Origin: Halobellus clavatus
Lineage (GTDB): Archaea; Halobacteriota; Halobacteria; Halobacteriales; Haloferacaceae
DNA: 64,000 nucleotides
NCBI RefSeq assembly: GCF_900107195.1
Contig: NZ_FNPB01000004.1
Location: 62,001 to 126,000 of the forward strand
Reading direction: 5' to 3'
The notes beneath the pieces are model-generated. The model searched no databases. It was not told where the DNA came from and worked only from the letters and a program-made list of their open reading frames with translations. Shown in pieces: positions 1 to 64,000 of this stretch. Both the position numbers and the translations under genes were made by a program. Positions within the stretch are counted from its first letter, which is position 1. Every line of letters starts with the position of its first letter.

Positions 1-629
1 TGGCTCGCCATCGCGACGGCGTCGGCGTTCCACTCGCTCACGTCGAGCGCCGTCTGGCCGGGGACCTGGACGGCGTCGACGAGGACCCGCGCACCGGCGT
101 CGTGAGCGTCCGCAACCAACTCCGCGACCGGCAGGTGCGTCCCGAAGTTCCACGTGAGCGCGCTGAGGCAGACCAGTTTCGCGTCCTCGATCGCCTCGCG
201 GTACGCCTCGCGGTCGATTCGCCCCTCACTCGTCGGGACGACGCGGACCTCGCCGCCGTAGCGCTTCAGGCGCTGCCAGGGGAGGACGCCCGCGGGGTGT
301 TCCAGATCCGTCCGGACGACCGCGTCGCCCGGCTCCCAGTTGATCGCCGAGGCGATGCGGTTGATCCCGTCGGTCGTGCTCTGCGTGAGCGCAATCTCCG
401 TCTCGTCAGCCCCGACGAACGACGCGACGTCGGCGCGGGTCTGCTCGTACCGGTCGAAGGCGTAGGGGTACGGACCGGGATCGCCCGCCGCGTCCCACTC
501 GTGGGCTTCCAGCGTCTGCTGAGCGGCTTCGACGACAGGACGCGGACTCGGCCCGCTCGCACCCGTATTCATGTACCGCACGTCGTCGAAAGCCGGCACG
601 GCGTCTCGAACGTCGGCTGGCGTCGTCAT
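1..629 (-). CDS. Aminotransferase class V, 5' part only (runs off the window)
   Basis: This minus-strand gene starts at ATG 629 and stays open to the window edge, so about 209 N-terminal residues are seen. The protein has the fold-type I PLP enzyme pattern of the class V aminotransferase / cysteine desulfurase superfamily: YMNTGASGPSP near the N-terminus, a cofactor-phosphate segment TQSTTDGINRI, LEHPAGVLPW, and the Asp-containing stretch VLVDAVQVPGQ. The PLP-binding lysine would lie beyond the edge. The ATG with MTTPADVR was chosen because it opens the recognisable domain. The substrate cannot be read from this part. It is divergent from the YdjM-like gene at 767. Confidence 0.85.
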   Translation of the reverse strand, partial: MTTPADVRDAVPAFDDVRYMNTGASGPSPRPVVEAAQQTLEAHEWDAAGDPGPYPYAFDRYEQTRADVASFVGADETEIALTQSTTDGINRIASAINWEPGDAVVRTDLEHPAGVLPWQRLKRYGGEVRVVPTSEGRIDREAYREAIEDAKLVCLSALTWNFGTHLPVAELVADAHDAGARVLVDAVQVPGQTALDVSEWNADAVAMAS

Positions 630-766
630 CACTCTCCCATCGCTCCGTCGTCACTTAGTCTCTGCCGACGCGGCGGCGCCCCTACGGGAAGCGCTGGCGT
701 GTGTCCCGGTATCGCGTCTCGCATCGAGCGAGGCGCTTATATCCGCAGAACGCGCGAGTACTATGC

Positions 767-1753
767 GTGTTCGTCGGACACGGGATGCTGGCGTTCGCCC
801 TCGCGGCGCTGTTCGCCGAGTGGCGAGGCTGGCCGGCGCGCCGCGCGCTCGTCTTCGGCGTCGTCGCCGGCGCGTTCGCGACGCTGCCCGACGTCGACGT
901 CGCGTACGCGCTGTTCGCCATCGACGGGATGACGGTCGTCAGGGCCGCCGATCCCGACGCGTTCTGGAGCGCAGCGAACCGCGTCCACCGGTCGATCACT
1001 CACTCCGCGGTGATCGCGGCTCTCGCAGCCCCGGCGTTCGGACTGGTGACGACGCGGACCGCGGACGCTCGCCGTCTGTGGGTCTCCCGCGCTGTCGGCG
1101 TCCTGGCGCTCGCGGGACTGCTCGGCGTCGCCGTCGCCGTGAGCGGCACGCTCGGCGGGATCGTGATGAGCGCGTTCGTGCTCGGCGGCGTCGTGCTCGC
1201 GGCCGCCGTCCGTCGATCGACGCAACTCTCGGCGCGAGCCCTGGCCGTCGCGGCCCTGATCGGGCTGTTCACGCACCCGTGGGGCGACCTCTTCACTGGG
1301 GAGCCGCCGGCCCTGCTGTACCCGTTTTCAGTCCCCGTCTTCGACGGCCGACTCGGACTCGCGGCGGACCCGACGCTGCATCTCCTCGGGGCGTTTGCCG
1401 TCGAACTCGCCACCATCTGGTTCGCGGTCTTCGTCTTCGCTCACCTGACCGGCCGCTCGATCGGGACGCTGTCCGATCCGAGCGTGACGCTCGGTGCGGC
1501 CTACGGCGCGGCACCACTGCTGTTGATTCCCCCGACGCTCGACGTCTCGTATCACTTCGTGTTCTCGATACTGGCGGTGGGCCTGGGCTGCGCCGTGTTC
1601 TCGTGGCTCCGGTCGGCGTCCCGACCTCGCTTCGGGCTACCGCGGCCGACCCAGCGACCCGACCGCTCTGCCGCGCTCTCGTTCGTGACGGTCGGACTCG
1701 CGGGCATCACGGTCGCACTCGCCGGGTACACGGCCGTGTATCTGGTGCTCTGA
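767..1753 (+). CDS. YdjM-like membrane protein (metal-dependent hydrolase annotation class)
   Basis: A polytopic membrane protein of 328 residues if the GTG at 767 is the start. An upstream ATG at 701 would add basic, non-family residues. The GTG start gives an N-terminus of the form (V/M)FVGHGMLAF, as in other haloarchaeal members. The family's marks are visible: an early His in GHGMLAF, LPDVDVAYALF, and HRSITHSAV, which is the His/Asp pattern of PF04307. Several hydrophobic helices follow, with a further HPWGD motif. Members are often called metal-dependent hydrolases, but no substrate is known. A second, shorter member lies at 22825-23418. Confidence 0.8.
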   Translation: MFVGHGMLAFALAALFAEWRGWPARRALVFGVVAGAFATLPDVDVAYALFAIDGMTVVRAADPDAFWSAANRVHRSITHSAVIAALAAPAFGLVTTRTADARRLWVSRAVGVLALAGLLGVAVAVSGTLGGIVMSAFVLGGVVLAAAVRRSTQLSARALAVAALIGLFTHPWGDLFTGEPPALLYPFSVPVFDGRLGLAADPTLHLLGAFAVELATIWFAVFVFAHLTGRSIGTLSDPSVTLGAAYGAAPLLLIPPTLDVSYHFVFSILAVGLGCAVFSWLRSASRPRFGLPRPTQRPDRSAALSFVTVGLAGITVALAGYTAVYLVL

Positions 1754-1970
1754 TACCGTTGTCACCCTCCCGGCGTCGATCGCTCTCCTCACGGGGGTGA
1801 CGACGCTGTCGCTCAGTACCTGAGTGCCGAAAAATGTCCACCAGACGACGCTCCGACGTTCACTCGTGTACCCCTACCCGCGCGCCCGCCGGAACGACGT
1901 CCGCTTACCGTACGGGACTTGTTTCGCGAATTCGGTAAAAGTCTTGTGTAACCGTGTAGGCTACCCCACC

Positions 1971-3248
1971 CTACTCGCTCACGGCTTCGCCGTTCGCTTT
2001 GTTGCGGGTGGGGCTTTCGCGTGGACTCCCGCTCTGGCCGGAATCCCCGGCAGAAGGTTCATATCCTCCCTTCGCGTTCAATATCCCGCGATTCAAGCGC
2101 ACGCCTACGGGTGCGCCTCCGCCGTCCCCAGTTTGGTTACGGCGGAGATACCGCAGTCCGATGTTCTTTGCCGCGTTGTAGTCGGCGTGGTTCTCGTAGC
2201 CGCAGTTCAGGCACGCGAAGTCCTCGCCGTCGCGGTTATCCGGGTGCGTGAACCCACAGTGTGAGCAACAGCGTGACGTATTCTCCGGGTCCACCTGCTC
2301 CACGTCGATGCCGTGCATCTCGGCTTTGTATTCGACGTACTCGCACAACCGCCCGAACGCCCACTTGTGCCCCCACGACGCACCGGAGAGTCGATCGCGG
2401 ATGCCGGTCAACTCCTCGAAGGCGATGATCGTGCAGCCGTTCTCGGTGGCTTCTTCGATGATGCCGTTGGCAATTCGGTGAAGTATCGTCTTGTACCGCC
2501 CCGTCTCTTTCCGACCGACTGCTTGGATGTTCTCGTGAGCGTGGCGCGACCCACACCGCTGGAGTGACGCCCGCCGTTTCTCGTACTCCCGTCGCCAGTG
2601 GTCGAACTTGTGACCACTCCAGAACGTTCCCGTCGAAGTGACCGCGAGTTGGTTCACACCGAGGTCAACGCCGAGGACTGTGCTGTGCCCGATCGTTGCC
2701 TGTTCCGGTATGTCGGACTCCATCTCCGCCTTTGTGCGGAGATGAAGGAACCAATCGCCGTCCTTGTTATGGAGTTCTGCTCCCGTCAGCTCGTAGTCGT
2801 CGTTGTCGAGATACCGGCTGTGAGGTGTGTCGCGGTCCTCGTCGGGCAGGACGTACTCAACGTCGAGACGTCCGTCTATCGTGGCGAGGGAAACGTGGTC
2901 GTCGTGGAAGGTCGCACACCGCTTGTCGTACACGACGGTTGGGTTCGAGAAGTGTGGTTTGCTAGCGTACTCGCCTTGCTTCCAGCGGGCGAGGACGCCC
3001 TGTACGGCGTCGGCAGCCTTGTTGCGAGCGTTCTGGACAAGGTTGGCGTGCAACCGCGTCTGTTCACGCACGTCGTCGTAGGTTTCCTCTTGTAACTGGG
3101 CCTTGCTCGTTGTCTTGTATTCGCCCCGCCATGCGTGGTCCACGACGTAGTTAGCGGCCCACAGAAACTCATCGACTGTTTCGCGGAGAAGTGCGGCTTC
3201 GTCGCTGCCTACGTCGAGTTTGACCGGGACAGTGCGCCGCATCTCCAT
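1971..3248 (-). CDS. tnpB: TnpB (IS1341-type, IS200/IS605 family RNA-guided nuclease), standalone
   Basis: A 425-residue TnpB of normal length. It has an N-terminal helix-turn-helix/WED-like region, then a split RuvC nuclease: Asp195 in [11 protein letters not shown], Glu278 in IIAFEEL, and Asp356 in [11 protein letters not shown] four-Cys zinc ribbon (C328-x-x-C331 and C346-x-x-C349) lies between the second and third RuvC motifs. All catalytic residues are present, so the protein looks intact. No tnpA (Y1 transposase) lies beside it, so the element would depend on a TnpA elsewhere. TnpB proteins of this family cut DNA guided by a right-end omegaRNA. By analogy that RNA would overlap the 3' end of this gene and run into about 1800-1970. 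I could not fix the element ends. Confidence 0.93.
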
Positions 3249-3447
3249 ATGTCAGATGTATACTTGATGATTCATTAACGTCGGGGAGAAAGGACGGCAA
3301 CAGTTCGTGGTCTGTTGCGGAGTTGTCGGCTTCCTCTCCGGCCTCGAAGCTGCTGACGCCCGCAGGCGGGTGCCGACGGAGCCGACCGGACGGGGAGCGC
3401 GATGGATCGTGGGGTGTCTCGTGCGCTGCGCTCCCCGTCCGGTCAGT

Positions 3448-4905
3448 TTACATCATTCCGCCGCTGGCGTCCTGTGCGACGAGCAGATCGAACTGGGTGT
3501 CTGCGGGCTCGTCGTCCGGCGAGAGATAGCCCGCCGCGAAGGCGGTGTAGACGGCACTGCCGTTCAGGCTCACGTCGAACTCCGCGACGACGTCTCCGTC
3601 GTTGCTTTCGGTGTCCCCCCGGATCTGAACGGTGTAGTCGCCGCCCGGGACCTCGACGGTGCCGGACTCGCTGTAGGCCACGCCGTCGAAGAGGAGGTCG
3701 CCGGCCGCGACCGTGACGTCGACTGCGGGCGCGTCCGGCGAGGCGTGGACCACTCTGAGTCTGGCCGTGTCGTCGCCGGGCGTCGCGGTGTCGTCTTCGA
3801 GGATCAGCGGCTCGAAGGCCTGGTCGGCCTCGTCGCCGATTTCGCCGATCGCGGCGACCGTGTACGGCTGCCCGGATTCGACGGTCACCTCGCCCTCGAA
3901 GACCGACGTGTCGGGGTCGCCCGCGGCGGTGATCGCGACGGTTCTCGTCCCGGCGGGCACGTCGAGGTACGAACTCGTGACGCCGAACGCGACGTCTTCG
4001 AGGACTACACTGTCGTCGACGTAGACGTCCACGTTGGGGGCGTTCGGCGACAGATGCGACACGCGAACCGAAGCGGGATCCTCGTCCATTCCGTCGTCCG
4101 ACATCCCGCCCGTGTCCTGCGACAGGAACAGGTCGAACTGGGCGTCTGCGGGTTCGTCGTCCGGCGAGAGGTAGCCCGCCGCGAAGCCGGTGTACGCCTG
4201 ACCGCCGGCGAGATCGACGTCGAACTCGGCGACGACGTCGCCGTCGTTGCTCTCGGTGTCACCGCGGATCTGGAGGGTGTAGGTGCCAGCAGGGACCTCG
4301 ACGGTGCCCGACTCGCCGTAGGCGACGCCGTCGTAGAGTGCATCGCCGCTGGATGCCACTGTCACGTCCACCGCGGGCGCGTCCGGCGACGCGTGCACGA
4401 GTCGGATGCGCGCGGTGTCGCCACCCGGAGCGGCGTTGTCGTCTTCGAGGATCAGCGGCTCGAAGGCCTGATCGGCATCGTCGCCGACCTCGCCGATCGC
4501 GGCGACGGTGTACGACGCCTCGGCCGCGACGGACACCGCCCCGGAGAAGACCGCCGTCTCCGGGCTGCCGGCCGGCGTGATCTCGACCTGCCGTTCGCCC
4601 GCGGGCACGTCGAGGTAGTCGCTGACGGCCCCGAACGCGACGTCTTCGAGGACCGCACTGTCGTCGACGTAGACGTCCACGTTGGGGGCGTTCGGTGAGA
4701 GGTGCGCGATGCGGACCGCGGCCGTTCCCATCGGCGTCTCTGTGGCGGTTTCAGTCGGTGTGGGAGTGGCCGTCGGAGTCGCCGTCTCGGTCGCGGTTTC
4801 GGTGTTGCCGCCGCCGGATCCGCACCCGGCCAGGCCGGCCATTACGCCGGTACCAATTCCGAGCAACACTCGCCGCCGCGAGGTGGAAGAGCTGTCTCGT
4901 GACAT
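3448..4905 (-). CDS. DUF4397 lipoprotein with duplicated domains, Tat-type signal
   Basis: A 485-residue secreted protein. The ATG at 4905 gives a twin-arginine signal (SRRRVLLG) followed by a lipobox ending LAGC, as in haloarchaeal Tat lipoproteins. An upstream ATG at 4959 would bury this signal. After the Cys comes a Thr/Pro-rich linker (about residues 30-55). Four DUF4397-type half-units follow, in the order LSPNAPNVDVYVDD, ASPDAPAVDVTV, LSPNAPNVDVYVDD, ASPDAPAVDVTV. The two halves are copies of each other with a period of 216 residues. DUF4397 is a beta-sandwich family of unknown function found in extracellular proteins. It is probably anchored to the outer face of the membrane. Confidence 0.88.
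   Translation of the reverse strand: MSRDSSSTSRRRVLLGIGTGVMAGLAGCGSGGGNTETATETATPTATPTPTETATETPMGTAAVRIAHLSPNAPNVDVYVDDSAVLEDVAFGAVSDYLDVPAGERQVEITPAGSPETAVFSGAVSVAAEASYTVAAIGEVGDDADQAFEPLILEDDNAAPGGDTARIRLVHASPDAPAVDVTVASSGDALYDGVAYGESGTVEVPAGTYTLQIRGDTESNDGDVVAEFDVDLAGGQAYTGFAAGYLSPDDEPADAQFDLFLSQDTGGMSDDGMDEDPASVRVSHLSPNAPNVDVYVDDSVVLEDVAFGVTSSYLDVPAGTRTVAITAAGDPDTSVFEGEVTVESGQPYTVAAIGEIGDEADQAFEPLILEDDTATPGDDTARLRVVHASPDAPAVDVTVAAGDLLFDGVAYSESGTVEVPGGDYTVQIRGDTESNDGDVVAEFDVSLNGSAVYTAFAAGYLSPDDEPADTQFDLLVAQDASGGMM
3460..4748 (-). repeat. Two tandem copies of a 648-base unit inside the DUF4397 gene
   Basis: The string tgtcgtcgacgtagacgtcc occurs at 4011 and again at 4659, exactly 648 bases apart and in frame. 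The flanking sequence is similar over most of both units. The copies encode the two DUF4397 pairs. The close match at DNA level points to a fairly recent duplication. Confidence 0.75.
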
Positions 4906-5239
4906 CCAATTCGACGATCGTATGACAGACTGATAATGTATTTCGCAACTCGGACTCAAATCTCCCTCAATTCGGCATAATATCCGTCGAGAATGCCGCT
5001 ACCGCGAGTTCCGATTCCCGCCCCCGAAAGGACTAAATGCGCTTTGTTCGGAGTATTGAACAGTCACACGGGAGCCACCCGAGACCGGAAAATCGAAGTA
5101 TGCGAACACGCACGACGGCCGGGCAGATGGCAATCCCCGCGATCCCGAGCAGCGGGTCCGCAGCGCCGCCGTCGGGATATCCGTCACACTGCGCCGGTGT
5201 CGGTGGATTGATTACCGCGTGCGGAGTACGTCGGCAGGG
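4906..5239. other. Intergenic region between divergent genes
   Basis: A 334-base gap between the DUF4397 lipoprotein and the winged-helix gene. It should hold the promoters of both. AT-rich patches lie at about 4935-4945 and 4976-4984, near the lipoprotein side. I see no convincing ORF: the long reading frames here cross into neighbouring genes and lack family features. Confidence 0.5.
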
Positions 5240-5518
5240 ATGGAAACGGTCCTCTGGCAGACCCTCGCCGGCACACGCGGAGGGCCGAACCGTGCCCGCA
5301 TCCTGCGCGCGCTCGACGAACGCCCCCGAAACGCCAATCAGTTGGCCGAAGAGGTCGACCTGGCGTACAACACGATCAGACACCACCTCGAGGTCCTCGA
5401 GGACAACGGGATCGTCACCAGCAGCGACGCAGACTACGGCACGATCTACCTGCCCAGCGATCGGGCGAGAACTCACTGGGAGACTATCGAGACGATACTC
5501 ACCCGCATTGAGGAGTAA
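5240..5518 (+). CDS. Small winged-helix (ArsR-like) transcriptional regulator
   Basis: A 92-residue DNA-binding protein. A GTG at 5219 is possible, but the ATG at 5240 gives METVLWQTLAGTRGG, the usual N-terminus of this haloarchaeal group. The helix-turn-helix is clear: RILRALDERPRNANQLAEEV, then the recognition helix LAYNTIRHHLEVLEDNGIV, then a beta-wing ending in YGTIYLPSDRA. It heads a small operon with a tiny ORF and a three-helix membrane protein. This pairing recurs in haloarchaea and suggests that the membrane partner is linked to the regulator's signal. Confidence 0.85.
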   Translation: METVLWQTLAGTRGGPNRARILRALDERPRNANQLAEEVDLAYNTIRHHLEVLEDNGIVTSSDADYGTIYLPSDRARTHWETIETILTRIEE

Positions 5519-5519
5519 T

Positions 5520-5591
5520 ATGAGTCACACAGAACCGTACCGACGTTCGCGTTCGAGACCGCCCGAGACGGACGGGGGCGAGAGTCGATGA
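5520..5591 (+). CDS. Possible 23-residue peptide coupling the two operon genes
   Basis: An ATG one base after the TAA of the winged-helix gene opens a 23-codon frame. Its TGA overlaps the ATG of the next gene (ATGA at 5588). The product is Arg/Ser-rich with no recognisable domain. The exact ATGA overlap is the only argument for translation. It may serve translational coupling, or it may be chance. Confidence 0.3.
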   Translation: MSHTEPYRRSRSRPPETDGGESR

Positions 5592-5869
5592 CGCTGATGC
5601 TGGATGCGGCCCGAGTCGCCGCGGGCATCAACATCGTCCTCTTGTTGGCCGTGCTGCGGGTGTGGATCGGCACCTATCGAGAGATCCGCGCGCCGTTCAC
5701 GCTGGCGTCGATGGTCTTCGCGACGTTCCTGTTGGCGGAGAACGTCGTCGCGCTGTACTTTTATTTCACCGCTCCGGCGATGCCGACGGTGGCCGTCCAG
5801 GTGATGATGCTGTTGCAGATCCTCGAGACCGGTGGAATCGGCGCGCTGACCTATATGACCTGGCAGTAA
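5588..5869 (+). CDS. Small three-helix membrane protein (haloarchaeal, DUF7521-like)
   Basis: A 93-residue protein with three hydrophobic segments: about residues 8-26, 37-60 and 66-90. No catalytic or metal motif is visible. It lies 69 bases after the winged-helix gene in the same direction. The arrangement of regulator then small membrane protein is common in haloarchaea. The family assignment rests on topology and context from memory, so it is tentative. The function is unknown. Confidence 0.65.
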   Translation: MTLMLDAARVAAGINIVLLLAVLRVWIGTYREIRAPFTLASMVFATFLLAENVVALYFYFTAPAMPTVAVQVMMLLQILETGGIGALTYMTWQ

Positions 5870-5937
5870 CGCCGCTGGCTCCGGCAATCGACGCCCCCGG
5901 CCCGACCACTTACCTCGCCGCCGGCCGTTGATCCGGT

Positions 5938-6786
5938 GTGTCACTCCACAACGCCAGCGACACGTTCGATATCGGGGGCGAACTGACCGTCCACCGGCTC
6001 GGATACGGTGCGATGCGACTCACCGGCGAGGACGTCATCGGCGAGCCGGACGACGTCGAGAACGCGCGGCGAGTCCTCCAGACGGCGGTCAGCCTCGGCG
6101 TCGACTTCATCGATACGGCTGATTCGTACGGCCCGGGCGTCAACGAACGACTGATCGGCGAAACTCTCGCCCCCTATGCCGACGACCTCGTCGTCGCGAC
6201 GAAGGGCGGCCTCGTCCGCAATCGCGAGGGCGAATGGCTCAAGCGCGGTGATCCGGCCTCACTCCGCAACGCGGTCCTCTGCAGTCTGGACCGACTTCGG
6301 ACCGACACGATCGACCTGTATCAGTACCACCGCGTCGACCCCGACGTCGACATCGAGGACTCGGTGACCGCGCTCGCGGAGTTCAAAGACGACGGGGTGA
6401 TCGACCATATCGGCCTCAGCAACGTCAGCGCAGCGCAGCTGGAGACGGCCCGCGAGATCGTCGACGTCGCGACCGTGCAGAATCAGTACAACCTCGGGAA
6501 CCGCGACGCCGAGGCCGTCCTGGAGATCTGCGAAGCGAACGACATCGGCTTCATCCCGTGGTTCCCGCTCGGTGCGGGCGATCTCGGCGAGAAAGAACAG
6601 GTCCTCGCGGACGTCGCGGACGCCCACGACGCCTCGCCGTATCAGATCGCGTTGGCGTGGCTCCTCCAGCACTCGGACGTGATCCTTCCGATTCCGGGGA
6701 CGTCGTCGGTCTCGCACCTCAAGCAGAACGTCGCCGCCTCCCATCTGGAACTGGCCGACGAGGAGATGCGACGACTCGACGAGTGA
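5938..6786 (+). CDS. Aldo/keto reductase
   Basis: A 282-residue NAD(P)H-dependent oxidoreductase of the AKR superfamily, starting at GTG 5938. The catalytic tetrad of the (beta/alpha)8 barrel is complete: Asp59 and Tyr64 in DTADSYGPG, Lys89 in VVATKGG, and His131 in LYQYHRVD. The C-terminal cofactor-binding segment IPGTSSVSHLKQN is also present. Length and motif spacing match small bacterial and archaeal AKRs (YajO/IolS-like). The physiological carbonyl substrate cannot be told from sequence. It appears monocistronic. Confidence 0.93.
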   Translation: MSLHNASDTFDIGGELTVHRLGYGAMRLTGEDVIGEPDDVENARRVLQTAVSLGVDFIDTADSYGPGVNERLIGETLAPYADDLVVATKGGLVRNREGEWLKRGDPASLRNAVLCSLDRLRTDTIDLYQYHRVDPDVDIEDSVTALAEFKDDGVIDHIGLSNVSAAQLETAREIVDVATVQNQYNLGNRDAEAVLEICEANDIGFIPWFPLGAGDLGEKEQVLADVADAHDASPYQIALAWLLQHSDVILPIPGTSSVSHLKQNVAASHLELADEEMRRLDE

Positions 6787-6820
6787 GCTGCCGTCCGTAA
6801 TCGTCCTCACGGCTGAAAGT

Positions 6821-6830
6821 TTTATTTGTA
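6821..6830 (+). promoter_or_regulatory. TATA-like box for the gene at 6861
   Basis: An AT-rich hexamer-like stretch (tttatttgta) lies about 36 bases before the start codon in otherwise GC-rich sequence. It fits an archaeal TATA box with a short leader. Confidence 0.45.
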
Positions 6831-6860
6831 TGTCACGTATATCTTCATCTGGAAAGGTCA

Positions 6861-7424
6861 ATGGCCCAACCAGAACTCGACGGCCCAGACGTCGATCTCG
6901 TTGAGCGTGAGCCACTCCCCAACGACCCGCAGGCGTTCCCCGCCATCCTCCCGCCGATTTCGCACGAGACGCGAGTCCTCCATCTGGATTACGTGTGCTC
7001 GCCGACAACCCGCCTCCAACAGTGGCGCGATAGCACCGCTACGACGCCGGCCAAGATCGGCATCGTCCATACCGGGTATGCAGTCCCCGACCCCCACCCC
7101 GTCACGGATCTGAGCGAGTCAGCCGACGTTTCCACGGACTTCACGTACGTCTCCGAGCCCGGTGACCTCTGCCAACTCGGGCTCGAACTGGTGAAGTTCT
7201 TCGAGGCCTCTCCAGCGGAGAGTCCCGCGGTCGTCTGCGTGGATTCGCTCTCGGTGATGCTTCAGTACGCGTCGGTGAAGGACGTCTGTCAGTTTATCGC
7301 GCAGTGCGGTGCGTGTCTGGATGCTCACGACGCAATCGCTCGGTTCAAATTCAAGCCAGCAGTCCACGACGACGAGACCGTCGAACGGATCCGAGCGCGG
7401 ATATCGGGGTCATTGCGGGCGTGA
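6861..7424 (+). CDS. Conserved haloarchaeal protein, DUF7504-like
   Basis: A 187-residue soluble acidic protein. It has no Walker A motif, but the alternation of beta strands and helices resembles a degenerate RecA/KaiC-type core: VLHLDYVCSP, KIGIVHTGY, then PAVVCVDSLSVMLQY, a hydrophobic strand ending in Asp-Ser like a Walker B strand. Haloarchaea carry many such proteins, often near signalling genes. I place it there by resemblance only. It is monocistronic, with a TATA-like box upstream. It could equally be an uncharacterised single-domain family. Confidence 0.6.
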   Translation: MAQPELDGPDVDLVEREPLPNDPQAFPAILPPISHETRVLHLDYVCSPTTRLQQWRDSTATTPAKIGIVHTGYAVPDPHPVTDLSESADVSTDFTYVSEPGDLCQLGLELVKFFEASPAESPAVVCVDSLSVMLQYASVKDVCQFIAQCGACLDAHDAIARFKFKPAVHDDETVERIRARISGSLRA

Positions 7425-7582
7425 TGGTCACGACGGGGACATACGACTGCCCGTCTCCGGACTACCGGGAGACGATTCCAACGTCTGGCGTCGTGGGCCG
7501 AATACGAGGACCGGTACCGATATCTCACTTACCGCGGGTGTGACGCCCGTGGACAGGACGACGACCCCCTAGGACGGAGATG

Positions 7583-8239
7583 TCACGCCTGATCGGTGAG
7601 ATCGGCCGAGCGGTATTGATCCCGCAGTATGTGGTAGGACTGTTTCAGCCGTTCCTCGTATGCTGGACGGTCCCAGGGGTCCCAGGTGTACTCGGCCGGG
7701 CGAACCACGCTCCCGTCTCGCTCCGGAAGGTGATCGGTCAGGTTCGTCGAGCCACCGATGTCGGCCGCGCGTCCGTCCCGGGCCGCGTCCGGGACGAACG
7801 TCCCGACGCTGACCGTGAGGTAGTCGAAAGCAACGGTACTCAACCCTTCACTCCAGTCGGTCGCAATCCGCCGTTTCGTTGAGGGGTCCGCGATGTTGAG
7901 CAAGATCCACGGGATTCGCCCCTCGATACGGTTTCCGGCGGCGTCGACGTGGACATCGGTGAGCGAATCGTACGCCTCCGACTCGGGATTGCCGTTTCCG
8001 TACCGGAGCTTCCCGGTCTCGACGGCCTCGAACGGCACTTCTTCTCCGGTCGCTGGGACTGTATAGCCGCGGTTGATCACTTCCCGGACGGGTACGAACC
8101 CGGCGGATCCATCCCGATAGTCGTCGAGTGGAAGTCCGGCCTCGTCGCCGAACTCCCGGGCGAACGCGTCATAGCTCGATTCGACGAGGAGTCGTGACTC
8201 GGTCGGCCCAGCCAGATGGGCGATGAAGTCCGCTGTCGT
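7583..8239 (-). pseudogene. 5'-truncated remnant of a larger haloarchaeal protein
   Basis: The frame is open from just after an in-frame TGA (8240-8242) to the stop at 7583. It encodes about 218 residues that look like the conserved C-terminal end of a bigger protein: HLAGPTESRLLVESSYDAF, then INRGYTVPATGEEVPFE, ESEAYDSLTDVHVD, and RIPWILLNIADPS. No ATG or promoter precedes it. The first possible internal start is a GTG at 8080, which would cut through the conserved part. A disabled gene that has lost its 5' end is the simplest reading. I do not know the function of the parent family. Confidence 0.6.
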
Positions 8240-8500
8240 TCACCGGTCTCGGAAGAGTCCCCAATCCGATCGACGGCGCGGATGTGCACGAAAGCCCCGA
8301 ATCAGTGAGCTAGCACCGGCGGCGATCGAAACGGTCGGCGGTCGCTCCTTCCATTCGGATCGTCGCGATACGCTTGGGAAATATGCTCTCGATTTCGATT
8401 ATGACGGGGATCTGACATCCAAATCCGGAGTTCAGGACGGATCAGTCGGTGCTACAACGCACAGGGCACCGACTGCAGTCGATGGCACTACCGCCGGTTG

Positions 8501-8581
8501 ATACTGTCGGACAGAACTATGTGAAAATTATCGGCACCTCGTGGGTGCCAAAATGATTCACGAACTTCTGTCCGACAGTAT
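8501..8581. repeat. 81-base inverted repeat with 16-base perfect arms and inner hairpin
   Basis: The arms atactgtcggacagaa (8501-8516) and its exact reverse complement (8566-8581) flank a second small stem, ggcacc/ggtgcc (8533-8538 and 8544-8549), with a five-base loop. The bases between are partly complementary too. The right arm contains the last codons and stop region of the small membrane gene at 8558. It may be a transcription terminator for that gene or the mark of a miniature mobile element. The bases from 8240 to 8500 hold no gene that I can support. Confidence 0.75.
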
Positions 8582-8791
8582 GAGTACAACGGCAATTGCG
8601 AGGAGATCGATCACACCCAGGACCGCCCCAGTCGCGAGATATGGCCGCCACAACCCAGAGATATCCACAGCGAGTCTGCGCAGGAGTGGTTCAGGAATGA
8701 GATCTCCCATCGATATCGCGATCTGCGCACCGACGATCCACGCGACTGAGATCGCGATCACACCAAGTGCTAATCCTTCTTCATTCGTCAT
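8558..8791 (-). CDS. Two-helix small membrane protein
   Basis: A 77-residue protein with two hydrophobic helices (about residues 6-28 and 49-72) joined by a short polar loop. An AT-rich box (cttaatag on the minus strand, about 8814-8821) lies about 26 bases before the ATG, which fits a leaderless transcript and supports a real gene. Its final codons and stop run into one arm of the inverted repeat at 8501-8581. No family is recognised. Confidence 0.55.
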   Translation of the reverse strand: MTNEEGLALGVIAISVAWIVGAQIAISMGDLIPEPLLRRLAVDISGLWRPYLATGAVLGVIDLLAIAVVLILSDRSS

Positions 8792-9341
8792 CGTCTGCTC
8801 TCTGTGGTAACTGCTATTAAGTTCGTCTGTTTGACAGTTCGTTGATCGGTGCTCGCCTGCCAGTCGGTCTTTTGATTTCCGTCATCATGTCCGGGGATTG
8901 CACGCTGAGGCTGACAAGGCCGTCCGTCGAACCGAACTCACCGTCAGACGAGTGTTGATGAATCGGGCCCGCTGGCCCGTTCCCACAGGTCCGTGTGTCT
9001 CCTGGGGCCCATACGCCGGCATTCCCAACTCAGGTGGACTACATCACACATAAGTGAATCGACCAACTCGGGGCAGTCGCGATCTGAGCTTCCGCTAACG
9101 GCCAATTCAGATTCATCAACATCTGCCGCCCACGCGTAGCAGAACGCTCCGCTCTCACGTTTTGATAACTAACTCATATTATTCAGAAAGAAAGTAAACT
9201 GATCCGACCCCGTCCCCAGTATTTACGTTATGATGGAACCTGGTGGATTCATTGACTGTCTCCGAAGTCGAACGGCGGGTCTGGCCATAGATTTATCTAC
9301 GTGTTCGCTAGTTAACTATTTGAGACGCCCCGTGAGGCAGT
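8792..9341. other. Gene-poor stretch of 550 bases
   Basis: It holds the promoter of the small membrane gene near 8815. AT-rich patches lie at about 9165-9195 and 9288-9325, the last of which probably drives the zinc-finger gene. No reading frame with family features is visible on either strand. No tRNA-like fold was noticed. Confidence 0.5.
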
Positions 9342-9494
9342 ATGTCCGACAACCCCCCTGCACAATGTCCCGAGTGTGGGTCGCTCGCGATCAGAGTTGC
9401 CCGAATCCCGCCGTGGAAACACGACCGTGGTGAGGAGTGGTTCACCCAGGCCGAATGCCGGCAGTGCGACCAGTACCGAGAGTGGTTCAGCTAA
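9342..9494 (+). CDS. 50-residue CxxC zinc-finger protein
   Basis: A very short gene with two Cys pairs, C9-x-x-C12 (CPECGS) and C39-x-x-C42 (CRQCDQY), spaced as in a zinc ribbon. The segment between them is IPPWKHDRGEEWFTQ. Haloarchaea have many such micro zinc-finger proteins, some of which act in regulation or biofilm formation. The TATA-like gttaactatt at 9311-9320 sits about 26 bases before the ATG, which suggests a leaderless mRNA. The paired Cys pattern in a 50-codon frame is unlikely by chance. Its partner or target is unknown. Confidence 0.75.
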   Translation: MSDNPPAQCPECGSLAIRVARIPPWKHDRGEEWFTQAECRQCDQYREWFS

Positions 9495-9588
9495 CAGAGC
9501 GATCCCGGCGGAGTGACTCGCATACATCACACGTTTCCAGCGGTGCGAGGTACTACCTCACGCCTTCAGTGGTGGTCTACTGACGTAG

Positions 9589-12291
9589 TTATTCGTCCTG
9601 TTGCTGCTGTTGCAGTTCGTAATAGAGGCGCTGAACGTCAACGATATCCACATCGCTGATGTTGTTGTAGTTATAGCTCGCTGGGTAGGTCTGGATCGCT
9701 GCCGTCTCCCGGTTCACGTAGAAGGCCTGGACGTCAGCTACGGTGAAATTTCCGTCGCCGTTGACGTCCTCAAGGTGCCCATCGTCATCAATGTCAGTGG
9801 GGGGACCGGCGTACTCCGAGCGAACAACCGGGGCCGTGGTAGTGAGTCGCGCCGTCGTCGTATTCGCGACCGTGTAGGAGATCCCGGCCGCTGTCGTGAG
9901 GTTCGTGACGGTCAGATCGAGCGTTGACTGTCCGATCGTGGACCCACCCACCGTTACCGTCGCGATCGTGACGTTGCCCGTCTCGTTGCCCGTAATGTCT
10001 GCTGCAGTCGCGTACACTGAGTTGCCGTCCTCCGCAATGGAGACCGTCTGCTGATCGGGCGCCCCAGCCAGGGTGAGGTTCGTGATCGTCGTTGCGCCGT
10101 CGGTCTGGTTGATTTGCAGTTCCCAGGCACCGATACCATCGGTCACGTTCGTAACCACGACATCGACGGACGCTGTCTCGGTTGCGGTGATCTGCTGTCT
10201 GCTCGGAGCGAGCGAGACGGTGATAGCTCCCCGTTGGAGAGCGAGCGTCCCGGCGGCGACCGTTCGGTTGTCGTTGCCCGCCACGTCAGTCGCGGTGATC
10301 GGGATCGAGGACGTATCGGGAACCGGCATCGCTGCGGACGCATTCACCGTGAACGTCCCCGTGTACTGGTCATCACCGTCAGTGTCTTCGAGCGCAACGT
10401 AGCCGCCACCGAACGCCGACGCGTTGGCTGTCACGGTCGCAATACCGCTGTCGGTGTCCGTCGCAGTGACGGTGACACGGACGCTGTCGCCGGTCGATAC
10501 CGTTCCATCGCCGTCGGTCAGGTCCACAGCCGTCGCCGCCGAAAGTCGTGGGGGCTCCGTCTCAGAATAGGCGGTGGCTGCGACAACCGCGCCCGCATCG
10601 ACGAGGCCGTGGCCAGTCGCATTGTTCGGGTCCGTGTCCCCGACAGTGTCGTTTGCGGTCGACTCGAGGCGCGAAATCGCCACCGGCGGCCGCAGCGATT
10701 CGTTTTTATCGAGCGCGAGTGCGAATACGCCGCCCGCGTGCGGAGCCGCGGCCGATGTGCCGAAAAAGGGGTCGTAAACGCTCGTCGAGACGCCGTCAGG
10801 GGCAACCACATCTGGCTTGATGCGACCGTCTATCGATGGGCCTCGCGCAGAGAACGGTTCGACGGAGTTGTCGCCGTAGTACGTCGCACCGACGGTTAAT
10901 ACGGCGTCGGTTGTGGGGTTTGTGACGCTCCGTGCTGTCGTGTTCGGGGAGAGTGACCCACCGGGACCGAAGACCGTGAGGTTGAGCGGCTTCGTTCCAC
11001 TCTCGCGTCTGATCGCGACGTAGTCTGTCGATCCGGTGGTCGAGACGCGTTCCACCGGTGCCCAGTTCCCGTCTTGGACGTTGTTCGTGCCGTTGATCGG
11101 ATTAGTCGGGAAATCGCTCCGACTGTCGAACAGGTAGAGGTCCAGGTTCTGATCGCTCTGTGGCCAGTCGTCCCACTGGAGAAAGACCCTTCGGGTCCCT
11201 TCGCTGACTTCGATCAACTCTTTGTTCTCCGAAACGTCCAGCCAGTCGTCGCCGTCACTGTCTCGCCACCGCCCGTGCCAGTGTCCTCCGTCGCCGTCGT
11301 TGCCCGCTGAGACGCTCCACAGCGTCCCGTTTGCGGCGGATCGCTCGAACTGGCGGTTGAACCGGCCGCTCCCGTCCATCGGCCCGGCGTTGTACCACGA
11401 CAGCGACATCACGGCCACCTCCGCGGAGGTGTTCTCCCGGATGTAGTCCATCGCAGTCGCCAGTTCGATCCCGGTGTCGATTTCGATCAACACGAGCGAC
11501 ACGTTGGGCGCGGTGTCGACGACGAGTTCCGAAACGGCGGTTCCGTGGCCGTCGTCTCTCGTGTCGAACGGCCCGGCCGGATCGTACGTATCAACCACGC
11601 TGTCCGCGATCGCGGGGTTCGAGGCGTTGAATCCGCGGTCGACATCGACGACTGCCACGGTGACGTTGTCGCCGTACTGTCCTGCAGCGTAGGCCGGCGA
11701 GACGTTCATCTTCGAGAGGCCTTCGCTCACGTTACCGCCGCGGGTGATGCGTCGTGGGACGGGCGTGTTGGGCCGTCGGATCCGTTCGACCGCCGGGGAG
11801 TCAGCGATCGCCGTTAGCGACTGCCGTGGCACCTGTGCTTGGACGAACCGCCCGTGCTGGAGCATAACCGTCCCAGAGTTGTTGCGGACGCGACCGGCGA
11901 CCGCGCCAGTTTGTCTCGGCGCGGCCGTGACGATCACGTCGACTGTCTCGGCGCTCGATGCGGTGGTCACTCCCCTCGTTGTTATCCCGTCGGCACCGCC
12001 ACCGCTGCTGCGCTCTCCACCAAGCAACCCAGCCGCGATCTTGGCCTCAGGCGACAGCCTCGTCCCGTCGGTCGTGTTCGATTCGCTGCGGTTGTCAGCC
12101 TCCGTGGAGGTGTTCGTCAACTGCGTCTGTGATCCCGCCTCGGCGGTGGTTGCACGTCCGGGGACCCGCTCTTCTACTCCAACAGCGGTATCCAGGGTGG
12201 GGGACGAGCCGAAAGACCCCGCCAGTGCCGGCGCTGGGGTCGCCGCGAGGAGTACGACGACAGTCATAACGACGGTCGCGCTCTGTGTCAT
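9589..12291 (-). CDS. Secreted subtilisin-like serine protease with cohesin-like and dockerin-like modules
   Basis: A 900-residue S8 protease. The ATG at 12291 gives a Sec-type signal peptide (MTQSATVVMTVVVLLAA); an upstream ATG at 12423 would run into the lipoprotein gene. The catalytic triad is visible: Asp at about 216 in VAVVDVDRGF, His at about 249 in DDGHGTAVSEL, and Ser at about 513 in FGTSAAAPHAGG. Beyond the protease lie an Ig-like domain, a cohesin-like domain (about residues 685-821) and a dockerin-like tail with one good Ca-binding loop, DVNGDGNFTVAD. The second loop is degenerate. The protein ends in five Gln. It is one base downstream of the lipoprotein gene, so the two are probably co-transcribed. 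Confidence 0.9.
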   Translation of the reverse strand: MTQSATVVMTVVVLLAATPAPALAGSFGSSPTLDTAVGVEERVPGRATTAEAGSQTQLTNTSTEADNRSESNTTDGTRLSPEAKIAAGLLGGERSSGGGADGITTRGVTTASSAETVDVIVTAAPRQTGAVAGRVRNNSGTVMLQHGRFVQAQVPRQSLTAIADSPAVERIRRPNTPVPRRITRGGNVSEGLSKMNVSPAYAAGQYGDNVTVAVVDVDRGFNASNPAIADSVVDTYDPAGPFDTRDDGHGTAVSELVVDTAPNVSLVLIEIDTGIELATAMDYIRENTSAEVAVMSLSWYNAGPMDGSGRFNRQFERSAANGTLWSVSAGNDGDGGHWHGRWRDSDGDDWLDVSENKELIEVSEGTRRVFLQWDDWPQSDQNLDLYLFDSRSDFPTNPINGTNNVQDGNWAPVERVSTTGSTDYVAIRRESGTKPLNLTVFGPGGSLSPNTTARSVTNPTTDAVLTVGATYYGDNSVEPFSARGPSIDGRIKPDVVAPDGVSTSVYDPFFGTSAAAPHAGGVFALALDKNESLRPPVAISRLESTANDTVGDTDPNNATGHGLVDAGAVVAATAYSETEPPRLSAATAVDLTDGDGTVSTGDSVRVTVTATDTDSGIATVTANASAFGGGYVALEDTDGDDQYTGTFTVNASAAMPVPDTSSIPITATDVAGNDNRTVAAGTLALQRGAITVSLAPSRQQITATETASVDVVVTNVTDGIGAWELQINQTDGATTITNLTLAGAPDQQTVSIAEDGNSVYATAADITGNETGNVTIATVTVGGSTIGQSTLDLTVTNLTTAAGISYTVANTTTARLTTTAPVVRSEYAGPPTDIDDDGHLEDVNGDGNFTVADVQAFYVNRETAAIQTYPASYNYNNISDVDIVDVQRLYYELQQQQQDE

Positions 12292-12292
12292 T

Positions 12293-12748
12293 TCAGGTCG
12301 CCTGCGGCCGCGTCGGTGGCTTGACTGTGGTGACGTTTTCGTGCCGTGCCAGGCCAATGAGGTCGTCGACCGCGACTGACCCTTGGATACGGCTGCCGCT
12401 GCGTAGTGCGACGTCCACCGCAAGATCAGTGGGTAGCGACCGGCCGCTAGCCACCTTGATCACCACCTGTACCGAGCCGTTTTCGTAGACGAGGCTCTGC
12501 TGATCGGCGTAAGCGGTGCGGTTCTCGGCGGTCACGAGACCGTAGAGTGATTGATCGAGGGCCGGCGGCCGGGATGGCGTCGTCGTGGCGGGAGAAGACG
12601 GCGTAGGTGACTGCGATGGGGAGGCCTGCGCTGTCGTTGGGGACTCTGCAATCGGCGATCCCCAGCCTGTACAGCCAGCTAAGAGGATCACGCCAATGGC
12701 CAGCAGGCGAGGATGCACGGCGCGCGAACGGGACGGCACTGCTTGCAC
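12293..12748 (-). CDS. Small lipoprotein upstream of the protease
   Basis: A 151-residue protein with a signal peptide and lipobox (LLAGC, Cys26). A Ser/Thr/Pro linker follows (about residues 35-62), then a compact domain ending VDDLIGLARHENVTTVK. The domain may resemble a protease propeptide or inhibitor (I9-like) fold, because such domains often end with exposed strands near subtilases. That is inference from size and neighbour only. It ends one base before the subtilisin start, which implies an operon and a shared role such as folding or restraint of the protease. Confidence 0.7.
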   Translation of the reverse strand: MQAVPSRSRAVHPRLLAIGVILLAGCTGWGSPIAESPTTAQASPSQSPTPSSPATTTPSRPPALDQSLYGLVTAENRTAYADQQSLVYENGSVQVVIKVASGRSLPTDLAVDVALRSGSRIQGSVAVDDLIGLARHENVTTVKPPTRPQAT

Positions 12749-12762
12749 AGGAGGGTCTCGGG

Positions 12763-12774
12763 AGTATAATAGTT
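12763..12774 (-). promoter_or_regulatory. TATA-like box of the lipoprotein-protease operon
   Basis: On the minus strand this reads aactattatact, centred about 21-25 bases before the ATG at 12748. It is the only AT-rich patch in the gap and fits a leaderless archaeal promoter. Confidence 0.55.
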
Positions 12775-12851
12775 GGCCTCAAGTGACACGACTGTGCAGA
12801 CGGGGCTGCTCCTCAGATCGTAGGGGTGTCTTAGGGAGCTGACGTACCGGT

Positions 12852-13577
12852 TCACGTAGAGGCACGGCCGAGCAGGAGGAGTGCTGCACAGAGGAGTGCT
12901 GTCACCGTGGTGAGCGGTGCAAAGCCGGGTGCCTGCGAGCCCGTCGTTGCCGTCGCGGTCGTGATACGCGGTCCGGTAGTCGTCGGTGTGCTGGTCGGTT
13001 GATCGGTCGTCGTTGTCGGCGATTCGGGAGCTGTCGTTGTGGTGGGAGTGGTACCGCCGTCGCTGCCCCCGGTATCACCATCCGAGGGTTCCGACACCGA
13101 AAGATCGGCCCCGACAGTCGAACTGACGGTATACTCGATACCGGACTCGTCGCCGAGTGCGTTCAGTTGCAATCCGACGTCAGCGTCCCCGGCAGACTCG
13201 CCTCGCACGGTTGCTGTCCCCACGACGACCGCCTCGGAGTCGTTCGTATCCAGTCCATAGCCAGTCACTGTTGCCGAGGTATTGGCCGCGTTCGTCCGGA
13301 CATCTACCGTGTTCGCGGATTCGTCGAGTGAGACGTCGGTGATCGTGGCTACGCTCCCGTTCGATACCGTGACGGTCGCGTTCACCGCACCGACACCGCC
13401 ACTGGCGTTCCCGACGACGATCTCGACTGTCGTCGTCGACCCGGCAGTAATCTCACCCGTTGCCGATGTGAGTACCACACCGGTGTCTCCAGCCCCGGCT
13501 GCGGCACCCGAAACCCCCGCAACAACGACTATCGCTGTGCACACGAGGACAACACCCCAGCGGATGGTAGCGTTCAT
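12852..13577 (-). CDS. Cohesin-like surface protein with Thr-rich stalk and PGF-CTERM-like anchor
   Basis: A 241-residue secreted protein. It has a signal peptide (about residues 1-28) and one cohesin-like beta-sandwich (about 30-155; GEITAGSTTTVEIVVGN, then VGAVNATVTVSNGSVATITD). A Thr/Ser/Pro-rich stalk follows, then APGFAPLTTVTALLCAALLL and a basic end. That tail has the layout of PGF-CTERM signals, which archaeosortase ArtA replaces with a lipid anchor. It lies next to a protease carrying a dockerin-like tail, so a cohesin-dockerin type contact at the cell surface is conceivable. That contact is inference. Confidence 0.75.
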   Translation of the reverse strand: MNATIRWGVVLVCTAIVVVAGVSGAAAGAGDTGVVLTSATGEITAGSTTTVEIVVGNASGGVGAVNATVTVSNGSVATITDVSLDESANTVDVRTNAANTSATVTGYGLDTNDSEAVVVGTATVRGESAGDADVGLQLNALGDESGIEYTVSSTVGADLSVSEPSDGDTGGSDGGTTPTTTTAPESPTTTTDQPTSTPTTTGPRITTATATTGSQAPGFAPLTTVTALLCAALLLLGRAST

Positions 13578-13659
13578 TTCGGGTACCGGATATCAATTAG
13601 GTGAGTACCGCAGAGCGAAATAATTGTTTGGCTCGCTTTCTTCCGAAGCGCTCCCGGGG

Positions 13660-14130
13660 TCATTGGCCCAGCCGAATCCACACCACGATCGTCGTGACAC
13701 CGACGGCGAGCAGTCCGGTGAGCGCCCCGAACCCCGGTGATCGCGTCGAAACAGACCGTGACGACTGTGCTGCTGTCATCGGTGTCGCGTTCGTGGCCCC
13801 CGTCGCTGTCGACGCCTCGTCAGGTGCTGCGTCCGGATCGTCCCCAGCTGCTGTCGTCGACTGCGACGTCCCTGCCGCTGTCGTGCTGCCTGTGGTGACC
13901 TGAACATCGGCAGGTCCCGGAGACGACCCGGTGGCCGTCGGCGCTGCTTCCGTGACGGCAGTGGACTCTGTCCCGCCGCCAGTACCACTGGCAGTCGTGG
14001 TCGACGGGCGGGGTATGGTGTCGGCCAGTCCCGAGCCGGAGCACGCGACTGAACTGTTCCAGCCACTGCGGCGAGCACGGTGAATGCTTCGTACTCGACT
14101 CCGAGGGGGCCGCGTCCAAAGACCTATCAA
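13660..14130 (-). pseudogene. Broken PGF-CTERM surface protein fragment
   Basis: The frame ends in a Thr-rich stalk followed by SPGFGALTGLLAVGVTTIVV and a short basic tail, a clear PGF-CTERM-like anchor. The N-terminal 35 residues, however, are Arg-rich and unlike any signal peptide. A hydrophobic signal-like stretch (FTVLAAVAGT) lies in a different frame at about 14050-14085. No folded domain separates the two. This looks like a gene that has lost its middle by deletion and is now out of frame. A short functional variant cannot be excluded. Confidence 0.5.
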
Positions 14131-14151
14131 AATTCGTGTGAAGAGACGAAT

Positions 14152-15273
14152 ATGTCCCGCGGGGTCCCGCTGACAGTGCTCGTTGCCCTCGTGATCGTCC
14201 TCTCGGTAGCTCCCGGGACGGTGACAGCGGACGCGGAGACGAACACCACGGTCGAAGCCACGACGAGCATCGACACACCCTCCCGCACGCTCACAATTCT
14301 GGGACGGGACTTCAATGTCTCGTCGTTAGGTCGCGTTGAGGAAGGCACCGAAGTGAGTGCCGACGTGACACGCCCTGGTGACGATGGGTTCCGGGTACAT
14401 CTGTACGACTACGATGGCAACCCGATTACGACGATCGAGGGCAACAGCAACGGAACGTACACACTCGGGGGAACGGACACGCTCGATCCTGGGACGTACC
14501 TGCTCGCTCTCTCGATCGACGGGAGTTTCGAGCGGGTCCAACCGGTCGTCGTCTCGGGCTATCAGTTCGCGGTCGATGCGCCCGCGGAAGCCTCTCCGGA
14601 CGATCCCGTCTCGATCGATATCGAACTGACCGGTGATGCCTCGCTCCCGAACTACGTCGAAGTCGTCGTGATGAACGACTCGATGCACCGCTATACGGCC
14701 GCTCACATCGTCGACACCAGACAGTACTCCGTAATCGTCGACGACCTCGAGCCGGGAGAGTACCGCCTGTACGTGAGCGCAAACAACGACAGCCAGGTCG
14801 CGGGGGTCAGTTCAGTGCAAGCGATGACGATCGGCGCGGGCGAAACAGCCACTTCGACGGCCCCACCGCCGGCTACGACTTCGACCGGCGATGCTGGATC
14901 GAGTACTACCCGACAGTCCGTTGCAGTGGGAACCCCCTCGTCGACGACTCGGCCTGGATCTCCCCCCACTATCACGACACCGGCGGCCGCGACGTCGATA
15001 CCGTCTCCCACACCGACGGGCGATGCTGTGTCTGGCACGAAGACGGGAGACGCATCGACATCAATGGCAACAAGAGCAGATCGACAGACGCCGGGCTCGC
15101 CGGACGCACCGGATACCGCCGATGCGGCTGATCTGGACGACGGATCGGCTACCGCAGTGACCAACGGTTCAGTCGACTCACCGACCCGCACAGCAGCGGC
15201 TACGCCGGGGTTCACCGTTGTCACGGCGGTCGTCGGGTTCGCGCTGCTGTTCGTCGCCAGACTGCGTGCTTGA
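14152..15273 (+). CDS. Thr-rich stalk surface protein, PGF-CTERM type (paralog of 23488-24612)
   Basis: A 373-residue secreted protein. The ATG at 14152 gives a typical signal peptide (MSRGVPLTVLVALVIVLSVA). A TATA-like ctatcaaaa lies 24 bases upstream, and an upstream in-frame ATG at 14080 would precede that box. The ectodomain has two beta-rich units (FRVHLYDYDGNPITTIEGN...DPGTYLLALSIDG and VEVVVMNDS...LEPGEYRLYVSAN). A Ser/Thr/Pro stalk of about 110 residues follows. The tail TPGFTVVTAVVGFALLFVA plus basic residues fits ArtA-type processing. The same layout occurs at 23488-24612, so the two paralogs flank the 2,359-residue protein. Confidence 0.78.
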   Translation: MSRGVPLTVLVALVIVLSVAPGTVTADAETNTTVEATTSIDTPSRTLTILGRDFNVSSLGRVEEGTEVSADVTRPGDDGFRVHLYDYDGNPITTIEGNSNGTYTLGGTDTLDPGTYLLALSIDGSFERVQPVVVSGYQFAVDAPAEASPDDPVSIDIELTGDASLPNYVEVVVMNDSMHRYTAAHIVDTRQYSVIVDDLEPGEYRLYVSANNDSQVAGVSSVQAMTIGAGETATSTAPPPATTSTGDAGSSTTRQSVAVGTPSSTTRPGSPPTITTPAAATSIPSPTPTGDAVSGTKTGDASTSMATRADRQTPGSPDAPDTADAADLDDGSATAVTNGSVDSPTRTAAATPGFTVVTAVVGFALLFVARLRA

Positions 15274-15374
15274 CGAGGCTCGGGGGCAAGAGCCTCTGGC
15301 TGACGCGTCGGATCGGTTGGTGAAAAGTATTTGTGCCCAGTTATCAAACACGATAAAACCTGTCAGCCGATAAA

Positions 15375-15386
15375 GTTTTTATTATT
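15375..15386 (+). promoter_or_regulatory. Candidate TATA-like box before the 2,359-residue gene
   Basis: The AT-rich gtttttattatt lies in a low-GC patch (15335-15400) of the 233-base gap. It is about 120 bases before the ATG at 15507, so a leader of roughly 95 bases would be expected. A closer box (agtatatg, about 15444-15451) is an alternative. Confidence 0.4.
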
Positions 15387-15506
15387 GACCATACTCGGTG
15401 TCATATGGCAATCTGGGGGCATCCGGAGTTGTCACGACCATTGGGTAGTATATGGGAGCTGATCCAGTCACGAGGATGGACAGGACGCGATTGGTGGTGA
15501 CGGCGG

Positions 15507-18500
15507 ATGGGGGCCTCAGCAATCCGTCAGAGCGGCCGAACAGTGCTGGTAATCGCTTTCTGTGTGTTTCTCACGACGAGTCCGGTGGCCGGGATCGGGC
15601 TGTCGTCACCGTCGGATACGGCGCAGCAATCGGCGGTGACAGACGCTACTGCTGGTCAGACTGATTTTACCGACGTCAACGCATCGGAGCTTGAGGGGTC
15701 GGGAACGCCGAGTGATCCGTACAACATCTCCAACGTTTCGGAACTGCAGGCGATGGAGGATGAGCTTGATGCGCACTACGAACTCGTCTCGGATATCGAT
15801 GCTTCAAATACCTCAACGTGGAAGAGCGGAAACGGATTCGCTCCAATTGGGGACGACTCTCGGGAGTTTGTGGGCACGCTCGACGGTAATGGATACAACA
15901 TTGACCAACTCTCTATAAATCGCTCCTCAACGAGCCGAGTCGGTCTCTTCGGACGGACTGATAACGCGACGATTCGTGATGTTACCCTCACTGAAGCGAA
16001 CATAACCGGACACAAGCGCGTCGGCGCCCTCGTTGGCTACAGTCACCAGACGACAGTGCACGGTGCGTCTGCGACCGGTCACGTGTCGGGCAACGAGAGT
16101 GTCGGTGGACTGCTCGGGTACAACAACGGACATAACTCGCTCGTCACGCAGTCGACTGCGAACGCGAATGTCACCGCCACATTCCGGATGGTCGGATCCC
16201 TCGTCGGAGGAAACGACGGAAATGCTACCATACGGCAGTCAACAGCAACAGGGAGTGTCGATGGCGGTGACCTGGCTGGCGGGCTCACGGGCCTTAATGA
16301 CGATAATTCCACTATTCTAAACACCTACGCGACGACGAATGTCAACGGGTCGTCAAGTATCGGTGGGTTGGTGGGTGTCAATATACGGAATGGTACGATA
16401 CATAAGTCATACGCGACAGGATCCGTGAGTGGAAGTGGGAACAGTATCGGGGGACTTGTCGGAAACAATATTAATAGCAGCGTAACGGCCTCGTACTGGA
16501 ATACCCAGACCACCGGTCAGTCCCAGTCGGGAGGTGAAGCGACTGCCCTCACGACGGCCAATATGACCGGCGAGGCGGCCGAGAGCAATATGTCCGCACT
16601 CGCCTTCGGTGACGTTTGGGAGACACAGCCGGACGATTATCCGGTCCTCGCGTGGCAGTTGCCACAGCAGGGAGGCGAGGACGGAGCACCGGGACCGGAT
16701 CTGGTTGTGGACGGAGAAGCCGACGGTGACGACGAGTACGCGACGATTCAGAACGGTATCGACAACGCGAGCGAGGGTGACATCGTCGAGGTACGTCCCG
16801 GCACGTACGAGGAACCCATAGATGTAAGCAAGAATATCTCCCTGATCGCTCCGGGGGGCGCCAACATCACGAACAGCTCCGCCGTCCCAGCGGCGTACGG
16901 GACGGCCGAATCCCAGCAGGGGCTCCAGATAGAGGGTCCAGCCACGCCACAGATCGCCGGATTCAGGCTGATAAACTGGACCGTGGGTGTCGACGCCACC
17001 TCCTCGGAAGGGGACTGGACCGTCCTCGACACGCAGGTTCGAGGAGCCGAAGACGGAATCGTCGCGGAGAACGCCAGCGGTGCGTGGGCGATCGAGCGGT
17101 CGCTCATCGCGGATTCGGCGTCCGAGGGTGTCGAGGCATCTAACACGACTGGTGAGTGGACGATCAGATTTACCGAGATCGTCGATGCGCGACGGGCAGT
17201 CGAAGCGACTAGCACGACCGGAGCCTGGGAGATTCGCTGGTCGGCCTTGGTTAACAGTTCGGAGGTCACGATCGACGCACGGGGAGCCGAGATCGAGGGG
17301 AATGCGACCAGAAACTGGTGGGGAGACCCCGACGGTCCCGGAGATAATGACATCGCAGGCAACGTTTCGGTTGCGGAGCCCTTGCCCGTCCCACCGACCA
17401 CGATCCTCGGCACGCTCTCGGCGGAGAGTGGTGCGTCGCTTGCCGGCGATTCCGTGGTCGCCTACACCGACCTCGACGGCGAAGAGACCGAGGTGTTCGA
17501 CGCTGGGGTGGCTGCGAACGGCGAATTCCGAATCGATACGGATCGCCCCGGCGTCAGCTACACGCTCGCCTACGCAGACGACGACTTCGGTGAGGAGCGA
17601 AACGGTGTCCCTGACCTCTATGCGATCGGGAAAACGATAGCGCCGGAGCACGTCGATCCGGAACTCCCGACGGCGCACAACGTCTCGATTCGGGTGATCG
17701 ACCAGTACGGGAACCCGATCGAGAACGCGGATCTCGCGATCGAACACCGGAACGGCGGCGCGGTTATAACGGACGGCGAACGGGATGCGACAGACGAGAA
17801 CGGATACCTCTCGGTTGACGGCGAGACGACCTTCGAGTTCGTCGGCAACCTCACCGTCGGAGCCGCGTTCAGCGGCGTCAACGGCTCCACGAACGTCCAG
17901 GTCGACAGCGACCAAACGATCACCGTCGAACTGTCCGGTGCCACAGTAAACGGGACGATCAACACCAGTACGGGGTCACCGGAGGGTGATCTGGTCGGAG
18001 CCTTCAACGTCACCGACGACGGCGTTGAGGGGGTCGACACGACCGTCGGCGCGGACGGCAGCTTCGAACTCGGCGGCCTATCTTCCGACGAGGAGTACAC
18101 ACTGGTGTTCGGCGACGACGACGCCGGTGACGTCTCGAACGACGTCCCGGACATCTATGCGGTCCAGCGCGTCTCTCCGGCCGCGGGGACTACGGATGTC
18201 GGTGAAATCGATATTCCGGAGGCCCACAACGTCTCTGTCCGCGTCGTGGACCGGACCGGGGAAGGAATCCAGGGTGCAGACGTCGCGATCACGCACAAGA
18301 ACGGTGACGCCATCGTCGAAGACGGCGAGCGCAACGCGACCAACGAGAGCGGATATTTCTCCTCGACGGACTCCGCTCCGCTTGAGCTCGCGGGCAACGT
18401 GACTGTCTGGGCGAACTACAACGGCGTAAACAACTCGACGAGCTTGCGGGTCAACAAGACGACGGGGGATCGCAGTGTCGTCATTGAGTTGACTCGGCCG

Positions 18501-21500
18501 GACGTCTCCGGAACACTCAACGCCACCGGCTCGGTGGCTGGCGATACAGTCAGCATCTTCCGCCTCACCGAGGAGGACGAGATCGAGAGCTTCGAGACGA
18601 CGGTCGGGACCGGCGGGAACTTCACAATCAGCGGCGGTTCCGCAGATGCGAGCTATACGCTGGCGTTCGGTGACAACGAAACCGGCGGCGTTCTGAACGG
18701 CGTACCGGACCTCTATGCGATACGGCGCGTCTCGCCGCCCGTCGATCTCGGTGAAGTCCCGATTCCGGATGCGCACAACGTCTCCATTCAGGTCGTTGGC
18801 CCGAACGGCGAACCCGTCGAGAATGCGGACGGTACGATCACACACACGAACGGCGATGCTATAATCGAAGAGGGGAGGCGCGACGCGACGAACGAAACCG
18901 GGTACGTCACTGTCGGTGGAGACACGACGTTCGAGTTCGCCGGGGACATCACGGCCTACGCGCAATTCAGAGGCGTCAGTAGTACGACGAACGCGACTGT
19001 CACCAGCGATCGCACCGGAAGCGATCGGGTCATCGTCGAACTCCCCGGCGTCGAGGTAAACGGGACCGTCACCGACGCCGACGGCGACGGAGTGCCAAAC
19101 AGCTCAGTCGTCTACGACGGGGCCGAAGACGGCGATGAGGCGTTCCGGAGGCAGGCGGTCACCGACGAGAACGGAGTCTACCGGACACAGCTCTTACCGA
19201 ATGGCTACGAGGTACAGTTCCGCCAGCAGAGTGAGAACATCACGTTCCCCATCGACGGCGTCCCGGATATCTACGGCGTCGGTGAGATCCCCGTCGAGGA
19301 CGGTATGCCGAACGACATCTCGCTCCCCCGCGGCAACCGGCTGCAGATTCAGGTAACGAACGGAACGGCACCGCTTGCGAATTCGACCGTCGAGATCGTC
19401 CATCTGAACCCGAACGGAGGCGCAAGTGGGGTCGAGGCACGGACGAACGAGACTGGCTGGGTCCATCTTGGCGGGACATCCGGCGTCGAAGTCGACGGAA
19501 CCATCGAGGTCGAACTGTGGTCCAAGAATTACTACGCCGATAGATCACTAACCGTAGATTCGGATGACACTATCGTCCTCGAAGCTCAAGAGTTGATCAA
19601 CGTCACTGGCAACGTGACCAACGCCAGCGGCGGTCCCGTGACCGACGGCGAAGTGTTCGCTCGCGCGACCGACGGATCGATGTCAACCGACGCACCGATC
19701 GAGAATGGAGAGTACGAGCTCGCCCTCGTACCGAACACGACATACGAACTCGGATTCCGACAGGACGGTGAGGGTACCGAAGGCGACTTCCCAACGGACG
19801 GGGCGCCGGACATCGAATCGCTCACCGTAGTCGAGACCAGCTCGGAGGATGAACGGCTGCCGGAACAGCAACTCGGCGTCGGACATCCGTACAACATCAC
19901 GGTGAAGAACCCGGACGGAACGAATGCGTCCGGCGTCCCCGTGTACGTGTCTGACAACGATGTCGAGGAGGACTTCGCACTCGGAATAGGAGGAGAAACG
20001 AACGAAAACGGCTCGTTCCTCCTGTACGGCACCAAAGAACCCGGGATCGAACTGAACGGCTCGATAGACGTCTACGTCGACCTCCCCGAGGAGTCCGGTC
20101 TCGCGGACGCGAACCGCCAGGACATCGTCGTCGACGAACCGGGGAGCATCACGATACAGCTTGATCCGGCGGTAACCGTGAGCGGAACCGTCCGCCAGCC
20201 GGACGGAGTGACGCCCGCGGCCGACGAGCGAATCCAGGTGAACGCGGCAGAGGAAGGCCGTCGTGCCGGCGATACGGTCCGAACAAACGAGTCCGGATTC
20301 TTCGATGCGCAAGTCCCAGCGGAAGGGGCGTACCACGTCGGGTTCGTGCAAGCAGAAGAAGGGACTGCGGCGCGACCACCTTATCCAGAGGATGGCGTGC
20401 CGGACTTCTACGCCATCGGCACCGTGACGAGCGACGAGGAGGCCGACCTCGGATCCGTCACGCTGCCCGAACCACACAACCTCACCGTGAATATCGTCGA
20501 TCCGAACGGCGAATTGGTCGAGAACGCGACGGTCAGGCTCTGGAGCACTGCGAACGACGCCTACCAGTGGGGCGGCGAGACGGCCGTTGTGGACGGTTCT
20601 CTCACCGTCGAGGTCAACGGCTCTGTCGGCATCCAGGGCATAGCTCCCAGCGGTGTGGACCTTCGAAGCGAGTACGTACAAACCGAAGTGACGGAGGACG
20701 ACACCGTTAACGTCACGCTTGACCCGAACGTGACCGTCTCCGGCTCCGTGGACTACGCGAACGGTAAGAACGCCACGGGATACAGAATGGGGCTATTCGG
20801 CGATGGCGGCGACTCTCGCCTCACCGACGAGAACGGCTCCTTCGAGCTGGTCCCTCGACCGAACCGGACCTACGCGCTCGGATTCAAACAGACCGACGGC
20901 GAAGGTGACAGAGTGAACTTCCGAAAGGACGGTCGCCCCGACCTCCACGCGTTCCGTACCGTCGAAATCGGTGACGAGGACCGGAACGTTGGCGACCTGA
21001 CGCTTCCCGAGGGCCATCTGGTGAACATCACCGTCGAGAACGCGGATGGCGACCCCGTTCCCAACGCGGTCGTCGATCTCAACGCTATCTCGGGATTCGC
21101 CGGGCCGTACCATCCCGGAACGACGAGAGGTGACGGCGAAGTCGTCCTCAACGGAAGCGGGGCACCCGGCATCGAAGTGAACGGCACGCTCCGCGTTCAG
21201 GTCCGTCAGACCGGACCGTATGCGTCGAACACCTCGATATACCAAATCAACGACGACCGAGAGGTTACGGTCGTCCTCAAAGATCGGGTCAACGTGAGCG
21301 GGCGACTCGTCAACGAGTCCGGGGCGGCACTGACGGATTTCGATGTCGTCGCTAGCGACTCCAGCGGGCTCTCCAGCTCGGCCTCCGATCGATCGAACGA
21401 GACCGGTAACTTCTCCATTCCGGTCGGAGCGAACGGAACCTACAGTATCACTGCTGGCCAGCGGAACACAGAAACGGATACGATCGGCATCCGCGACGGC

Positions 21501-22586
21501 GTGACTGATCTATACGAACTCGCGGTCGTCGAAACCGGTCCGAGCGACGTCATCATCGACAGACAGACTGTTCCACCCGCGGCGGGGATACTCAACGTTA
21601 CCGTTGAGAACGAGTCCGGTATTCCGGTGGAGGACGCGGTGGTCTCCATCGTCCCCAATCAGTCCGGAGCCGCGGACGTCAGCAGCGTGCAGTTAGCCAG
21701 ACCGACGGACGAAGACGGATACTTCGTCGTCGGGGGCGAGCGCGGGTTCGAGGCCGCGGGTGAGTACGTGGTTCGCGTCTCCCCGCCGGACTCTGAGGCG
21801 TTCGTCAATGACGTCAACGTGACGACGGTGAACGTTACCGATGGTGACAAAAATGTCAACATAGTGTTGAACGAGACCGACACTGCCGAACCGGAACCGC
21901 AGGCAGACATCGTCATCGAGAGTGCGAGCCTCCAAGAAGGTGAAATCGACGCTGGGGACGATATCGTCGTTGATGTCACGCTCAAAAACCGGGGTGAGGT
22001 TCAGGGGGACGCGAACATCTCCCTGAGTTCCGAGGAAGGACTAATCTCAGCCTCGGACTCTGTCACTGTCCCAGCAAGGGACAATGTCACCCGAGAGCTT
22101 CGGACAACAGTTGAAACTCCCGGTGTGTACGGTCTGACCGTTTCCGTTGACGGCGACAGCGCGCCGGTCGGATCGGTGAATGTCACGGAACTGCCTGAGC
22201 CGGCGAAGGTCACCCTCGTTGACGCGAGCGTATCGCCGAACGTAACCACTGCCGAAGAGAGTTTCGTGGTGAATGCGACGGTTCGGAATACTGGTGATGT
22301 GGAAGGGAACATCACGCTTGAAGTCGACTTCGAAGATGGACCTTCCGTACCTGTTGAAATCAACGTTTCCGGTGGCTCCAACCGAACGAAATCTCTGACA
22401 ACCTTCACATACACAAGTCCAGGAACTTACAACATCACAGTCAAAAATCAGAGCAGCGGACGCTCAGTTAGCCGAACTGTCCTAGTCAACGAACAGACCG
22501 AAACGGGAACGGGTGCGCCCGGGTTCGGGTTCGTTCCGGCGATCGGAGCACTGCTCGGGGTGATATTCGTTCTCCGGCGGCACTGA
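15507..22586 (+). CDS. Giant secreted GLUG / beta-helix / tandem-module surface protein (PGF-CTERM)
   Basis: A 2,359-residue protein with a signal peptide at residues 1-30. Its regions, in order: GLUG repeats (about 52-385; for example VGGLLGYNNGHNS, IGGLVGVNIRNGT); a right-handed beta-helix (about 402-630; YATIQNGIDNASEGDIVEV); eight tandem modules of about 187 residues (632-2125); and two CARDB-like domains (2130-2328). The C-terminus is GAPGFGFVPAIGALLGVIFV with a basic end, a classic PGF-CTERM signal. Each tandem module pairs a carboxypeptidase-regulatory-like fold (V-x-GTV) with a motif like NGVPDLYAI and a following HNVSIRVVD strand. GLUG and beta-helix domains are common in adhesins, so cell-cell or surface adhesion is the likely role. 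The GLUG part has lower GC than the rest. Confidence 0.9.
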   Translation: MGASAIRQSGRTVLVIAFCVFLTTSPVAGIGLSSPSDTAQQSAVTDATAGQTDFTDVNASELEGSGTPSDPYNISNVSELQAMEDELDAHYELVSDIDASNTSTWKSGNGFAPIGDDSREFVGTLDGNGYNIDQLSINRSSTSRVGLFGRTDNATIRDVTLTEANITGHKRVGALVGYSHQTTVHGASATGHVSGNESVGGLLGYNNGHNSLVTQSTANANVTATFRMVGSLVGGNDGNATIRQSTATGSVDGGDLAGGLTGLNDDNSTILNTYATTNVNGSSSIGGLVGVNIRNGTIHKSYATGSVSGSGNSIGGLVGNNINSSVTASYWNTQTTGQSQSGGEATALTTANMTGEAAESNMSALAFGDVWETQPDDYPVLAWQLPQQGGEDGAPGPDLVVDGEADGDDEYATIQNGIDNASEGDIVEVRPGTYEEPIDVSKNISLIAPGGANITNSSAVPAAYGTAESQQGLQIEGPATPQIAGFRLINWTVGVDATSSEGDWTVLDTQVRGAEDGIVAENASGAWAIERSLIADSASEGVEASNTTGEWTIRFTEIVDARRAVEATSTTGAWEIRWSALVNSSEVTIDARGAEIEGNATRNWWGDPDGPGDNDIAGNVSVAEPLPVPPTTILGTLSAESGASLAGDSVVAYTDLDGEETEVFDAGVAANGEFRIDTDRPGVSYTLAYADDDFGEERNGVPDLYAIGKTIAPEHVDPELPTAHNVSIRVIDQYGNPIENADLAIEHRNGGAVITDGERDATDENGYLSVDGETTFEFVGNLTVGAAFSGVNGSTNVQVDSDQTITVELSGATVNGTINTSTGSPEGDLVGAFNVTDDGVEGVDTTVGADGSFELGGLSSDEEYTLVFGDDDAGDVSNDVPDIYAVQRVSPAAGTTDVGEIDIPEAHNVSVRVVDRTGEGIQGADVAITHKNGDAIVEDGERNATNESGYFSSTDSAPLELAGNVTVWANYNGVNNSTSLRVNKTTGDRSVVIELTRPDVSGTLNATGSVAGDTVSIFRLTEEDEIESFETTVGTGGNFTISGGSADASYTLAFGDNETGGVLNGVPDLYAIRRVSPPVDLGEVPIPDAHNVSIQVVGPNGEPVENADGTITHTNGDAIIEEGRRDATNETGYVTVGGDTTFEFAGDITAYAQFRGVSSTTNATVTSDRTGSDRVIVELPGVEVNGTVTDADGDGVPNSSVVYDGAEDGDEAFRRQAVTDENGVYRTQLLPNGYEVQFRQQSENITFPIDGVPDIYGVGEIPVEDGMPNDISLPRGNRLQIQVTNGTAPLANSTVEIVHLNPNGGASGVEARTNETGWVHLGGTSGVEVDGTIEVELWSKNYYADRSLTVDSDDTIVLEAQELINVTGNVTNASGGPVTDGEVFARATDGSMSTDAPIENGEYELALVPNTTYELGFRQDGEGTEGDFPTDGAPDIESLTVVETSSEDERLPEQQLGVGHPYNITVKNPDGTNASGVPVYVSDNDVEEDFALGIGGETNENGSFLLYGTKEPGIELNGSIDVYVDLPEESGLADANRQDIVVDEPGSITIQLDPAVTVSGTVRQPDGVTPAADERIQVNAAEEGRRAGDTVRTNESGFFDAQVPAEGAYHVGFVQAEEGTAARPPYPEDGVPDFYAIGTVTSDEEADLGSVTLPEPHNLTVNIVDPNGELVENATVRLWSTANDAYQWGGETAVVDGSLTVEVNGSVGIQGIAPSGVDLRSEYVQTEVTEDDTVNVTLDPNVTVSGSVDYANGKNATGYRMGLFGDGGDSRLTDENGSFELVPRPNRTYALGFKQTDGEGDRVNFRKDGRPDLHAFRTVEIGDEDRNVGDLTLPEGHLVNITVENADGDPVPNAVVDLNAISGFAGPYHPGTTRGDGEVVLNGSGAPGIEVNGTLRVQVRQTGPYASNTSIYQINDDREVTVVLKDRVNVSGRLVNESGAALTDFDVVASDSSGLSSSASDRSNETGNFSIPVGANGTYSITAGQRNTETDTIGIRDGVTDLYELAVVETGPSDVIIDRQTVPPAAGILNVTVENESGIPVEDAVVSIVPNQSGAADVSSVQLARPTDEDGYFVVGGERGFEAAGEYVVRVSPPDSEAFVNDVNVTTVNVTDGDKNVNIVLNETDTAEPEPQADIVIESASLQEGEIDAGDDIVVDVTLKNRGEVQGDANISLSSEEGLISASDSVTVPARDNVTRELRTTVETPGVYGLTVSVDGDSAPVGSVNVTELPEPAKVTLVDASVSPNVTTAEESFVVNATVRNTGDVEGNITLEVDFEDGPSVPVEINVSGGSNRTKSLTTFTYTSPGTYNITVKNQSSGRSVSRTVLVNEQTETGTGAPGFGFVPAIGALLGVIFVLRRH
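17401..21880 (+). repeat. Eight tandem ~560-base coding modules with a GVPDLYA-like motif
   Basis: Eight diverged copies, recognisable by NGVPDLYAIG, NDVPDIYAVQ, NGVPDLYAIR, DGVPDIYGVG, DGAPDIESLT, DGVPDFYAIG, DGRPDLHAFR and DGVTDLYELA. Each is followed by a strand such as HNVSIRVVD and, in most copies, an N-E-S/T-G-Y/F turn. The protein repeats are clear, but the DNA copies have diverged. Confidence 0.8.
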
Positions 22587-22824
22587 GATACCGGTGTCTC
22601 GGCCTGGGTTGTCACTCTCGCGACCCGGAACGCTGTTTTATCAGCGCTTGACCCGCCTGTTCGGTTTGTTGAGCACGAACACTCCCGCTTTCCAAGGAGT
22701 ACGTCAGTCGCAGGGACTGATCGTCGGTTGCATATCGGAGTCTACGGCGCTATGACCCGGATCTATGATCTCCCAGATTTGGGAGTTCCCGGTGTGTATC
22801 AGTTACTATTGCAGCGACTACGGC

Positions 22825-23418
22825 TCAGCGGGGAGTAGTGTCTACAGTACGGGAACGGAGCCAGCGATACAGCCACTGAATACCTGGCGTTCCGTGCAGC
22901 AGCCACAGAACGGCAACGCCGACCGCCAACAATCCCTGATAGACCACCATCGGTAATGCGCCGGCTACCACGCTATCGACTGTCACCGAAGACAGGGAGT
23001 CAAGCAGCCGGATCCAGTGGCCCGCGAAGCTCTCAGTCGGATATTCCGGCGACGGCAACACCGGCCACAGCAGGAACGTCGCCATCTCGAACCGTCCCGC
23101 CAGCAGGGCACCGTAACTGTCGGCGAGTAGATGCGAGCCGTACCCGACCGCGAACGCCTGCCACTGCTCGGCCGAGCGGGCCACGCGCCACGCGAGGAGA
23201 CACAGCGGTATGGCGAACAACAGCGAATGGGCGAGCGAGCGCCCTGTCGGAAGCACCTGAAACGAATACGCCAGCGGCTTATCGATCAGATCAGGCAACT
23301 GCGTCGCGACCGCAAGAATGACTGTTGCAACATCCCCGGGTACCTCCCGGTCCGCGAGATACGTGAACAGCGCATACAACAGATATCCGACAGCGGCGTG
23401 TCCCCAGGGCCACATCAC
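22825..23418 (-). CDS. YdjM-like membrane protein, short form
   Basis: A 197-residue polytopic membrane protein of the same class as the one at 767. Its marks are GHAAVGYLLYALF, LPDLIDKPLAY, GRSLAHSLLFA and GYGSHLLADS, that is, His, Asp and His-x-x-x-Asp residues at helix ends that could bind metal. The start is the ATG at 23418, with another Met immediately after. It lies 69 bases downstream of the Thr-rich surface gene and may be the last gene of the long minus-strand run. A small stem (ctccca/tgggag, 22770-22785) lies beyond its stop. The substrate is unknown. Confidence 0.8.
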   Translation of the reverse strand: MMWPWGHAAVGYLLYALFTYLADREVPGDVATVILAVATQLPDLIDKPLAYSFQVLPTGRSLAHSLLFAIPLCLLAWRVARSAEQWQAFAVGYGSHLLADSYGALLAGRFEMATFLLWPVLPSPEYPTESFAGHWIRLLDSLSSVTVDSVVAGALPMVVYQGLLAVGVAVLWLLHGTPGIQWLYRWLRSRTVDTTPR

Positions 23419-23487
23419 CTCCTTCTGAACGGTCCCGACGTATCAGCCTACCGACCCAATCGGAACTAAATGATCGATGAACGTCGA

Positions 23488-24612
23488 TTACCGCAGTCGG
23501 GACAGTAACGCGACGGCGACGATACCCAGCACGAACATCCCACCATCCGGTAACACCGGCGTGTTCACCGGTGTGGAACTCCCGGCTTCGGAGCCGGGCG
23601 AAGCCGAAGTCGTGGGTTGCGACGACGCCGTCGGTGCACGTGTCGGATCCTCATCCACGTTGGACTCGGCTGTCGTGATCGGAGATGTTGTCGATGTCAC
23701 CGCTTGTGTCGAATTCGGACTGGTTATTCTCGTCGTCGTTGCGGGACTCATCGTGGCTGTTGTAGCACTCGCCGTAGTTTGGGTCCCGGCTGCCGGCGCA
23801 CCCGGTTCCTGGGTGGCCCCAGAGCCGCTCGTCGTAGTCGACGGCGTCTGCGTTTGTGTCGCTGTCGGGGTCTCTGTCGGAGTCTCCGTTGCGGTCGATT
23901 CGACGACCGAGACCTGATACGTATTGACGCCGATCAGTTCCTGGTACCCGTACACGGTGTTGTCCCGCTGGATGCCCGTATAGAGACGGTAGTCACCGGG
24001 CGACAGCGGATCGACATCGATCTTAGCCGTGTAGTTGAGGTCAGACGTGCGTGTCGCTTCGGTGGTGAGTGACGTCGAGTCGTTGCCGAGCGTGACCTCG
24101 ACGCTGGCCGGCGGTTCCTCGACCTCGCCGCTCACCCGATCGAGACTGAATTCGATGGTGAGCGTCGAATCGACAGCCGTCTCGTTTGGCGTCGTGTGCG
24201 AAACGGTGTAGCCGTAGATCACTAACGGTTTGATCGCTAATATCTCGTCCGCGTTGCTTTCGGGCGTGATGACGATCGCGTACGTTCCGGGATCGTATCG
24301 GCTAAGCGAGAATTGTACGTTCCCGTCCTCCTCCGGATACCTGCTCGCTCTGAGGTACTCTTGGCTGTCGAAGAGTCGAACGGCATAGGAAGTTCCCCCG
24401 GGACCGGACGTTGAGACGTCGACCGTGTCGCCTTCTGCGTATCGGCCGGCAACTGACACGGTGAACTCTCCCGAATCGGTATCGAGGGTGCGCTCCGGAA
24501 TGTCGACCTCCTCACCGAGCGTGATCTCGTAGTCGTCGGACTGCCCCGCCACTGGTGCAACACTCACACAGACGATGAGTAGCACGGCAAAGCAGACGCG
24601 AGTGGAGGGCAT
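23488..24612 (-). CDS. Thr-rich stalk surface protein (paralog of 14152-15273)
   Basis: A 374-residue secreted protein with a signal peptide (MPSTRVCFAVLLIVCVSVA). The ectodomain matches its paralog in layout: VSTSGPGGTSYAVRLFDS...YDPGTYAIVITPE, then a second beta unit with PASVEVTLGND...LSPGDYRLYTGIQ. A long Ser/Thr/Pro-rich stalk follows. The C-terminal hydrophobic segment GGMFVLGIVAVALLSRLR has no clear PGF triplet, so it may be anchored as a plain transmembrane helix or processed differently. It lies 102 bases after the FtsX-1 permease, in the same direction. Confidence 0.78.
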   Translation of the reverse strand: MPSTRVCFAVLLIVCVSVAPVAGQSDDYEITLGEEVDIPERTLDTDSGEFTVSVAGRYAEGDTVDVSTSGPGGTSYAVRLFDSQEYLRASRYPEEDGNVQFSLSRYDPGTYAIVITPESNADEILAIKPLVIYGYTVSHTTPNETAVDSTLTIEFSLDRVSGEVEEPPASVEVTLGNDSTSLTTEATRTSDLNYTAKIDVDPLSPGDYRLYTGIQRDNTVYGYQELIGVNTYQVSVVESTATETPTETPTATQTQTPSTTTSGSGATQEPGAPAAGTQTTASATTATMSPATTTRITSPNSTQAVTSTTSPITTAESNVDEDPTRAPTASSQPTTSASPGSEAGSSTPVNTPVLPDGGMFVLGIVAVALLSRLR

Positions 24613-24714
24613 CGAGTATGCACAAACCTCCGGCCACGCGTGGTAAGTGTTTTTCCATACTGGCAGTTCGGATTACGATCAGCGTACTGCACGGGAGCCC
24701 CGGTCATCGAACGC

Positions 24715-27700
24715 TCAGCGACCCGCAGCGAGCAATCGCTGGGGCATCGTGTATGCGATCACGATCCCGACGCCAAGCGCACTCACCGCGGCGAGCGTGA
24801 TCGCCCCCAACAGCGTTGCACCGACCGCAAACGGCGACAGCGGGACCGACAGGCGAACGCCGAACACGACGAGGAAGTCCGCTTCCACGAGGCCCCGAAG
24901 GAGGGCCGCCGCGAGACCAAAGGCTACCAGAGCCGCTGGCACCGCAACCCGGAGCGCGTCGGCGAACAGGAGCCAGAGAATCCGCCACGGTCCGGCGCCG
25001 GTCGCGCGGTAGATCCCGATCTCCCGCCGACTCGCGTGGACGGCGTAGGCGAACGTCGCCGTCGTTCCTCCGACGGTGCTGAGCCCGGCGAGTCCGACGA
25101 TGACCAAAAACAGCACCTGGACGTTCCCGAACACGTTCTCGATGGCGCGGCCGACGGCGGTCCCCGACGAGTACTCGCCTTGGCTCGCCAACGTCGCAGC
25201 GATCCGCTCGTCACCCGTGACTTCGTAGGTCGTCGTGGCGAGCACCGTGCCATTCGAGACTACTCTGAGGTCGTAGGTCCCGGGAGTGAGGCGGCGGTCG
25301 AGCCCGGTTTCGGCGGCCGACAGCGTGATGCGCGTGACGTTGCCACCGGCCATCTCGACGGTCCGGGTCTCGACAGTCGATGGCGTCACGAGCGAGACGT
25401 TCCGCACGAAGAACGTCCCCCAGGGGTTCCCGAGTTGGATCTCGACGATCGGATCGGTCAGCCGGGTACCCGTACTCGGCTGGACGTCGATTCGCCCCGT
25501 CAGTTCTCGTGGAGTGCCGCGTTCAACGACCAGTGTGTGTGTCGCTGTCTCGTACCCCTCCTTCTCGACGGTGAGCGTGTATTCGCCTTCTGTCGTCGGA
25601 ACGCGTATCGGGGCGACGCCCTCCCCGGTCGTCTGTGCCTGTCGGTCGCCGAGGGTCACGGTTGCCTCTGCGACCCCGGTGCCGTTCGGCGTCGCGGCCG
25701 GCACGACCAACGTGGTCCCCGGTGGCGCCCGATCAGGGTACTCCTGTGGAACGACGAACGCCCGGGTCGTGTAGACATCGAGCGAGCGAGTCACTCCGTC
25801 TGCGGCGATGGTGTACGTTCCCGCTTCCAACGAGGAGAACGTCACATCGGTCCGGGTGACGCCGCCGGCCGGGACCGCGACTGTGACGTTCCGTGTCCGG
25901 TTTCCGATTCGGACACTCACGGTGCGGCTGGCGCGCTCGTCGCCCAAGTTCCGGGTTGTGACGGAGACCGTGTAGTCGCTGCCGGCCTGTATCGACCCCG
26001 CTCCCGAGATCCCGGTCACCACGAGCCCGCCGGATTCCCGTGTGAGAGCGCCGAACGAATCGGTCGTCCCGTTGGTCCGAATGAGATGTACCTCACCCGT
26101 CCCGGTGGCGAGCTCTTGGGCCGTCCCGAGCGGCACGACGAGCTGGTCGTCGGTGATGCCTTCGCCAGCGTATTTCCCGACGATCTGCACTCGTCGGACG
26201 CCGGGCGTGACGCTCCCGCCGACCGTGATCGTCTCGCCGACATCGAGCCCAAGAGTAGCCGCGAGACCGCGACCGATCACCGCCTGATCGGTGGCACGTG
26301 GCGGGTGGCCGGTAGTCAGGCGCGCTCCAGAGACAGACGTGAACGCAGTAAAGTTCGCCCCCCTGATGAGATACGGCTCCCCGTCGAGTGTTTGGGCGTA
26401 CAGGACCTCGGGGCTCGCCGTGATGTTCTGCGAGCGGAGCACGCCTGCGTAGTCCTCGCTCAGACGACTGTTCAGCGGGTGGGGAGCGCCGCTCTCGACG
26501 ACAGTGCCGCTCGAAGTGGTCGCCAGGGGCGCGATGGCGCCACCGATCGCGGATATCAAGAGCACGATCAGGACGAACACTGCGAGTGTCGCCGTCGTGG
26601 GAATCAACGCCCGCCACGTGACGAACGTCGGCCGCACCAGGCCCGCCAGCCCCGCGGGAACCCGCGACTCAGTGTCTCGCGGCCGTTCCGTGCCGCTGAG
26701 CGCGGCCGGATCACGGCGGATCACCGGAATCGACGCCAGCCCGCCGGCGAGCAGCCCCATTCCCAACAGGAAGCTGCTGATCAGGAGCACGAAGCGGACG
26801 ATCTCCGGGGTGATGACCGTACTGAGTGTGACCGGAAGCCCGGCGTACGTGGCCGCGTTGATCACCGCGTTCGTGGCGATGAGCCCGACGGCGAACCCCA
26901 GCGATACGCCGGTCCCCGTGATCACGGCGACGCGCGCTTCCAGGAGTCCGAACAGCCGATACGGCGAGATGCCAGTCGCACGAGCTACCTGGATCTCCCG
27001 ACGGCGATCGCGGAGTGACATCCGAGTGACGTTGTAGACGATGATCAACACGAGGAGGCCGCTGCCGACGACCGCCAGCGAGAGGGTTCGGACGATCTGT
27101 CCGACCCCGCGAAGCAGGAAGGGAAGCGCGGCGATCAGCGGCACCCCGTCGAGTCGCCACATCGGCGCCCCGCCATCTTGGGCCGCGTCACCCGTGTCGA
27201 CCACCAGTGCGTGCGTCTCTCCGAGCGACGTGACCGTCTTGGCCGTGCCGAGATACCACTCCGAAGCGAAGAGGCGGCTGTCAGTCGAATGAGGCGACAC
27301 CCGCACCGTCGTCGTGCCGACTTCCTGTCGGGTCGGCTGCGGGACCGGTCCGTACAGTCCCTCCTCGGGCGGCTGTGGGACCGCTGCCGACTCCCAGGCG
27401 ACTGAGGCCGACTCGATCCGTTCGGGTGCATCGGGAGGAACTCCTAAGACACGGTGTCCGCTCTCGCCGTCGACCGAAACCCGTGCGAGCGGGAAGACGA
27501 GATCATCGTCACCTGTCGTCGTCCGCGCGGTCTCGTACGACTCGTAATAGGTGGCCGACGCGGAACTCCCGAGGTCGTCTTCGAGCGTCGCGGTGTACGA
27601 TCCGACAGTGAGCAACAGGATGCCAGAGCCGACGAGAAACGCGGCCGTAACGGTGATGACTGCGACGCTCAGCCACTCCCGGCGCGACCACGACCCGAGC

Positions 27701-27720
27701 AGCGTGGATTCGAACCGCAT
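24715..27720 (-). CDS. FtsX-type ABC permease with Ig/CARDB-like loop domains (permease 1)
   Basis: A 1,001-residue permease made of two FtsX units. One helix lies at about 17-39, then three around 210-345. A second unit starts with a helix at about 378-405 and ends with three helices after about 860. The hallmark EIGIYRATGAGPWRI is at the C-terminal unit, and EIQVARATGISPYRL is at the first. The large outer loop between 410 and 855 holds MacB-like sequence (DQAVIGRGLAATLGLDVGE), then a CARDB-like and a carboxypeptidase-regulatory-like domain (GEYTLTVEKEGYETATHT). Such loop domains are unusual for FtsX permeases. It is 18 bases downstream of the ATPase gene, its likely partner. Confidence 0.88.
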   Translation of the reverse strand: MRFESTLLGSWSRREWLSVAVITVTAAFLVGSGILLLTVGSYTATLEDDLGSSASATYYESYETARTTTGDDDLVFPLARVSVDGESGHRVLGVPPDAPERIESASVAWESAAVPQPPEEGLYGPVPQPTRQEVGTTTVRVSPHSTDSRLFASEWYLGTAKTVTSLGETHALVVDTGDAAQDGGAPMWRLDGVPLIAALPFLLRGVGQIVRTLSLAVVGSGLLVLIIVYNVTRMSLRDRRREIQVARATGISPYRLFGLLEARVAVITGTGVSLGFAVGLIATNAVINAATYAGLPVTLSTVITPEIVRFVLLISSFLLGMGLLAGGLASIPVIRRDPAALSGTERPRDTESRVPAGLAGLVRPTFVTWRALIPTTATLAVFVLIVLLISAIGGAIAPLATTSSGTVVESGAPHPLNSRLSEDYAGVLRSQNITASPEVLYAQTLDGEPYLIRGANFTAFTSVSGARLTTGHPPRATDQAVIGRGLAATLGLDVGETITVGGSVTPGVRRVQIVGKYAGEGITDDQLVVPLGTAQELATGTGEVHLIRTNGTTDSFGALTRESGGLVVTGISGAGSIQAGSDYTVSVTTRNLGDERASRTVSVRIGNRTRNVTVAVPAGGVTRTDVTFSSLEAGTYTIAADGVTRSLDVYTTRAFVVPQEYPDRAPPGTTLVVPAATPNGTGVAEATVTLGDRQAQTTGEGVAPIRVPTTEGEYTLTVEKEGYETATHTLVVERGTPRELTGRIDVQPSTGTRLTDPIVEIQLGNPWGTFFVRNVSLVTPSTVETRTVEMAGGNVTRITLSAAETGLDRRLTPGTYDLRVVSNGTVLATTTYEVTGDERIAATLASQGEYSSGTAVGRAIENVFGNVQVLFLVIVGLAGLSTVGGTTATFAYAVHASRREIGIYRATGAGPWRILWLLFADALRVAVPAALVAFGLAAALLRGLVEADFLVVFGVRLSVPLSPFAVGATLLGAITLAAVSALGVGIVIAYTMPQRLLAAGR

Positions 27721-27738
27721 TTCAACTCCCGATGAGAC

Positions 27739-28428
27739 TCATTCCGGCACCGAGTAGTCGATCTCGCCGGTGTCCTCCACGAGACGCCCATCTCGAAGCA
27801 GGACTGTCTCGTCGAACCGATGTGCCAATCCCCGGTCGTGGCTGATCAACACGAGTGCCGTCTCAGTCTGTGCCTGCACCTCGAAGAGGAGATCCAACAC
27901 GCGCTCTGCGGTGTTCGGATCGAGCTGTCCCGTCGGCTCGTCGGCCAGCACTACCGCCGGTCGGTTCGCCAGCGCTCTAGCAATGGCGACCCGTTGTTTC
28001 TCGCCGCCACTGAGGGTCGCCGGGTACTGCCCGGCGAGGTCCTGAATGTCGAGTGCGTCGAAGAGCTCCTGCAGCCACTCCTCGTCGCGGCTGCCCGTGT
28101 GGTCCTGTGGGAGCGCCGCGTTGTCCCACGCTGAAAGGTCCGGGATCAGCTGAAAGTCCTGGAAGACGAAGCCGATCGTATCCCGGCGCACGACCGCGCG
28201 TTTCCGCTCCGGGAGTTCGCTTGCATCCTCGCCGCGGACGTACAACGACCCACTCGTCGGCGTTGTCAGCAGTCCGAGGACGTTGAAAAGCGTCGTTTTG
28301 CCGGCCCCGCTCGCCCCGCGAACGAGGAGCGAAACGTCCGAATCGACGGCGATCGACACCGCATCCAGGATCCGGGTGCCGCCCCGGTCGACGGTGAGAT
28401 CTTCGCCGCGGAGGACTGGGCCTGCCAT
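27739..28428 (-). CDS. ABC transporter ATP-binding protein (LolD/MacB type)
   Basis: A 229-residue ATPase with all motifs: Walker A GASGAGKT (38-45), a Q-loop in FVFQDFQLI, the signature [15 protein letters not shown], Walker [14 protein letters not shown], and the switch His in [13 protein letters not shown]. Sequence and size match the LolD/MacB/FtsE branch that drives FtsX-type permeases rather than substrate-binding importers. It is the only ATPase between two FtsX genes in one run, so it may serve both permeases. These transporters usually work by mechanotransmission on outer-face substrates. Confidence 0.95.
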
Positions 28429-28550
28429 CGTGTGCCTGGGTTGTCGGGTCCGGTATGTATATTATTTGCTCCGGTCGTGCGATCGGTGCGACGCATTCCG
28501 TTTGGACCAGTGATTCCGGTTCCTTGCCGCGAGCGAAGCATACCTGCGGG

Positions 28551-30194
28551 TCAGCAGCCGGTCGCGTTCGATCGCGGCAGCGACACGGTGACCGGATCGA
28601 GCCCGTTCGCCGCGTATACGACGTTCCGTGACGCCGTCCACTCTTCGTATTGGTCGGGAGAGACCGTCTCGGGATCGCTCGGGAACAGGTGCGCCCCGGT
28701 CGTCGTCCACGAGCGCTGTGAGACGACGGGACAGCGCGGTGACGGACCACCAGAAAGCCAACTCGCCGTCGGCGTGACCGTCACGTTCGCCCCGAAGGCG
28801 TGCCCGCCGACCCGACTGAGCGAGTGATCGGTCGTCCACGTCCCCGAGTAACCGTCCCCGAGGAACGCGACGCCCTCGTACTCCGAGTTCAGCGTCGTGC
28901 TCGGTGTGGAGCCGGTATCCATATTGACGAACGCCAGCGGGGCCGTCGCGACGGTTGCAGTGACCACCACGACAACGACGGCGACTCCGAGACCGCGGCG
29001 GATCCGACTCCGGTCTTTGGTCGCAAGGAGACGTGCCAGAGTCACTCCCGCGACGGCGACGACCGGAAAGTGGAGGAACGTTTGTGCGCGCATCGCGGTC
29101 GCGAAGTACTCCGCGGTGAGCGACGCAGTGAGACTGAATCCGATGATCACGGCCGGTGCGAGGAACAGCGCCAGGAGAATTGTGCCACCGTCGTCGTCCG
29201 CGACAAGATCGAGCGATGTCGCGGCTGCCAGCGCGACGAACACCAGTAGCGCGACGAGCGCGAGGACGACGCGAGGCGTACTCGCCGTCCCCGGGAAGAT
29301 CGGCGTGACGGCGTTGAGACCCACGACGAGGAAGAAACAGCCGATGACTCCGAGGTAGGCTCCCCGGCGGATCCGGAGGCTGGTGTGTTGAAGCCAGACG
29401 ATCCCGATGACCAGGACGATCGCCCACGCGACGAACAGCCCCGGATATGCCGTGACCCGATCGATGTAGGGTACCGCGAGCGACAGCGACGTTTCGGCCG
29501 TTCGGTAGTACACCGCGATGTACGTCCAGAACCCACCCGCGATCACGACGCCGCCGGCGAGCGATCGCAGTGAGAGCCGCCGAGAGACGTGGCGGGCGGT
29601 CAGGCCCGTGACCACCAGGCCGACCACCAGCGACGTGAAGGTATGGAGGAGCGGAAACACGCCGAGGAGGAGCGCGGTGATCCCGTACCAACGCGGCCGG
29701 CCGGTCCGATAGGCGTATTGCAGCGAGACGGCGACGATGAGGAGAAACAGAATCCCCACGAGGTCTGAGTCGGGGACGGTCGTCCGGCGAAGGAACAGGC
29801 CCTCGACGGCCAGGAGTCCGGCGACCACGAGCGCGACCAGTGATGGATTCACGGAGACCGATGCCGAGTCCCGGACTGCGCGGCACGCGATGACGACCCC
29901 GACGAGACAGATCCCGGTTCCGATCACCGTCGCCGCCGGCTGAGTCACGCGGAGCGCAGTCGTATCGAAGACCACTCCCGCGACTGCGAAGACCATCGTA
30001 AAGAAGAGGTTGTCCGCCCGCCCGGTGAGCCGGAGCGTTCCAGAGTCGATCGCCGTCTGTGCGCTGGCGGCGTAGTTGAAGCCGTCCAGCGTCGAGGGAT
30101 ACTGACTCCAGTAGAGCGGGCCTGCCCGGAAGACCAATGCGACTCCGAGAAGTGCAACGAGGGCGATGCCGGCCTGTCGTCGTCGACTGCTCAT
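28551..30194 (-). CDS. Polytopic membrane protein, GT-C-like topology
   Basis: A 547-residue protein with about 11-12 hydrophobic helices and a C-terminal outer domain (from about 430; SEYEGVAFLGDGYSGTWTT). The first outer loop has STLDGFNYAASAQTAIDSG, placed like the acidic loop of GT-C glycosyltransferases (for example the DxY loop of OST/ArnT-type enzymes). This is suggestive but not diagnostic. Its ATG overlaps the stop of FtsX-2 by 4 bases (ATGA), so the two are translationally coupled. A role in glycosylating or processing surface substrates of the transporter is inference. No homologous family name is certain. Confidence 0.75.
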   Translation of the reverse strand: MSSRRRQAGIALVALLGVALVFRAGPLYWSQYPSTLDGFNYAASAQTAIDSGTLRLTGRADNLFFTMVFAVAGVVFDTTALRVTQPAATVIGTGICLVGVVIACRAVRDSASVSVNPSLVALVVAGLLAVEGLFLRRTTVPDSDLVGILFLLIVAVSLQYAYRTGRPRWYGITALLLGVFPLLHTFTSLVVGLVVTGLTARHVSRRLSLRSLAGGVVIAGGFWTYIAVYYRTAETSLSLAVPYIDRVTAYPGLFVAWAIVLVIGIVWLQHTSLRIRRGAYLGVIGCFFLVVGLNAVTPIFPGTASTPRVVLALVALLVFVALAAATSLDLVADDDGGTILLALFLAPAVIIGFSLTASLTAEYFATAMRAQTFLHFPVVAVAGVTLARLLATKDRSRIRRGLGVAVVVVVVTATVATAPLAFVNMDTGSTPSTTLNSEYEGVAFLGDGYSGTWTTDHSLSRVGGHAFGANVTVTPTASWLSGGPSPRCPVVSQRSWTTTGAHLFPSDPETVSPDQYEEWTASRNVVYAANGLDPVTVSLPRSNATGC

Positions 30195-33142
30195 TCGCTA
30201 TCGCCCCGTTCATCAGACACTGGTATATGTCTGTCCACCAGCAGCCTCGCCGGTGGGGCTCGGACCGTCCGAACGGTCGCCAACAGCGCACTGACGACCG
30301 TCACTCCGAGCCCGATGCTGATCGCCCCCACGACGACCGCCGGACTGAGTATCGGATCGAGGGCCAACCCGAACACGCGGAGTTCGCCCATCGACAAGAG
30401 GCCCCGGACGATACCGAATCCGAGCCCTATGGAAACGACGCTGGCCGCCGCGCCGATTTTGAGCGCGTCGGTGAAGACCGCAGTGAAGACGTCCGCGGGG
30501 GTCGCCCCCGTCGCACGCCGGATGCCGATCTCGTTTTTCGACGTGTGTACGGCCCGGGTGAGTGCCGCCGTCGTGCTCCCGACAGTCATCACGGCGAGCA
30601 GCGACACGATTGCAAGGACGAGCGCCTCGATGTTCCCGAATGCCAGCTGGATTGCCCGTGTGATCCCGCTGCCGCCTGTGTACCGACCGCTGCTGGCCAG
30701 CGCCGCACCCAGCCGTTCGTCACCCTGAACTGCGTACGTCGTCGACACTTGCTGCGCCTCACCGACCGTCGCCGTGACCGTGTACGTGCCGGGCGGGCGG
30801 CGCGGGAGTGTGAAGCCGATCTCTGTCGACCCACCGGATGGGAGGGTGAGATTCCGCGTCCGATCGCCCCCCGGCGCCTCGATGACTACCGACGACTGGA
30901 GATCGGTCTCCCACGGATTCGACAACCGTACCGTCGCGTCCGGTCGCGTGAAAATGCTCGGTGCGTCCGGAGTGATTGACAGCGAGAGCGTCGGTCGCCT
31001 GGTGGCGTTCGTCGTCACCGACACTGTCATCGCGGTGCGATCCCCGCCGGCGTCCGCGATCACCCGTGCGTCTCCGCTCGTCCCGAACCGGACTCGCGTG
31101 GTACCCCCACCGCCCGTCGTCGCCGTCTCCGCACCCACCGACAGCGTTGCGTTCGGGACCGGCTCGCCGCCGCGCCGGACCACGAACTGCGGCGTGCTGT
31201 TCACCGGGACTGTCGTCGGCCCCTGGATCCTCAGCCCCGTAGCCGCCACGCCGTCACCCGTCGAACCGGACTCACCGAGGGACGCCCGCACGTCGATATT
31301 GCCGACTTCGAGCTCGTAGGTCTCGCCAGTCTGGAGGTCGAACGGCACGAACTGTTGGCCCGACCGTCGGCTCGCGAGCGTGATCGAGGTCGTCCGTGTC
31401 GTCCCGTTCACCGTGACGTCGACTGCCCGCGTCGTTTCACTCAATCCGAGGTTCGTCGCTGTCAGGACGACACCGGGTTGGCCGTCCTGTCTCGCGAGGC
31501 CCGCATCCGTCACGACGATCGTCGAGGCGGTCTCGGAATCGACGCTGAGCCCTCGCGTCCGGATGAGGTGCACTGAATCCGCCGGCCTGTTTGCGAGGTC
31601 TCGGGCTGTTTGGAGACCGACGAGCAGCTGATCGTCCTGAATGCCCCGACCGGCGAACGTCCCCGTGATTTCGATCCGGGCAACGGCCGGCGTCGTGCTC
31701 CCGCCGATGACCATCGTGTCGCCGACCCGCAATCCGGTCGCACGCGCGAGATCGGTTCCGATCAACGCTTCCTCCGGAGTCTGAGGCATCGTTCCGGCCT
31801 GCAGTTCGATCCCCGAAAAGGACCGATACGCGGAGAAGTTCACGCCGCGGGCCACGATCGGGTCCCCGCGATACACCTCGAAGAGGAGGATTTCGGGACT
31901 CGCCTCGGCGCCCTGCGCGCGGAGGGCGTCGGCATACGAAACTGGGACGTTACTGGCGACGGGGTGCGGCGTCCCCGGCTGAGTGATCGTTTGTCCGTCG
32001 GCGGCGGCCAGCGGGCCGAACGCACCGGCCACCGACGTTAGCACGAGCAGTGCACACATAAAGACGGTCAGCGTTGCGGCTGTCGGAACGAGTGTGCTCC
32101 ACTGCAGCAGCCGAGTCCCGATCAACCGCCGAAAACCCGAGAGCGGCCCGTCAGCGGTACCGGAACCGCCCGTTCGGCCGCGATCGGGTCGCGGGTCGGT
32201 CGCGGTCGTGGTATAGGCCGCACCGATCCCCGAAAGGCCGCCGATCACTAAGAACAACCCTCCAGCGGGGACGAGGACCCGGAGTACCCGGGAGGTGAGT
32301 CGGATATCCAGCGACGTTGGGAGGCCGTAGGACAGAGCCACGTTCACGACTCCCCGAACGAAGATGAGCCCGAACCCGTATCCGATCGCGAGGCCGATTG
32401 CGGTGAGTACGAGCGCGCGAAGCCCGTAGATCCCGACAATCTGTCGCGGCGTTGCGCCCGTCGCCCGGAGAACCTCGATGTCGGGCCGACGTTCCCGAAC
32501 GCTGATCCGGACCACACTGAACGCGGTCACACCCACCAACAGCCCGCCGCCGATAGTCGCCAACTGGAGTACGTTTATCAGTTCGAGAGAGCCGTACACG
32601 AAAAACAGCAGGGCGGAGAGCAGCGGCGTTCGCGGGGTCGGTACCGAGCGGATCGTGTACGACTCGGTGTCGGCGAGCTCCCGGGCGGTCGCCGGGTGGG
32701 TCACGTACCACGAATCGGGAAGTAGCGGGTGGGAGGACCGCGACTGCACCGAGAGCGTGTCGGATCCCGAAAACACCGAGTGATCGGTCGCCGTCGCGGC
32801 AGCGACCGTCCCCCGCTGTGCCGTCGGAAACCCGATCCGCTGACCGCGAACAGTAATGTTCGGCGCGTTCGGGTCGATACCGACAACCGTCGCTCGCTCG
32901 CCGCCTCCAGTGACCGTCCCGAGCGTGAACTGGACGGCTCCCGGCGAGGATGTTCCGTCACCGCCGCCCCCGGCGAGTTCGTACGTGGTCTCGAACTCTG
33001 CCGCGATAGCCGTCGTCTGGTCTCCGAGTGCGACGCCGAGGACGGCTGCCCCGACCAGGAATGCAACGGTCAGCGCGATGACTACGACTGCCAGCGTGTC
33101 CCGCCGTGCCCAGCCGAACGAGAGTGCTCGTCGATACCCCAT
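30191..33142 (-). CDS. FtsX-type ABC permease with Ig-like loop domains (permease 2)
   Basis: A 983-residue paralog of the permease at 24715-27720, with the same two-unit layout. The FtsX marks are DIEVLRATGATPRQI and EIGIRRATGATPADV. Shared loop blocks include TPHPVASNVPVSYADALRAQ here against APHPLNSRLSEDYAGVLRSQ in permease 1. The outer loop also holds beta-sandwich units (VVLTATNLGLSETTRAVDV and LSLSITPDAPSIFTRPDATV). Only one ATPase gene lies in the run, so the two permeases may form a heterodimer like LolC/LolE. It overlaps the next gene by 4 bases and lies 115 bases after the DUF1616 gene. Confidence 0.87.
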   Translation of the reverse strand: MGYRRALSFGWARRDTLAVVVIALTVAFLVGAAVLGVALGDQTTAIAAEFETTYELAGGGGDGTSSPGAVQFTLGTVTGGGERATVVGIDPNAPNITVRGQRIGFPTAQRGTVAAATATDHSVFSGSDTLSVQSRSSHPLLPDSWYVTHPATARELADTESYTIRSVPTPRTPLLSALLFFVYGSLELINVLQLATIGGGLLVGVTAFSVVRISVRERRPDIEVLRATGATPRQIVGIYGLRALVLTAIGLAIGYGFGLIFVRGVVNVALSYGLPTSLDIRLTSRVLRVLVPAGGLFLVIGGLSGIGAAYTTTATDPRPDRGRTGGSGTADGPLSGFRRLIGTRLLQWSTLVPTAATLTVFMCALLVLTSVAGAFGPLAAADGQTITQPGTPHPVASNVPVSYADALRAQGAEASPEILLFEVYRGDPIVARGVNFSAYRSFSGIELQAGTMPQTPEEALIGTDLARATGLRVGDTMVIGGSTTPAVARIEITGTFAGRGIQDDQLLVGLQTARDLANRPADSVHLIRTRGLSVDSETASTIVVTDAGLARQDGQPGVVLTATNLGLSETTRAVDVTVNGTTRTTSITLASRRSGQQFVPFDLQTGETYELEVGNIDVRASLGESGSTGDGVAATGLRIQGPTTVPVNSTPQFVVRRGGEPVPNATLSVGAETATTGGGGTTRVRFGTSGDARVIADAGGDRTAMTVSVTTNATRRPTLSLSITPDAPSIFTRPDATVRLSNPWETDLQSSVVIEAPGGDRTRNLTLPSGGSTEIGFTLPRRPPGTYTVTATVGEAQQVSTTYAVQGDERLGAALASSGRYTGGSGITRAIQLAFGNIEALVLAIVSLLAVMTVGSTTAALTRAVHTSKNEIGIRRATGATPADVFTAVFTDALKIGAAASVVSIGLGFGIVRGLLSMGELRVFGLALDPILSPAVVVGAISIGLGVTVVSALLATVRTVRAPPARLLVDRHIPVSDERGDSE

Positions 33143-33257
33143 TAGGTGTCCCGAAATCGATTCGACGTCCGCGACCGGCGCTCCGAGGCGGTCCGGTTCG
33201 ATTCCTCACGACCCACGTGTTTTCTCACACGTCGACTGGAACGGGTGGACGGATCCG

Positions 33258-34277
33258 TCATTGCTCCGTCGTGACGTTGATCCAGAGGTGGACTTCCCGG
33301 TACGAGTTGTCGGCCGTTGGTGTCGGCGGGGCGGAGTCTTTGTACAACAGGTAGGTGAGTCGGAGTCGCTCCCCGCTCATCGTCGGTGTCACCGAGTCCC
33401 GCGTCTGCCAGGTGGTGTTCGCCGCGACGGTCGGTGAGTAGCGGTTCAGTTCGTCCCGCTCGCGGACGATTGTCGTGTTGTTTTGCACCTCGACCCGCTG
33501 GAGTTGCGACACCAGCGTGTACTGGACAGTCTCGTGTTCGTGATTCCCAATCCCGACGATCATCGACCGTGTCTCCCCCTGCGTGAACTCAGTCGGATAG
33601 TCGTCAGCGACGAGTTCGCCCGATTCGTCCTCCGTTAGCAGGTACAACTCGGTGAACGCCTCGCCCTGTGCGGGCACTGCGACTGCGTAACCGACGCTGC
33701 CGACCGCCAGCAGAATGCTCACGACGAGGATGACGTTGAGTCCCGCATCCGCACGCGAGTCCGGGTGGAACAGTTCCTGTCGCACACCGGTGAGCCACGC
33801 TTCGTAGGGTACGTGAAACCGTTCGGACTCTGCGAGTTGCGCGCGTCGACGCACGGCGATTGCGGTCAGTACGACCGTGACGCCGGTCACCGACACGAGA
33901 ATCGGCACCAGTCGGATTCCCCACGGGGTGAAGTTCAGCACGAGCCCGATCAGCGGGACGATCGCGATGCTCAGCCCAAACGACAGCGCGACGCGTTCGA
34001 TGCCGTCGATCCCCTCACGACCGTCCGCTTCGTCGCTGCCAGTGCCATCTTCAGGGGATTCCCTGGCCTCCGGAAACAGGGCGGCGACAAGTGCGTACCC
34101 GGGGATAAACAGGACGTACGGGAGACCCAACAGGACGCGAAGCGGGGTCTCTCGGACCCCTGGGACGGTCGCCGCCACCGTCGTCGCAACCGCGAGCACG
34201 ACGACCGCCGCCAGGTCCGCAGGGAGCGTACGGACGGACGCTGGAAGGAGCAACCGCCAGTCCGAATCCCGACTCAT
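33258..34277 (-). CDS. DUF1616 membrane protein
   Basis: A 339-residue protein. It has two N-terminal helices (LAAVVVLAVATTVAATVPG and LRVLLGLPYVLFIPGYALVA, the family's most recognisable segment), two more at about 95-145 and one at about 195-215. An outer C-terminal beta domain follows (EFTQGETRSMIVGIGNHEHE), which resembles CARDB/NEW3 folds. DUF1616 proteins are typical of haloarchaea and methanogens and are often linked to surface-layer or glycosylation loci, but the function is unproven. It lies 21 bases downstream of the DUF4129 gene, so co-transcription is likely. Confidence 0.85.
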   Translation of the reverse strand: MSRDSDWRLLLPASVRTLPADLAAVVVLAVATTVAATVPGVRETPLRVLLGLPYVLFIPGYALVAALFPEARESPEDGTGSDEADGREGIDGIERVALSFGLSIAIVPLIGLVLNFTPWGIRLVPILVSVTGVTVVLTAIAVRRRAQLAESERFHVPYEAWLTGVRQELFHPDSRADAGLNVILVVSILLAVGSVGYAVAVPAQGEAFTELYLLTEDESGELVADDYPTEFTQGETRSMIVGIGNHEHETVQYTLVSQLQRVEVQNNTTIVRERDELNRYSPTVAANTTWQTRDSVTPTMSGERLRLTYLLYKDSAPPTPTADNSYREVHLWINVTTEQ

Positions 34278-34298
34278 GAATGTTCCTCAGATGAGAGT

Positions 34299-36515
34299 TC
34301 ACAAAAATTGGTCGGTCTGTGAAAGGAGCCGCTTCGCGGTTTCGAGAGCCGCAGTCGCCTCATCAGCTCCGACCGTATCCGGCGCGTACGCAGCCCGTTC
34401 GTACGCCGTCGTGAGCCCGAGGACGGACTCGCCCACTTGTTCCCCGCCAGACGACTGCAGCCGGTCGAGCAGCTCCCAGTGAGTCAGGCCCGGCAGCAGT
34501 TCGTATGTGTCAACGAGTTCGGCCCGAACCGCCTCGTAGATCGTGATGACGGCCTCGTCGGTCCGCCCTTCGTCCAGAAGCGCCTCAGCGTCGTCGATCA
34601 CCGGCGGCTCGCCCTCAGTGATCTCGGCGTCTTCCGCCGCTGTCGAGGACCCGCCCGGTGCTTCGTCCGCCTCGTCGCGGCCTCCGTCTGACTGTTCGGT
34701 GTCGGCCCCGAGCGCCCCGAGCACGCCGCCGGGAAACCGCGCGAGGACATCGGTCGGCCGAACGCCGAACGCCCTGGCTGCAACGAGGACACCGCCAACG
34801 AACAGCGCGACGATCCCGACAACTGCGCCGGCCCATTCGGGAGAGACCGCCCCCGGCCCGGAACTACCACCACTACCACCTGGGCCCTCAGTCTGCGCAC
34901 CAGTCGCTGCGGTCTCCTCGTCGGGGACAGCGATGCGGAGACGCTCTGTCGTTGGCGCCAAATTCCCTCCCGACGGTCGGTACGCCGCGGTGATAGTGAC
35001 GTTTCCGGTTCGATTCGCAAGATCGAGAGCCGCCGTCGCCGCACCGGTTTCGTCTGTTGTGACAGTGCGGCGAGTGCCGTCGGCGACAGTAAGTTGCAGT
35101 GTCTCGCCGGACACCTCACGACCGCTTTCGGTGGCGAGTCCCACCGTGATCCGCGCTCGGTCCGACGTCACATCGGTGGCACGGAGCGTGATGTTCGTCG
35201 ACGACGACTCGATAGTGACCGCTCTCGTCTCTGTCGTCTGCTCGATCGCTCGATCGCGAAGCCCCACCCTGATCGTGACCGTCTGTGCTCCGTCACTCAC
35301 AGCAGGTGTCACGCCGACACCCGCGTTGTACTCGCCCTCGGAATCGGTCCGAACCCGCGTCGCAGTGCCGGCGAAGGCGATCCGCAGGGGCACGTTCGGA
35401 ACCGCACGGCCGGCTGCTCGGAGTTGTCCTTCTGCACGAACCGTCTCTCCGTACACCGCCGTTGTTTCGGAGAGGGTAGCCGAGAGTTCCGACGGTGTCC
35501 CGCTGACGTTCACGTTCACCGCCGCTTCAGACCGTTCGTACAGCGAACTCGGCGCCGGCCGGTATGCGATCGTAAGCGATTCAGTCGCTTGCGGCAGCAG
35601 TGTCGGTCGATACACGAGGTCGAATCGGCCATCGGCGTCCGTCCGAACCGTGTAGGTCCGCGTCCCGACCACGATCCTCACCGACCGGGTCGCGATCGCG
35701 GAGTCGTTCGCGCGCAACTGTCCGCTGATTCGGACGGGACCGTCGAACGCGATCGCTGATCGATTGGCGCTCACAGTGAGCGATGTAGCGACGAACTCCC
35801 GTTGACGAACGGTCGCAGCGATCGACGTCGCGTTCTCTGCCACTTCCCGTGTGTTTCTGATTGCCGGCCCGAAATTGATCCCTGTACTCGCTTCGAGTCG
35901 CTCGAACTGCTCGGTCAGCGTCCCCCCGGTTTCGTTGACTCGCGTTGCGGTCTCTGAGAGTTCCCGTGCCAACTCCCGCGCTCGCTCCCTGTCGCCGTTC
36001 TCCCGGGCCTCCGAGTACGCCTGTCTGGTTTCGCTGAACTCCTGTACTGCGTCGCGGTACTCCTCGTGGGTCTGTTGGGTCTCGTTGAACTGCCTGCCCC
36101 GGCGGTCGTCGCCGGTCCCGTCGGTGTCCCGAGCGGTCGTGATGTAATTCGAGACCCACTCCGGATACTCTTCGTCGAGGCGAGAACACGCGATCTCTTC
36201 AGATACGCTCGTCCGTTGTGAACAGTTGATGAGCGTCTCAGCCATCCGCCCAGTGAGCCAGTTCTGTACTGCGTCGAGCTCACCTTCTTCATCACTGTCC
36301 TCGGGATTCGTATGTTGGATCGTAGAGTTGTTTGCCGTCTGTTGGGTTGGCGGCATCGCCACCCCCGTGCTGCCACCGAGTGACAACCGTTGTAACCGTT
36401 CGGTATCGGCTGGAGAATCTACCGGCTGAGCCCCAGTCGCCGTCACGGATGGCACGACAGCCACGAGTAAGAGCGCAGCGATTGCGACCCGCGCCCACCC
36501 CCCGGTCAACACCAC
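34299..36515 (-). CDS. DUF4129 membrane protein with carboxypeptidase-regulatory-like domains
   Basis: A 738-residue protein. It has a signal peptide (MVLTGGWARVAIAALLLVA), a helical charged region (about 140-215; EFSETRQAYSEARENGDRER), and several beta-sandwich domains of the Ig/carboxypeptidase-regulatory type (about 240-530). One helix (WAGAVVGIVALFVGGVLVA, about 570-590) precedes a cytoplasmic C-terminal DUF4129-like domain (DEGRTDEAVITIYEAVRAEL...LTHWELLDRL). DUF4129 is usually found fused to or beside transglutaminase-like proteins in MoxR/DUF58 loci, and those partners lie just upstream here. A TATA-like box 29 bases before the ATG suggests a leaderless mRNA. Confidence 0.83.
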   Translation of the reverse strand: MVLTGGWARVAIAALLLVAVVPSVTATGAQPVDSPADTERLQRLSLGGSTGVAMPPTQQTANNSTIQHTNPEDSDEEGELDAVQNWLTGRMAETLINCSQRTSVSEEIACSRLDEEYPEWVSNYITTARDTDGTGDDRRGRQFNETQQTHEEYRDAVQEFSETRQAYSEARENGDRERARELARELSETATRVNETGGTLTEQFERLEASTGINFGPAIRNTREVAENATSIAATVRQREFVATSLTVSANRSAIAFDGPVRISGQLRANDSAIATRSVRIVVGTRTYTVRTDADGRFDLVYRPTLLPQATESLTIAYRPAPSSLYERSEAAVNVNVSGTPSELSATLSETTAVYGETVRAEGQLRAAGRAVPNVPLRIAFAGTATRVRTDSEGEYNAGVGVTPAVSDGAQTVTIRVGLRDRAIEQTTETRAVTIESSSTNITLRATDVTSDRARITVGLATESGREVSGETLQLTVADGTRRTVTTDETGAATAALDLANRTGNVTITAAYRPSGGNLAPTTERLRIAVPDEETAATGAQTEGPGGSGGSSGPGAVSPEWAGAVVGIVALFVGGVLVAARAFGVRPTDVLARFPGGVLGALGADTEQSDGGRDEADEAPGGSSTAAEDAEITEGEPPVIDDAEALLDEGRTDEAVITIYEAVRAELVDTYELLPGLTHWELLDRLQSSGGEQVGESVLGLTTAYERAAYAPDTVGADEATAALETAKRLLSQTDQFL

Positions 36516-36540
36516 GGATACGGATACAGGAACGGCGGGC

Positions 36541-36600
36541 AGTAAAACGTCTTTCGCATATCACGTCAATCGGATGATGAAGGGGTACTGTTTTAACGTT
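36541..36600. promoter_or_regulatory. Divergent promoter pair for DUF4129 and DUF58 operons
   Basis: Two AT-rich boxes lie in the 107-base gap. Reading minus, gttttact (36541-36548) is about 29 bases before the ATG at 36515. Reading plus, ttttaacgtt (36591-36600) is about 29 bases before the ATG at 36623. Both spacings fit leaderless archaeal promoters. The shared gap could allow joint control. Confidence 0.55.
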
Positions 36601-36622
36601 CGCTTCGAACCGGTCAGCACAG

Positions 36623-38077
36623 ATGCGGCCGACACCACGGTTCTGGGCGGCGATCGGCGTGGCTGGAGTTCTCGCTCTGTTCGGCCTCGCTCTCGCTACG
36701 CCGGGTCTCATCGCGGCTGCCGCCATCTTGACCGGTGCCCTCATCGGCTGCCAGGCTCGCTTTGCCGCAGATCTTGGGACCCTCCCGGAAGCACTCACTA
36801 TCAATCAGTCGCTGTCTCGCAGGCGTGCTCCAACGGATGAACCCGTCGTCTTGACTCTCAGCGCCGAACTTGCGGCCCCGACGGCTCTGATGGTGACAAT
36901 CGATGCTCACGTCCCACTTGCTGTCGACGAAACCGACGACTCCGACAGCTCGGTCACACCCACCGCAGATGGGCCGTCACACGCCCGCGTCCGGTTCTCC
37001 GTCCCAACGGCCGGCACGACCACGTTCGATCCACCACTCGTCACCGTCGGATCCGCATACGGGCTCTTCGTCGAAACGTTCGAGCACGACGACTCCGCGC
37101 TCCAGTTGGACGTTGAACCGCGCGCGCCGCGTCGGATGCACATCGGCCAAGGTGGCGAGCGCATCTCCGCCGGATTCGGTGAACACAGTTCGGATCAGCG
37201 CGGTCCCGGGCTGGAACCCGCGGAAATCCGCCAGTACCAACACGGAGACGACATCGGGCGGATCGACTGGAAGGCTACCGCGCGGCTGAACCACCCGTAT
37301 ATCCGCGACTTCGAGGTCCCATCGGCCAGACAGACCACGCTCATCCTGGATCATCGCACGACGACTGCTGTCGGAGCCGCTGGGGAGACAAAACTGGACT
37401 ACCTCAAGGAACTCGGACTCGCGTACGTCAACAGTGCCGACGCGCTTGGCGACCCGGTGGGCCTCTACACCGTCGGCGACGATGGCGCGACGAACGTCTT
37501 CCCGCCGAAAGCCGGCGAATCCCAACACCAACTCGTGCGCTCTCGGATCAGGAGTCTCGAACCCACAGACGGCTCCAGTGATGAGACAGAACGGTCCGTG
37601 CGGAATCCGCTCGCAGGGCGGGAGGCACCCATCATCGCAGACGACGGGACACAGTTCACCGCGACACTGCGACCGTATTACCGGTCGCCGAACGAGTATA
37701 CGGCCCGGTTCAGTTCTCGATCGCTCTTTGCGACCGTCAGGCAATACGTCGATCGTCTCCAGGGCTCACTCTATGCGGTCGTTTTCACCGACGACACCGA
37801 ACGCGCCGAACTCTACGAGACGGTCAAAGCGCTCCGACGGCGCGAGGGAGCGGTGCTCGTCTTTATTACCCCGACTGTCTTTTTCGAGTCGACGCTAGCG
37901 GATGTCGAGGCGGCATACGCCGACTACGAGGAGTTCGAATCCTTCCGCAAGCGCCTGAACCGACTCACTGGTGTCTCGGCGTTCGAGGTCGCGCCACAAG
38001 ACAGACTGGAGGGTCTCCTCCGTGCACGAGACACCCGCCAACGGACCTCGACGTCTGAGGGGACGTACAATGGGTGA
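36623..38077 (+). CDS. DUF58 protein (vWA-like partner of MoxR)
   Basis: A 484-residue protein with two N-terminal helices (about 7-45) and an outer beta domain. The DUF58 signature follows in GPGLEPAEIRQYQHGDD and RIDWKATARLNHPYIRDFE, then a vWA-like Rossmann region (TTLILDHRTTT, with Asp in the metal-site position, and DPVGLYTVGDD). DUF58 proteins are regularly encoded with MoxR ATPases, which are thought to act as chaperones for vWA-fold proteins. Here the MoxR gene faces this operon from the other side. The next gene overlaps by 8 bases. Confidence 0.92.
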   Translation: MRPTPRFWAAIGVAGVLALFGLALATPGLIAAAAILTGALIGCQARFAADLGTLPEALTINQSLSRRRAPTDEPVVLTLSAELAAPTALMVTIDAHVPLAVDETDDSDSSVTPTADGPSHARVRFSVPTAGTTTFDPPLVTVGSAYGLFVETFEHDDSALQLDVEPRAPRRMHIGQGGERISAGFGEHSSDQRGPGLEPAEIRQYQHGDDIGRIDWKATARLNHPYIRDFEVPSARQTTLILDHRTTTAVGAAGETKLDYLKELGLAYVNSADALGDPVGLYTVGDDGATNVFPPKAGESQHQLVRSRIRSLEPTDGSSDETERSVRNPLAGREAPIIADDGTQFTATLRPYYRSPNEYTARFSSRSLFATVRQYVDRLQGSLYAVVFTDDTERAELYETVKALRRREGAVLVFITPTVFFESTLADVEAAYADYEEFESFRKRLNRLTGVSAFEVAPQDRLEGLLRARDTRQRTSTSEGTYNG

Positions 38078-38558
38078 CGGCCGTCTCTCTTTCGACCGGC
38101 TATCGCCAAGGAGTGGCCCGATTCTACGAGTCGGTATTCTCGCACTGCTCTCTGTCGGACTGACGGTTTCCAGCGGTTTCGTCGGGACTCTCGTCGCGAT
38201 CTCGGTCGGGTTCGGCTGGTGGCTCGCCCCCGGATATTTTGTTTTCGGGTTCGGACAGATCGCGTTCGCCGCGACCCAGACTGGACTCGGTGGCATCGGC
38301 GGTCTCCTCGCACAGATTGCCCTCTGGGCGCTTCTTGTCGTCAGTCTGGTCCAAGCACCGTCGCCGCTCCGCGTGCGGGCTATCCGTGATGTAACCGTTG
38401 GATCGTTGGTCGCTGTTGCCGTCGCTTGGATCGCTGTCAGTCTGCTCGGGCCGCTCTGGCAGACCGCCATCGTTGTCGTCGGTCTGAGTGCAGGCTGTTT
38501 TTATGCTATCCACAGATATCAGCTGGTACGTATGGGACTGGTGGGTGAGGCGAGGTGA
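38070..38558 (+). CDS. Four-helix membrane protein in the DUF58 operon
   Basis: A 162-residue protein, starting at the ATG at 38070 that overlaps the DUF58 stop by 8 bases. An upstream start at 37971 would overlap the DUF58 gene by over 100 bases. It has four to five hydrophobic segments: LRVGILALLSVGLTVSSGFV, FGWWLAPGYFVFGFGQIAFA, LLAQIALWALLVVSLV, and two near the end. There are no conserved polar motifs. The tight overlaps on both sides show it belongs to the operon. It is a haloarchaeal family of unknown function. Confidence 0.75.
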   Translation: MGDGRLSFDRLSPRSGPILRVGILALLSVGLTVSSGFVGTLVAISVGFGWWLAPGYFVFGFGQIAFAATQTGLGGIGGLLAQIALWALLVVSLVQAPSPLRVRAIRDVTVGSLVAVAVAWIAVSLLGPLWQTAIVVVGLSAGCFYAIHRYQLVRMGLVGEAR

Positions 38559-39520
38559 CCGCCGAGACAGATCCGGACCGGCGATCGGAGGAACCGACGG
38601 ACGCTCGGGACGAAGACCGACTCCGCGGACGGATCGCCGTCGTTGAAGAGGAAAACCGACGCCTCCGTCAGGAGTATCTCAGAGCCCGCCAGTCTCAGTA
38701 CCGTCGCTCTGCCATCGGAATGGCGTTCGTCGGCGCGGTGGCACTCGTCGGCGCGGCGGTCCTCCCCGCACTGCGACGCACGCTGTTGATTCTAGCGGCC
38801 ACCGGTGGATTCGGCGGCGTGCTCCTGTACTTCCTGACCCCAGACCAGCTCGTTCCGGCCTCTGTCGGAGAGGCGGCTTATACCGCTTATCGATCTCACG
38901 CCACTGCGCTACGGGACGAACTCGGCTTACAAGAACAGTCGATCTACGTCCCGCTTGATCGCACCGACGAGACCGATGCGGGGGTTCGCCTGTTCGTCCC
39001 TCAGACTACCGATTGGGAACTCCCCAACGAACGGTCCCTCCAAGCGACCTTTGTCTCACCGAATCAGGAGCGACGGCGCGGCGTTGCCTTCACCCCAGCC
39101 GCACATCAACTGTGGACCGCGTTCGTTCGAGGGACTTCTCTCATCAACGACAGTCCGGACCGACTGGCGTCCCAACTTGCGGAAGCCGCCGTCGAACAGT
39201 TCGAACTCGCGCGTACCGCTGACGCCGAGGCCGACGAACCGGCACGCCGGGTATCGATCGTCGTCGAAGACGTCTCCTACGGTGTCCCCACACACTTCGA
39301 TCACCCGCTGGTGTCGTTCCTCGCCGTCGGACTAGCCCGCGGCCTCGACACCAGTGTTGAGGTCCCGTCCGTCGACGCGGTCGACACTGGCCATCGGATC
39401 ACCTTCCGGTACGAACAGGCCGCCGCTCACTCGGAATCCGAATCGGCGTCCGACGCGGAGTCCGACGAGGCTGACCGGGACTCCGGGTCCGTATCCGACG
39501 GATCCGAAGCCGAGACCTGA
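38555..39520 (+). CDS. Coiled-coil membrane-anchored protein, third gene of the DUF58 operon
   Basis: A 321-residue protein starting at GTG 38555, which overlaps the previous stop (GTGA). Residues 20-50 form a probable coiled coil (EEENRRLRQEYLRARQSQYR). Two helices follow (about 55-100; AIGMAFVGAVALVGAAVLP and LLILAATGGFGGVLLYFL), then a soluble alpha/beta domain (120-285; RVSIVVEDVSYGVPTHFDHP). The last 30 residues are almost only Ser, Glu and Asp and overlap the MoxR gene antisense. The family is haloarchaeal and its function is unknown. It may be a structural partner of DUF58. Confidence 0.75.
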   Translation: MTAETDPDRRSEEPTDARDEDRLRGRIAVVEEENRRLRQEYLRARQSQYRRSAIGMAFVGAVALVGAAVLPALRRTLLILAATGGFGGVLLYFLTPDQLVPASVGEAAYTAYRSHATALRDELGLQEQSIYVPLDRTDETDAGVRLFVPQTTDWELPNERSLQATFVSPNQERRRGVAFTPAAHQLWTAFVRGTSLINDSPDRLASQLAEAAVEQFELARTADAEADEPARRVSIVVEDVSYGVPTHFDHPLVSFLAVGLARGLDTSVEVPSVDAVDTGHRITFRYEQAAAHSESESASDAESDEADRDSGSVSDGSEAET

Positions 39521-40524
39521 TCGTCGGTTTCGTCGATTTTGCCGCCGTCACCCACCGCAGTCGATTTGGCTGGTGACGCGTCCGGACTCGTCGGTGTCGT
39601 CGTCTCGAGAATCTCTTCGATGATCGTTTCCGGTTCGACCTCGCCGATCTCTGCGTCCGTACTCAATACGAGCCGGTGTGCGAGCGCTGGCACAGCCAGC
39701 GACTTGACGTCGTCCGGGATCGTGTACGCTCGTCCCTCGATGGCGGCGTTCGCTTTCGCGGCTCGGAGCAACTGGAGGCCACCACGGGGCGACACGCCGT
39801 GGCTCACCTCCGGCATCGTCCGGGACTGGTCGACGATGTCGAGGATGTAGTCTCGCACGGCGTCGGCCAAGTGGACGTCGCTGACAATCTCCTGTGCCGC
39901 GTGTATCTCTCCTTGCGAAACGACTTGTTCGAGGTCCTGGGGCCCTAAGTTCGGTGCAGAGTTGAACCGATCGAGGATTTCGGCCTCGCCGCTCCGTTTC
40001 GGAATCCCAAGGTTGATTTTGAGTTGGAAACGATCCCGCTGTGCTTCCGGTAGCCCGAACGTGCCTTCCATCTCGATCGGGTTCTGGGTCGCGATCAGAA
40101 TGAACGGTAACGGGAGTTCCAGCGTCTCGCCTTCGATCGTGACCTGCCGCTCCTGCATCGCTTCGAGCAGTGCACTCTGGGTCTTCGGTGTCGCGCGGTT
40201 GATCTCGTCGGCGATGACAACGTTGGCGAACACGGGGCCCCGTTCCAGCTCGAAGGTCCCGGTGTTTTCCCGATAGACTTTCGTTCCGGTGACGTCGGCC
40301 GGGAGCAGATCCGGTGTCATCTGGATCCGTCGTGCGTTAAGTCCGGTGACGCGGGCGAATGCTTCCGCCAGCGTGGTTTTCGCGACGCCCGGGACACCTT
40401 CGAGCAGCACGTGACCCCTGGTTAGCAGAGAGATAGTCAGGTGTTTGAGTGCGGTATCCTGCCCGATGAGGAGCTTCGAGGCCTCCGACTGCAACTCGTC
40501 GTAGAGGCGGGCCGGATCAGTCAT
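39427..40524 (-). CDS. MoxR-type AAA+ ATPase
   Basis: A 365-residue AAA_3 ATPase. Motifs: Walker A GVPGVAKT, Walker B with VVIADEINRATP, sensor 1 in ILIATQNPIEMEGTF, and an arginine-finger region LPEAQRDRFQLK. The C-terminal lid domain has SHGVSPRGGLQLLRAAKANA. A Ser/Asp-rich tail of about 30 residues follows. MoxR proteins act as chaperone-like ATPases with vWA/DUF58 partners. It is the last gene of a three-gene operon: it overlaps the DUF4350 stop by 8 bases, and its 3' end overlaps the facing operon by 94 bases. Confidence 0.95.
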   Translation of the reverse strand: MTDPARLYDELQSEASKLLIGQDTALKHLTISLLTRGHVLLEGVPGVAKTTLAEAFARVTGLNARRIQMTPDLLPADVTGTKVYRENTGTFELERGPVFANVVIADEINRATPKTQSALLEAMQERQVTIEGETLELPLPFILIATQNPIEMEGTFGLPEAQRDRFQLKINLGIPKRSGEAEILDRFNSAPNLGPQDLEQVVSQGEIHAAQEIVSDVHLADAVRDYILDIVDQSRTMPEVSHGVSPRGGLQLLRAAKANAAIEGRAYTIPDDVKSLAVPALAHRLVLSTDAEIGEVEPETIIEEILETTTPTSPDASPAKSTAVGDGGKIDETDDQVSASDPSDTDPESRSASSDSASDADSDSE

Positions 40525-41569
40525 CGTCGTCCCTTTTATGTTGGTCAGGGATAACTCCTGCTATCAGCCGTTTGACGTCCGCGGTATCCCATTCTGGGTG
40601 TTCAGCCCCAAGATACGCCAGGATCACATCCTGATCGGCGTCGACTGTGATCTCGTCACTGTCGAACACCGAACTGACCACGCGGCGATGTGTCGTCGCC
40701 AGACCAACGCCTCCCAAGGCCAGAGTGCCGAGGGCGACCTGGGCAAGCGGCGACGATCGCAGCCAGAACAGCCACGCGAACAACGGCGGGACACGCTCCG
40801 CGTGGCTGTCGTCGACGACAGCCCGATCGTACTCTTCGAGTACAGCGCCGATGAACTGTCGGTTCCCGGAGCGATCGGACATCGCGTTGATGAACAGAGA
40901 CGGATCACTCACGACGAGTACCGTGCCCTCGCCTACCGACTCGCGGGTCACTACCGGGCGTGATTCGAGGGATTCCTGGTCGTCGAGTGCATAATTGCGG
41001 TTCGTATCTAGATAGGAGAACTCCGAACTGTTCGCGAGAATCGTCGTTCCGTTCGCCCGAATTGCTGTGCCGTGGTTAAGCGTGAGCGTCTGTTCGGGCC
41101 CGATGAGCGTGGAGTTGTTCGTTCCCGACGCGAGAGTGATGTTCGGTGTGCGGTAGTACCGGCGTTCGTCGCGAAGGAGCCGGCCGTCAATTCGGCTCCG
41201 CGCGCCCACCCCCCGCAGCAGGCTCGTCGTCTGACTCCCGAAGTCCTCGGCGACGAGCAGCGTCCCGCCTTCATCGACGTACTGTCGGATCTGTGTTTGT
41301 TCGGCCTCGGTGTAGGCCCGATCGGGCGAGAGCACGATGACGATGCTGTCTTCGGAACGTTCGTACGCCGAGTCGACGGTCGTCGCCACGGATAGTTCCG
41401 TCTCGCCGGTTGCTGCGATCTCTTCGAGATTCGTCGATCCGTCCCAGGCGGCGTTGTAGGCGCTGAACGCTGCTGTGCTCGTGGCCACTCCCGCTCCGAG
41501 CGAAAGGAGAACGAGCAGCGCCAGTCCGACGACGGCGTATCTCGCGTATCGGGCGGTCGAATCCCCCAT
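40517..41569 (-). CDS. DUF4350 membrane protein
   Basis: A 350-residue protein with an N-terminal helix (YAVVGLALLVLLSLGAGV). An outer alpha/beta domain of the GATase-like DUF4350 fold follows (SIVIVLSPDRAYTEAEQTQI, then VDEGGTLLVAEDFGSQTTSL, then GTVLVVSDPSLFINAMSDR). A second helix lies near residue 265, with a short cytoplasmic tail after it. DUF4350 genes are standard members of MoxR/DUF58 loci. It starts 4 bases after the stop of the small membrane gene and overlaps MoxR by 8 bases, so the three are one operon. Confidence 0.88.
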   Translation of the reverse strand: MGDSTARYARYAVVGLALLVLLSLGAGVATSTAAFSAYNAAWDGSTNLEEIAATGETELSVATTVDSAYERSEDSIVIVLSPDRAYTEAEQTQIRQYVDEGGTLLVAEDFGSQTTSLLRGVGARSRIDGRLLRDERRYYRTPNITLASGTNNSTLIGPEQTLTLNHGTAIRANGTTILANSSEFSYLDTNRNYALDDQESLESRPVVTRESVGEGTVLVVSDPSLFINAMSDRSGNRQFIGAVLEEYDRAVVDDSHAERVPPLFAWLFWLRSSPLAQVALGTLALGGVGLATTHRRVVSSVFDSDEITVDADQDVILAYLGAEHPEWDTADVKRLIAGVIPDQHKRDDDD

Positions 41570-41572
41570 CGA

Positions 41573-41848
41573 TCAGAACACTCCCGGGGGAAGAATTGTG
41601 AGAATTCGCTGAACGACGATGTAGCCGAACGCGATCAGTCCGAGAGCGATGACCCAACGGAGTCGTCGCCGCCATCGCGGTGTCACGTGAAACGGCGCCG
41701 TCAGTTCGACGTTGACGAGGAACGCGATCAGCGAGACGACGAAGAAGAGTTCGCCTGTGAGCGAGTCCAATAGCGAGAGGACGAACGCGACCGCAAGCAT
41801 CGCGGCGACCTGCGCGTGGACGAATCGCTGTCGCCGTGAGACTGCCAT
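41573..41848 (-). CDS. Small membrane protein heading the MoxR operon
   Basis: A 91-residue protein with three hydrophobic segments: VAAMLAVAFVLSLLDSL, LFFVVSLIAFLVNVEL and WVIALGLIAFGYIVVQRIL. The ATG at 41848 (MAVSRRQRF) was chosen because the upstream ATG at 41920 adds a polar stretch and lies closer to the promoter region. It ends 3 bases before DUF4350. Similar small proteins often sit at this place in haloarchaeal MoxR loci. The function is unknown. Confidence 0.75.
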   Translation of the reverse strand: MAVSRRQRFVHAQVAAMLAVAFVLSLLDSLTGELFFVVSLIAFLVNVELTAPFHVTPRWRRRLRWVIALGLIAFGYIVVQRILTILPPGVF

Positions 41849-42213
41849 ACACCTACCACGTTGGGCGGATGGTTTGAAGCCATCGGCGGTGAGGTGCGTC
41901 GCCAGCTCCCCGGAGCACATTTAGATACAAATTCTGTTATATCCAAATAATTACTGTTCTCTAATTATCAAATTTGAAATTTAGAAATGATAATAAATAT
42001 GGTATGAGTGGGAGTTAGCGGCGGCCATTTCAGATAGTCTCGACTACTTCGAGAGTATCGGAGGAAAGACTAGATTACCGATTATTGCTCTCTAAGAATC
42101 TAGTTCGTCAAGGATATACACTTCACCGGGTGTCCCATCCACCCATCCGTACGCGGATTTAGAATATGTTGTTGTACCTAAGTATTATAACCCTCCTACC
42201 ATATTCCGTTGAT
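41849..42213. promoter_or_regulatory. AT-rich divergent control region of the giant gene and MoxR operon
   Basis: This 365-base gap is much richer in A+T than its surroundings, above all from 41930 to 42010. It contains a nested symmetric element: attatca (41964-41970) and its inverse tgataat (41988-41994) flank aaatttgaaattt (41970-41982). This could be an operator. A good TATA-like box, tattataa (42183-42190), lies about 28 bases before the giant gene's ATG at 42214, so its mRNA is probably leaderless. No gene is seen in the gap. Confidence 0.5.
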
Positions 42214-45200
42214 ATGAGACGATCGTCTGACACAGGGACCAAACTGATAAGTTTGGTTCTAACGGGGCTGATGGTACTCTCTGTGATAGCGGGGCCGGCG
42301 TCAGCCGCTCTCGCGTCAGAGGACCCATCGAGCGCTATCGAGGAATCAGGTAGCGCCGATCTCGCGTCGCCGTATAATGCTGCGACCAACGGGACAACGA
42401 CTACGACATCTGGTGAGTCGACGGCAACCGAGACCGCTACCGAGACTGCGACTGCGACTCCGACGGAAACCTCGACTCCAACACCTACTCCGACGCCAAC
42501 TCCAACTCCGACCCCGACTCCATCTTCTACCGAAACTACGACTTCCACCTCGAACCAAACGGAAACATCTACTTCCACTACCACTCTAACTTCGACCCAA
42601 ACAGCAACCTCCACTTCCACTGAGACGGCTACCTCATCGCTTAGCACGGATAGTTCGTCATTGTCCCCTACGGCATCTAGCGGAGATGGTTTTGTAGCAA
42701 ATACTTCTGGTGTGAGTAATGGACCTTACGCTGCGACAATTAACGGTGAAGTAGAAAACCTAACGCAAGATGCTGTCGCCTACTTTGAGTGGAAACCTGA
42801 CTCGGCCAGTGAATTCCGTAAAACAGAGAACCAAACTCTCACAGGGAACGAGAGCTTCAACGATACGCTCTCGTTCCTTACCCCGGGAACGACCTACGAG
42901 TACCGAGCAGTAGTTCAGTCAGGTAGCACGACCGACAAGGGCAATCTTCGTAGTTTTACTACCGACACTCGTCCTGCAACTGAAAGCTTCTTCGAGGCAG
43001 GGAATATAGCACTATATGTCCAATCGACTCAAGGGTTACAGGTCGAAGTTGATTCCAGTGCAGTAGCATTGGAGACTGATGTCCCACAATTCGAACTCGT
43101 CGCCGCGAGTGCCCGTGTGCCAGGATACCCCAATGATAAGGAAACTGTTCCCGTCCATCGGTCGGACGAAACATTAGAATTTGACTTTGAGGATACCGGA
43201 GGTGGAAGCCTTTCAGAATTTGGTGGATCCCAGGCAGACATTGTGGCTATCAAGACGGATTCATCTCAGGGGCTTGATTTCTTCTCGCAGCTGACACAGC
43301 TTGACGATCTACTTAACGACGAGAATTCGACTGTTGAAATATTCGAAACGACGACCATCGGAGACAACGAGACCATTACCTACGACCTACAGGCTGAAGG
43401 TCGGGGGAGCGGCAACTACATTTTCTTAGCGGTTAACAACGGAAGCGTCGTCGAACAGAACGGCAGTTTCACTTTAGACCGAACACGCGTGGTCGGACTT
43501 GATTTCGCCATCGTGCAAAATGGCGATGCGAGTACCAGCGTCTCACGTCAGGACCCGTATCCATACCCAGAATTCCGCCCCGGTGAGAATGTCACCGTCA
43601 ACGCGGAAGTCCCACTGTCGGGAGATCAGAGTGAGATCACGCAGGCGGTCATTCTTTACAATGAAAATGCGTTCGACGGGAAAAGGATAGATGCTACGAT
43701 CAATGACGTACAAAACATAGATCCTGATAACATCACCATTCGCTCGGGCATTTCCGGCTTTGATGGTGTCCGTAGAATTGAGGATGGAGCGACGCTCTTA
43801 GGACAAGACCTGGGTGAAAGCGACGAAATTGGAGTCTTCACCATCGACGACGCATTCGGGTTCATTGGCGGTGGCGTCAGTGACAGATTCGAGAATAAGA
43901 GCGGCGCAGAATTAGTTGAAGCCTCGATAGTCGCCAAGGCAGATACAGGAAATGAGACGACTTTTGAGGTTGGCACACTCGAAAGCTTCCGGACGGGTGA
44001 ATCCGCCGAATATTCGATTATCCACGTTGCAGAGAACACCGAAACCGGTGAGATATACACAAACAAAGTAGACGAGAATATCACATTAGTCGAGCAGTTG
44101 GATCCGTGGGCAAATATCGAGATAGATGAAGAGGATTCGCAATTCAACGTACTAGATGGCGAACAGATAGTTATCAATGGTACTATCACAAACGTTGGCG
44201 ATTCCACCGTTGATGACACTGCGACACTATACTTAGATGGTGAAGAGGCATATGTGGAAGCGACTTTACCTCCCTCTCTTGGTGGTGGGACGACACAAGT
44301 TACGATAGACCAAGATTTCTCTCTTGAGCCTGGTGAGTCACAGAACTTCTCACTTAGTTACCCGACAGAGCAAGACGATATGGGTCTCATTGGTGAAGAC
44401 GGTCAGGCACAGTTTAGCGCTGAAGTCCGAACAGAGACTGGTAGTGACGAAGTAGATGTCACAGTCTCCAATGAGACATCCAATTTCAACGTCGAGATCG
44501 ACCGAACTAATTCGGAGACTCTGATTACGCAAGGAGGAAATCTAACCGTCGTCACGAACGTCAGCAACACTGGGGGTCTTCCCGATACTCAAACGATTGA
44601 GGCGGAGTTCGAAGGCCAGGCACTATCCGAAAATCAGGACGTATCAGTCGATCCGGAAACGACAAAAACGGTCGAAATCACCTTCGAGGACGTCAATGTC
44701 GATCCGGGGAGCTACACGGTCAACGTAAGCTCTGAAAACGACTTCGACACTATCGCTGTCGAGGTTGATCCCGGACCGGACTTCGAAGTCGGACCACTCG
44801 AAGTCACTGACACCGTCACTGCGGGCGAAGATGTCCTCGTGAATACGACGGTCGAGAACGTTGGCGGCGCGCGCGGGACACAGGAGGTAGAGTTCCTGTT
44901 CAATGATACAGTCGTCGAGAGCGAGAATGTCTCTCTTGATCCCGGCCCGGTAAGGACGTTCAACTTCAGTGTCCCCACGGACGACGCGGATATCGGTGAT
45001 CGGACCGTGACAGTCCGGACGGCGGATGATTCCGAGACTGACACAGTTACGGTTCAGGCCCCGGCCGAGTTCCAGGTCGAGATCAACGAAGCCGCTTCCG
45101 ATAGCACCGTCGTCGCGGGCGCGAACGCGACGATCGTTGCGAACGTGACCAACGTCGGCGATGTGGTCGACGAGCAAACCATCTCGCTGAATCTGGTCGG

Positions 45201-48200
45201 TCAGCAGGAGGCAACCAAGACGGTCGACTTAGAAGGTGGTACAGATGAGTCGGTCACCTTCGAGTATGACACCCCCGAGGCCGCTGCTGGCGAAACGTTC
45301 AATTTCACTGTCGCCAGCGAGGACGATACCGCCGACTGGAACGTCTCGGTCGTCGAAGGGGCCACCTTCGAGGTCCAGTCGCTTACGGCTCCCCCGAACG
45401 TCTCCGTGGGCGAAACCATCGACGTAACCGCGGTCATCGAGAATACCGGCGGGGTAGAAGGGACCCAGAACGTTGAGTTCCTGTTCAATGACACGGTCGT
45501 CGAGACCAACGAGAGCGTCACGCTCGGTTCCGAACAGTCGACAGAGCTCACCTTCACCACCAACGAGGTAACTGTAAACGATGTCGGAGACCGGAACCTA
45601 ACGGTTCGGACCGACGACGATAGCCAAAGACAGTCGGTCACAGTCCTCGAACCGGCCGAGTTCCAGCTCGACATCAACGAGGCCGCCTCCGACAGCACTG
45701 TCGTCCCTGGCGAGAACGTGACGATAGTCGCGGACGTGACCAACGTCGGCCAAACGTTCGGCGAGCAAGTGATCACGCTGAGTCTGAATGACCAGCAGGA
45801 AGCAACCGAGACGGTCGAATTAGACGGTGGTACGGGTGAATCAGTCACCTTTGAGTATGAGGCCCCTGGCGCTGAGGTTGATCCCGGCGACGAACTTAAC
45901 TTCACTGTCGCCAGCGATGACGATACCGCCGAGTGGCCGGTCACGGTAGTTCAGGGTGCGTTCTTCGAGGTCAGTATCGACGACTTCGACGACAACGTTT
46001 CAGTCGGAGACACGATCACCGTGAATGCGACCGTCGAGAACACCGGGAATGAGAACAGTACGAAAGATGTCGAGTTCCTGTTCAACGACACGGTCGTCGA
46101 GACTAACGAGAGCGTCACGCTCGGTTCCGGTAATTCGACGAAGTTCACTTTCACAACCAACGCGACGACTGTTGCCGATGTTGGCGATCGGACCGTGACG
46201 GTCCAGACAGAAGACGATAGCGCGACCGAAACGGTCAGGGTCCTCGAACCGGCCGAGTTCCAGGTCGATATCGACGAAGATGCTTCCGACAGTACTGTCG
46301 TCCCCGGCGAGAACGTGACGGTCGTCGCGAACGTGACTAACGCTGGCGAGGAGTTCGGCGAACAGGAAATTGCGCTGAAATACTTTGCTGATCCGGTTCC
46401 GAACGAAAGCGAGCGTATCGGCCTGAACGCTTCCGAGACAAAGTCACTTACCTTTGAGTTCAGTACCGGATCTCGACCTCCCGGTGCCAGTATCAATCTC
46501 ACGGTCGTCAGCGATGACGATACTGCCGAGTGGACGGCCACAGTCGTCGAGCCCGCGTCCTTCGATGTCGACATCGATGAGGAAGCCTCCGTGACGAATG
46601 TCACGCAAAACGGGACCGTCGTGATCAGTGCGAGCGTGACAAACGTCGGCGATGTCAGCGGTGAACGGCAGATCGACTTCAACCTCACACAAGACGGTGA
46701 GACTGTCACAACCGACAGCGAGACCGTTTCGCTTGATAGCGGAAGTTCGGAGACGATCGAATTCAACTACACGACATCTGAGAGCGACCGTGGTACTTAC
46801 ACAGCGAACGTCTTCGGCCCCGTCGATACGGACTCAGTCGAGGTCACCGTGAACCGTCCGGCGGAGTTCGACGTCAACATCACTGAACCGGACGAGGGTG
46901 CTGAGGTCGTGGCGGGAGAGGTTATTAATGTCACCGCAGAGATCGAGAACCTCGGAGACTTCTCTGATACCCAGACCGTTCGCCTCCTGGCGAATGAGAC
47001 ACCGGTCAACAGCACCGAACTCGAACTCGATGCGGGCGAAAACCAGACCGTCAGCCTCGAATACCAGACGAGAGAGAACGACACTGGTGACCTGACGTTC
47101 ACCGTTGCGAGCGCGGACGACAGGGACACGCGCAACATCACGGTCCTACAGCCGGCCGAAGTGGTCTACTCCGATCTCACGACGTCCGCTACGGCCGTCA
47201 CTGTCGATCAACCCGTCACCATCTCCGCGCTTGCCGAGAATAGCGGCGATATCGACACTACAGAAGAAGCGACACTACAGATCTCACAGGCAGGAGAGAC
47301 TGTGGCCACGCTGAATGACACGGTCACACTCAACGCCTCCGAGCAGAAACAGGTCCAGTTCGAGTACGCCTTCAACGATACGGGCACGTACAATCTGACG
47401 ATTGTCGGCTCGGGACTCGAAGAAGATATCTCCGTCTCAAATCAGGTCGTGGATCTATACCTCCAGGCCAACGAGACGCAACCCCTGAACGGCAGTGATG
47501 TCCGATTCACCGTGACGAACGCGACGGCCGACGGCGATCCGATCTCGAACGCGACAGTTGCCGTGAACGGCGCGAGTGCGACGACCAACAGCTCTGGCGT
47601 GGCAGTCATCGCGGTGACCGGCAGCGACAACGTCACCGCGACCGCGAGCAAAGAGACGAACGAGACGACTGATACCGCATTCAACAGTTCGTCGGTCGGA
47701 CTCTACGTCCGCCAGCCGTCCGATATCGTCTACAGCGATCTCTCGGTCACGCCAGTCACCCCCGCGACGGGTGAGAACGTGACGATCAACGCCACCGTCA
47801 CCAACACCGACGGTATCGAGAGAGTGTACTTCGCGTCCGTCTACGCCGATGGAGAACAGATCGGCGACTTCATTGGCGGCTCACTTGCACCGGGTGCAAA
47901 CGATACCCTGAGCTTCACCACGTCGTTCGACACCACGGGCATCCGCGAGATTACCGTTGGTGACGCCGACCTCGAGGGCGAGGTCCAGACCGCACCGACT
48001 CCCGTGGCCGTCGAACTCGCTGAACGTCAACTGAGTATCGACGCAAACGAGACAACGATCAACCGTACCGAGACCATTCAGTTCACCGTCCGCGCGGACG
48101 GCGAACCGGTGAACGCGTCGCTGAGCATAAACGGCGACCAATACCGCACCGGCGACGATGGTACGGCGAATATCACCTTCGACGAAGCGGGTGACTTCAC

Positions 48201-51200
48201 GATCACGGCGACCAAAGAACCGACAGAAAGTGTCGCCTACCTCTCGGATTCGATCGACGACGTCCGAGTCAACGCTCCGACCGATATCCGGGTGACCGAC
48301 GTCGCGCCGCTGCGGACCCAGATCTTCACCGGCGACACCCTGACCGTCGAAGCAACGGTCGAGAACCTCGGCGACCTTCGCGGCTCCGAACAGGTAAACT
48401 TCAGCTTCCAGACGGAGAAGAGCGAGACCGTCACACTGAACGGCAGCGAACGGACGACGGTCGTCTTCACTGCTACCGCGAACGAGACGCCGGGCCAGTA
48501 CCCGGTCGTGGTCGAAGACGATACGTTCCAGACGATCACGGTCGAACCCGCAATCGCCACGACCGGATTCACCGTCCCGTCGACGGTGACGATCGGTGAG
48601 GAACTCGTTGTGGCTGCGACCGTCGAGAACCGAGGATCGACTTCAGGTGAGAAGACCGTTCGCCTGAACGTCAACGGGACGGAGAGAGACAACGAGACGA
48701 TTACCGTCCCCGCCAGCAGCGCTCAGACGGTTGAACTGACCTGGGATACCACCGGCAGCAGTGTCGGGGTGAAGAACGTCACCGTCGATGACATCTCCAG
48801 GAAGACGGTGACGGTCGCCCGCCAGCGCGTCGGACTCGACGTCGCCACGAACGCGACGTCGTCGACTACGACAGGCGAACCGGTTCGGTTCACCGTCACG
48901 GCCGACGGCAGTCCGGTCGAGGGCGCGACGCTCCGCGTGGCTGGTCAGACGCTCACGACGGGCCCAGAGGGGACTAACACGACCACGTTCGATTCCCCCG
49001 GTCGGTACACCGCACGCGCGAGAAACGATGACACCGACACGCAGACCTTCCAGCGTGCCGCGACGAGCCTGACGATCCGCGAGCCCGCGGACGTCAATGT
49101 CACTGATGCGTTCCTCCTGACCGACGAGGCGTTCGTTGGCGATGATGTGGACGTGCTCGCAGTCGTCGAAAACGACGGCGGCGTGTCGGGTGACCTCGAA
49201 CTCACTGTCACCAACAGCACGGAGGCGACGGTTGGAAACCGCACCGTAACACTCGGTGCAGGTGCATCTCGGACGGTCACGCTGACGACCCAACTCAACA
49301 CGACCGCCGAAACGGAGACACTCACCGTCAATGACATCGAGGCTGGCACGCTCACGGTCGACCCGCAGTCGGTCGTGACTGCCAGCTCAGTGAACGCCAC
49401 CGCGGTGCGGACCGACGACGTCGTGCGTGTCAATGCGACGATCACCAACCGCGGCAGCACCGAGGATACGGACGGCATCAACGTCACCTTCACCCTGGGC
49501 GATCAGACGAAATCAGTGAACGATACGGGCCCGATCCCCGGTGAGGCTAACGATACGGTCTCGCAGACGTTCTCCTTCGACGGAGATGACGCGGGGACGA
49601 CCTTCGAAGCGACGGCCGCTGGCCCGACGAACGAGCGCAGTGCGGGCACCGTCAGCGTCGCTACTGAAGTGGTCGATCTCGACATAAGCGTCGAGAACTC
49701 GACGGTCACCGCCGGCACGCCGCTGAACTTCACCGTCACGCGGACTGACGCAGAAACCCTTGACACGGCCGAAGTCCAGATCGCGGGTGAAACGCTCAAT
49801 GTCGAAGACGGAACGGCAAACATCACCCTCAACGAAGGCGGCCAGTACACAGCAGTCGTCACGAAGGAAAGTACGGACGGGACCAGCTTCAACGGCGACT
49901 CGGTCGACGTGACGGTCGAAGACCCGGCTCAGATCGAAGTTGATGACGCCTACAGACTCACGAGACAGGCCTACACCGGTGACAACGCGACGGTCGAGGC
50001 CGTCGTGGTGAACAACGGCGATCTCTCCGGGACTGAGACGATCAATCTCACCGACAGCAGCGGAGAAGTACTCGCCAACGAGACCGTCGAAAACCTCGGC
50101 GGAGGTAGCAACACTACGATCAGTCTGAACGCGTCGTTCACCTCCGCCGGAACGCGGACGCTCTCGGTGGGCGACGAAGTGGCCGGTCAGGTCCGGATCG
50201 ACCCGCAGACGGTCGTGACGGGCTTCACGGTCACGAACACGTCGGTGACCGTCGGAGAGCAGGCAACGACGATCAACGCGACGGTTCGTAACCGTGGATC
50301 GACGCTCGACGAGAGCTTCGCCGTGAACCTCAGCGTCGGTGGTGAAGAAGACGTGGCCAACGACACCGTCACCGACCTCGCGGCGGGCGACGTGGCCTAC
50401 GTCGAGTTCACCCGCACTTTCGACACCGTCAATTCGACGAGGGTCGCGGTCAACGAGGAGCCGCCGACGGGCATCCTCGTCACCGAGCGGATCGAGAACC
50501 TCAACCTCACGGTCGAAACGCAGAATCCGACCACCGACGACGAGGTCGTCTTCAACGTCACGAACAGCACCGATGCGGCCGTTGCGAACGCGACGATCAT
50601 CGCGGGCGGCCAGCTCCTCGAGACGAATGCGAGCGGGTTGGCGAACGCGACCCTCACCTCTGGCACGATCACGGCGTCCGTGACGAAGGACGGCGCCCAG
50701 ACCACGTACAACCCCGATAGCGTAACCGTCACCGTGAACCGTCCGGCTGACGTGCGTCTGCTCGGCGCCGACGTGTTGAACAACGAGCCAGTCTACGCGG
50801 GACAGAGCGTCGACGTCGAGGTCGACCTGCTGAACATCGGTGGCATCGCCGCTGACCGGAACGTCACGCTGGCGACCGACGACGGAACGGTGAATTACTC
50901 GATCGAGACGATTCCCGCCGGTGATGCACCGACGGTGACGCTCTCGACGCAACTCAACGAGACCGGTGAACAGACTCTCACCGTCTCGCACAATGAGACG
51001 AACGCGGACCGGCAAGCGACTGTCACGGTTGACGAGGCAGCACGCGTCGCCAACTACACCGTGAACGAGACGGCCGTCTCAGTGGACGAGTCCGTCCGCG
51101 TGCAGGCGAACCTGGTGAACGACGGCGGTATCGACGACTCCGTCCCGGTGAACCTCTCGGTCGACGGATCGCAGACCGAAAGCCGGACCGTCGACGTCGC

Positions 51201-54200
51201 GGCCGGCAGGACGAACTCGACGAACTTCACGGTCACACCCGGGACGAACGGGACGCGTACAGTCGCGATCAACGACTTCGAGCCGACGGACATCTCAGTC
51301 GCGCGTGACGAAGTGTCGCTCGAACTGACGACGTCGACGCCGACTGTCTCCTCCGGCGATACCATCCAGTTCCAGGTCACGAACGCGAGCGACGATACCG
51401 ACTACATCCAGGGCGCGACGATTACGATTGCCGGCCAGCGGGTCTCCACGAACGTGGTCGGTCGGGCCTCCACGTCCGTCCTAGCTGGTGGTAACTACAC
51501 GGCTGTGGTGACACAGACCGGCACCGACGAGATCGCATACGAGCGCGATACCGTCCCAGTCAACGTCACCGACCCGCTCACGGTTTCGGCGGAGGACGGT
51601 GGCGCCTTCGGTGAGGTCGGTGCCACACCGTCTGGCAGCACCGAAGAGACGCTCACAGTCGATGTCATCAACGACGGCGGGCGTCCGATCTCGCTCGGCC
51701 GCGCCAGTATCAGCGGTCCGGGCGCGAGCCAATTTGAGGTCCAGGCGCCCGATTCCATCCCGGCGGACAGTACGGGCGAACTGATCGTGACGTACACGCC
51801 GACGGAACGCGGTGATACGTCGGCGACGCTCCGGTTCCGCGCCGATACGCCGGAAGACCCCGTCCGGGAGGTCAGCCTCTCCGGCACCGGCGTCGCTCCC
51901 GGCATCTCGGTCAACGAGTCTTCGATCCAGTTCGGCGAAACCGGCGCGGACGAGACGCCGACCGAAACGATCGAGATCGAGAACACGGGTAACCGCGAAC
52001 TCCGGATTACGACGACGCTGACCGGAAGCTTCAGCCGTTCCCCGACGGGCACGATCACGGTTGATCCGGGCAACACCACCACCGTCGACGTGACCTTCAC
52101 GGACCAAGGGCCCGGGACGTACGGCAGTCTACTGCGTCTCGGTTCGAACGATCCGTTCAACGGAACGGTCACAGTCGGCGCGAGCGGAACCCGACTCGGC
52201 GGCGAACTCCTGGTCTCACCGAGCGGGGAATACTCGTTCGGCGAGGTCACGCAGGGCTCGACCGAGAGTGCGAGTGTCCTCCTCGAGAACACGGGGACGG
52301 CTGATCTGACCGTGACGCCCGTCGTCGACGACGAAACCAACGGTACGTTCACCGTCGGCCGAGAAGGCGAGGACATCACGCTCGGCTCCGGCGAATCCGA
52401 GTTCGTCTCAGTCGAGGTGACGCCGAACGCGCCGTCACCCACGGCGAACGTCACGTTCGACACCAACGACGCGGCGATCGAGAACGGCACACTGAATCTC
52501 TCGGCGACCACGCTCACGGCGACGGCCGCCGTCACCACGCCGGCTGACGACGCCAACCTCACGTTCGGCGGTGTCGCTGTCGGAGGTTCCGCTACCAACG
52601 CCACGATCATCGAGAACACCGGCGACGCCGCCCTCGAAATCGACACAGCGAACGCAATCTCGAACCCCGACTTCGAGCTCGTCGGTTCGCCCGGGACGAT
52701 CACGATCCAGGCGGGCGACACGCGCGAGATCCCGGTCAGGTTCACGCCGACGAACCCCGGCACTCGGACCACGAACCTGACGCTCGACACGAACGATCCG
52801 AACAACGACCCGGTCAACGTCACCCTGGAAGGCGACGGTGAACGGACGAGCCTCGTCGGCGACCCCAGCACCGTCGAGTACGAGACGATCGGTGAGGGTG
52901 ACTCGATCACACGAACCGTCACGCTCGAAAACGACGGTACCGAGGACCTCACCGGGCTCCGCGTCGACTCGAAGACCGGCAGCGGCGCCGGGCAGTTCGC
53001 GGTCGTCTCCGATACGGTTCCGAGCTCCATACCCGACGGCGAGACGCGGAACGTCACAATCACGTTCGCGCCGACCGCGGCCGGAAGTCACTCCGCGACG
53101 GTGACCTTCGCTGCGAGCGGTGCCGTCGCCGGATCCAGTCAGTTCGCAGTCTCGCTCTCCGGTGAGGCGACGCCCCCGGACGTCGCAGTCAACGCGACGG
53201 ATCTCCAGTTCGGTTACGTGAACACCGTCGAAGACGAGCAGGCGAATAACACGATCCAGATCACCAACGAGGGCCTGCCGGGCACGAACCTCACCGTCGA
53301 GGACGTCTCGATCACCGACAACGAGACGGACGCGTTCACCGTCACAGACGCGCCCGCGGACGATACGGAGATCTCGAGCGACGAGGAAGAGACGATTTCG
53401 GTCGACTTCGATCCCTCGACCACAGGTGAACTGACTGCGACGCTCGCGATCGAGACGAACGACCCCGACGAGGACACCGTCGAGGTCTCGCTGACCGGTG
53501 TTGGGTCTGCACCGAGCGCGTCGGTCGATCAGAGTCAGAGTTCGACCCAGTTCGGAGCGGTCGAGACGAACACCACGAGCTCGCCGGCAACGGTCGAACT
53601 GACGAACGACGGTGGCGAGGACCTCACCGTCTCGGACGTCAGCGCTTCGGGTCAGTTCCGCGTGACGGGCCCGGCTGACAGTGAGTTACCCGTCACCATT
53701 GTCCCCGGCGGGACCCGCACGATCACGGTCGTGGCTGAACCGACAGCGACCGGCGAGCAGACGGGGACGCTCACGATCCAGTCCGACGACCCGGACGGTG
53801 ACACTACCGTCGATCTCGACGCGGACGGGATCGAACCGAACCTCACCGTCACCAGTGAACTGAACGGGACCTTCGGCGACGTTCGCACCGGAAGTTCCGC
53901 CCGGCGCTCCCTCACCGTCACTAACGACGGGAACGCGACGCTGGAGATCGACGAATCGAACGTTACCGGATCCGACGCATTCACCATCGTGAGCGGCGAA
54001 CCGACGTCGCTCGCCCGCGGCGAATCGGAGACGTTCGCCGTCGCCTTCGGCCCCGATGCAAACGAGAGTTACAGCGGGACGTTCGAGCTGACCTCGAACG
54101 ACCGCAACCGCTCGATCGCCCTCACAGGTGACGGCGTCGCGGGCAACGCGTCGCTCTCGCCGTCGGCCAACGACTTCGGCGCGATCCCGATCTCCGACGC

Positions 54201-56580
54201 GCGCGAACAGACGTTCACGTTTGAGAACGAAGGCACCGCGGCGCTCGAAATCACGAGCATCACGGTGACGGGCGACGATGCCTCGGCGTTCTCGGTGAAC
54301 GGCCTGTCGACCGGCACCGTCGACGACGGTGGCGAACGGACGTTCACTGTCGAGGCAGCACCGGGCGTGACCGGTAGCGCGACCGCGACGCTCGAGATCG
54401 GGACGGCCCAGTCCGGGACGACGACCGCCAGCCTCGGCGCGACCGGTGTCGAACAGGACATCGAACTCGACACGGAGGGCCTCACGTTCAACCGGACGCG
54501 CCTCGGAACGACCACGACTACGACACTCACGATCTCCAACCCCGGTAATGCGCCGCTGAACGTGACAGACCTGGCGCTCGCTGGGACCAACTCCGACCAG
54601 TTCAACGTGAGCGATCCGACCGTTACCGACAGTTCACCACTGACGGTCGCGGCCGGCGGAAGCCGTGATGTCGAGGTCACCTTCACTCCGGCGATCGACG
54701 ATGTCGAAGACGCGAAGAACGGCACCGCACAGACTGCACGGCTTATCGTCCGTAGCGACGATCCTGATGCCGATGAGAGCACCCTCGAGGTCGCTCTCAG
54801 CGGTACGGGTAAGACACCCGAACTCCGCGTGAGCAGTGAATCGATCCGGTTCGGTGCGACGTCGCTCGACGACACGTCCACGCGGACGCTGACGGTCACG
54901 AACGACGTCAGTGCTACCGCAGACGTGAACCTCCGTGCTGTCGCTGCTTCGGGTGGCATCGGCAACGAATTCACCGTGACCGATGCTGGAGCAGACGTCC
55001 TCGAACCGGGTGATTCGACGACCGTCACCGTCGAGTTGACACCGCAGGTCCCAGGCGCGAAGTACGGGTCGCTGAACATCATTACGACCGACCCGCGCCA
55101 GCCTGGCAAGTCGGTGTTCCTCTCGAACTCCGAGACCATCGTGACTGTCACGTACGGCAGCGTCATCGCGTCCTATCAGAATGTCCAGCCCGGACTCCAG
55201 CCAGAGCGCTCGTTCCGGCCGTACCCGGGCGCCGACGCGGAGGTGATCGGCACGCAGCCGTTCGTCCAGACGAGCGACGACTTCGAGCTGTCCATCGACG
55301 GCTCGCCGACTCCGTTCGGCGAAGCGGTCGACGAGACTGAGTACACCGACATCCGGTACCTCTCGGCCACGAAGTCGAACATCTCGGCCAGCTCGCTCGA
55401 GAACAACACCTTCACGTTCCGCGTGAGCAAGTCTCGACTCAACGAGTTAGACGCTGACCCGTCGGATGTCAAGCTGCTCCGGTACGACGGGAGCGACTAC
55501 GTCTCCACGAACGTCGAAACCACGTACCTGTCCGGCAGCACCCGTAGTCTCGCTCAGACCAACTACATCTACGAGGCAGAGACCGACGAACTCTCGCAGT
55601 TCGCCATCGTCGTGGACGAGCCGCAACCAAACCTCGTATTGAGCAATGCGAGACTCGGTTCGAGTGAGGTCGAAGAAGGAACGAGCGTCTCCGTCTTCGT
55701 GGACGTGAGAAACGACGGCGGACTCCGAGGAAGTACGACGGTCGCTCTGAGCACGAACCGCACTGTGGGAGGTCCGGATCAAACCGTGACACTTGATTCC
55801 GGCCGATCCACGACGGTCGAATTGACGTTTACGCCTACGGACACCGGCACGTACGACATCAACATCGGTGGCCTTAGCGCCGGTAGCCTGACAGTGAACG
55901 CGGCTGAAGAAGGTGATGGTCCCACCGGTGGCGGTGCTCCGCCTGCCCTCACCGACACGCCCGGCGCCGGAACACCCGCCCCAGTTTCGGCCACGGCCGA
56001 CCTCGACGAGACCGGAACGGCCGCGGTCAATCTCTCAGGCGGCACCGGTGCGACGAGCGTCTCGGTGAACGTCCCCGAGACGACCGGGCAAGTAAACGTC
56101 CAAGAGCTGCCGAGCCCGCCGACGGACGTCCCCGAACCGACGGGACAGTACGTCAGCGGTGTCGACATCGACGCACCCGATCCGCCCGAGGGGCAGACTG
56201 CGACGGTGACGCTAACTATCTCGCAGTCCCGGCTTGACGATCTCGGTGTCACCGCCGATGATCTGGTGATCCAGCACTACACCGACGGCGCGTGGCAGGA
56301 GCTCGAAACGACTGCGACAGAGTCCGGCAACCAGGTTACGCTGAGCGCTCCCGTCACCGGATTCTCACCGTTCGCCGTCACGACGCGTGAACAGGTGACG
56401 ACGACCGCACCGCCGGAAACGACGGCACCGCCCGAAACGGAAACGACGACACCGTCGGACACAACCACCTCGCCTACTGAGGTACCGGAAGAGCCGGGCG
56501 GATTCGGCTTCCTCCCGGTGATAGTCGTCGTCGCGCTGCTCGCGGCCGCGGGGTACCTCATCTATCGGCAGCAAGACTGA
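42214..56580 (+). CDS. Giant 4,788-residue secreted CARDB/ASH repeat protein with PGF-type anchor
   Basis: The ATG at 42214 gives a signal peptide (LISLVLTGLMVLSVIAGPAS); the ATG at 42166 lies upstream of the TATA box. Layout: a Thr/Pro stalk (58-157); a fibronectin-III-like domain (168-252); an unassigned beta region (256-627); about 20 CARDB-like repeats (630-3120), later ones in pairs followed by an Ig-like module ending in TVTVNRP or similar; 11 ASH/choice-of-anchor D repeats (3122-4300; SIQFGETGADETPTETIEIE); a PGF-pre-PGF-like domain (4313-4468; TFTFRVSKSRLNELDADPSD); one CARDB; a second PGF-pre-PGF-like domain (4586-4724); a Thr-rich linker; then EEPGGFGFLPVIVVVALLAA and a polar end. 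The frame is unbroken over 14.4 kb. It is probably a surface fibre or adhesin. Confidence 0.92.
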   Translation: MRRSSDTGTKLISLVLTGLMVLSVIAGPASAALASEDPSSAIEESGSADLASPYNAATNGTTTTTSGESTATETATETATATPTETSTPTPTPTPTPTPTPTPSSTETTTSTSNQTETSTSTTTLTSTQTATSTSTETATSSLSTDSSSLSPTASSGDGFVANTSGVSNGPYAATINGEVENLTQDAVAYFEWKPDSASEFRKTENQTLTGNESFNDTLSFLTPGTTYEYRAVVQSGSTTDKGNLRSFTTDTRPATESFFEAGNIALYVQSTQGLQVEVDSSAVALETDVPQFELVAASARVPGYPNDKETVPVHRSDETLEFDFEDTGGGSLSEFGGSQADIVAIKTDSSQGLDFFSQLTQLDDLLNDENSTVEIFETTTIGDNETITYDLQAEGRGSGNYIFLAVNNGSVVEQNGSFTLDRTRVVGLDFAIVQNGDASTSVSRQDPYPYPEFRPGENVTVNAEVPLSGDQSEITQAVILYNENAFDGKRIDATINDVQNIDPDNITIRSGISGFDGVRRIEDGATLLGQDLGESDEIGVFTIDDAFGFIGGGVSDRFENKSGAELVEASIVAKADTGNETTFEVGTLESFRTGESAEYSIIHVAENTETGEIYTNKVDENITLVEQLDPWANIEIDEEDSQFNVLDGEQIVINGTITNVGDSTVDDTATLYLDGEEAYVEATLPPSLGGGTTQVTIDQDFSLEPGESQNFSLSYPTEQDDMGLIGEDGQAQFSAEVRTETGSDEVDVTVSNETSNFNVEIDRTNSETLITQGGNLTVVTNVSNTGGLPDTQTIEAEFEGQALSENQDVSVDPETTKTVEITFEDVNVDPGSYTVNVSSENDFDTIAVEVDPGPDFEVGPLEVTDTVTAGEDVLVNTTVENVGGARGTQEVEFLFNDTVVESENVSLDPGPVRTFNFSVPTDDADIGDRTVTVRTADDSETDTVTVQAPAEFQVEINEAASDSTVVAGANATIVANVTNVGDVVDEQTISLNLVGQQEATKTVDLEGGTDESVTFEYDTPEAAAGETFNFTVASEDDTADWNVSVVEGATFEVQSLTAPPNVSVGETIDVTAVIENTGGVEGTQNVEFLFNDTVVETNESVTLGSEQSTELTFTTNEVTVNDVGDRNLTVRTDDDSQRQSVTVLEPAEFQLDINEAASDSTVVPGENVTIVADVTNVGQTFGEQVITLSLNDQQEATETVELDGGTGESVTFEYEAPGAEVDPGDELNFTVASDDDTAEWPVTVVQGAFFEVSIDDFDDNVSVGDTITVNATVENTGNENSTKDVEFLFNDTVVETNESVTLGSGNSTKFTFTTNATTVADVGDRTVTVQTEDDSATETVRVLEPAEFQVDIDEDASDSTVVPGENVTVVANVTNAGEEFGEQEIALKYFADPVPNESERIGLNASETKSLTFEFSTGSRPPGASINLTVVSDDDTAEWTATVVEPASFDVDIDEEASVTNVTQNGTVVISASVTNVGDVSGERQIDFNLTQDGETVTTDSETVSLDSGSSETIEFNYTTSESDRGTYTANVFGPVDTDSVEVTVNRPAEFDVNITEPDEGAEVVAGEVINVTAEIENLGDFSDTQTVRLLANETPVNSTELELDAGENQTVSLEYQTRENDTGDLTFTVASADDRDTRNITVLQPAEVVYSDLTTSATAVTVDQPVTISALAENSGDIDTTEEATLQISQAGETVATLNDTVTLNASEQKQVQFEYAFNDTGTYNLTIVGSGLEEDISVSNQVVDLYLQANETQPLNGSDVRFTVTNATADGDPISNATVAVNGASATTNSSGVAVIAVTGSDNVTATASKETNETTDTAFNSSSVGLYVRQPSDIVYSDLSVTPVTPATGENVTINATVTNTDGIERVYFASVYADGEQIGDFIGGSLAPGANDTLSFTTSFDTTGIREITVGDADLEGEVQTAPTPVAVELAERQLSIDANETTINRTETIQFTVRADGEPVNASLSINGDQYRTGDDGTANITFDEAGDFTITATKEPTESVAYLSDSIDDVRVNAPTDIRVTDVAPLRTQIFTGDTLTVEATVENLGDLRGSEQVNFSFQTEKSETVTLNGSERTTVVFTATANETPGQYPVVVEDDTFQTITVEPAIATTGFTVPSTVTIGEELVVAATVENRGSTSGEKTVRLNVNGTERDNETITVPASSAQTVELTWDTTGSSVGVKNVTVDDISRKTVTVARQRVGLDVATNATSSTTTGEPVRFTVTADGSPVEGATLRVAGQTLTTGPEGTNTTTFDSPGRYTARARNDDTDTQTFQRAATSLTIREPADVNVTDAFLLTDEAFVGDDVDVLAVVENDGGVSGDLELTVTNSTEATVGNRTVTLGAGASRTVTLTTQLNTTAETETLTVNDIEAGTLTVDPQSVVTASSVNATAVRTDDVVRVNATITNRGSTEDTDGINVTFTLGDQTKSVNDTGPIPGEANDTVSQTFSFDGDDAGTTFEATAAGPTNERSAGTVSVATEVVDLDISVENSTVTAGTPLNFTVTRTDAETLDTAEVQIAGETLNVEDGTANITLNEGGQYTAVVTKESTDGTSFNGDSVDVTVEDPAQIEVDDAYRLTRQAYTGDNATVEAVVVNNGDLSGTETINLTDSSGEVLANETVENLGGGSNTTISLNASFTSAGTRTLSVGDEVAGQVRIDPQTVVTGFTVTNTSVTVGEQATTINATVRNRGSTLDESFAVNLSVGGEEDVANDTVTDLAAGDVAYVEFTRTFDTVNSTRVAVNEEPPTGILVTERIENLNLTVETQNPTTDDEVVFNVTNSTDAAVANATIIAGGQLLETNASGLANATLTSGTITASVTKDGAQTTYNPDSVTVTVNRPADVRLLGADVLNNEPVYAGQSVDVEVDLLNIGGIAADRNVTLATDDGTVNYSIETIPAGDAPTVTLSTQLNETGEQTLTVSHNETNADRQATVTVDEAARVANYTVNETAVSVDESVRVQANLVNDGGIDDSVPVNLSVDGSQTESRTVDVAAGRTNSTNFTVTPGTNGTRTVAINDFEPTDISVARDEVSLELTTSTPTVSSGDTIQFQVTNASDDTDYIQGATITIAGQRVSTNVVGRASTSVLAGGNYTAVVTQTGTDEIAYERDTVPVNVTDPLTVSAEDGGAFGEVGATPSGSTEETLTVDVINDGGRPISLGRASISGPGASQFEVQAPDSIPADSTGELIVTYTPTERGDTSATLRFRADTPEDPVREVSLSGTGVAPGISVNESSIQFGETGADETPTETIEIENTGNRELRITTTLTGSFSRSPTGTITVDPGNTTTVDVTFTDQGPGTYGSLLRLGSNDPFNGTVTVGASGTRLGGELLVSPSGEYSFGEVTQGSTESASVLLENTGTADLTVTPVVDDETNGTFTVGREGEDITLGSGESEFVSVEVTPNAPSPTANVTFDTNDAAIENGTLNLSATTLTATAAVTTPADDANLTFGGVAVGGSATNATIIENTGDAALEIDTANAISNPDFELVGSPGTITIQAGDTREIPVRFTPTNPGTRTTNLTLDTNDPNNDPVNVTLEGDGERTSLVGDPSTVEYETIGEGDSITRTVTLENDGTEDLTGLRVDSKTGSGAGQFAVVSDTVPSSIPDGETRNVTITFAPTAAGSHSATVTFAASGAVAGSSQFAVSLSGEATPPDVAVNATDLQFGYVNTVEDEQANNTIQITNEGLPGTNLTVEDVSITDNETDAFTVTDAPADDTEISSDEEETISVDFDPSTTGELTATLAIETNDPDEDTVEVSLTGVGSAPSASVDQSQSSTQFGAVETNTTSSPATVELTNDGGEDLTVSDVSASGQFRVTGPADSELPVTIVPGGTRTITVVAEPTATGEQTGTLTIQSDDPDGDTTVDLDADGIEPNLTVTSELNGTFGDVRTGSSARRSLTVTNDGNATLEIDESNVTGSDAFTIVSGEPTSLARGESETFAVAFGPDANESYSGTFELTSNDRNRSIALTGDGVAGNASLSPSANDFGAIPISDAREQTFTFENEGTAALEITSITVTGDDASAFSVNGLSTGTVDDGGERTFTVEAAPGVTGSATATLEIGTAQSGTTTASLGATGVEQDIELDTEGLTFNRTRLGTTTTTTLTISNPGNAPLNVTDLALAGTNSDQFNVSDPTVTDSSPLTVAAGGSRDVEVTFTPAIDDVEDAKNGTAQTARLIVRSDDPDADESTLEVALSGTGKTPELRVSSESIRFGATSLDDTSTRTLTVTNDVSATADVNLRAVAASGGIGNEFTVTDAGADVLEPGDSTTVTVELTPQVPGAKYGSLNIITTDPRQPGKSVFLSNSETIVTVTYGSVIASYQNVQPGLQPERSFRPYPGADAEVIGTQPFVQTSDDFELSIDGSPTPFGEAVDETEYTDIRYLSATKSNISASSLENNTFTFRVSKSRLNELDADPSDVKLLRYDGSDYVSTNVETTYLSGSTRSLAQTNYIYEAETDELSQFAIVVDEPQPNLVLSNARLGSSEVEEGTSVSVFVDVRNDGGLRGSTTVALSTNRTVGGPDQTVTLDSGRSTTVELTFTPTDTGTYDINIGGLSAGSLTVNAAEEGDGPTGGGAPPALTDTPGAGTPAPVSATADLDETGTAAVNLSGGTGATSVSVNVPETTGQVNVQELPSPPTDVPEPTGQYVSGVDIDAPDPPEGQTATVTLTISQSRLDDLGVTADDLVIQHYTDGAWQELETTATESGNQVTLSAPVTGFSPFAVTTREQVTTTAPPETTAPPETETTTPSDTTTSPTEVPEEPGGFGFLPVIVVVALLAAAGYLIYRQQD
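44766..46560 (+). repeat. ~594-base tandem coding repeats (paired CARDB units)
   Basis: The string ccggccgagttccag recurs at 45061, 45652 and 46249, at spacings of 591 and 597 bases. A second string, gagttcctgttcaatgacac, recurs near 45475 and, with one base changed, near 46072. The copies are similar at DNA level over long stretches and always in frame. This indicates amplification of a two-domain unit of about 198 residues. Confidence 0.8.
51577..55125 (+). repeat. Array of 11 ASH (choice-of-anchor D) coding repeats
   Basis: Units of roughly 100-120 residues each start with a strand ending in F-G-x-V (AFGEVGA, QFGETGA, SFGEVTQ, TFGGVAV, QFGYVNT, QFGAVET, TFGDVRT, DFGAIPI, RFGATSL). Each continues with a T-V-T-N-x-G-x-L strand and closes with a segment such as SNDP or TNDP and VSLSGTG. 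These are the marks of ASPM-SPD2-hydin type Ig folds. Confidence 0.8.
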
Positions 56581-56683
56581 GGGAGCCCTCGTCGCCGCAT
56601 TTCGACTGTCTCGTTTAAGCCGTCCATCCGACTGAGGACGACCACCCTATCCGGGACTCTCCGAGCGCTCGGAATCGGGTCAG

Positions 56684-56869
56684 TTATGATTTCTGCCTCT
56701 TTGGCGGGAGCCTTCCAACCGCGGTTTCAGTGCCCGCCCGGAGTCGACTCAGCGTCTTTCTCGTCCACACGTAACTGGACCCGACCGTTAGCGCGACGAG
56801 GTAGACAACAAATAACACCAGAATCTGACCGACATCGCGCAGGTACCCTCGCCCGTCGTTATCGTTCAT
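56684..56869 (-). CDS. Small single-helix membrane protein
   Basis: A 61-residue frame starting at the ATG at 56869 (MNDNDGRGYLRD). It has one strong helix (VGQILVLFVVYLVALTVGSS) and then a basic, Arg/Lys-rich cytoplasmic end (RKTLSRLRAG...PPKRQKS). It lies convergent to the giant gene. The positive-inside pattern supports a real membrane protein. No family is recognised. Confidence 0.5.
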   Translation of the reverse strand: MNDNDGRGYLRDVGQILVLFVVYLVALTVGSSYVWTRKTLSRLRAGTETAVGRLPPKRQKS

Positions 56870-56985
56870 ACGAGGCCGTAGGTACACCCGGTTTCAAAAG
56901 ATACCGGTGTGAGTATCAAAATTGATTATATCGGGCTTCCAGACGTCTTTTTGTCTTGAGCACGTAATTACGGTGGGGTGAAACG

Positions 56986-57111
56986 ATGCCCCTGGTACCG
57001 CACTACCCGACAGACGAACCTCGGCGTGATCGCCGCACTCCGGACATCGACGACATCGTCGAAGATATCCTCGGGAGCGGCGGCGACGACCCTGCACCGG
57101 TCGTCGGCTGA
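56986..57111 (+). CDS. Possible 41-residue acidic protein
   Basis: A short frame with an acidic amphipathic core (TPDIDDIVEDILGSGGDDP) and a Pro/Val-rich end. A Shine-Dalgarno-like ggggtga (56975-56981) lies 4 bases before the ATG, and a TATA-like attgattata (56921-56930) lies about 60 bases before it. These support expression. No family is recognised, and no membrane or metal motif is present. Confidence 0.45.
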   Translation: MPLVPHYPTDEPRRDRRTPDIDDIVEDILGSGGDDPAPVVG

Positions 57112-57650
57112 ACCCGACAGGGGGTGCGGCGACCATTTTTGTGTCAAGTAGTAGTACTATACAGGGGGTAATGATACCATATTATTTTACGAATAGCCAC
57201 TTCTCCGTTCCAATATATTGTTAGATACTGAATATACTGCCGCGACTGACGGCGAAAATCTCACGCTCGCTCCGTTCGGCTCGCCCGCGGTTCGCCTCGT
57301 CGGGAACCTCACCAGCGATGCTGATCCGTCCCGATCGGACGACTGCCTGGCAGTGCTGGCCAGTCGGCCTTTCGTGCAGGCACCGTTGCGTTCGGGGCGA
57401 CTGTCGTCGAGACGCTCTGGGGGTGGGGCAAGCCGAGCGCGCGACCTTCGCCGCCGACCGAATCCGCTCCCCCGATCGCGTTGACCTGAGTTGCGCCCTC
57501 GATACGGCGGCTTCGACCGACAGCTAAAGGTAGACGCACGTTGGAGTAACGCGCAAGATCCGACGGGACCACCTGGCTCGTCTCCTCACGGCCGTCCGGT
57601 GGAGCGTCGAGAACCCGGACAACAGGCACCACACAGAGAGAATTCAGCAT
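57112..57650. other. Gene-poor stretch of 539 bases
   Basis: An AT-rich patch at 57138-57200 (with tatattgttag-like runs shortly after) gives way to GC-rich sequence with frames open on both strands. None shows family features, a start with a promoter, or a recognisable domain. It may hold a decayed gene and the promoter of the regulator at 57651. No clear TATA box is seen close to that start. Confidence 0.45.
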
Positions 57651-58304
57651 ATGTCGATCACAGCAAAGGTACACATCGAGCACGAGCACCTCGCGCTAGT
57701 CCCGACCTTACGACGCCTCGGGGACGTGAAGATCCGTGTGATCACACAAGGGACGACCGATCCGGGGTCGACGTACTTTCCGTTCCTCATCGAATACGAC
57801 GACCCCGAGGAACTCGAAGCGGCGCTGGCGGACGACGTCACGGTCGAGGCGTTCGAGTTGATCGACCGGACCGAAGAGACGGCGATCTACTACATCGAGC
57901 ACACGCCGCAGACGCGGTTGATCAGCAGCATCGTGACCGACGAGAACGGGTTCTTGGTCCACACCGAAACCAAGAACGGCGGGTGGATGGTCCACCTGCT
58001 GCTGCCGGATCGAGCCGCCCTCAACTCGATCTGGGAGTACGCGATCGCGAACGACATCGCTCTCGACATCGTCGAGATTTACAGTAACGAGGACGCCAGC
58101 GGCGACTCCTCGTACGGCCTCACCGACGAGCAGCGCGAGGCGCTCCAGCTCGCGTTCTCGGAGGGCTACTTCAGCGAACCGCGGGACATCTCGCTGAGCG
58201 AGGTGGCCGAGAAGATGGACCTCTCCTCGACGGCGATGAGCGGACGGCTCCGCCGCGGGATGCGGAACCTCATCGGCGCGACGATCGCCGAGCGAGACGA
58301 CTGA
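57651..58304 (+). CDS. HTH_10 (bacterio-opsin activator type) transcriptional regulator
   Basis: A 217-residue protein with an N-terminal sensor-like domain of the Bat family (MSITAKVHIEHEHLALVPTL, with VTDENGFLVHTETKNGGWMV in the middle). The C-terminal HTH_10 domain has the typical LTDEQREALQLAFSEGYFSE, then ISLSEVAEKMDLSSTAMSGR and LRRGMRNLI. Haloarchaea have many such regulators. The N-terminal domain type, without PAS or GAF, is common, and its ligand is unknown. It stands alone, so its target genes cannot be told from context. Confidence 0.92.
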   Translation: MSITAKVHIEHEHLALVPTLRRLGDVKIRVITQGTTDPGSTYFPFLIEYDDPEELEAALADDVTVEAFELIDRTEETAIYYIEHTPQTRLISSIVTDENGFLVHTETKNGGWMVHLLLPDRAALNSIWEYAIANDIALDIVEIYSNEDASGDSSYGLTDEQREALQLAFSEGYFSEPRDISLSEVAEKMDLSSTAMSGRLRRGMRNLIGATIAERDD

Positions 58305-58471
58305 GCGGGCGGAGCGGCGGCCGATCGAGGCGTGTGAAACGTTCCGCGACGCCGATCCGTCGGCGGCACCGCCGGCACGCTCCGGTCGTCGCTCTCTGGT
58401 CGTCGCTCCGGGACTGTCATCGTCCGCCCGCCGCTTTCGGCCTGTCTTTGTCCGGCCGCCACTCTCCGACG

Positions 58472-59242
58472 TCACTCTTCGACCGTCACCTGATCGCCGG
58501 TACGGAGGCGCTTCCCCCGGTCAGCCTCGACGACGCGTGCGAGGATCATCGCCGTGTAGTAGTGATCGAAGGCCGCGGCGTCGGCCCACGCCGGTAACGT
58601 CTCCACGCGCTTGTCGACGAAGCGCTCACGGAATCCTGCGGTCTCCGTTCCCGTCTCTGGGTCGCGTGCCGGGACGATGCAGCGACCGCAGGGGCCGAGA
58701 CCCTCGAATTCGACGCCCCCGATCTCGAACCGCGGTGCCGCATCGCTCACGAAGCGGTCCTCCCAGAACGCCGGCACTCCCGCCACCTCGACGTTCGCTC
58801 GCAGCCGTCGGCGAACGCTCTCGGGCGTCACCTCGGCGAACCACGACGCGATCTCCTCGACGGTGCCGGTACTCAGGACCGAGAGCCCCATCTCCCGGCG
58901 GTCGACGAACCCCCGACTGCCGTCGCGTTCGAGCGTGAGGTCCACCTCGAAGAACTCGCTGAACCACGCCTCGGCCCGGTTGCGATCGTCGGGGAGGACG
59001 AACCGCTCGGTCTCGCCGGCGGGCGTCTCGACGGCGAACGCGCCCGTCTCCGGGTCGAAGTCGGTACGGAGGTCGTGAACGCGATCCGTGCGCTTCCCGT
59101 TCAGGACCTCGCCCTGAGTGTCGAAGAGCGCATATTCGCGGTCGTGGGCGAGCGTCCCGCCGTCGCGTACCGCGGCCGCGTCGACGTCGACGCCGTCGAG
59201 TCCCTTCACCGGATAGACGCGGAGCCGTGCCAGTCGTGTCAT
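58472..59242 (-). CDS. MOSC-domain protein with N-terminal beta-barrel
   Basis: A 256-residue protein. The ATG at 59242 gives MTRLARLRVYPVKGLDGVDV, the usual start of the MOSC N-terminal domain. An ATG seven codons upstream is possible. The MOSC core holds the conserved Cys in FEGLGPCGRCIVPARDPETG, the residue that would ligate molybdenum or accept sulfur, as in mARC and YcbX enzymes. Such proteins reduce N-hydroxylated compounds or sulfoxides using a molybdenum cofactor. No redox partner is beside it. Confidence 0.9.
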   Translation of the reverse strand: MTRLARLRVYPVKGLDGVDVDAAAVRDGGTLAHDREYALFDTQGEVLNGKRTDRVHDLRTDFDPETGAFAVETPAGETERFVLPDDRNRAEAWFSEFFEVDLTLERDGSRGFVDRREMGLSVLSTGTVEEIASWFAEVTPESVRRRLRANVEVAGVPAFWEDRFVSDAAPRFEIGGVEFEGLGPCGRCIVPARDPETGTETAGFRERFVDKRVETLPAWADAAAFDHYYTAMILARVVEADRGKRLRTGDQVTVEE

Positions 59243-59334
59243 CGTCTCTGAGACGTCGGTCACGAGCGTGGTAGCGTTTGTGGTCGCCTCGGCACGGACG
59301 ACGGCGACGCGTTCGGCCAGTGGCAGAGTCGGGC

Positions 59335-59592
59335 TCAGCGCTCGGTGCGGTAGACCGGTCGGAGCGCGGTCGCGTCCTTGTTGTAGCCGAGCCAGAGGCT
59401 GAGACCGACGGCGACGAACACGAGATAGACGGGAAACAGCAGCACGATCGTGTACGCAAAGAGCAGCAGCGTCAGCGCCCCACTCCAGTACAGCAAGCCG
59501 ATACCTGTGAGGCCGATCAACGCGCCGGCGAACATCCCGAGCCGGAATGCGCGCGCCGCGTCCGGGCCCGGAGCGGGACGAGACGAATTCAT
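59335..59592 (-). CDS. Small two-helix membrane protein
   Basis: An 85-residue protein starting at the ATG at 59592 (MNSSRPAPGPDAARAF). A further in-frame ATG at 59697 would place the start inside the promoter of the facing gene. Two or three hydrophobic segments are seen: LGMFAGALIGLTGIGLLYWS, LLLFAYTIVLLFPVYLVFVA and a shorter one after it. It is divergent from the GcvT-like gene. No family is recognised. Confidence 0.6.
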   Translation of the reverse strand: MNSSRPAPGPDAARAFRLGMFAGALIGLTGIGLLYWSGALTLLLFAYTIVLLFPVYLVFVAVGLSLWLGYNKDATALRPVYRTER

Positions 59593-59698
59593 ACCCGGGA
59601 TTAGGAGCCCACGATCATAAGCAATGCGCGGTATGGAGTGGAATATCACGCCCAGATTTCGCCGGCCGGGATAAAAGTACGGTACTATCAGGGTCATC

Positions 59699-59705
59699 TT
59701 TTATT
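59699..59705 (+). promoter_or_regulatory. TATA-like box of the GcvT-like gene
   Basis: The box ttttatt lies about 29 bases before the ATG at 59731, which fits a leaderless archaeal promoter. Confidence 0.5.
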
Positions 59706-59730
59706 GAGATCTGTTGTGTGGATTCAGGAG

Positions 59731-61098
59731 ATGTCAGGGGACCACCCGAACCACCCGAGTATCGATCAATCCGACCGCACCCTCCCGCGTAACCTGCGAC
59801 AGACTGGCGACCCCGGAATCCGGATGCTGGTCTCGACCCGCGTCCGCAAGTCGCCGTTCTTCGACAAGTCGTTCAACGAGGAAGGCGCCTGGCGCGCGAC
59901 GGTGTACAACCGGATCTATCACCCGCGCGGCCTCGTCGAGCCCGAAGACGGCGGCGCAATGGCCGAGTACGAAGCGCTGACCGAGAAGGTGACGCTGTGG
60001 GACGTTTCCGTCGAGCGACAGATCCGCGTGAAAGGTCCCGATGCGGAGGCGCTCACGGACTACGTCATCACGCGTGACGCCACCGAGATCGAGCCGATGC
60101 ACGGCAAGTACGTCATCCTCTGCAACGAGGACGGCGGCATTCTCAACGACCCGATCCTCCTGCGAGTTGCCGAGGACGAGTTCTGGTTCTCGATCTCGGA
60201 CTCGACGCTGATGCAGTGGATCCAGGGCGTGAACGTGGGGATGGACTTCGACGTCGAGGTCGACGAGATCGACGTCGCTCCGATGCAGATCCAGGGCCCG
60301 CTCTCCGAGGACGTGATGGTCGAAGTCGTGGGCGAAGAAGTCAGCGAGATTCCGTACTACGGCCTGATGGAGGCCGAAATCAACGGCGCGTCCGTGCTCG
60401 TGAGCCAGACCGGGTTCTCCGGCGAGAAGGGCTTCGAGATCTACGTGCGGGACGCGACCAAGAACGCCGAGCGCGTGTGGGACCCCGTGATGGAGACCGT
60501 CAAAGACCACGGCGGCCGTCAGATCGCGCCGGGACACCACCGCCGTATCGCCGCAGGGATCCTCTCGTGGGGCCAGGACATGGACCACGAGACCTCGCCG
60601 TTCCAGGTCAACCTCGGCTACCAGGTCCCCGACGACAAGGAGGGCGACTACATCGGCAAGGAAGAACTCGAGCGGCAGCAGGAACTCATCGAGAACGGCG
60701 AGTACCCGTTCAACCTCAAGATGGTCGGCCTGAAGATGGCCGGCGAGCCGATCCGCGACTACGCGCCTGACTTCTGGCTCATCTCCGATCCGGAGACGGG
60801 CGAAGAGTGCGGCTACATGACCTCACCGTGGTGGAACCCCGATCTCGAGACCAACATCGGTCTCGGGTTCGTCCCCGCCGACAAGCTTGAGGACGCCGCG
60901 CAGGCGACCCTCGACGACGAGATCTACGAGGACGACCTCGACCTCGAGTTCCAGGTGCACCTCCCCGACGAGTACGCCGAAGAAGAAGGCGAGCCGGTGT
61001 TCGCAACGGTCGCGGAAGTCCCGTTCAAGGAGTCCGTGAACCCGAGCGCCCGCGAGCAGGCGAAACTGAACGCGCGCGAAGACGCTCAGTCCGAATAA
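59731..61098 (+). CDS. GcvT-family aminomethyltransferase-like protein
   Basis: A 455-residue folate-dependent methyltransferase-like protein, longer than typical GcvT (about 360). The ATG at 59731 was chosen over 59638 because of the TATA spacing. GcvT-family marks: LWDVSVERQIRVKGPDAEAL, then GGILNDPILLRV with the conserved Asp, VAPMQIQGPLSED, QTGFSGEKGFEIYV, and the C-terminal barrel with GYMTSPWWNP and NIGLGFVPADKL. GcvT transfers the aminomethyl group of glycine to tetrahydrofolate. This paralog may instead demethylate another compound (DmdA and related enzymes share the fold). No gcvH or gcvP lies nearby, but glyA and a MetF-like gene follow. Confidence 0.85.
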   Translation: MSGDHPNHPSIDQSDRTLPRNLRQTGDPGIRMLVSTRVRKSPFFDKSFNEEGAWRATVYNRIYHPRGLVEPEDGGAMAEYEALTEKVTLWDVSVERQIRVKGPDAEALTDYVITRDATEIEPMHGKYVILCNEDGGILNDPILLRVAEDEFWFSISDSTLMQWIQGVNVGMDFDVEVDEIDVAPMQIQGPLSEDVMVEVVGEEVSEIPYYGLMEAEINGASVLVSQTGFSGEKGFEIYVRDATKNAERVWDPVMETVKDHGGRQIAPGHHRRIAAGILSWGQDMDHETSPFQVNLGYQVPDDKEGDYIGKEELERQQELIENGEYPFNLKMVGLKMAGEPIRDYAPDFWLISDPETGEECGYMTSPWWNPDLETNIGLGFVPADKLEDAAQATLDDEIYEDDLDLEFQVHLPDEYAEEEGEPVFATVAEVPFKESVNPSAREQAKLNAREDAQSE

Positions 61099-61223
61099 CG
61101 TCCGGAGCCCCCCGGTTCCGGCGGGCCTGATTCGCTCGGCTGGGCCGGTCGACTCCGTGTTTTCCGCTCTCCTCTTCGCTTCTGTCGCGATCCTCACACG
61201 GCGAGCGCTGCCGCCGCGACTCC

Positions 61224-61264
61224 CGACCACCGTGGCTCTCGACCACCGTGGCTCTCGACCACCG
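61224..61264. repeat. Short tandem repeat, 16-base unit, 2.6 copies
   Basis: The unit cgaccaccgtggctct is repeated exactly at 61224 and 61240, with a partial third copy at 61256. It lies between convergent genes and has no coding frame that I can support. Confidence 0.85.
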
Positions 61265-61347
61265 CGACCCACGCTCTGGGCGCGTATTCGCGTCGCACGG
61301 TGAGTCGGGTGCTCACTACCGAGAAGGGCCGGGGCTCGGGACGTGAG

Positions 61348-62169
61348 CTACCCGGTGAGCGTGACCGGCCGGTCCGCCGAGAGCATCACGTCCTGCACGA
61401 TGCTTCCGAGCAGGACCTTCTGGACGCCCGAGCGCTTCCGCCCGCCCATCACGATCCCGGTCGCATCCCGGGTTTCCGCCTCCTCGACGATCGTCTCCGT
61501 GACGCCGCCACCGACGGCGACGCGTTCGGTGTCGATGCCGTGGTCTTCGAGCGCGTCCGCCGCCTCGACGGCGGCGTCGACGTCATCGAACTCGTGTGCT
61601 GGCGCGCCCTTGTAGTCCTGCTCGGGGAACACGTAGAGCACGGTCGCCTCGACGTCGTCCGGCGCGGCCGGGAGACTCGTGACGTACTCGACCTGGTGGT
61701 GTACCCGGTCGGCGTTCGAGTCGACCGGGAGCAACAACCGCCGCGTCCCACGGTGGATCGACATCTCCGTCCCGGTCATCGTCACCGGCCGATCGGTCGA
61801 GACGAACACGTCGTTGACGACGCTCCCGATGAGCAACCGGGCGACGCCCGAGCGCTTGCGACCGCCCATCACCAGTTCGTCGGCAGCGATGTCGTCGGCG
61901 ACGTCGATGATCTCTCTCGCGATCGTCTCACCGCCCTCGACTCGCCGCTCAACGGAGACACCGTTCGTCTCTAAGTACTCCGCGGCCGCGACAGCGGAGT
62001 CCATATCCGAGAAGTCGACGCCCTCGTCGGTCTGCAGCGAGTCGGGCGGGACGACGTACAGCACCGTCACTTCGGCTTCCGCAGCCGATTCTGTGAGCGC
62101 GACCGCGTGATCTGCTTGCGCGAGCGCCCGCTCTTCGTTGCCGTCGACTGGAATGAGTACTCGGTACAT
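61348..62169 (-). CDS. Universal stress protein with two UspA domains
   Basis: A 273-residue tandem UspA protein. Domain 1 covers about 1-135 (MYRVLIPVDGNEERAL, with VMGGRKRSGVARLLIGSVVN). Domain 2 covers about 140-273 (RRLLLPVDSNADRVHHQVEY, with VMGGRKRSGVQKVLLGSIVQ). The ATP-type Usp motif G-x-x-G-9x-G-S/T has Lys at the second Gly in both domains, while the last G-S is kept. Nucleotide binding may therefore be altered. Two ttaaaac boxes precede the ATG. It lies between the GcvT-like gene and glyA. Confidence 0.92.
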   Translation of the reverse strand: MYRVLIPVDGNEERALAQADHAVALTESAAEAEVTVLYVVPPDSLQTDEGVDFSDMDSAVAAAEYLETNGVSVERRVEGGETIAREIIDVADDIAADELVMGGRKRSGVARLLIGSVVNDVFVSTDRPVTMTGTEMSIHRGTRRLLLPVDSNADRVHHQVEYVTSLPAAPDDVEATVLYVFPEQDYKGAPAHEFDDVDAAVEAADALEDHGIDTERVAVGGGVTETIVEEAETRDATGIVMGGRKRSGVQKVLLGSIVQDVMLSADRPVTLTG

Positions 62170-62251
62170 AGTCCAGTTAAAACGATGACATCAGAGGTGT
62201 TAAAACGGCCGTTGAATCCCAGTTCCCCGTAATCGCGGGCGCTCGGGGCCG

Positions 62252-63499
62252 TTACTCGTAGAGGGTGTACTCGTCGGTCAGTTCGTCGACCCGCGTCGCG
62301 ACCGCCGAGAGGGTCTCCTCGTCTTCGGGATCGTCCACGATGCGGGCGATGAGGTCTGCGACCTCACGGCACGTCGACTCGGTGAAGCCGCGCGTGGTCA
62401 CGCCCGGCGTGCCGATTCGGATGCCGCTGGGGTCGAACGCCGACCGCGTCTCGCCGGGGACCGTGTTGGCGTTGAGCACGACGCCGACGGATTCGAGCGC
62501 CGACTCGACGGTCTTGCCCGTCGTGTCCGGATGCGACGGTCGGAGGTCCACGAGCAGCAGGTGGTTGTCGGTGCCGCCAGAGACCAGCGTGAAGCCGTGT
62601 TCCTGCAGGCGGTCTGCGAGCGCCTGGGCGTTCGCGATCGTCTGTTCGGCGTACGCCTGGAAGTCCTCGGAGAGCGCCTCGCCGAATCCGACGGCTTTGC
62701 CGGCGATGTTGTGCATCGCGGGGCCGCCCTGTGCGCCGGGGAAGACCGCATTGTCGATGGCGTCGGCGTACTCGTCGTCGCACATCACGATCCCGCCGCG
62801 CCCCGCGCGGATGGTCTTGTGCGTCGAGCCCGTGACGAAGTCGGCGACGCCGACGGGCGACGCGTGGACGTCGGCGGCGACGAGCCCGGTGATGTGGGCG
62901 ATGTCCGCGAGGTGGTAGGCATCGGCCGAGTCGGCGGCCTTCTGAATCCGCTCCCACTCGACCTCCCGGGGGTACGCGGAGTAGCCCGAGACGATGATGT
63001 CGGGGTCGAACGACTCTGCCTTCGCGGCCAGTCCCTCGTAGTCGATGTACCCCGTCTCCTCGTCGACTTTGTACTGTTCGACCTCGTAGGTCTTGCCGGC
63101 GAAGTTCGCGGGGTGCCCGTGTGAGAGGTGCCCGCCGTGGGTCAGATCCAGCGAGAGGATCTTATCGCCCGGGTCGAGCATCGCCAGATAGACCGCCATA
63201 TTCGCCTGTGACCCCGAGTGGGGCTGGACGTTGACGTGGTCGGCTCCCCACAGTTCTTTCGCCCGGTCGATCGCTAGCTGCTCGACCTCGTCGGCGTACT
63301 CACAGCCCGCGTAGTAGCGCTCGCCCGGATAGCCCTCCGCGTAGTTGTTGGTCAGCTCCGAACTCTGCGCTTCCATCACGGCCTCCGAGACGTGGTTCTC
63401 GCTCGCGATCATCGACAGCGTCTCGTTCTGTCTCCGGCGCTCGCCTTCGAGCGCCTCGGCGACGGCCTGATCGACCGACGCGACAGTTTCATACGTCAT
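62252..63499 (-). CDS. glyA: Serine hydroxymethyltransferase
   Basis: A 415-residue PLP enzyme that converts serine and tetrahydrofolate to glycine and methylene-tetrahydrofolate. Motifs: SENHVSEAVMEAQSSELTNN and YAEGYPGERYYAGCEYADEV at the N-terminus, QPHSGSQANMAVYLAMLDPG, the cofactor Asp in YHLADIAHITGL, and the PLP-binding Lys in VTGSTHKTIRAGRGG. The C-terminal part has GIRIGTPGVTTRGF. Length and motifs match archaeal GlyA. A TATA-like box (63523-63531, minus strand) lies about 27 bases before the ATG. Confidence 0.97.
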   Translation of the reverse strand: MTYETVASVDQAVAEALEGERRRQNETLSMIASENHVSEAVMEAQSSELTNNYAEGYPGERYYAGCEYADEVEQLAIDRAKELWGADHVNVQPHSGSQANMAVYLAMLDPGDKILSLDLTHGGHLSHGHPANFAGKTYEVEQYKVDEETGYIDYEGLAAKAESFDPDIIVSGYSAYPREVEWERIQKAADSADAYHLADIAHITGLVAADVHASPVGVADFVTGSTHKTIRAGRGGIVMCDDEYADAIDNAVFPGAQGGPAMHNIAGKAVGFGEALSEDFQAYAEQTIANAQALADRLQEHGFTLVSGGTDNHLLLVDLRPSHPDTTGKTVESALESVGVVLNANTVPGETRSAFDPSGIRIGTPGVTTRGFTESTCREVADLIARIVDDPEDEETLSAVATRVDELTDEYTLYE

Positions 63500-63672
63500 A
63501 TCTGTTCCTCAGAACCGGATCCGCATAACTCTCTGTTCGACACAACATTCCTGACTTTCGAGAGGCTGAGTGACTCGGCCTGTCGGTGGGGTGCATATTC
63601 ATTCGTGTGAGTGGTCCGCCGCTCGGACGCGCCGGGTCGGTGCTGCGTCCGCGCCGTCCGGTCGATCGTCGA

Positions 63673-64000
63673 TTAGTTCTGGAGCCGACTCTGTCGCCAG
63701 TTCTCGAGGTCCGGCGTCTGATTGAACGTGTAGATGTGGACGCCGCGGATCTTGTACTCGTCGTCGTTCACGTACGGTGCCAGCCCCTCGATCAGGTCGT
63801 CGGGCTTGTAGCGTCCGCGCGATCCGACCAGTTGCTTGACGAACCCGAAGATCCCGGTCGTCTTCCGCAGGAACTTCACCGAATCGCCGACGCCGACCTT
63901 CTGTGAGATGCTCAAGAGACGCTGGTAGTTCATCACGCCCGGGATGCCGACCTCCACCGGGAGGTCGACGCCGCGGGCACGAATGTCCTCGATCCACTCC
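63673..64000 (-). CDS. Methylenetetrahydrofolate reductase-like protein, 3' part only
   Basis: The C-terminal 108 residues of a gene that runs off the window. The pattern VDLPVEVGIPGVMNYQRLL, then KVGVGDSVKFLRK, then KIRGVHIYTFNQTPDLENW matches the C-terminal end of MetF-family TIM-barrel enzymes, in which the HIYTFN-like strand is near the FAD site. MetF reduces methylene-tetrahydrofolate to methyl-tetrahydrofolate. Its position behind glyA strengthens the reading. The catalytic N-terminal half is not visible, so the exact reaction is unproven. Confidence 0.8.
   Translation of the reverse strand, partial: EWIEDIRARGVDLPVEVGIPGVMNYQRLLSISQKVGVGDSVKFLRKTTGIFGFVKQLVGSRGRYKPDDLIEGLAPYVNDDEYKIRGVHIYTFNQTPDLENWRQSRLQN

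Follow-up and report, generated by a model that had tools for sequence, protein, structure and literature searches.

A conserved turn motif as a putative inter-domain brace in the tandem transthyretin-like modules of a haloarchaeal surface protein

The closest described systems to the protein discussed here are built from beta-sandwich domains of the transthyretin class. They include the Pfam family CarboxypepD_reg (PF13620), NOMO of the BOS complex and the S-layer protein SlaB, both of which contain tandem transthyretin-like domains, and the CnaB, SdrD B and Gram-positive pilin stalk domains, which belong to the same fold class and are likewise tandem units of surface proteins. The isopeptide bonds of CnaB-like domains join Lys to Asn or Asp (PMC12617251).

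Very large secreted surface proteins of haloarchaea are hard to annotate past 'carboxypeptidase regulatory-like'. Here, we analyse one such protein, encoded in a 64,000-nucleotide stretch of DNA from Halobellus clavatus (the window), and propose that a conserved turn, which may brace the two halves of each module, stiffens its tandem transthyretin-like domains in place of isopeptide bonds such as those found in bacterial pilins.

The gene and its eight-module array

The module gene encodes a protein of 2359 residues with the following features:

15507-22586, + strand: whole gene, 2359-aa surface protein (open reading frame and translation; ortholog in the same-genus genome G126)
15507-15596, + strand: N-terminal signal-peptide-like stretch, aa 1-30 (by eye)
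15684-16661, + strand: GLUG-motif region, about aa 60-385 (Pfam Glug PF07581; borders approximate)
16695-17381, + strand: probable parallel beta-helix or NosD-like region, about aa 397-625 (mostly by eye)
17397-17939, + strand: module 1, 181 aa
17601-17627, + strand: motif copy 1, NGVPDLYAI
17940-18497, + strand: module 2, 186 aa
18138-18164, + strand: motif copy 2, NDVPDIYAV
18498-19049, + strand: module 3, 184 aa
18696-18722, + strand: motif copy 3, NGVPDLYAI
19050-19595, + strand: module 4, 182 aa
19254-19280, + strand: motif copy 4, DGVPDIYGV
19596-20171, + strand: module 5, 192 aa
19797-19823, + strand: motif copy 5, DGAPDIESL
20172-20729, + strand: module 6, 186 aa, the copy modelled with AlphaFold2
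20391-20417, + strand: motif copy 6, DGVPDFYAI (residues 74-82 of the model)
20730-21287, + strand: module 7, 186 aa
20928-20954, + strand: motif copy 7, DGRPDLHAF
21288-21872, + strand: module 8, 195 aa
21495-21521, + strand: motif copy 8, DGVTDLYEL
21873-22496, + strand: two CARDB-like or Ig-like repeats, about aa 2123-2330 (by eye)
22518-22583, + strand: PGF-CTERM-like tail, aa 2338-2359 (PGF, hydrophobic stretch and RRH by eye)

The eight diverged modules lie in one open reading frame and have lengths of 181-195 residues with a mean of 186.5, which confirms the original prediction of eight modules of about 187 residues; the borders, 17397-21872, are only a few bases from the predicted 17401-21880. 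With a regular expression the motif is found eight times, at residues 700, 879, 1065, 1251, 1432, 1630, 1809 and 1998 (spacing 179-198 residues), such that every window module has one copy of the form (N/D)-(G/D)-x-(P/T)-D. Across the relatives the motif is mostly [DN]-G-x-[PAVT]-D-[LIVF]-[YHAF], usually after (F/Y)-P-x. Copies 2-8 are only 24-48% identical to copy 1; the tandem array is therefore old and diverged, in contrast to a simple repeat.

Orthologs of the protein are present in three genomes of the same genus, the best pieces being 63%, 53% and 56% identical, and the G126 ortholog is 63% identical over residues 485-2358. The module order is kept across species: each of modules 4-8 of the window matches its same-numbered counterpart in G126 at 50-77%, with much lower values against the other modules of the window array. 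A recent DNA amplification of modules 4-8 was therefore rejected, since the same-numbered modules of other species are closer than these modules are to each other. Modules 1-3 (17397-19049) are the most alike of the array, at 40-48%, and have same-number partners in G126 at 64-68%; they may represent a later, younger expansion. A viral origin was considered and rejected as well, a peptide-pattern scan of viral contigs giving 44 stretches and no relative among them. An exact 21-base pattern searched in the own genome gave no match.

Outside the array, Pfam Glug matches the window protein with 44.3 bits in four stretches (cut-off 20.5), and the GLUG region is also matched in many proteins of the same genus. 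The NosD match (NCBIfam) is weak, with 20.6 bits at a cut-off of 300, and covers residues 414-457 only. The Pfam search of the window protein gave no CARDB match, and residues 2231-2325 have weak PKD and Filamin matches, both under the cut-off. The tail scores 10.7 bits with PF18204 (cut-off 18.8) and 12.4 bits with TIGR04126 (cut-off 24.5), that is, under the cut-off in both cases; read by eye as PGF-CTERM-like, it suggests that the protein is probably an archaeosortase-anchored surface protein. The stalk and surface role considered below is based on the domain context.

In the window, the region of the module gene lies between two genes for small surface proteins, 14080-15273 and 23488-24612. 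The product of the latter matches homologs of the product of the former at 26-28%, and the two look like distant relatives of each other. In three same-genus loci the module gene is adjoined by a relative of 14080-15273, which encodes a small protein of the PGF type. The window also encodes, at 42166-56580, a giant of 4804 residues, in which 12 stretches match choice-of-anchor-D and 17 match CARDB, together with PGF-pre-PGF. Sequence homologous to parts of this giant is found immediately upstream of the module gene in two of the three same-genus loci.

Predicted fold and conservation of the motif

The AlphaFold2 model of module 6, obtained with 29 rows from the window and Haloferax, has a pLDDT of 94.0 and a pTM of 0.87, and contains 14 strands in two groups of seven. 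Taken separately, each half matches transthyretin, carboxypeptidase D/N/M, CnaB and SdrD B structures with Z values of 8-11 over about 75-95 aligned residues. According to the model, the module is thus a pair of seven-stranded transthyretin/carboxypeptidase-regulatory-like sandwiches. The adjacent modules 6 and 7 were also predicted as a pair (24 rows, pLDDT 92.8, pTM 0.77, with loop residues 63-68 below 50). The drop in pTM from 0.87 for the single module to 0.77 for the pair would agree with stiff modules connected by softer joints, but the pTM also decreases when a protein is longer.

The motif had been proposed to lie between two beta-sandwich halves. The two halves are indeed present in the models, but the motif is found inside half 1 and not between them. 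In the module 6 model it is an ordered turn (residues 74-82), which runs into the strand formed by residues 79-86. The ten-residue block in which the motif starts has a pLDDT of 94, while the loop block preceding it has 67 in the single module and 52 in the pair.

CnaB and pilin structures are among the best fold matches, which raises the question of whether the protein is a fibrillar adhesin and its modules isopeptide domains of the CnaB type. Such domains would have a conserved Lys together with Asn/Asp and a catalytic Glu. Lys accounts for only 0.93% of the residues, and the most Lys-rich column among the 172 modules described below contains 11%. Unlike the CnaB, SdrD B and pilin domains, the window-type modules lack a conserved Lys for an isopeptide bond, and on this ground CnaB isopeptide domains were ruled out, with practically no chance left for this assignment.

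For the comparison with relatives, three sets of modules were collected, with identical sequences included once: 109 modules (>150 model columns, E<1e-8), 157 modules (>140 model columns, E<1e-6) and 172 modules (>140 model columns, >45 bits). The Haloferax loci L056-L059 are repeats of contigs already included and were excluded from the sets. The loci L105-L110, from outside the class, were excluded on purpose from the set of 172, which may contain a few motif-less rows (e.g. L116). The residue numbers used below (D69, D73, Q57, E149 etc.) are those of the 172-module alignment.

The expectation that the motif is better kept than the rest of the module is borne out. When all stretches of nine columns are ranked by relative entropy, it comes first among 176 in the eight copies and second among 178 in the 109 modules (31 loci, the window locus included), where the top-ranked nine columns share seven with it. 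When each locus contributes a single module (31 rows, 100 draws), the median rank is 2 and the range 1-5. Between the window and the G126 ortholog, 64 of 72 motif residues are identical, compared to 933 of 1416 elsewhere, and the corresponding numbers for G288 are 54 of 72 and 750 of 1404. At the residues identical in G126, the codon differs at 26 of 64 in the motif and at 385 of 933 elsewhere. The motif is thus better kept in the protein while codon changes are equally frequent, which points to selection at the protein level and not to recent copying of DNA.

Coupling of the motif to the second half

We now turn to the covariation between the two halves, for which the set of 172 haloarchaeal modules (effective number 120) was used. 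Of the 80 strongest couplings to half 2, the half-1 blocks over columns 61-80 account for 9, 8 and 9, and the other half-1 blocks for 0-6 each. The covarying pairs include R68-V98, V98-G147, Y75-H120 and A76-H120. When the halves were re-paired within proteins (113 modules, 23 proteins), the observed value for the motif block was 4.44, compared to a mean of 1.73 and a maximum of 2.09 in 40 nulls. The other half-1 blocks likewise lie above their nulls, with observed values of 3.0-3.4 and a null maximum of about 2.2, and the motif block is therefore the most strongly coupled part of half 1 but not the sole one.

In 94 consecutive module pairs, the motif block gives a best-10 mean z of 4.45 against its own half 2, with five pairs above 4, whereas against half 2 of the preceding module the value is 3.04 and no pair is above 4. 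This difference is weaker for other parts of half 1. It is important to point out that covariation could be separated from shared ancestry only partly. For Y75-H120, the module tree provides 6 pairs, with an average of 2.3 one way and 0 the other way and a median p of 0.5.

The distribution of N-x-S/T sequons was also considered. The array (17397-21872) contains 56 of them, compared to 14.8 +/- 3.5 when its residues are shuffled, and is likely a heavily N-glycosylated stalk, although part of the excess may stem from beta-strand patterns. In the mapped columns of the 172 modules there are 984 sequons, only 24 of which fall in columns 61-80 and 16 in columns 141-150 (which hold E149), the two poorest blocks. 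That the motif block and the stretch 141-150 are both glycan-poor is what a buried joint predicts. The depletion of sequons and the half 2 covariation support the original prediction of a contact or fold-critical site.

On the basis of these results we suggest the following arrangement. The eight-module array would form the stalk of a cell-surface protein. In half 1 of each module, strands 5 and 6 are predicted to be joined by a long loop, the first part of which is floppy and the end of which folds into the (F/Y)-P-x-(D/N)-G-x-P-D-(L/I/V/F)-Y turn. This turn would pack on half 2 of the same module, near H97/V98, H120 and the G147-x-E149 strand, and its D69 (or N69) would be held by the last residue of strand 5, Q57 (or D57). 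The packing would set the angle between the sandwiches, so that the stalk becomes a row of stiff two-domain rods. We lean towards this reading, i.e. the motif as an inter-domain brace in a surface stalk, in view of the repeat, the conservation, the covariation, the predicted fold and the sequon pattern; from these we infer the contact (at the level of sequence), the bracing, the stalk function and the anchoring.

Another option is that the motif is a fold-critical turn within half 1 that caps the strand 5-6 loop and makes no contact with half 2. Its location inside half 1, directly before the strand of residues 79-86, would agree with this, as would its coupling inside half 1, where Q57-D69 is the strongest pair. 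However, the couplings to half 2 peak in the motif block and are absent to the preceding half 2, and the likely partner stretch 141-150 is also sequon-poor, which makes a role as a turn only rather unlikely. One could also envisage a binding site for a ligand or partner, repeated eight times along the stalk: a conserved motif behind a floppy loop could serve as a recognition loop, and sequons are few at the motif. However, the floppy part of the loop is itself not conserved, and conservation in diverged modules, within proteins of very different size and ends, fits a structural role better than one ligand. We consider such a site very unlikely.

Columns 57 and 69 provide additional information about the proposed brace. 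Among the 172 modules, Q57-D69 occurs in 126, D57-N69 in 17 and E57-N69 in one, and neither Q57-N69 nor D57-D69 was found. In every same-genus ortholog examined, the D57-N69 type of motif is found in the modules with which the window-type array begins. The swap needs 4 changes on the module tree, where only 2 independent supported pairs are available and the sign test gives a p of 1, having no power at this number. As a sequence pattern, the acid/amide swap is compatible with two residues joined by a hydrogen bond, or with two residues that bind one metal while the charge stays constant. The acids in this region are nearly invariant: D or N at column 69 in 165 of the 172 modules, D73 in 156, and an acid at column 149 in 164 (E in 157, D in 7). 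D73 comes from half 1 and E149 from half 2, so that each half contributes one conserved acid.

In cadherin joints the rigidity depends on divalent ions. Similarly, D69 and D73 of half 1, E149 of half 2 and Q57/D57 could bind Ca2+ or Mg2+ between the sandwiches, which would make the rigidity ion-dependent. The near-invariant acidic residues do come from both halves, and when D57 replaces Q57, N69 replaces D69, which leaves the formal charge of the set unchanged. However, a plain hydrogen bond would lead to the same swap, and the modules are rich in acids throughout (16.3% D+E). EF-hand and thrombospondin-3 type calcium loops have acidic positions upstream; these are missing here, the consensus at columns 65-68 being S-F-P-R, and a loop of either type was rejected for that reason. 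We regard the metal site as possible, if somewhat unlikely. The more specific proposal of a haloarchaea-specific two-domain stalk unit, with the halves clamped by a divalent-metal joint (D69, D73, E149) and with an interchangeable Q57-D69 / D57-N69 pair, is tentative and would have to be called unlikely. If it were true, divalent ions would set the stiffness of a surface stalk even in near-saturated salt.

Distribution and relation to described families

With a 68-row model, module matches at E<=1e-15 were found in at least 72 of 391 Halobacteria-class genomes and at least 30 of 86 genera, and in at least 35 of 170 genomes of the window's own family, Haloferacaceae. These numbers are lower bounds, since at most 8 candidates per genome were scored (19 in the family search); the class and phylum samples comprise 391 and 392 genomes and not all. 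In the phylum sample, at least 17 'same phylum' genomes have weak matches with the same model, the best E being 6.7e-11. In the loci of 7 of these 17, the motif is present in 0 of 5 matching open reading frames, and the other 2 loci gave nothing at E 1e-3; the expression used is strict and also misses the degenerate motifs of the in-class single modules L111, L113 and L115. The weak relatives in these five reading frames, from outside the class, consist of ordinary regulatory-like domains in tandem.

The module proteins contain 1-9 modules. Most are long and have a PGF-type tail; in others the start is twin-arginine-like or lipoprotein-like, or the end resembles a dockerin (all by eye). In Haloferax (genus g6), the proteins of L069, L067, L076, L073 and L066 end in a dockerin-like loop pair and not in a PGF tail (by eye). 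The own genome also encodes, on contig C20, a 630-aa open reading frame (L111) with a single degenerate module, TDGVPLIYSF, fused to an alpha/beta hydrolase-like part and with a twin-arginine-like start (by eye).

Among known families, CarboxypepD_reg matches the whole window protein with 109.7 bits in 8 stretches (cut-off 32.3). On single modules, 2, 4 and 8 pass (35.0, 46.2 and 47.2 bits), module 1 reaches 32.1 and the other four are under the cut-off. The halves share the seven-stranded transthyretin-like sandwich with this family (in the model, with transthyretin and carboxypeptidase D at Z 8-10). The best stretch is located before the motif in modules 4, 5, 6 and 8 and starts after it in modules 1, 2, 3 and 7. 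In the former four, it ends at residue 58-66, corresponding to profile position 54-64 of 82, and the family model thus does not cover the whole of half 1 with the motif and strands 6-7.

DUF7382 (PF24107) matches 32 of the 68 module members, in the window modules at half 2, but the match begins after the motif. The whole protein scores 31.2 bits at a cut-off of 27.4, and no single module passes (best 20.2). Another part of the same genome encodes a strong member of this family (105.6 bits), and no paper on DUF7382 was found in the literature searched.

Among the matches listed, no Pfam family that passes its cut-off has a best stretch including the motif in any of the eight window copies, and the motif is spanned only by a match to DUF7305 in module 4, which scores 15.4 bits at a cut-off of 27. 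No NCBIfam model fitting the whole module appeared. A family that already defines the motif, set beforehand as the refutation of the original prediction, was searched for in Pfam and NCBIfam and not found. The statement that no named family applies thus holds for the motif, which none of the searched family models defines, but not for the halves, both of which are relatives of CarboxypepD_reg (matched by 66 of the 68 members at E<=0.01). The literature search, in those parts of the texts that were available, found no paper describing the motif.

Among solved structures, none was found with the same two-domain arrangement, NOMO and SdrD being matched over both halves only at an rmsd of about 15 A. 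For NOMO, 9c7u_B matches over two domains and 151 residues, and the rmsd of 14.9 implies an arrangement that differs from that of the module. SlaB (8qox_B) matches half 2 over 84 residues with an rmsd of 2.2, but aligns with profile positions 80-188 only and has no sequence match over the motif.

A definition of the module would yield a domain-database entry, and the combination of two domains and a diagnostic motif would make such stalks recognisable, countable and alignable module by module. With halves of known fold and a motif outside the family models, undescribed in the libraries and literature searched, the module is a new haloarchaeal two-domain variant of the transthyretin-like fold.

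Follow-up and report, generated by a model that had tools for sequence, protein, structure and literature searches.

A giant head-and-stalk surface protein of Halobellus clavatus and the gene cluster beside it

The DNA analysed here, referred to as the window, is a 64,000-nucleotide stretch of the genome of Halobellus clavatus, and it carries a single gene of such length, 14.4 kb, that one must ask whether the gene is real, what its protein is apart from its repeats and what it has to do with the genes that surround it. A first-pass annotation, made from the sequence without database searches, had read the gene as encoding a surface fibre built of CARDB and ASH repeats. That reading is sound and also incomplete, in that it missed a head domain near the N-terminus and a conserved cluster of neighbouring genes.

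The giant gene and its domain layout

A single open frame of 4,804 codons runs from 42166 to 56580 on the plus strand, and the ATG at 42214 gives a protein of 4,788 residues (gene at 42214-56580, +), which confirms the one unbroken gene of the first-pass annotation. The frame upstream of this ATG is conserved in one congener; the start at 42214 is favoured because in genome G043 the homologue has its start at the corresponding position (MRPTTSNRTKLLSLVL...). Orthologues were found in six other genomes, namely three congeners (G013, G009 and G003, the last of which is Halobellus captivus) and Halorubrum trapanicum, H. halodurans and H. californiense, the Halorubrum members having been located by scanning genomes with the ASH block. 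The orthologous open frames, from independent assemblies of the three congeners and of Halorubrum, span 3,566-4,476 aa and have the same kind of module order. These independent orthologues, together with dN/dS values of 0.16-0.50, rule out an assembly error or a chance frame, and purifying selection acts on the gene (against Halorubrum trapanicum, the window gene has a dN/dS of 0.25 in the ASH block and of 0.33 in the distal CARDB/Ig block). Collapse of internal repeats was likewise rejected, since the closest DNA repeats within the gene are only 76-79% identical. In Halorubrum californiense the giant frame breaks close to the 5' end, giving 539 aa and then 3,701 aa (L118:1-2000), through either a frameshift or a sequencing error. 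Giants with 11 ASH repeats are rare, only 7 of the 170 family genomes having one, and the earlier description of the protein as unusual is thus apt for these giants and does not extend to the head family described below.

Searches with Pfam and NCBIfam profiles bore out the proposed CARDB, ASH and PGF-pre-PGF content. Among Pfam families, CARDB scored 193 bits (over its cut-off), ASH 164 bits, Cep192_D4 258 bits and the HYDIN/CFA65/VesB-like Ig family 232 bits; the NCBIfam model choice_anch_D (NF012200) gave 317 bits over 11 stretches, above the family cut-off, and PGF_pre_PGF (TIGR04213) gave 80.5 bits over two stretches, the number of such domains that had been predicted. Profiles built from the protein itself count 21 CARDB, 6 other Ig-like (IGX) and 11 ASH modules, in good agreement with the earlier estimate of about 20 CARDB repeats, interspersed Ig-like modules and 11 ASH repeats. 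The protein is acidic (790 Asp and Glu residues vs 187 Lys, Arg and His) and has no cysteine. Its layout is as follows.

42214-56580 (+): giant head-plus-stalk surface protein, 4,788 aa (open frame, six orthologues)
42214-42306 (+): signal peptide, aa 1-31 (TIGR04207 halo_sig_pep, E=7e-5, slightly below cut-off)
42391-42693 (+): Ser/Thr-rich linker, aa ~60-160 (composition; 43% Ser+Thr in aa 1-200)
42709-42999 (+): Fn3-like domain, named by eye, aa 166-262 (a short stretch recurs in many other surface proteins)
43000-44118 (+): head domain, aa ~263-635 (alignment A1, Pfam scan, genome search, AlphaFold)
44095-47403 (+): CARDB array of 11 repeats, aa 628-1730 (self-HMM)
44737-46512 (+): triplicated CARDB pair with a ~597-nt period, aa 842-1433 (module comparison, DNA repeats)
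47404-51558 (+): mixed CARDB/Ig block, the last part four [CARDB-CARDB-Ig] units, aa 1731-3115 (self-profiles)
51559-55116 (+): ASH array of exactly 11 repeats, aa 3116-4301 (NF012200 in 11 stretches, positional orthology)
55117-55578 (+): PGF-pre-PGF domain 1, aa 4302-4455 (TIGR04213, alignment A2)
55579-55893 (+): membrane-proximal CARDB, aa 4456-4560 (self-profile)
55894-56388 (+): PGF-pre-PGF domain 2, aa 4561-4725 (TIGR04213, best stretch 4615-4723)
56389-56580 (+): Thr/Pro linker and transmembrane tail with EPGGF motif (sequence)

At the two ends, the earlier reading of the protein as secreted and membrane-anchored is supported, with the reservations that the signal-peptide model falls just short of its cut-off and that the PGF-CTERM model, in both Pfam and NCBIfam, does not match the tail (EPGGFGFLPVIVVVALLAAAGYLIYRQQD), in which a variant EPGGF motif precedes the transmembrane segment. 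Though an archaeosortase A gene is present in the genome, the giant is on this account not counted among the archaeosortase A substrates. Between the ends, the claim that two unlike Ig arrays stand in series agrees with an AlphaFold model of their junction (CARDB-CARDB-Ig-ASH-ASH-ASH, 605 aa), in which beta-sandwiches follow one another continuously (mean pLDDT 84) with no disordered linker. Of the long, stiff fibre that had been suggested, the rod of Ig arrays is borne out by this model; the stiffness is not fixed by it, the pTM of 0.46 leaving the inter-domain angles undefined.

The head and the genes that accompany it

The head comprises about 340-370 residues near the N-terminus, and scans of Pfam and NCBIfam found no family for it. 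Its family was delineated with a profile from an alignment of 14 members (A1) run over 99 relatives, among which the head occurs in 24, in 26 copies; the window head is recovered at 369 bits in this genome search and at E=8e-116 with the iterated profile. Apart from those of the giants and two others of 1,882 and 1,216 codons, the frames concerned are of 459-891 codons, so that most of the proteins have about 440-890 residues, and a typical short member consists of a signal peptide, the head, a Gly or Asp linker, often a PGF-pre-PGF-like part, CARDB and a tail. PGF-type tails are present in some proteins of the family and absent from others, so that the mismatch of the giant to the PGF-CTERM model has no bearing on its membership. 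AlphaFold predicts Ig-like beta-sandwiches for the head (pLDDT 70, pTM 0.72), and a known fold was rejected, only generic Ig-like matches with TM ≤0.30 having been obtained. One head protein of intermediate architecture, in G043 (1,869 aa, L112:2913-8519), has Ig and four CARDB modules and an unrelated C-terminus that looks, by eye, like an alpha/alpha toroid.

The genes to the left of the giant include a set that recurs beside heads in other genomes, and are listed here with the second giant protein of the window.

41573-41920 (-): small conserved cluster protein, no Pfam family (locus comparison)
40517-41569 (-): DUF4350 protein, also with a weak ABC_transp_aux match (in 41 of 99 relatives)
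39427-40524 (-): MoxR-type AAA+ ATPase (domain scan)
38555-39520 (+): conserved cluster protein, no Pfam family (locus comparison)
36623-38077 (+): DUF58 protein (domain scan)
34299-36515 (-): MG4 / DUF4129 protein (in 36 of 99 relatives)
33258-34277 (-): DUF1616 membrane protein (420 bits)
30191-33142 (-): FtsX-like permease paralogue, 983 aa (~33% identical to the 24715-27720 permease, via the G013 homologues)
28551-30194 (-): 547-aa conserved cluster protein, no Pfam family (locus comparison)
27739-28428 (-): ABC transporter ATPase (domain scan)
24715-27720 (-): FtsX-like permease with PEGA domain, 1,001 aa (domain scan)
23488-24612 (-): secreted cluster protein, paralogue of 14080-15273 (locus comparison)
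22825-23418 (-): YdjM-like membrane protein, often in the cluster (domain scan, locus comparison)
15507-22586 (+): second giant surface protein, 2,359 aa, CarboxypepD_reg repeats and Glug (domain scan)
14080-15273 (+): secreted cluster protein of family w14080 (locus comparison)

The recurring loci hold MoxR, DUF4350, DUF58, DUF4129, DUF1616, an ABC ATPase with FtsX, two unnamed families and a secreted protein, in orders that have been rearranged between genomes while the head still lies within 30 kb of DUF4350. This is the case in all 13 genomes with the strongest head matches (≥314 bits), and heads scoring below 300 bits are often unlinked to the cluster. The link does not take in the whole cluster everywhere, because the three Halorubrum giants adjoin only the ABC-FtsX pair and their DUF4350 genes are on other contigs; full cluster linkage in Halorubrum was accordingly rejected. 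In these sequence comparisons it is the head, at the N-terminus, that gives the giant its conserved identity and ties it to a widespread haloarchaeal cluster.

Several further features of the locus deserve mention. The two FtsX permeases of the window, within 24715-33142 (-), flank the ABC ATPase and the 547-aa protein, and elsewhere two FtsX proteins of ~410 aa are found instead. Full-length forms of the second giant are confined to the four Halobellus genomes with the fibre; a strict pairing of the two was rejected, as it does not hold reliably in Halorubrum. The G003 homologue of this second giant ends in a PGF-type tail. Near it lies a subtilase-family protease of 944 aa (9589-12423, -) that could process surface proteins. 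Third-codon-position GC is 0.70-0.82 across ~14000-56600 vs 0.85-0.90 just downstream, and because of this difference the cluster may be a genomic island. The same genome encodes another giant, of 3,760 aa (L067:279-11558, G000:C22), with tandem-95/VCBS repeats, three CARDB and a PGF-CTERM-like tail, which is related to Bap-type adhesins.

The head family can also be followed to an experimentally studied archaeon. A glycopeptide of HVO_2160, MPSNANIMGVTPGSR, is printed in the glycoprotein map of Haloferax volcanii (PMC8241124), and among the 170 family genomes searched it matches frames of 2,257-2,261 codons in three genomes of one genus, which is very probably Haloferax. Two of these proteins, read over their whole length, carry the head at 86-410 and after it Ig, two CARDB, a middle part and three CARDB, with 25% Ser+Thr, and the one that was scanned (G110) matches the Pfam PGF-CTERM model. 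Downstream of these frames lie genes for a secreted protein, YdjM, an ABC ATPase, two FtsX, a small protein and DUF4350, then for MoxR, an unknown protein, DUF58 and DUF4129, with DUF1616 in the genome that was read far enough; the ABC ATPase and DUF1616 fall where HVO_2163, an ABC transporter (PMC10869688), and HVO_2173, a DUF1616 protein (PMC8241124), fall in H. volcanii, whose genome has DUF4350 in a control search. HVO_2160 is the largest H. volcanii protein and is N-glycosylated at 19 sites (PMC8241124); it exceeds 2,200 aa, with 24% Ser+Thr, and has been termed a mucin (Muc19) with a possible water-binding role (PMC3956466). Since the peptide match, size, Ser+Thr content and gene order all agree, HVO_2160 very probably carries the head. 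Five of the proteins encoded by hvo_2160-2173 are N-glycosylated, the authors calling the reason for their clustering unknown (PMC8241124), and hvo_2160-2176 has been tied to cell shape, chiefly on account of the neighbouring genes rdfA, sph3 and ddfA (PMC10869688).

Fixed, variable and exchanged parts of the giants

All seven Halobellus and Halorubrum giants have exactly 11 ASH repeats, and when the proteins are compared in pairs, 230 of 231 repeats find their best match at the same position in the other protein. A tree of all 77 ASH repeats resolves every one of the 11 positions as a monophyletic group (support ~0.95 or more), so that the array has never gained or lost a unit. The repeats within one protein are only 31% identical on average; with G013 left out, those at the same position are 62-86% identical between species, and the membrane-side repeat, ASH11, is the most conserved (81-89%). 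The giants thus offer an instructive example of a repeat array, kept at every position across two genera, that is not free to drift in repeat number. A frame in G090 (L072:4120-11952), cut by the contig end, has at least 21-22 consecutive ASH repeats and represents a different ASH giant, of another family.

The number of CARDB modules, counted with the same profiles, ranges from 11 to 21 among the giants. The window and G009 proteins are collinear module by module, save for one CARDB pair that is single in G009 and triple, with a 597-nt period, in the window, and the CARDB array has for this reason most likely expanded close to the head, through tandem duplication of a unit of two domains.

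Different parts of the giants also have different nearest relatives. The first ~165 and last ~230 residues of the window protein are nearest to G013 (65-86% identity), to which most of the flanking cluster genes are also more than 70% identical (61-91%). The interior stretch between aa ~1635 and ~4455 lies closest to Halorubrum (52-88%, mostly >65%) and far from G013 (28-53%), and its dS is 0.53-0.68 vs Halorubrum trapanicum and 0.87-0.93 vs the congener G003. As to the heads, that of Halobellus captivus groups with those of short proteins (0.98, with G054) on a stalk common to the other giants, and the other six giant heads group apart from it (1.0). Judged by these groupings and distances, heads and stalk cores have been exchanged between lineages. 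The stalk-core exchange may have taken place in the window lineage or in that of G013.

Possible roles and known systems

The giant is probably a membrane-tethered tower with the head at its outer end, that is, a stalk-expanded form of the HVO_2160-type head family. It would be exported by Sec and N-glycosylated, and its transmembrane tail would hold the C-terminus in the membrane; the ASH block would form a membrane-proximal rod of fixed length, and the CARDB units an adjustable spacer by which the head is brought out beyond the S-layer. Reckoned at ~4 nm for each of its ~40 Ig-like domains, such a stalk might in full extension reach an estimated ~150 nm. From its position, the head would be the contact part, for adhesion or recognition, and the linkage of the genes suggests that the cluster is the machinery that assembles, anchors or moves the giant.

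Three other explanations have to be set against this one. The giant could contribute to a protective, mucin-like coat, a hydrated glycosylated layer such as has been proposed for Muc19/HVO_2160 and halomucin, with a head that binds nothing. Its 24% Ser+Thr, its Thr-rich linker and its 159 N-X-S/T sequons (vs 66 expected from composition) are what such a coat would have, as is the water-binding role suggested for HVO_2160; the Ser and Thr residues are, however, distributed over folded Ig modules, different genera have kept the head, and a bulk coat would have no need of ASH repeats conserved position by position, all of which makes this explanation unlikely. Variable self/non-self recognition or toxin delivery by a protein diversified through recombination, in the manner of VARTIG or of polymorphic toxins, would account for the short-protein-type head of Halobellus captivus on a common stalk and for a window stalk whose core is nearer Halorubrum and whose ends are nearer a congener, also at synonymous sites. 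It seems quite unlikely, as Pfam and NCBIfam scans found no toxin or immunity domain in the giant, and as the VARTIG proteins of Thermococcales, likewise large CARDB/Ig secreted proteins diversified by recombination, have hypervariable C-terminal Ig domains (PMC8416519) and different gene neighbours, whereas it is the C-terminal-side ASH11 that is most conserved here. The protein could lastly be a plain surface adhesin whose place beside MoxR and DUF4350 is an accident, and the Halorubrum fibres, which do not adjoin these genes, are in keeping with that; the 13 of 13 genomes in which the strongest heads lie near DUF4350, vs a chance of ~2% per genome, make an accident very improbable.

The membrane-tethered tower, our preferred reading, can be extended to the cluster as a whole. 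It is possible, and we propose it tentatively, that MoxR, DUF4350, DUF58, DUF4129, DUF1616 and ABC-FtsX form a machine dedicated to the assembly, anchoring or movement of a single class of haloarchaeal giant head-and-stalk surface glycoproteins, an archaeal counterpart of the gliding/T9SS apparatus by way of the GldG-like DUF4350. In these glycoproteins the 11-ASH part, next to the membrane, would be fixed and the CARDB part adjustable. SprB is a giant adhesin handled by that apparatus.

Comparison with known systems shows partial resemblances. The first-pass annotation had likened the ASH repeats to those of ciliary proteins, and the nearest solved relatives are indeed Hydin, FAP74 and FAP65; sequence profiles of the ASH part match Hydin, CFAP74 and CFAP65 with E from 6e-14 to 2e-4. 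These are cytoplasmic ciliary proteins that have only the ASH-type Ig domain in common with the giant. Literature searches found no paper on archaeal ASH giants and nothing useful on PGF-pre-PGF function. The bifidobacterial PFNA operon (pkb2, fn3, aaa-atp/MoxR, duf58 and tgm; PMC8430577) likewise joins a large multi-Fn3/Ig secreted glycoprotein to MoxR and DUF58 genes, and its tgm would correspond, by position only, to DUF4129; the two are not homologous as a whole, and no Ser/Thr kinase (pkb2) gene was found among the 20 window neighbours scanned. Another likeness is to the secretion system predicted in archaea around arCOG01314/DUF4350 (Makarova, Galperin and Koonin 2015, PMC5898192), which brings together the GldG-related DUF4350, MoxR, a vWA/Ig protein, DUF1616 and Ig-type surface proteins. 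The window has the DUF4350 and MoxR pair and DUF1616, and a DUF58 protein is encoded at the place of the vWA/Ig protein; in the portions of that paper on which this comparison draws, a giant fibre is not described, and the loci compared here add DUF58, DUF4129 and ABC-FtsX as constant members. HVO_2160/Muc19, as represented by the MPSNANIMGVTPGSR-matching genomes, has the head followed by Ig and CARDB, a similar Ser+Thr content and the same neighbouring genes, and differs in its ~2,260 aa, its lack of an ASH array and its standard PGF-CTERM tail, the window protein being twice as long and having 11 ASH repeats. The comparison offers a common scheme for the hvo_2160-2173 glycoproteins and the cell-shape region, a surface giant of the head family with a conserved set of membrane proteins that matches the predicted secretion system, and so makes the reason for the clustering testable in a genetically tractable archaeon.
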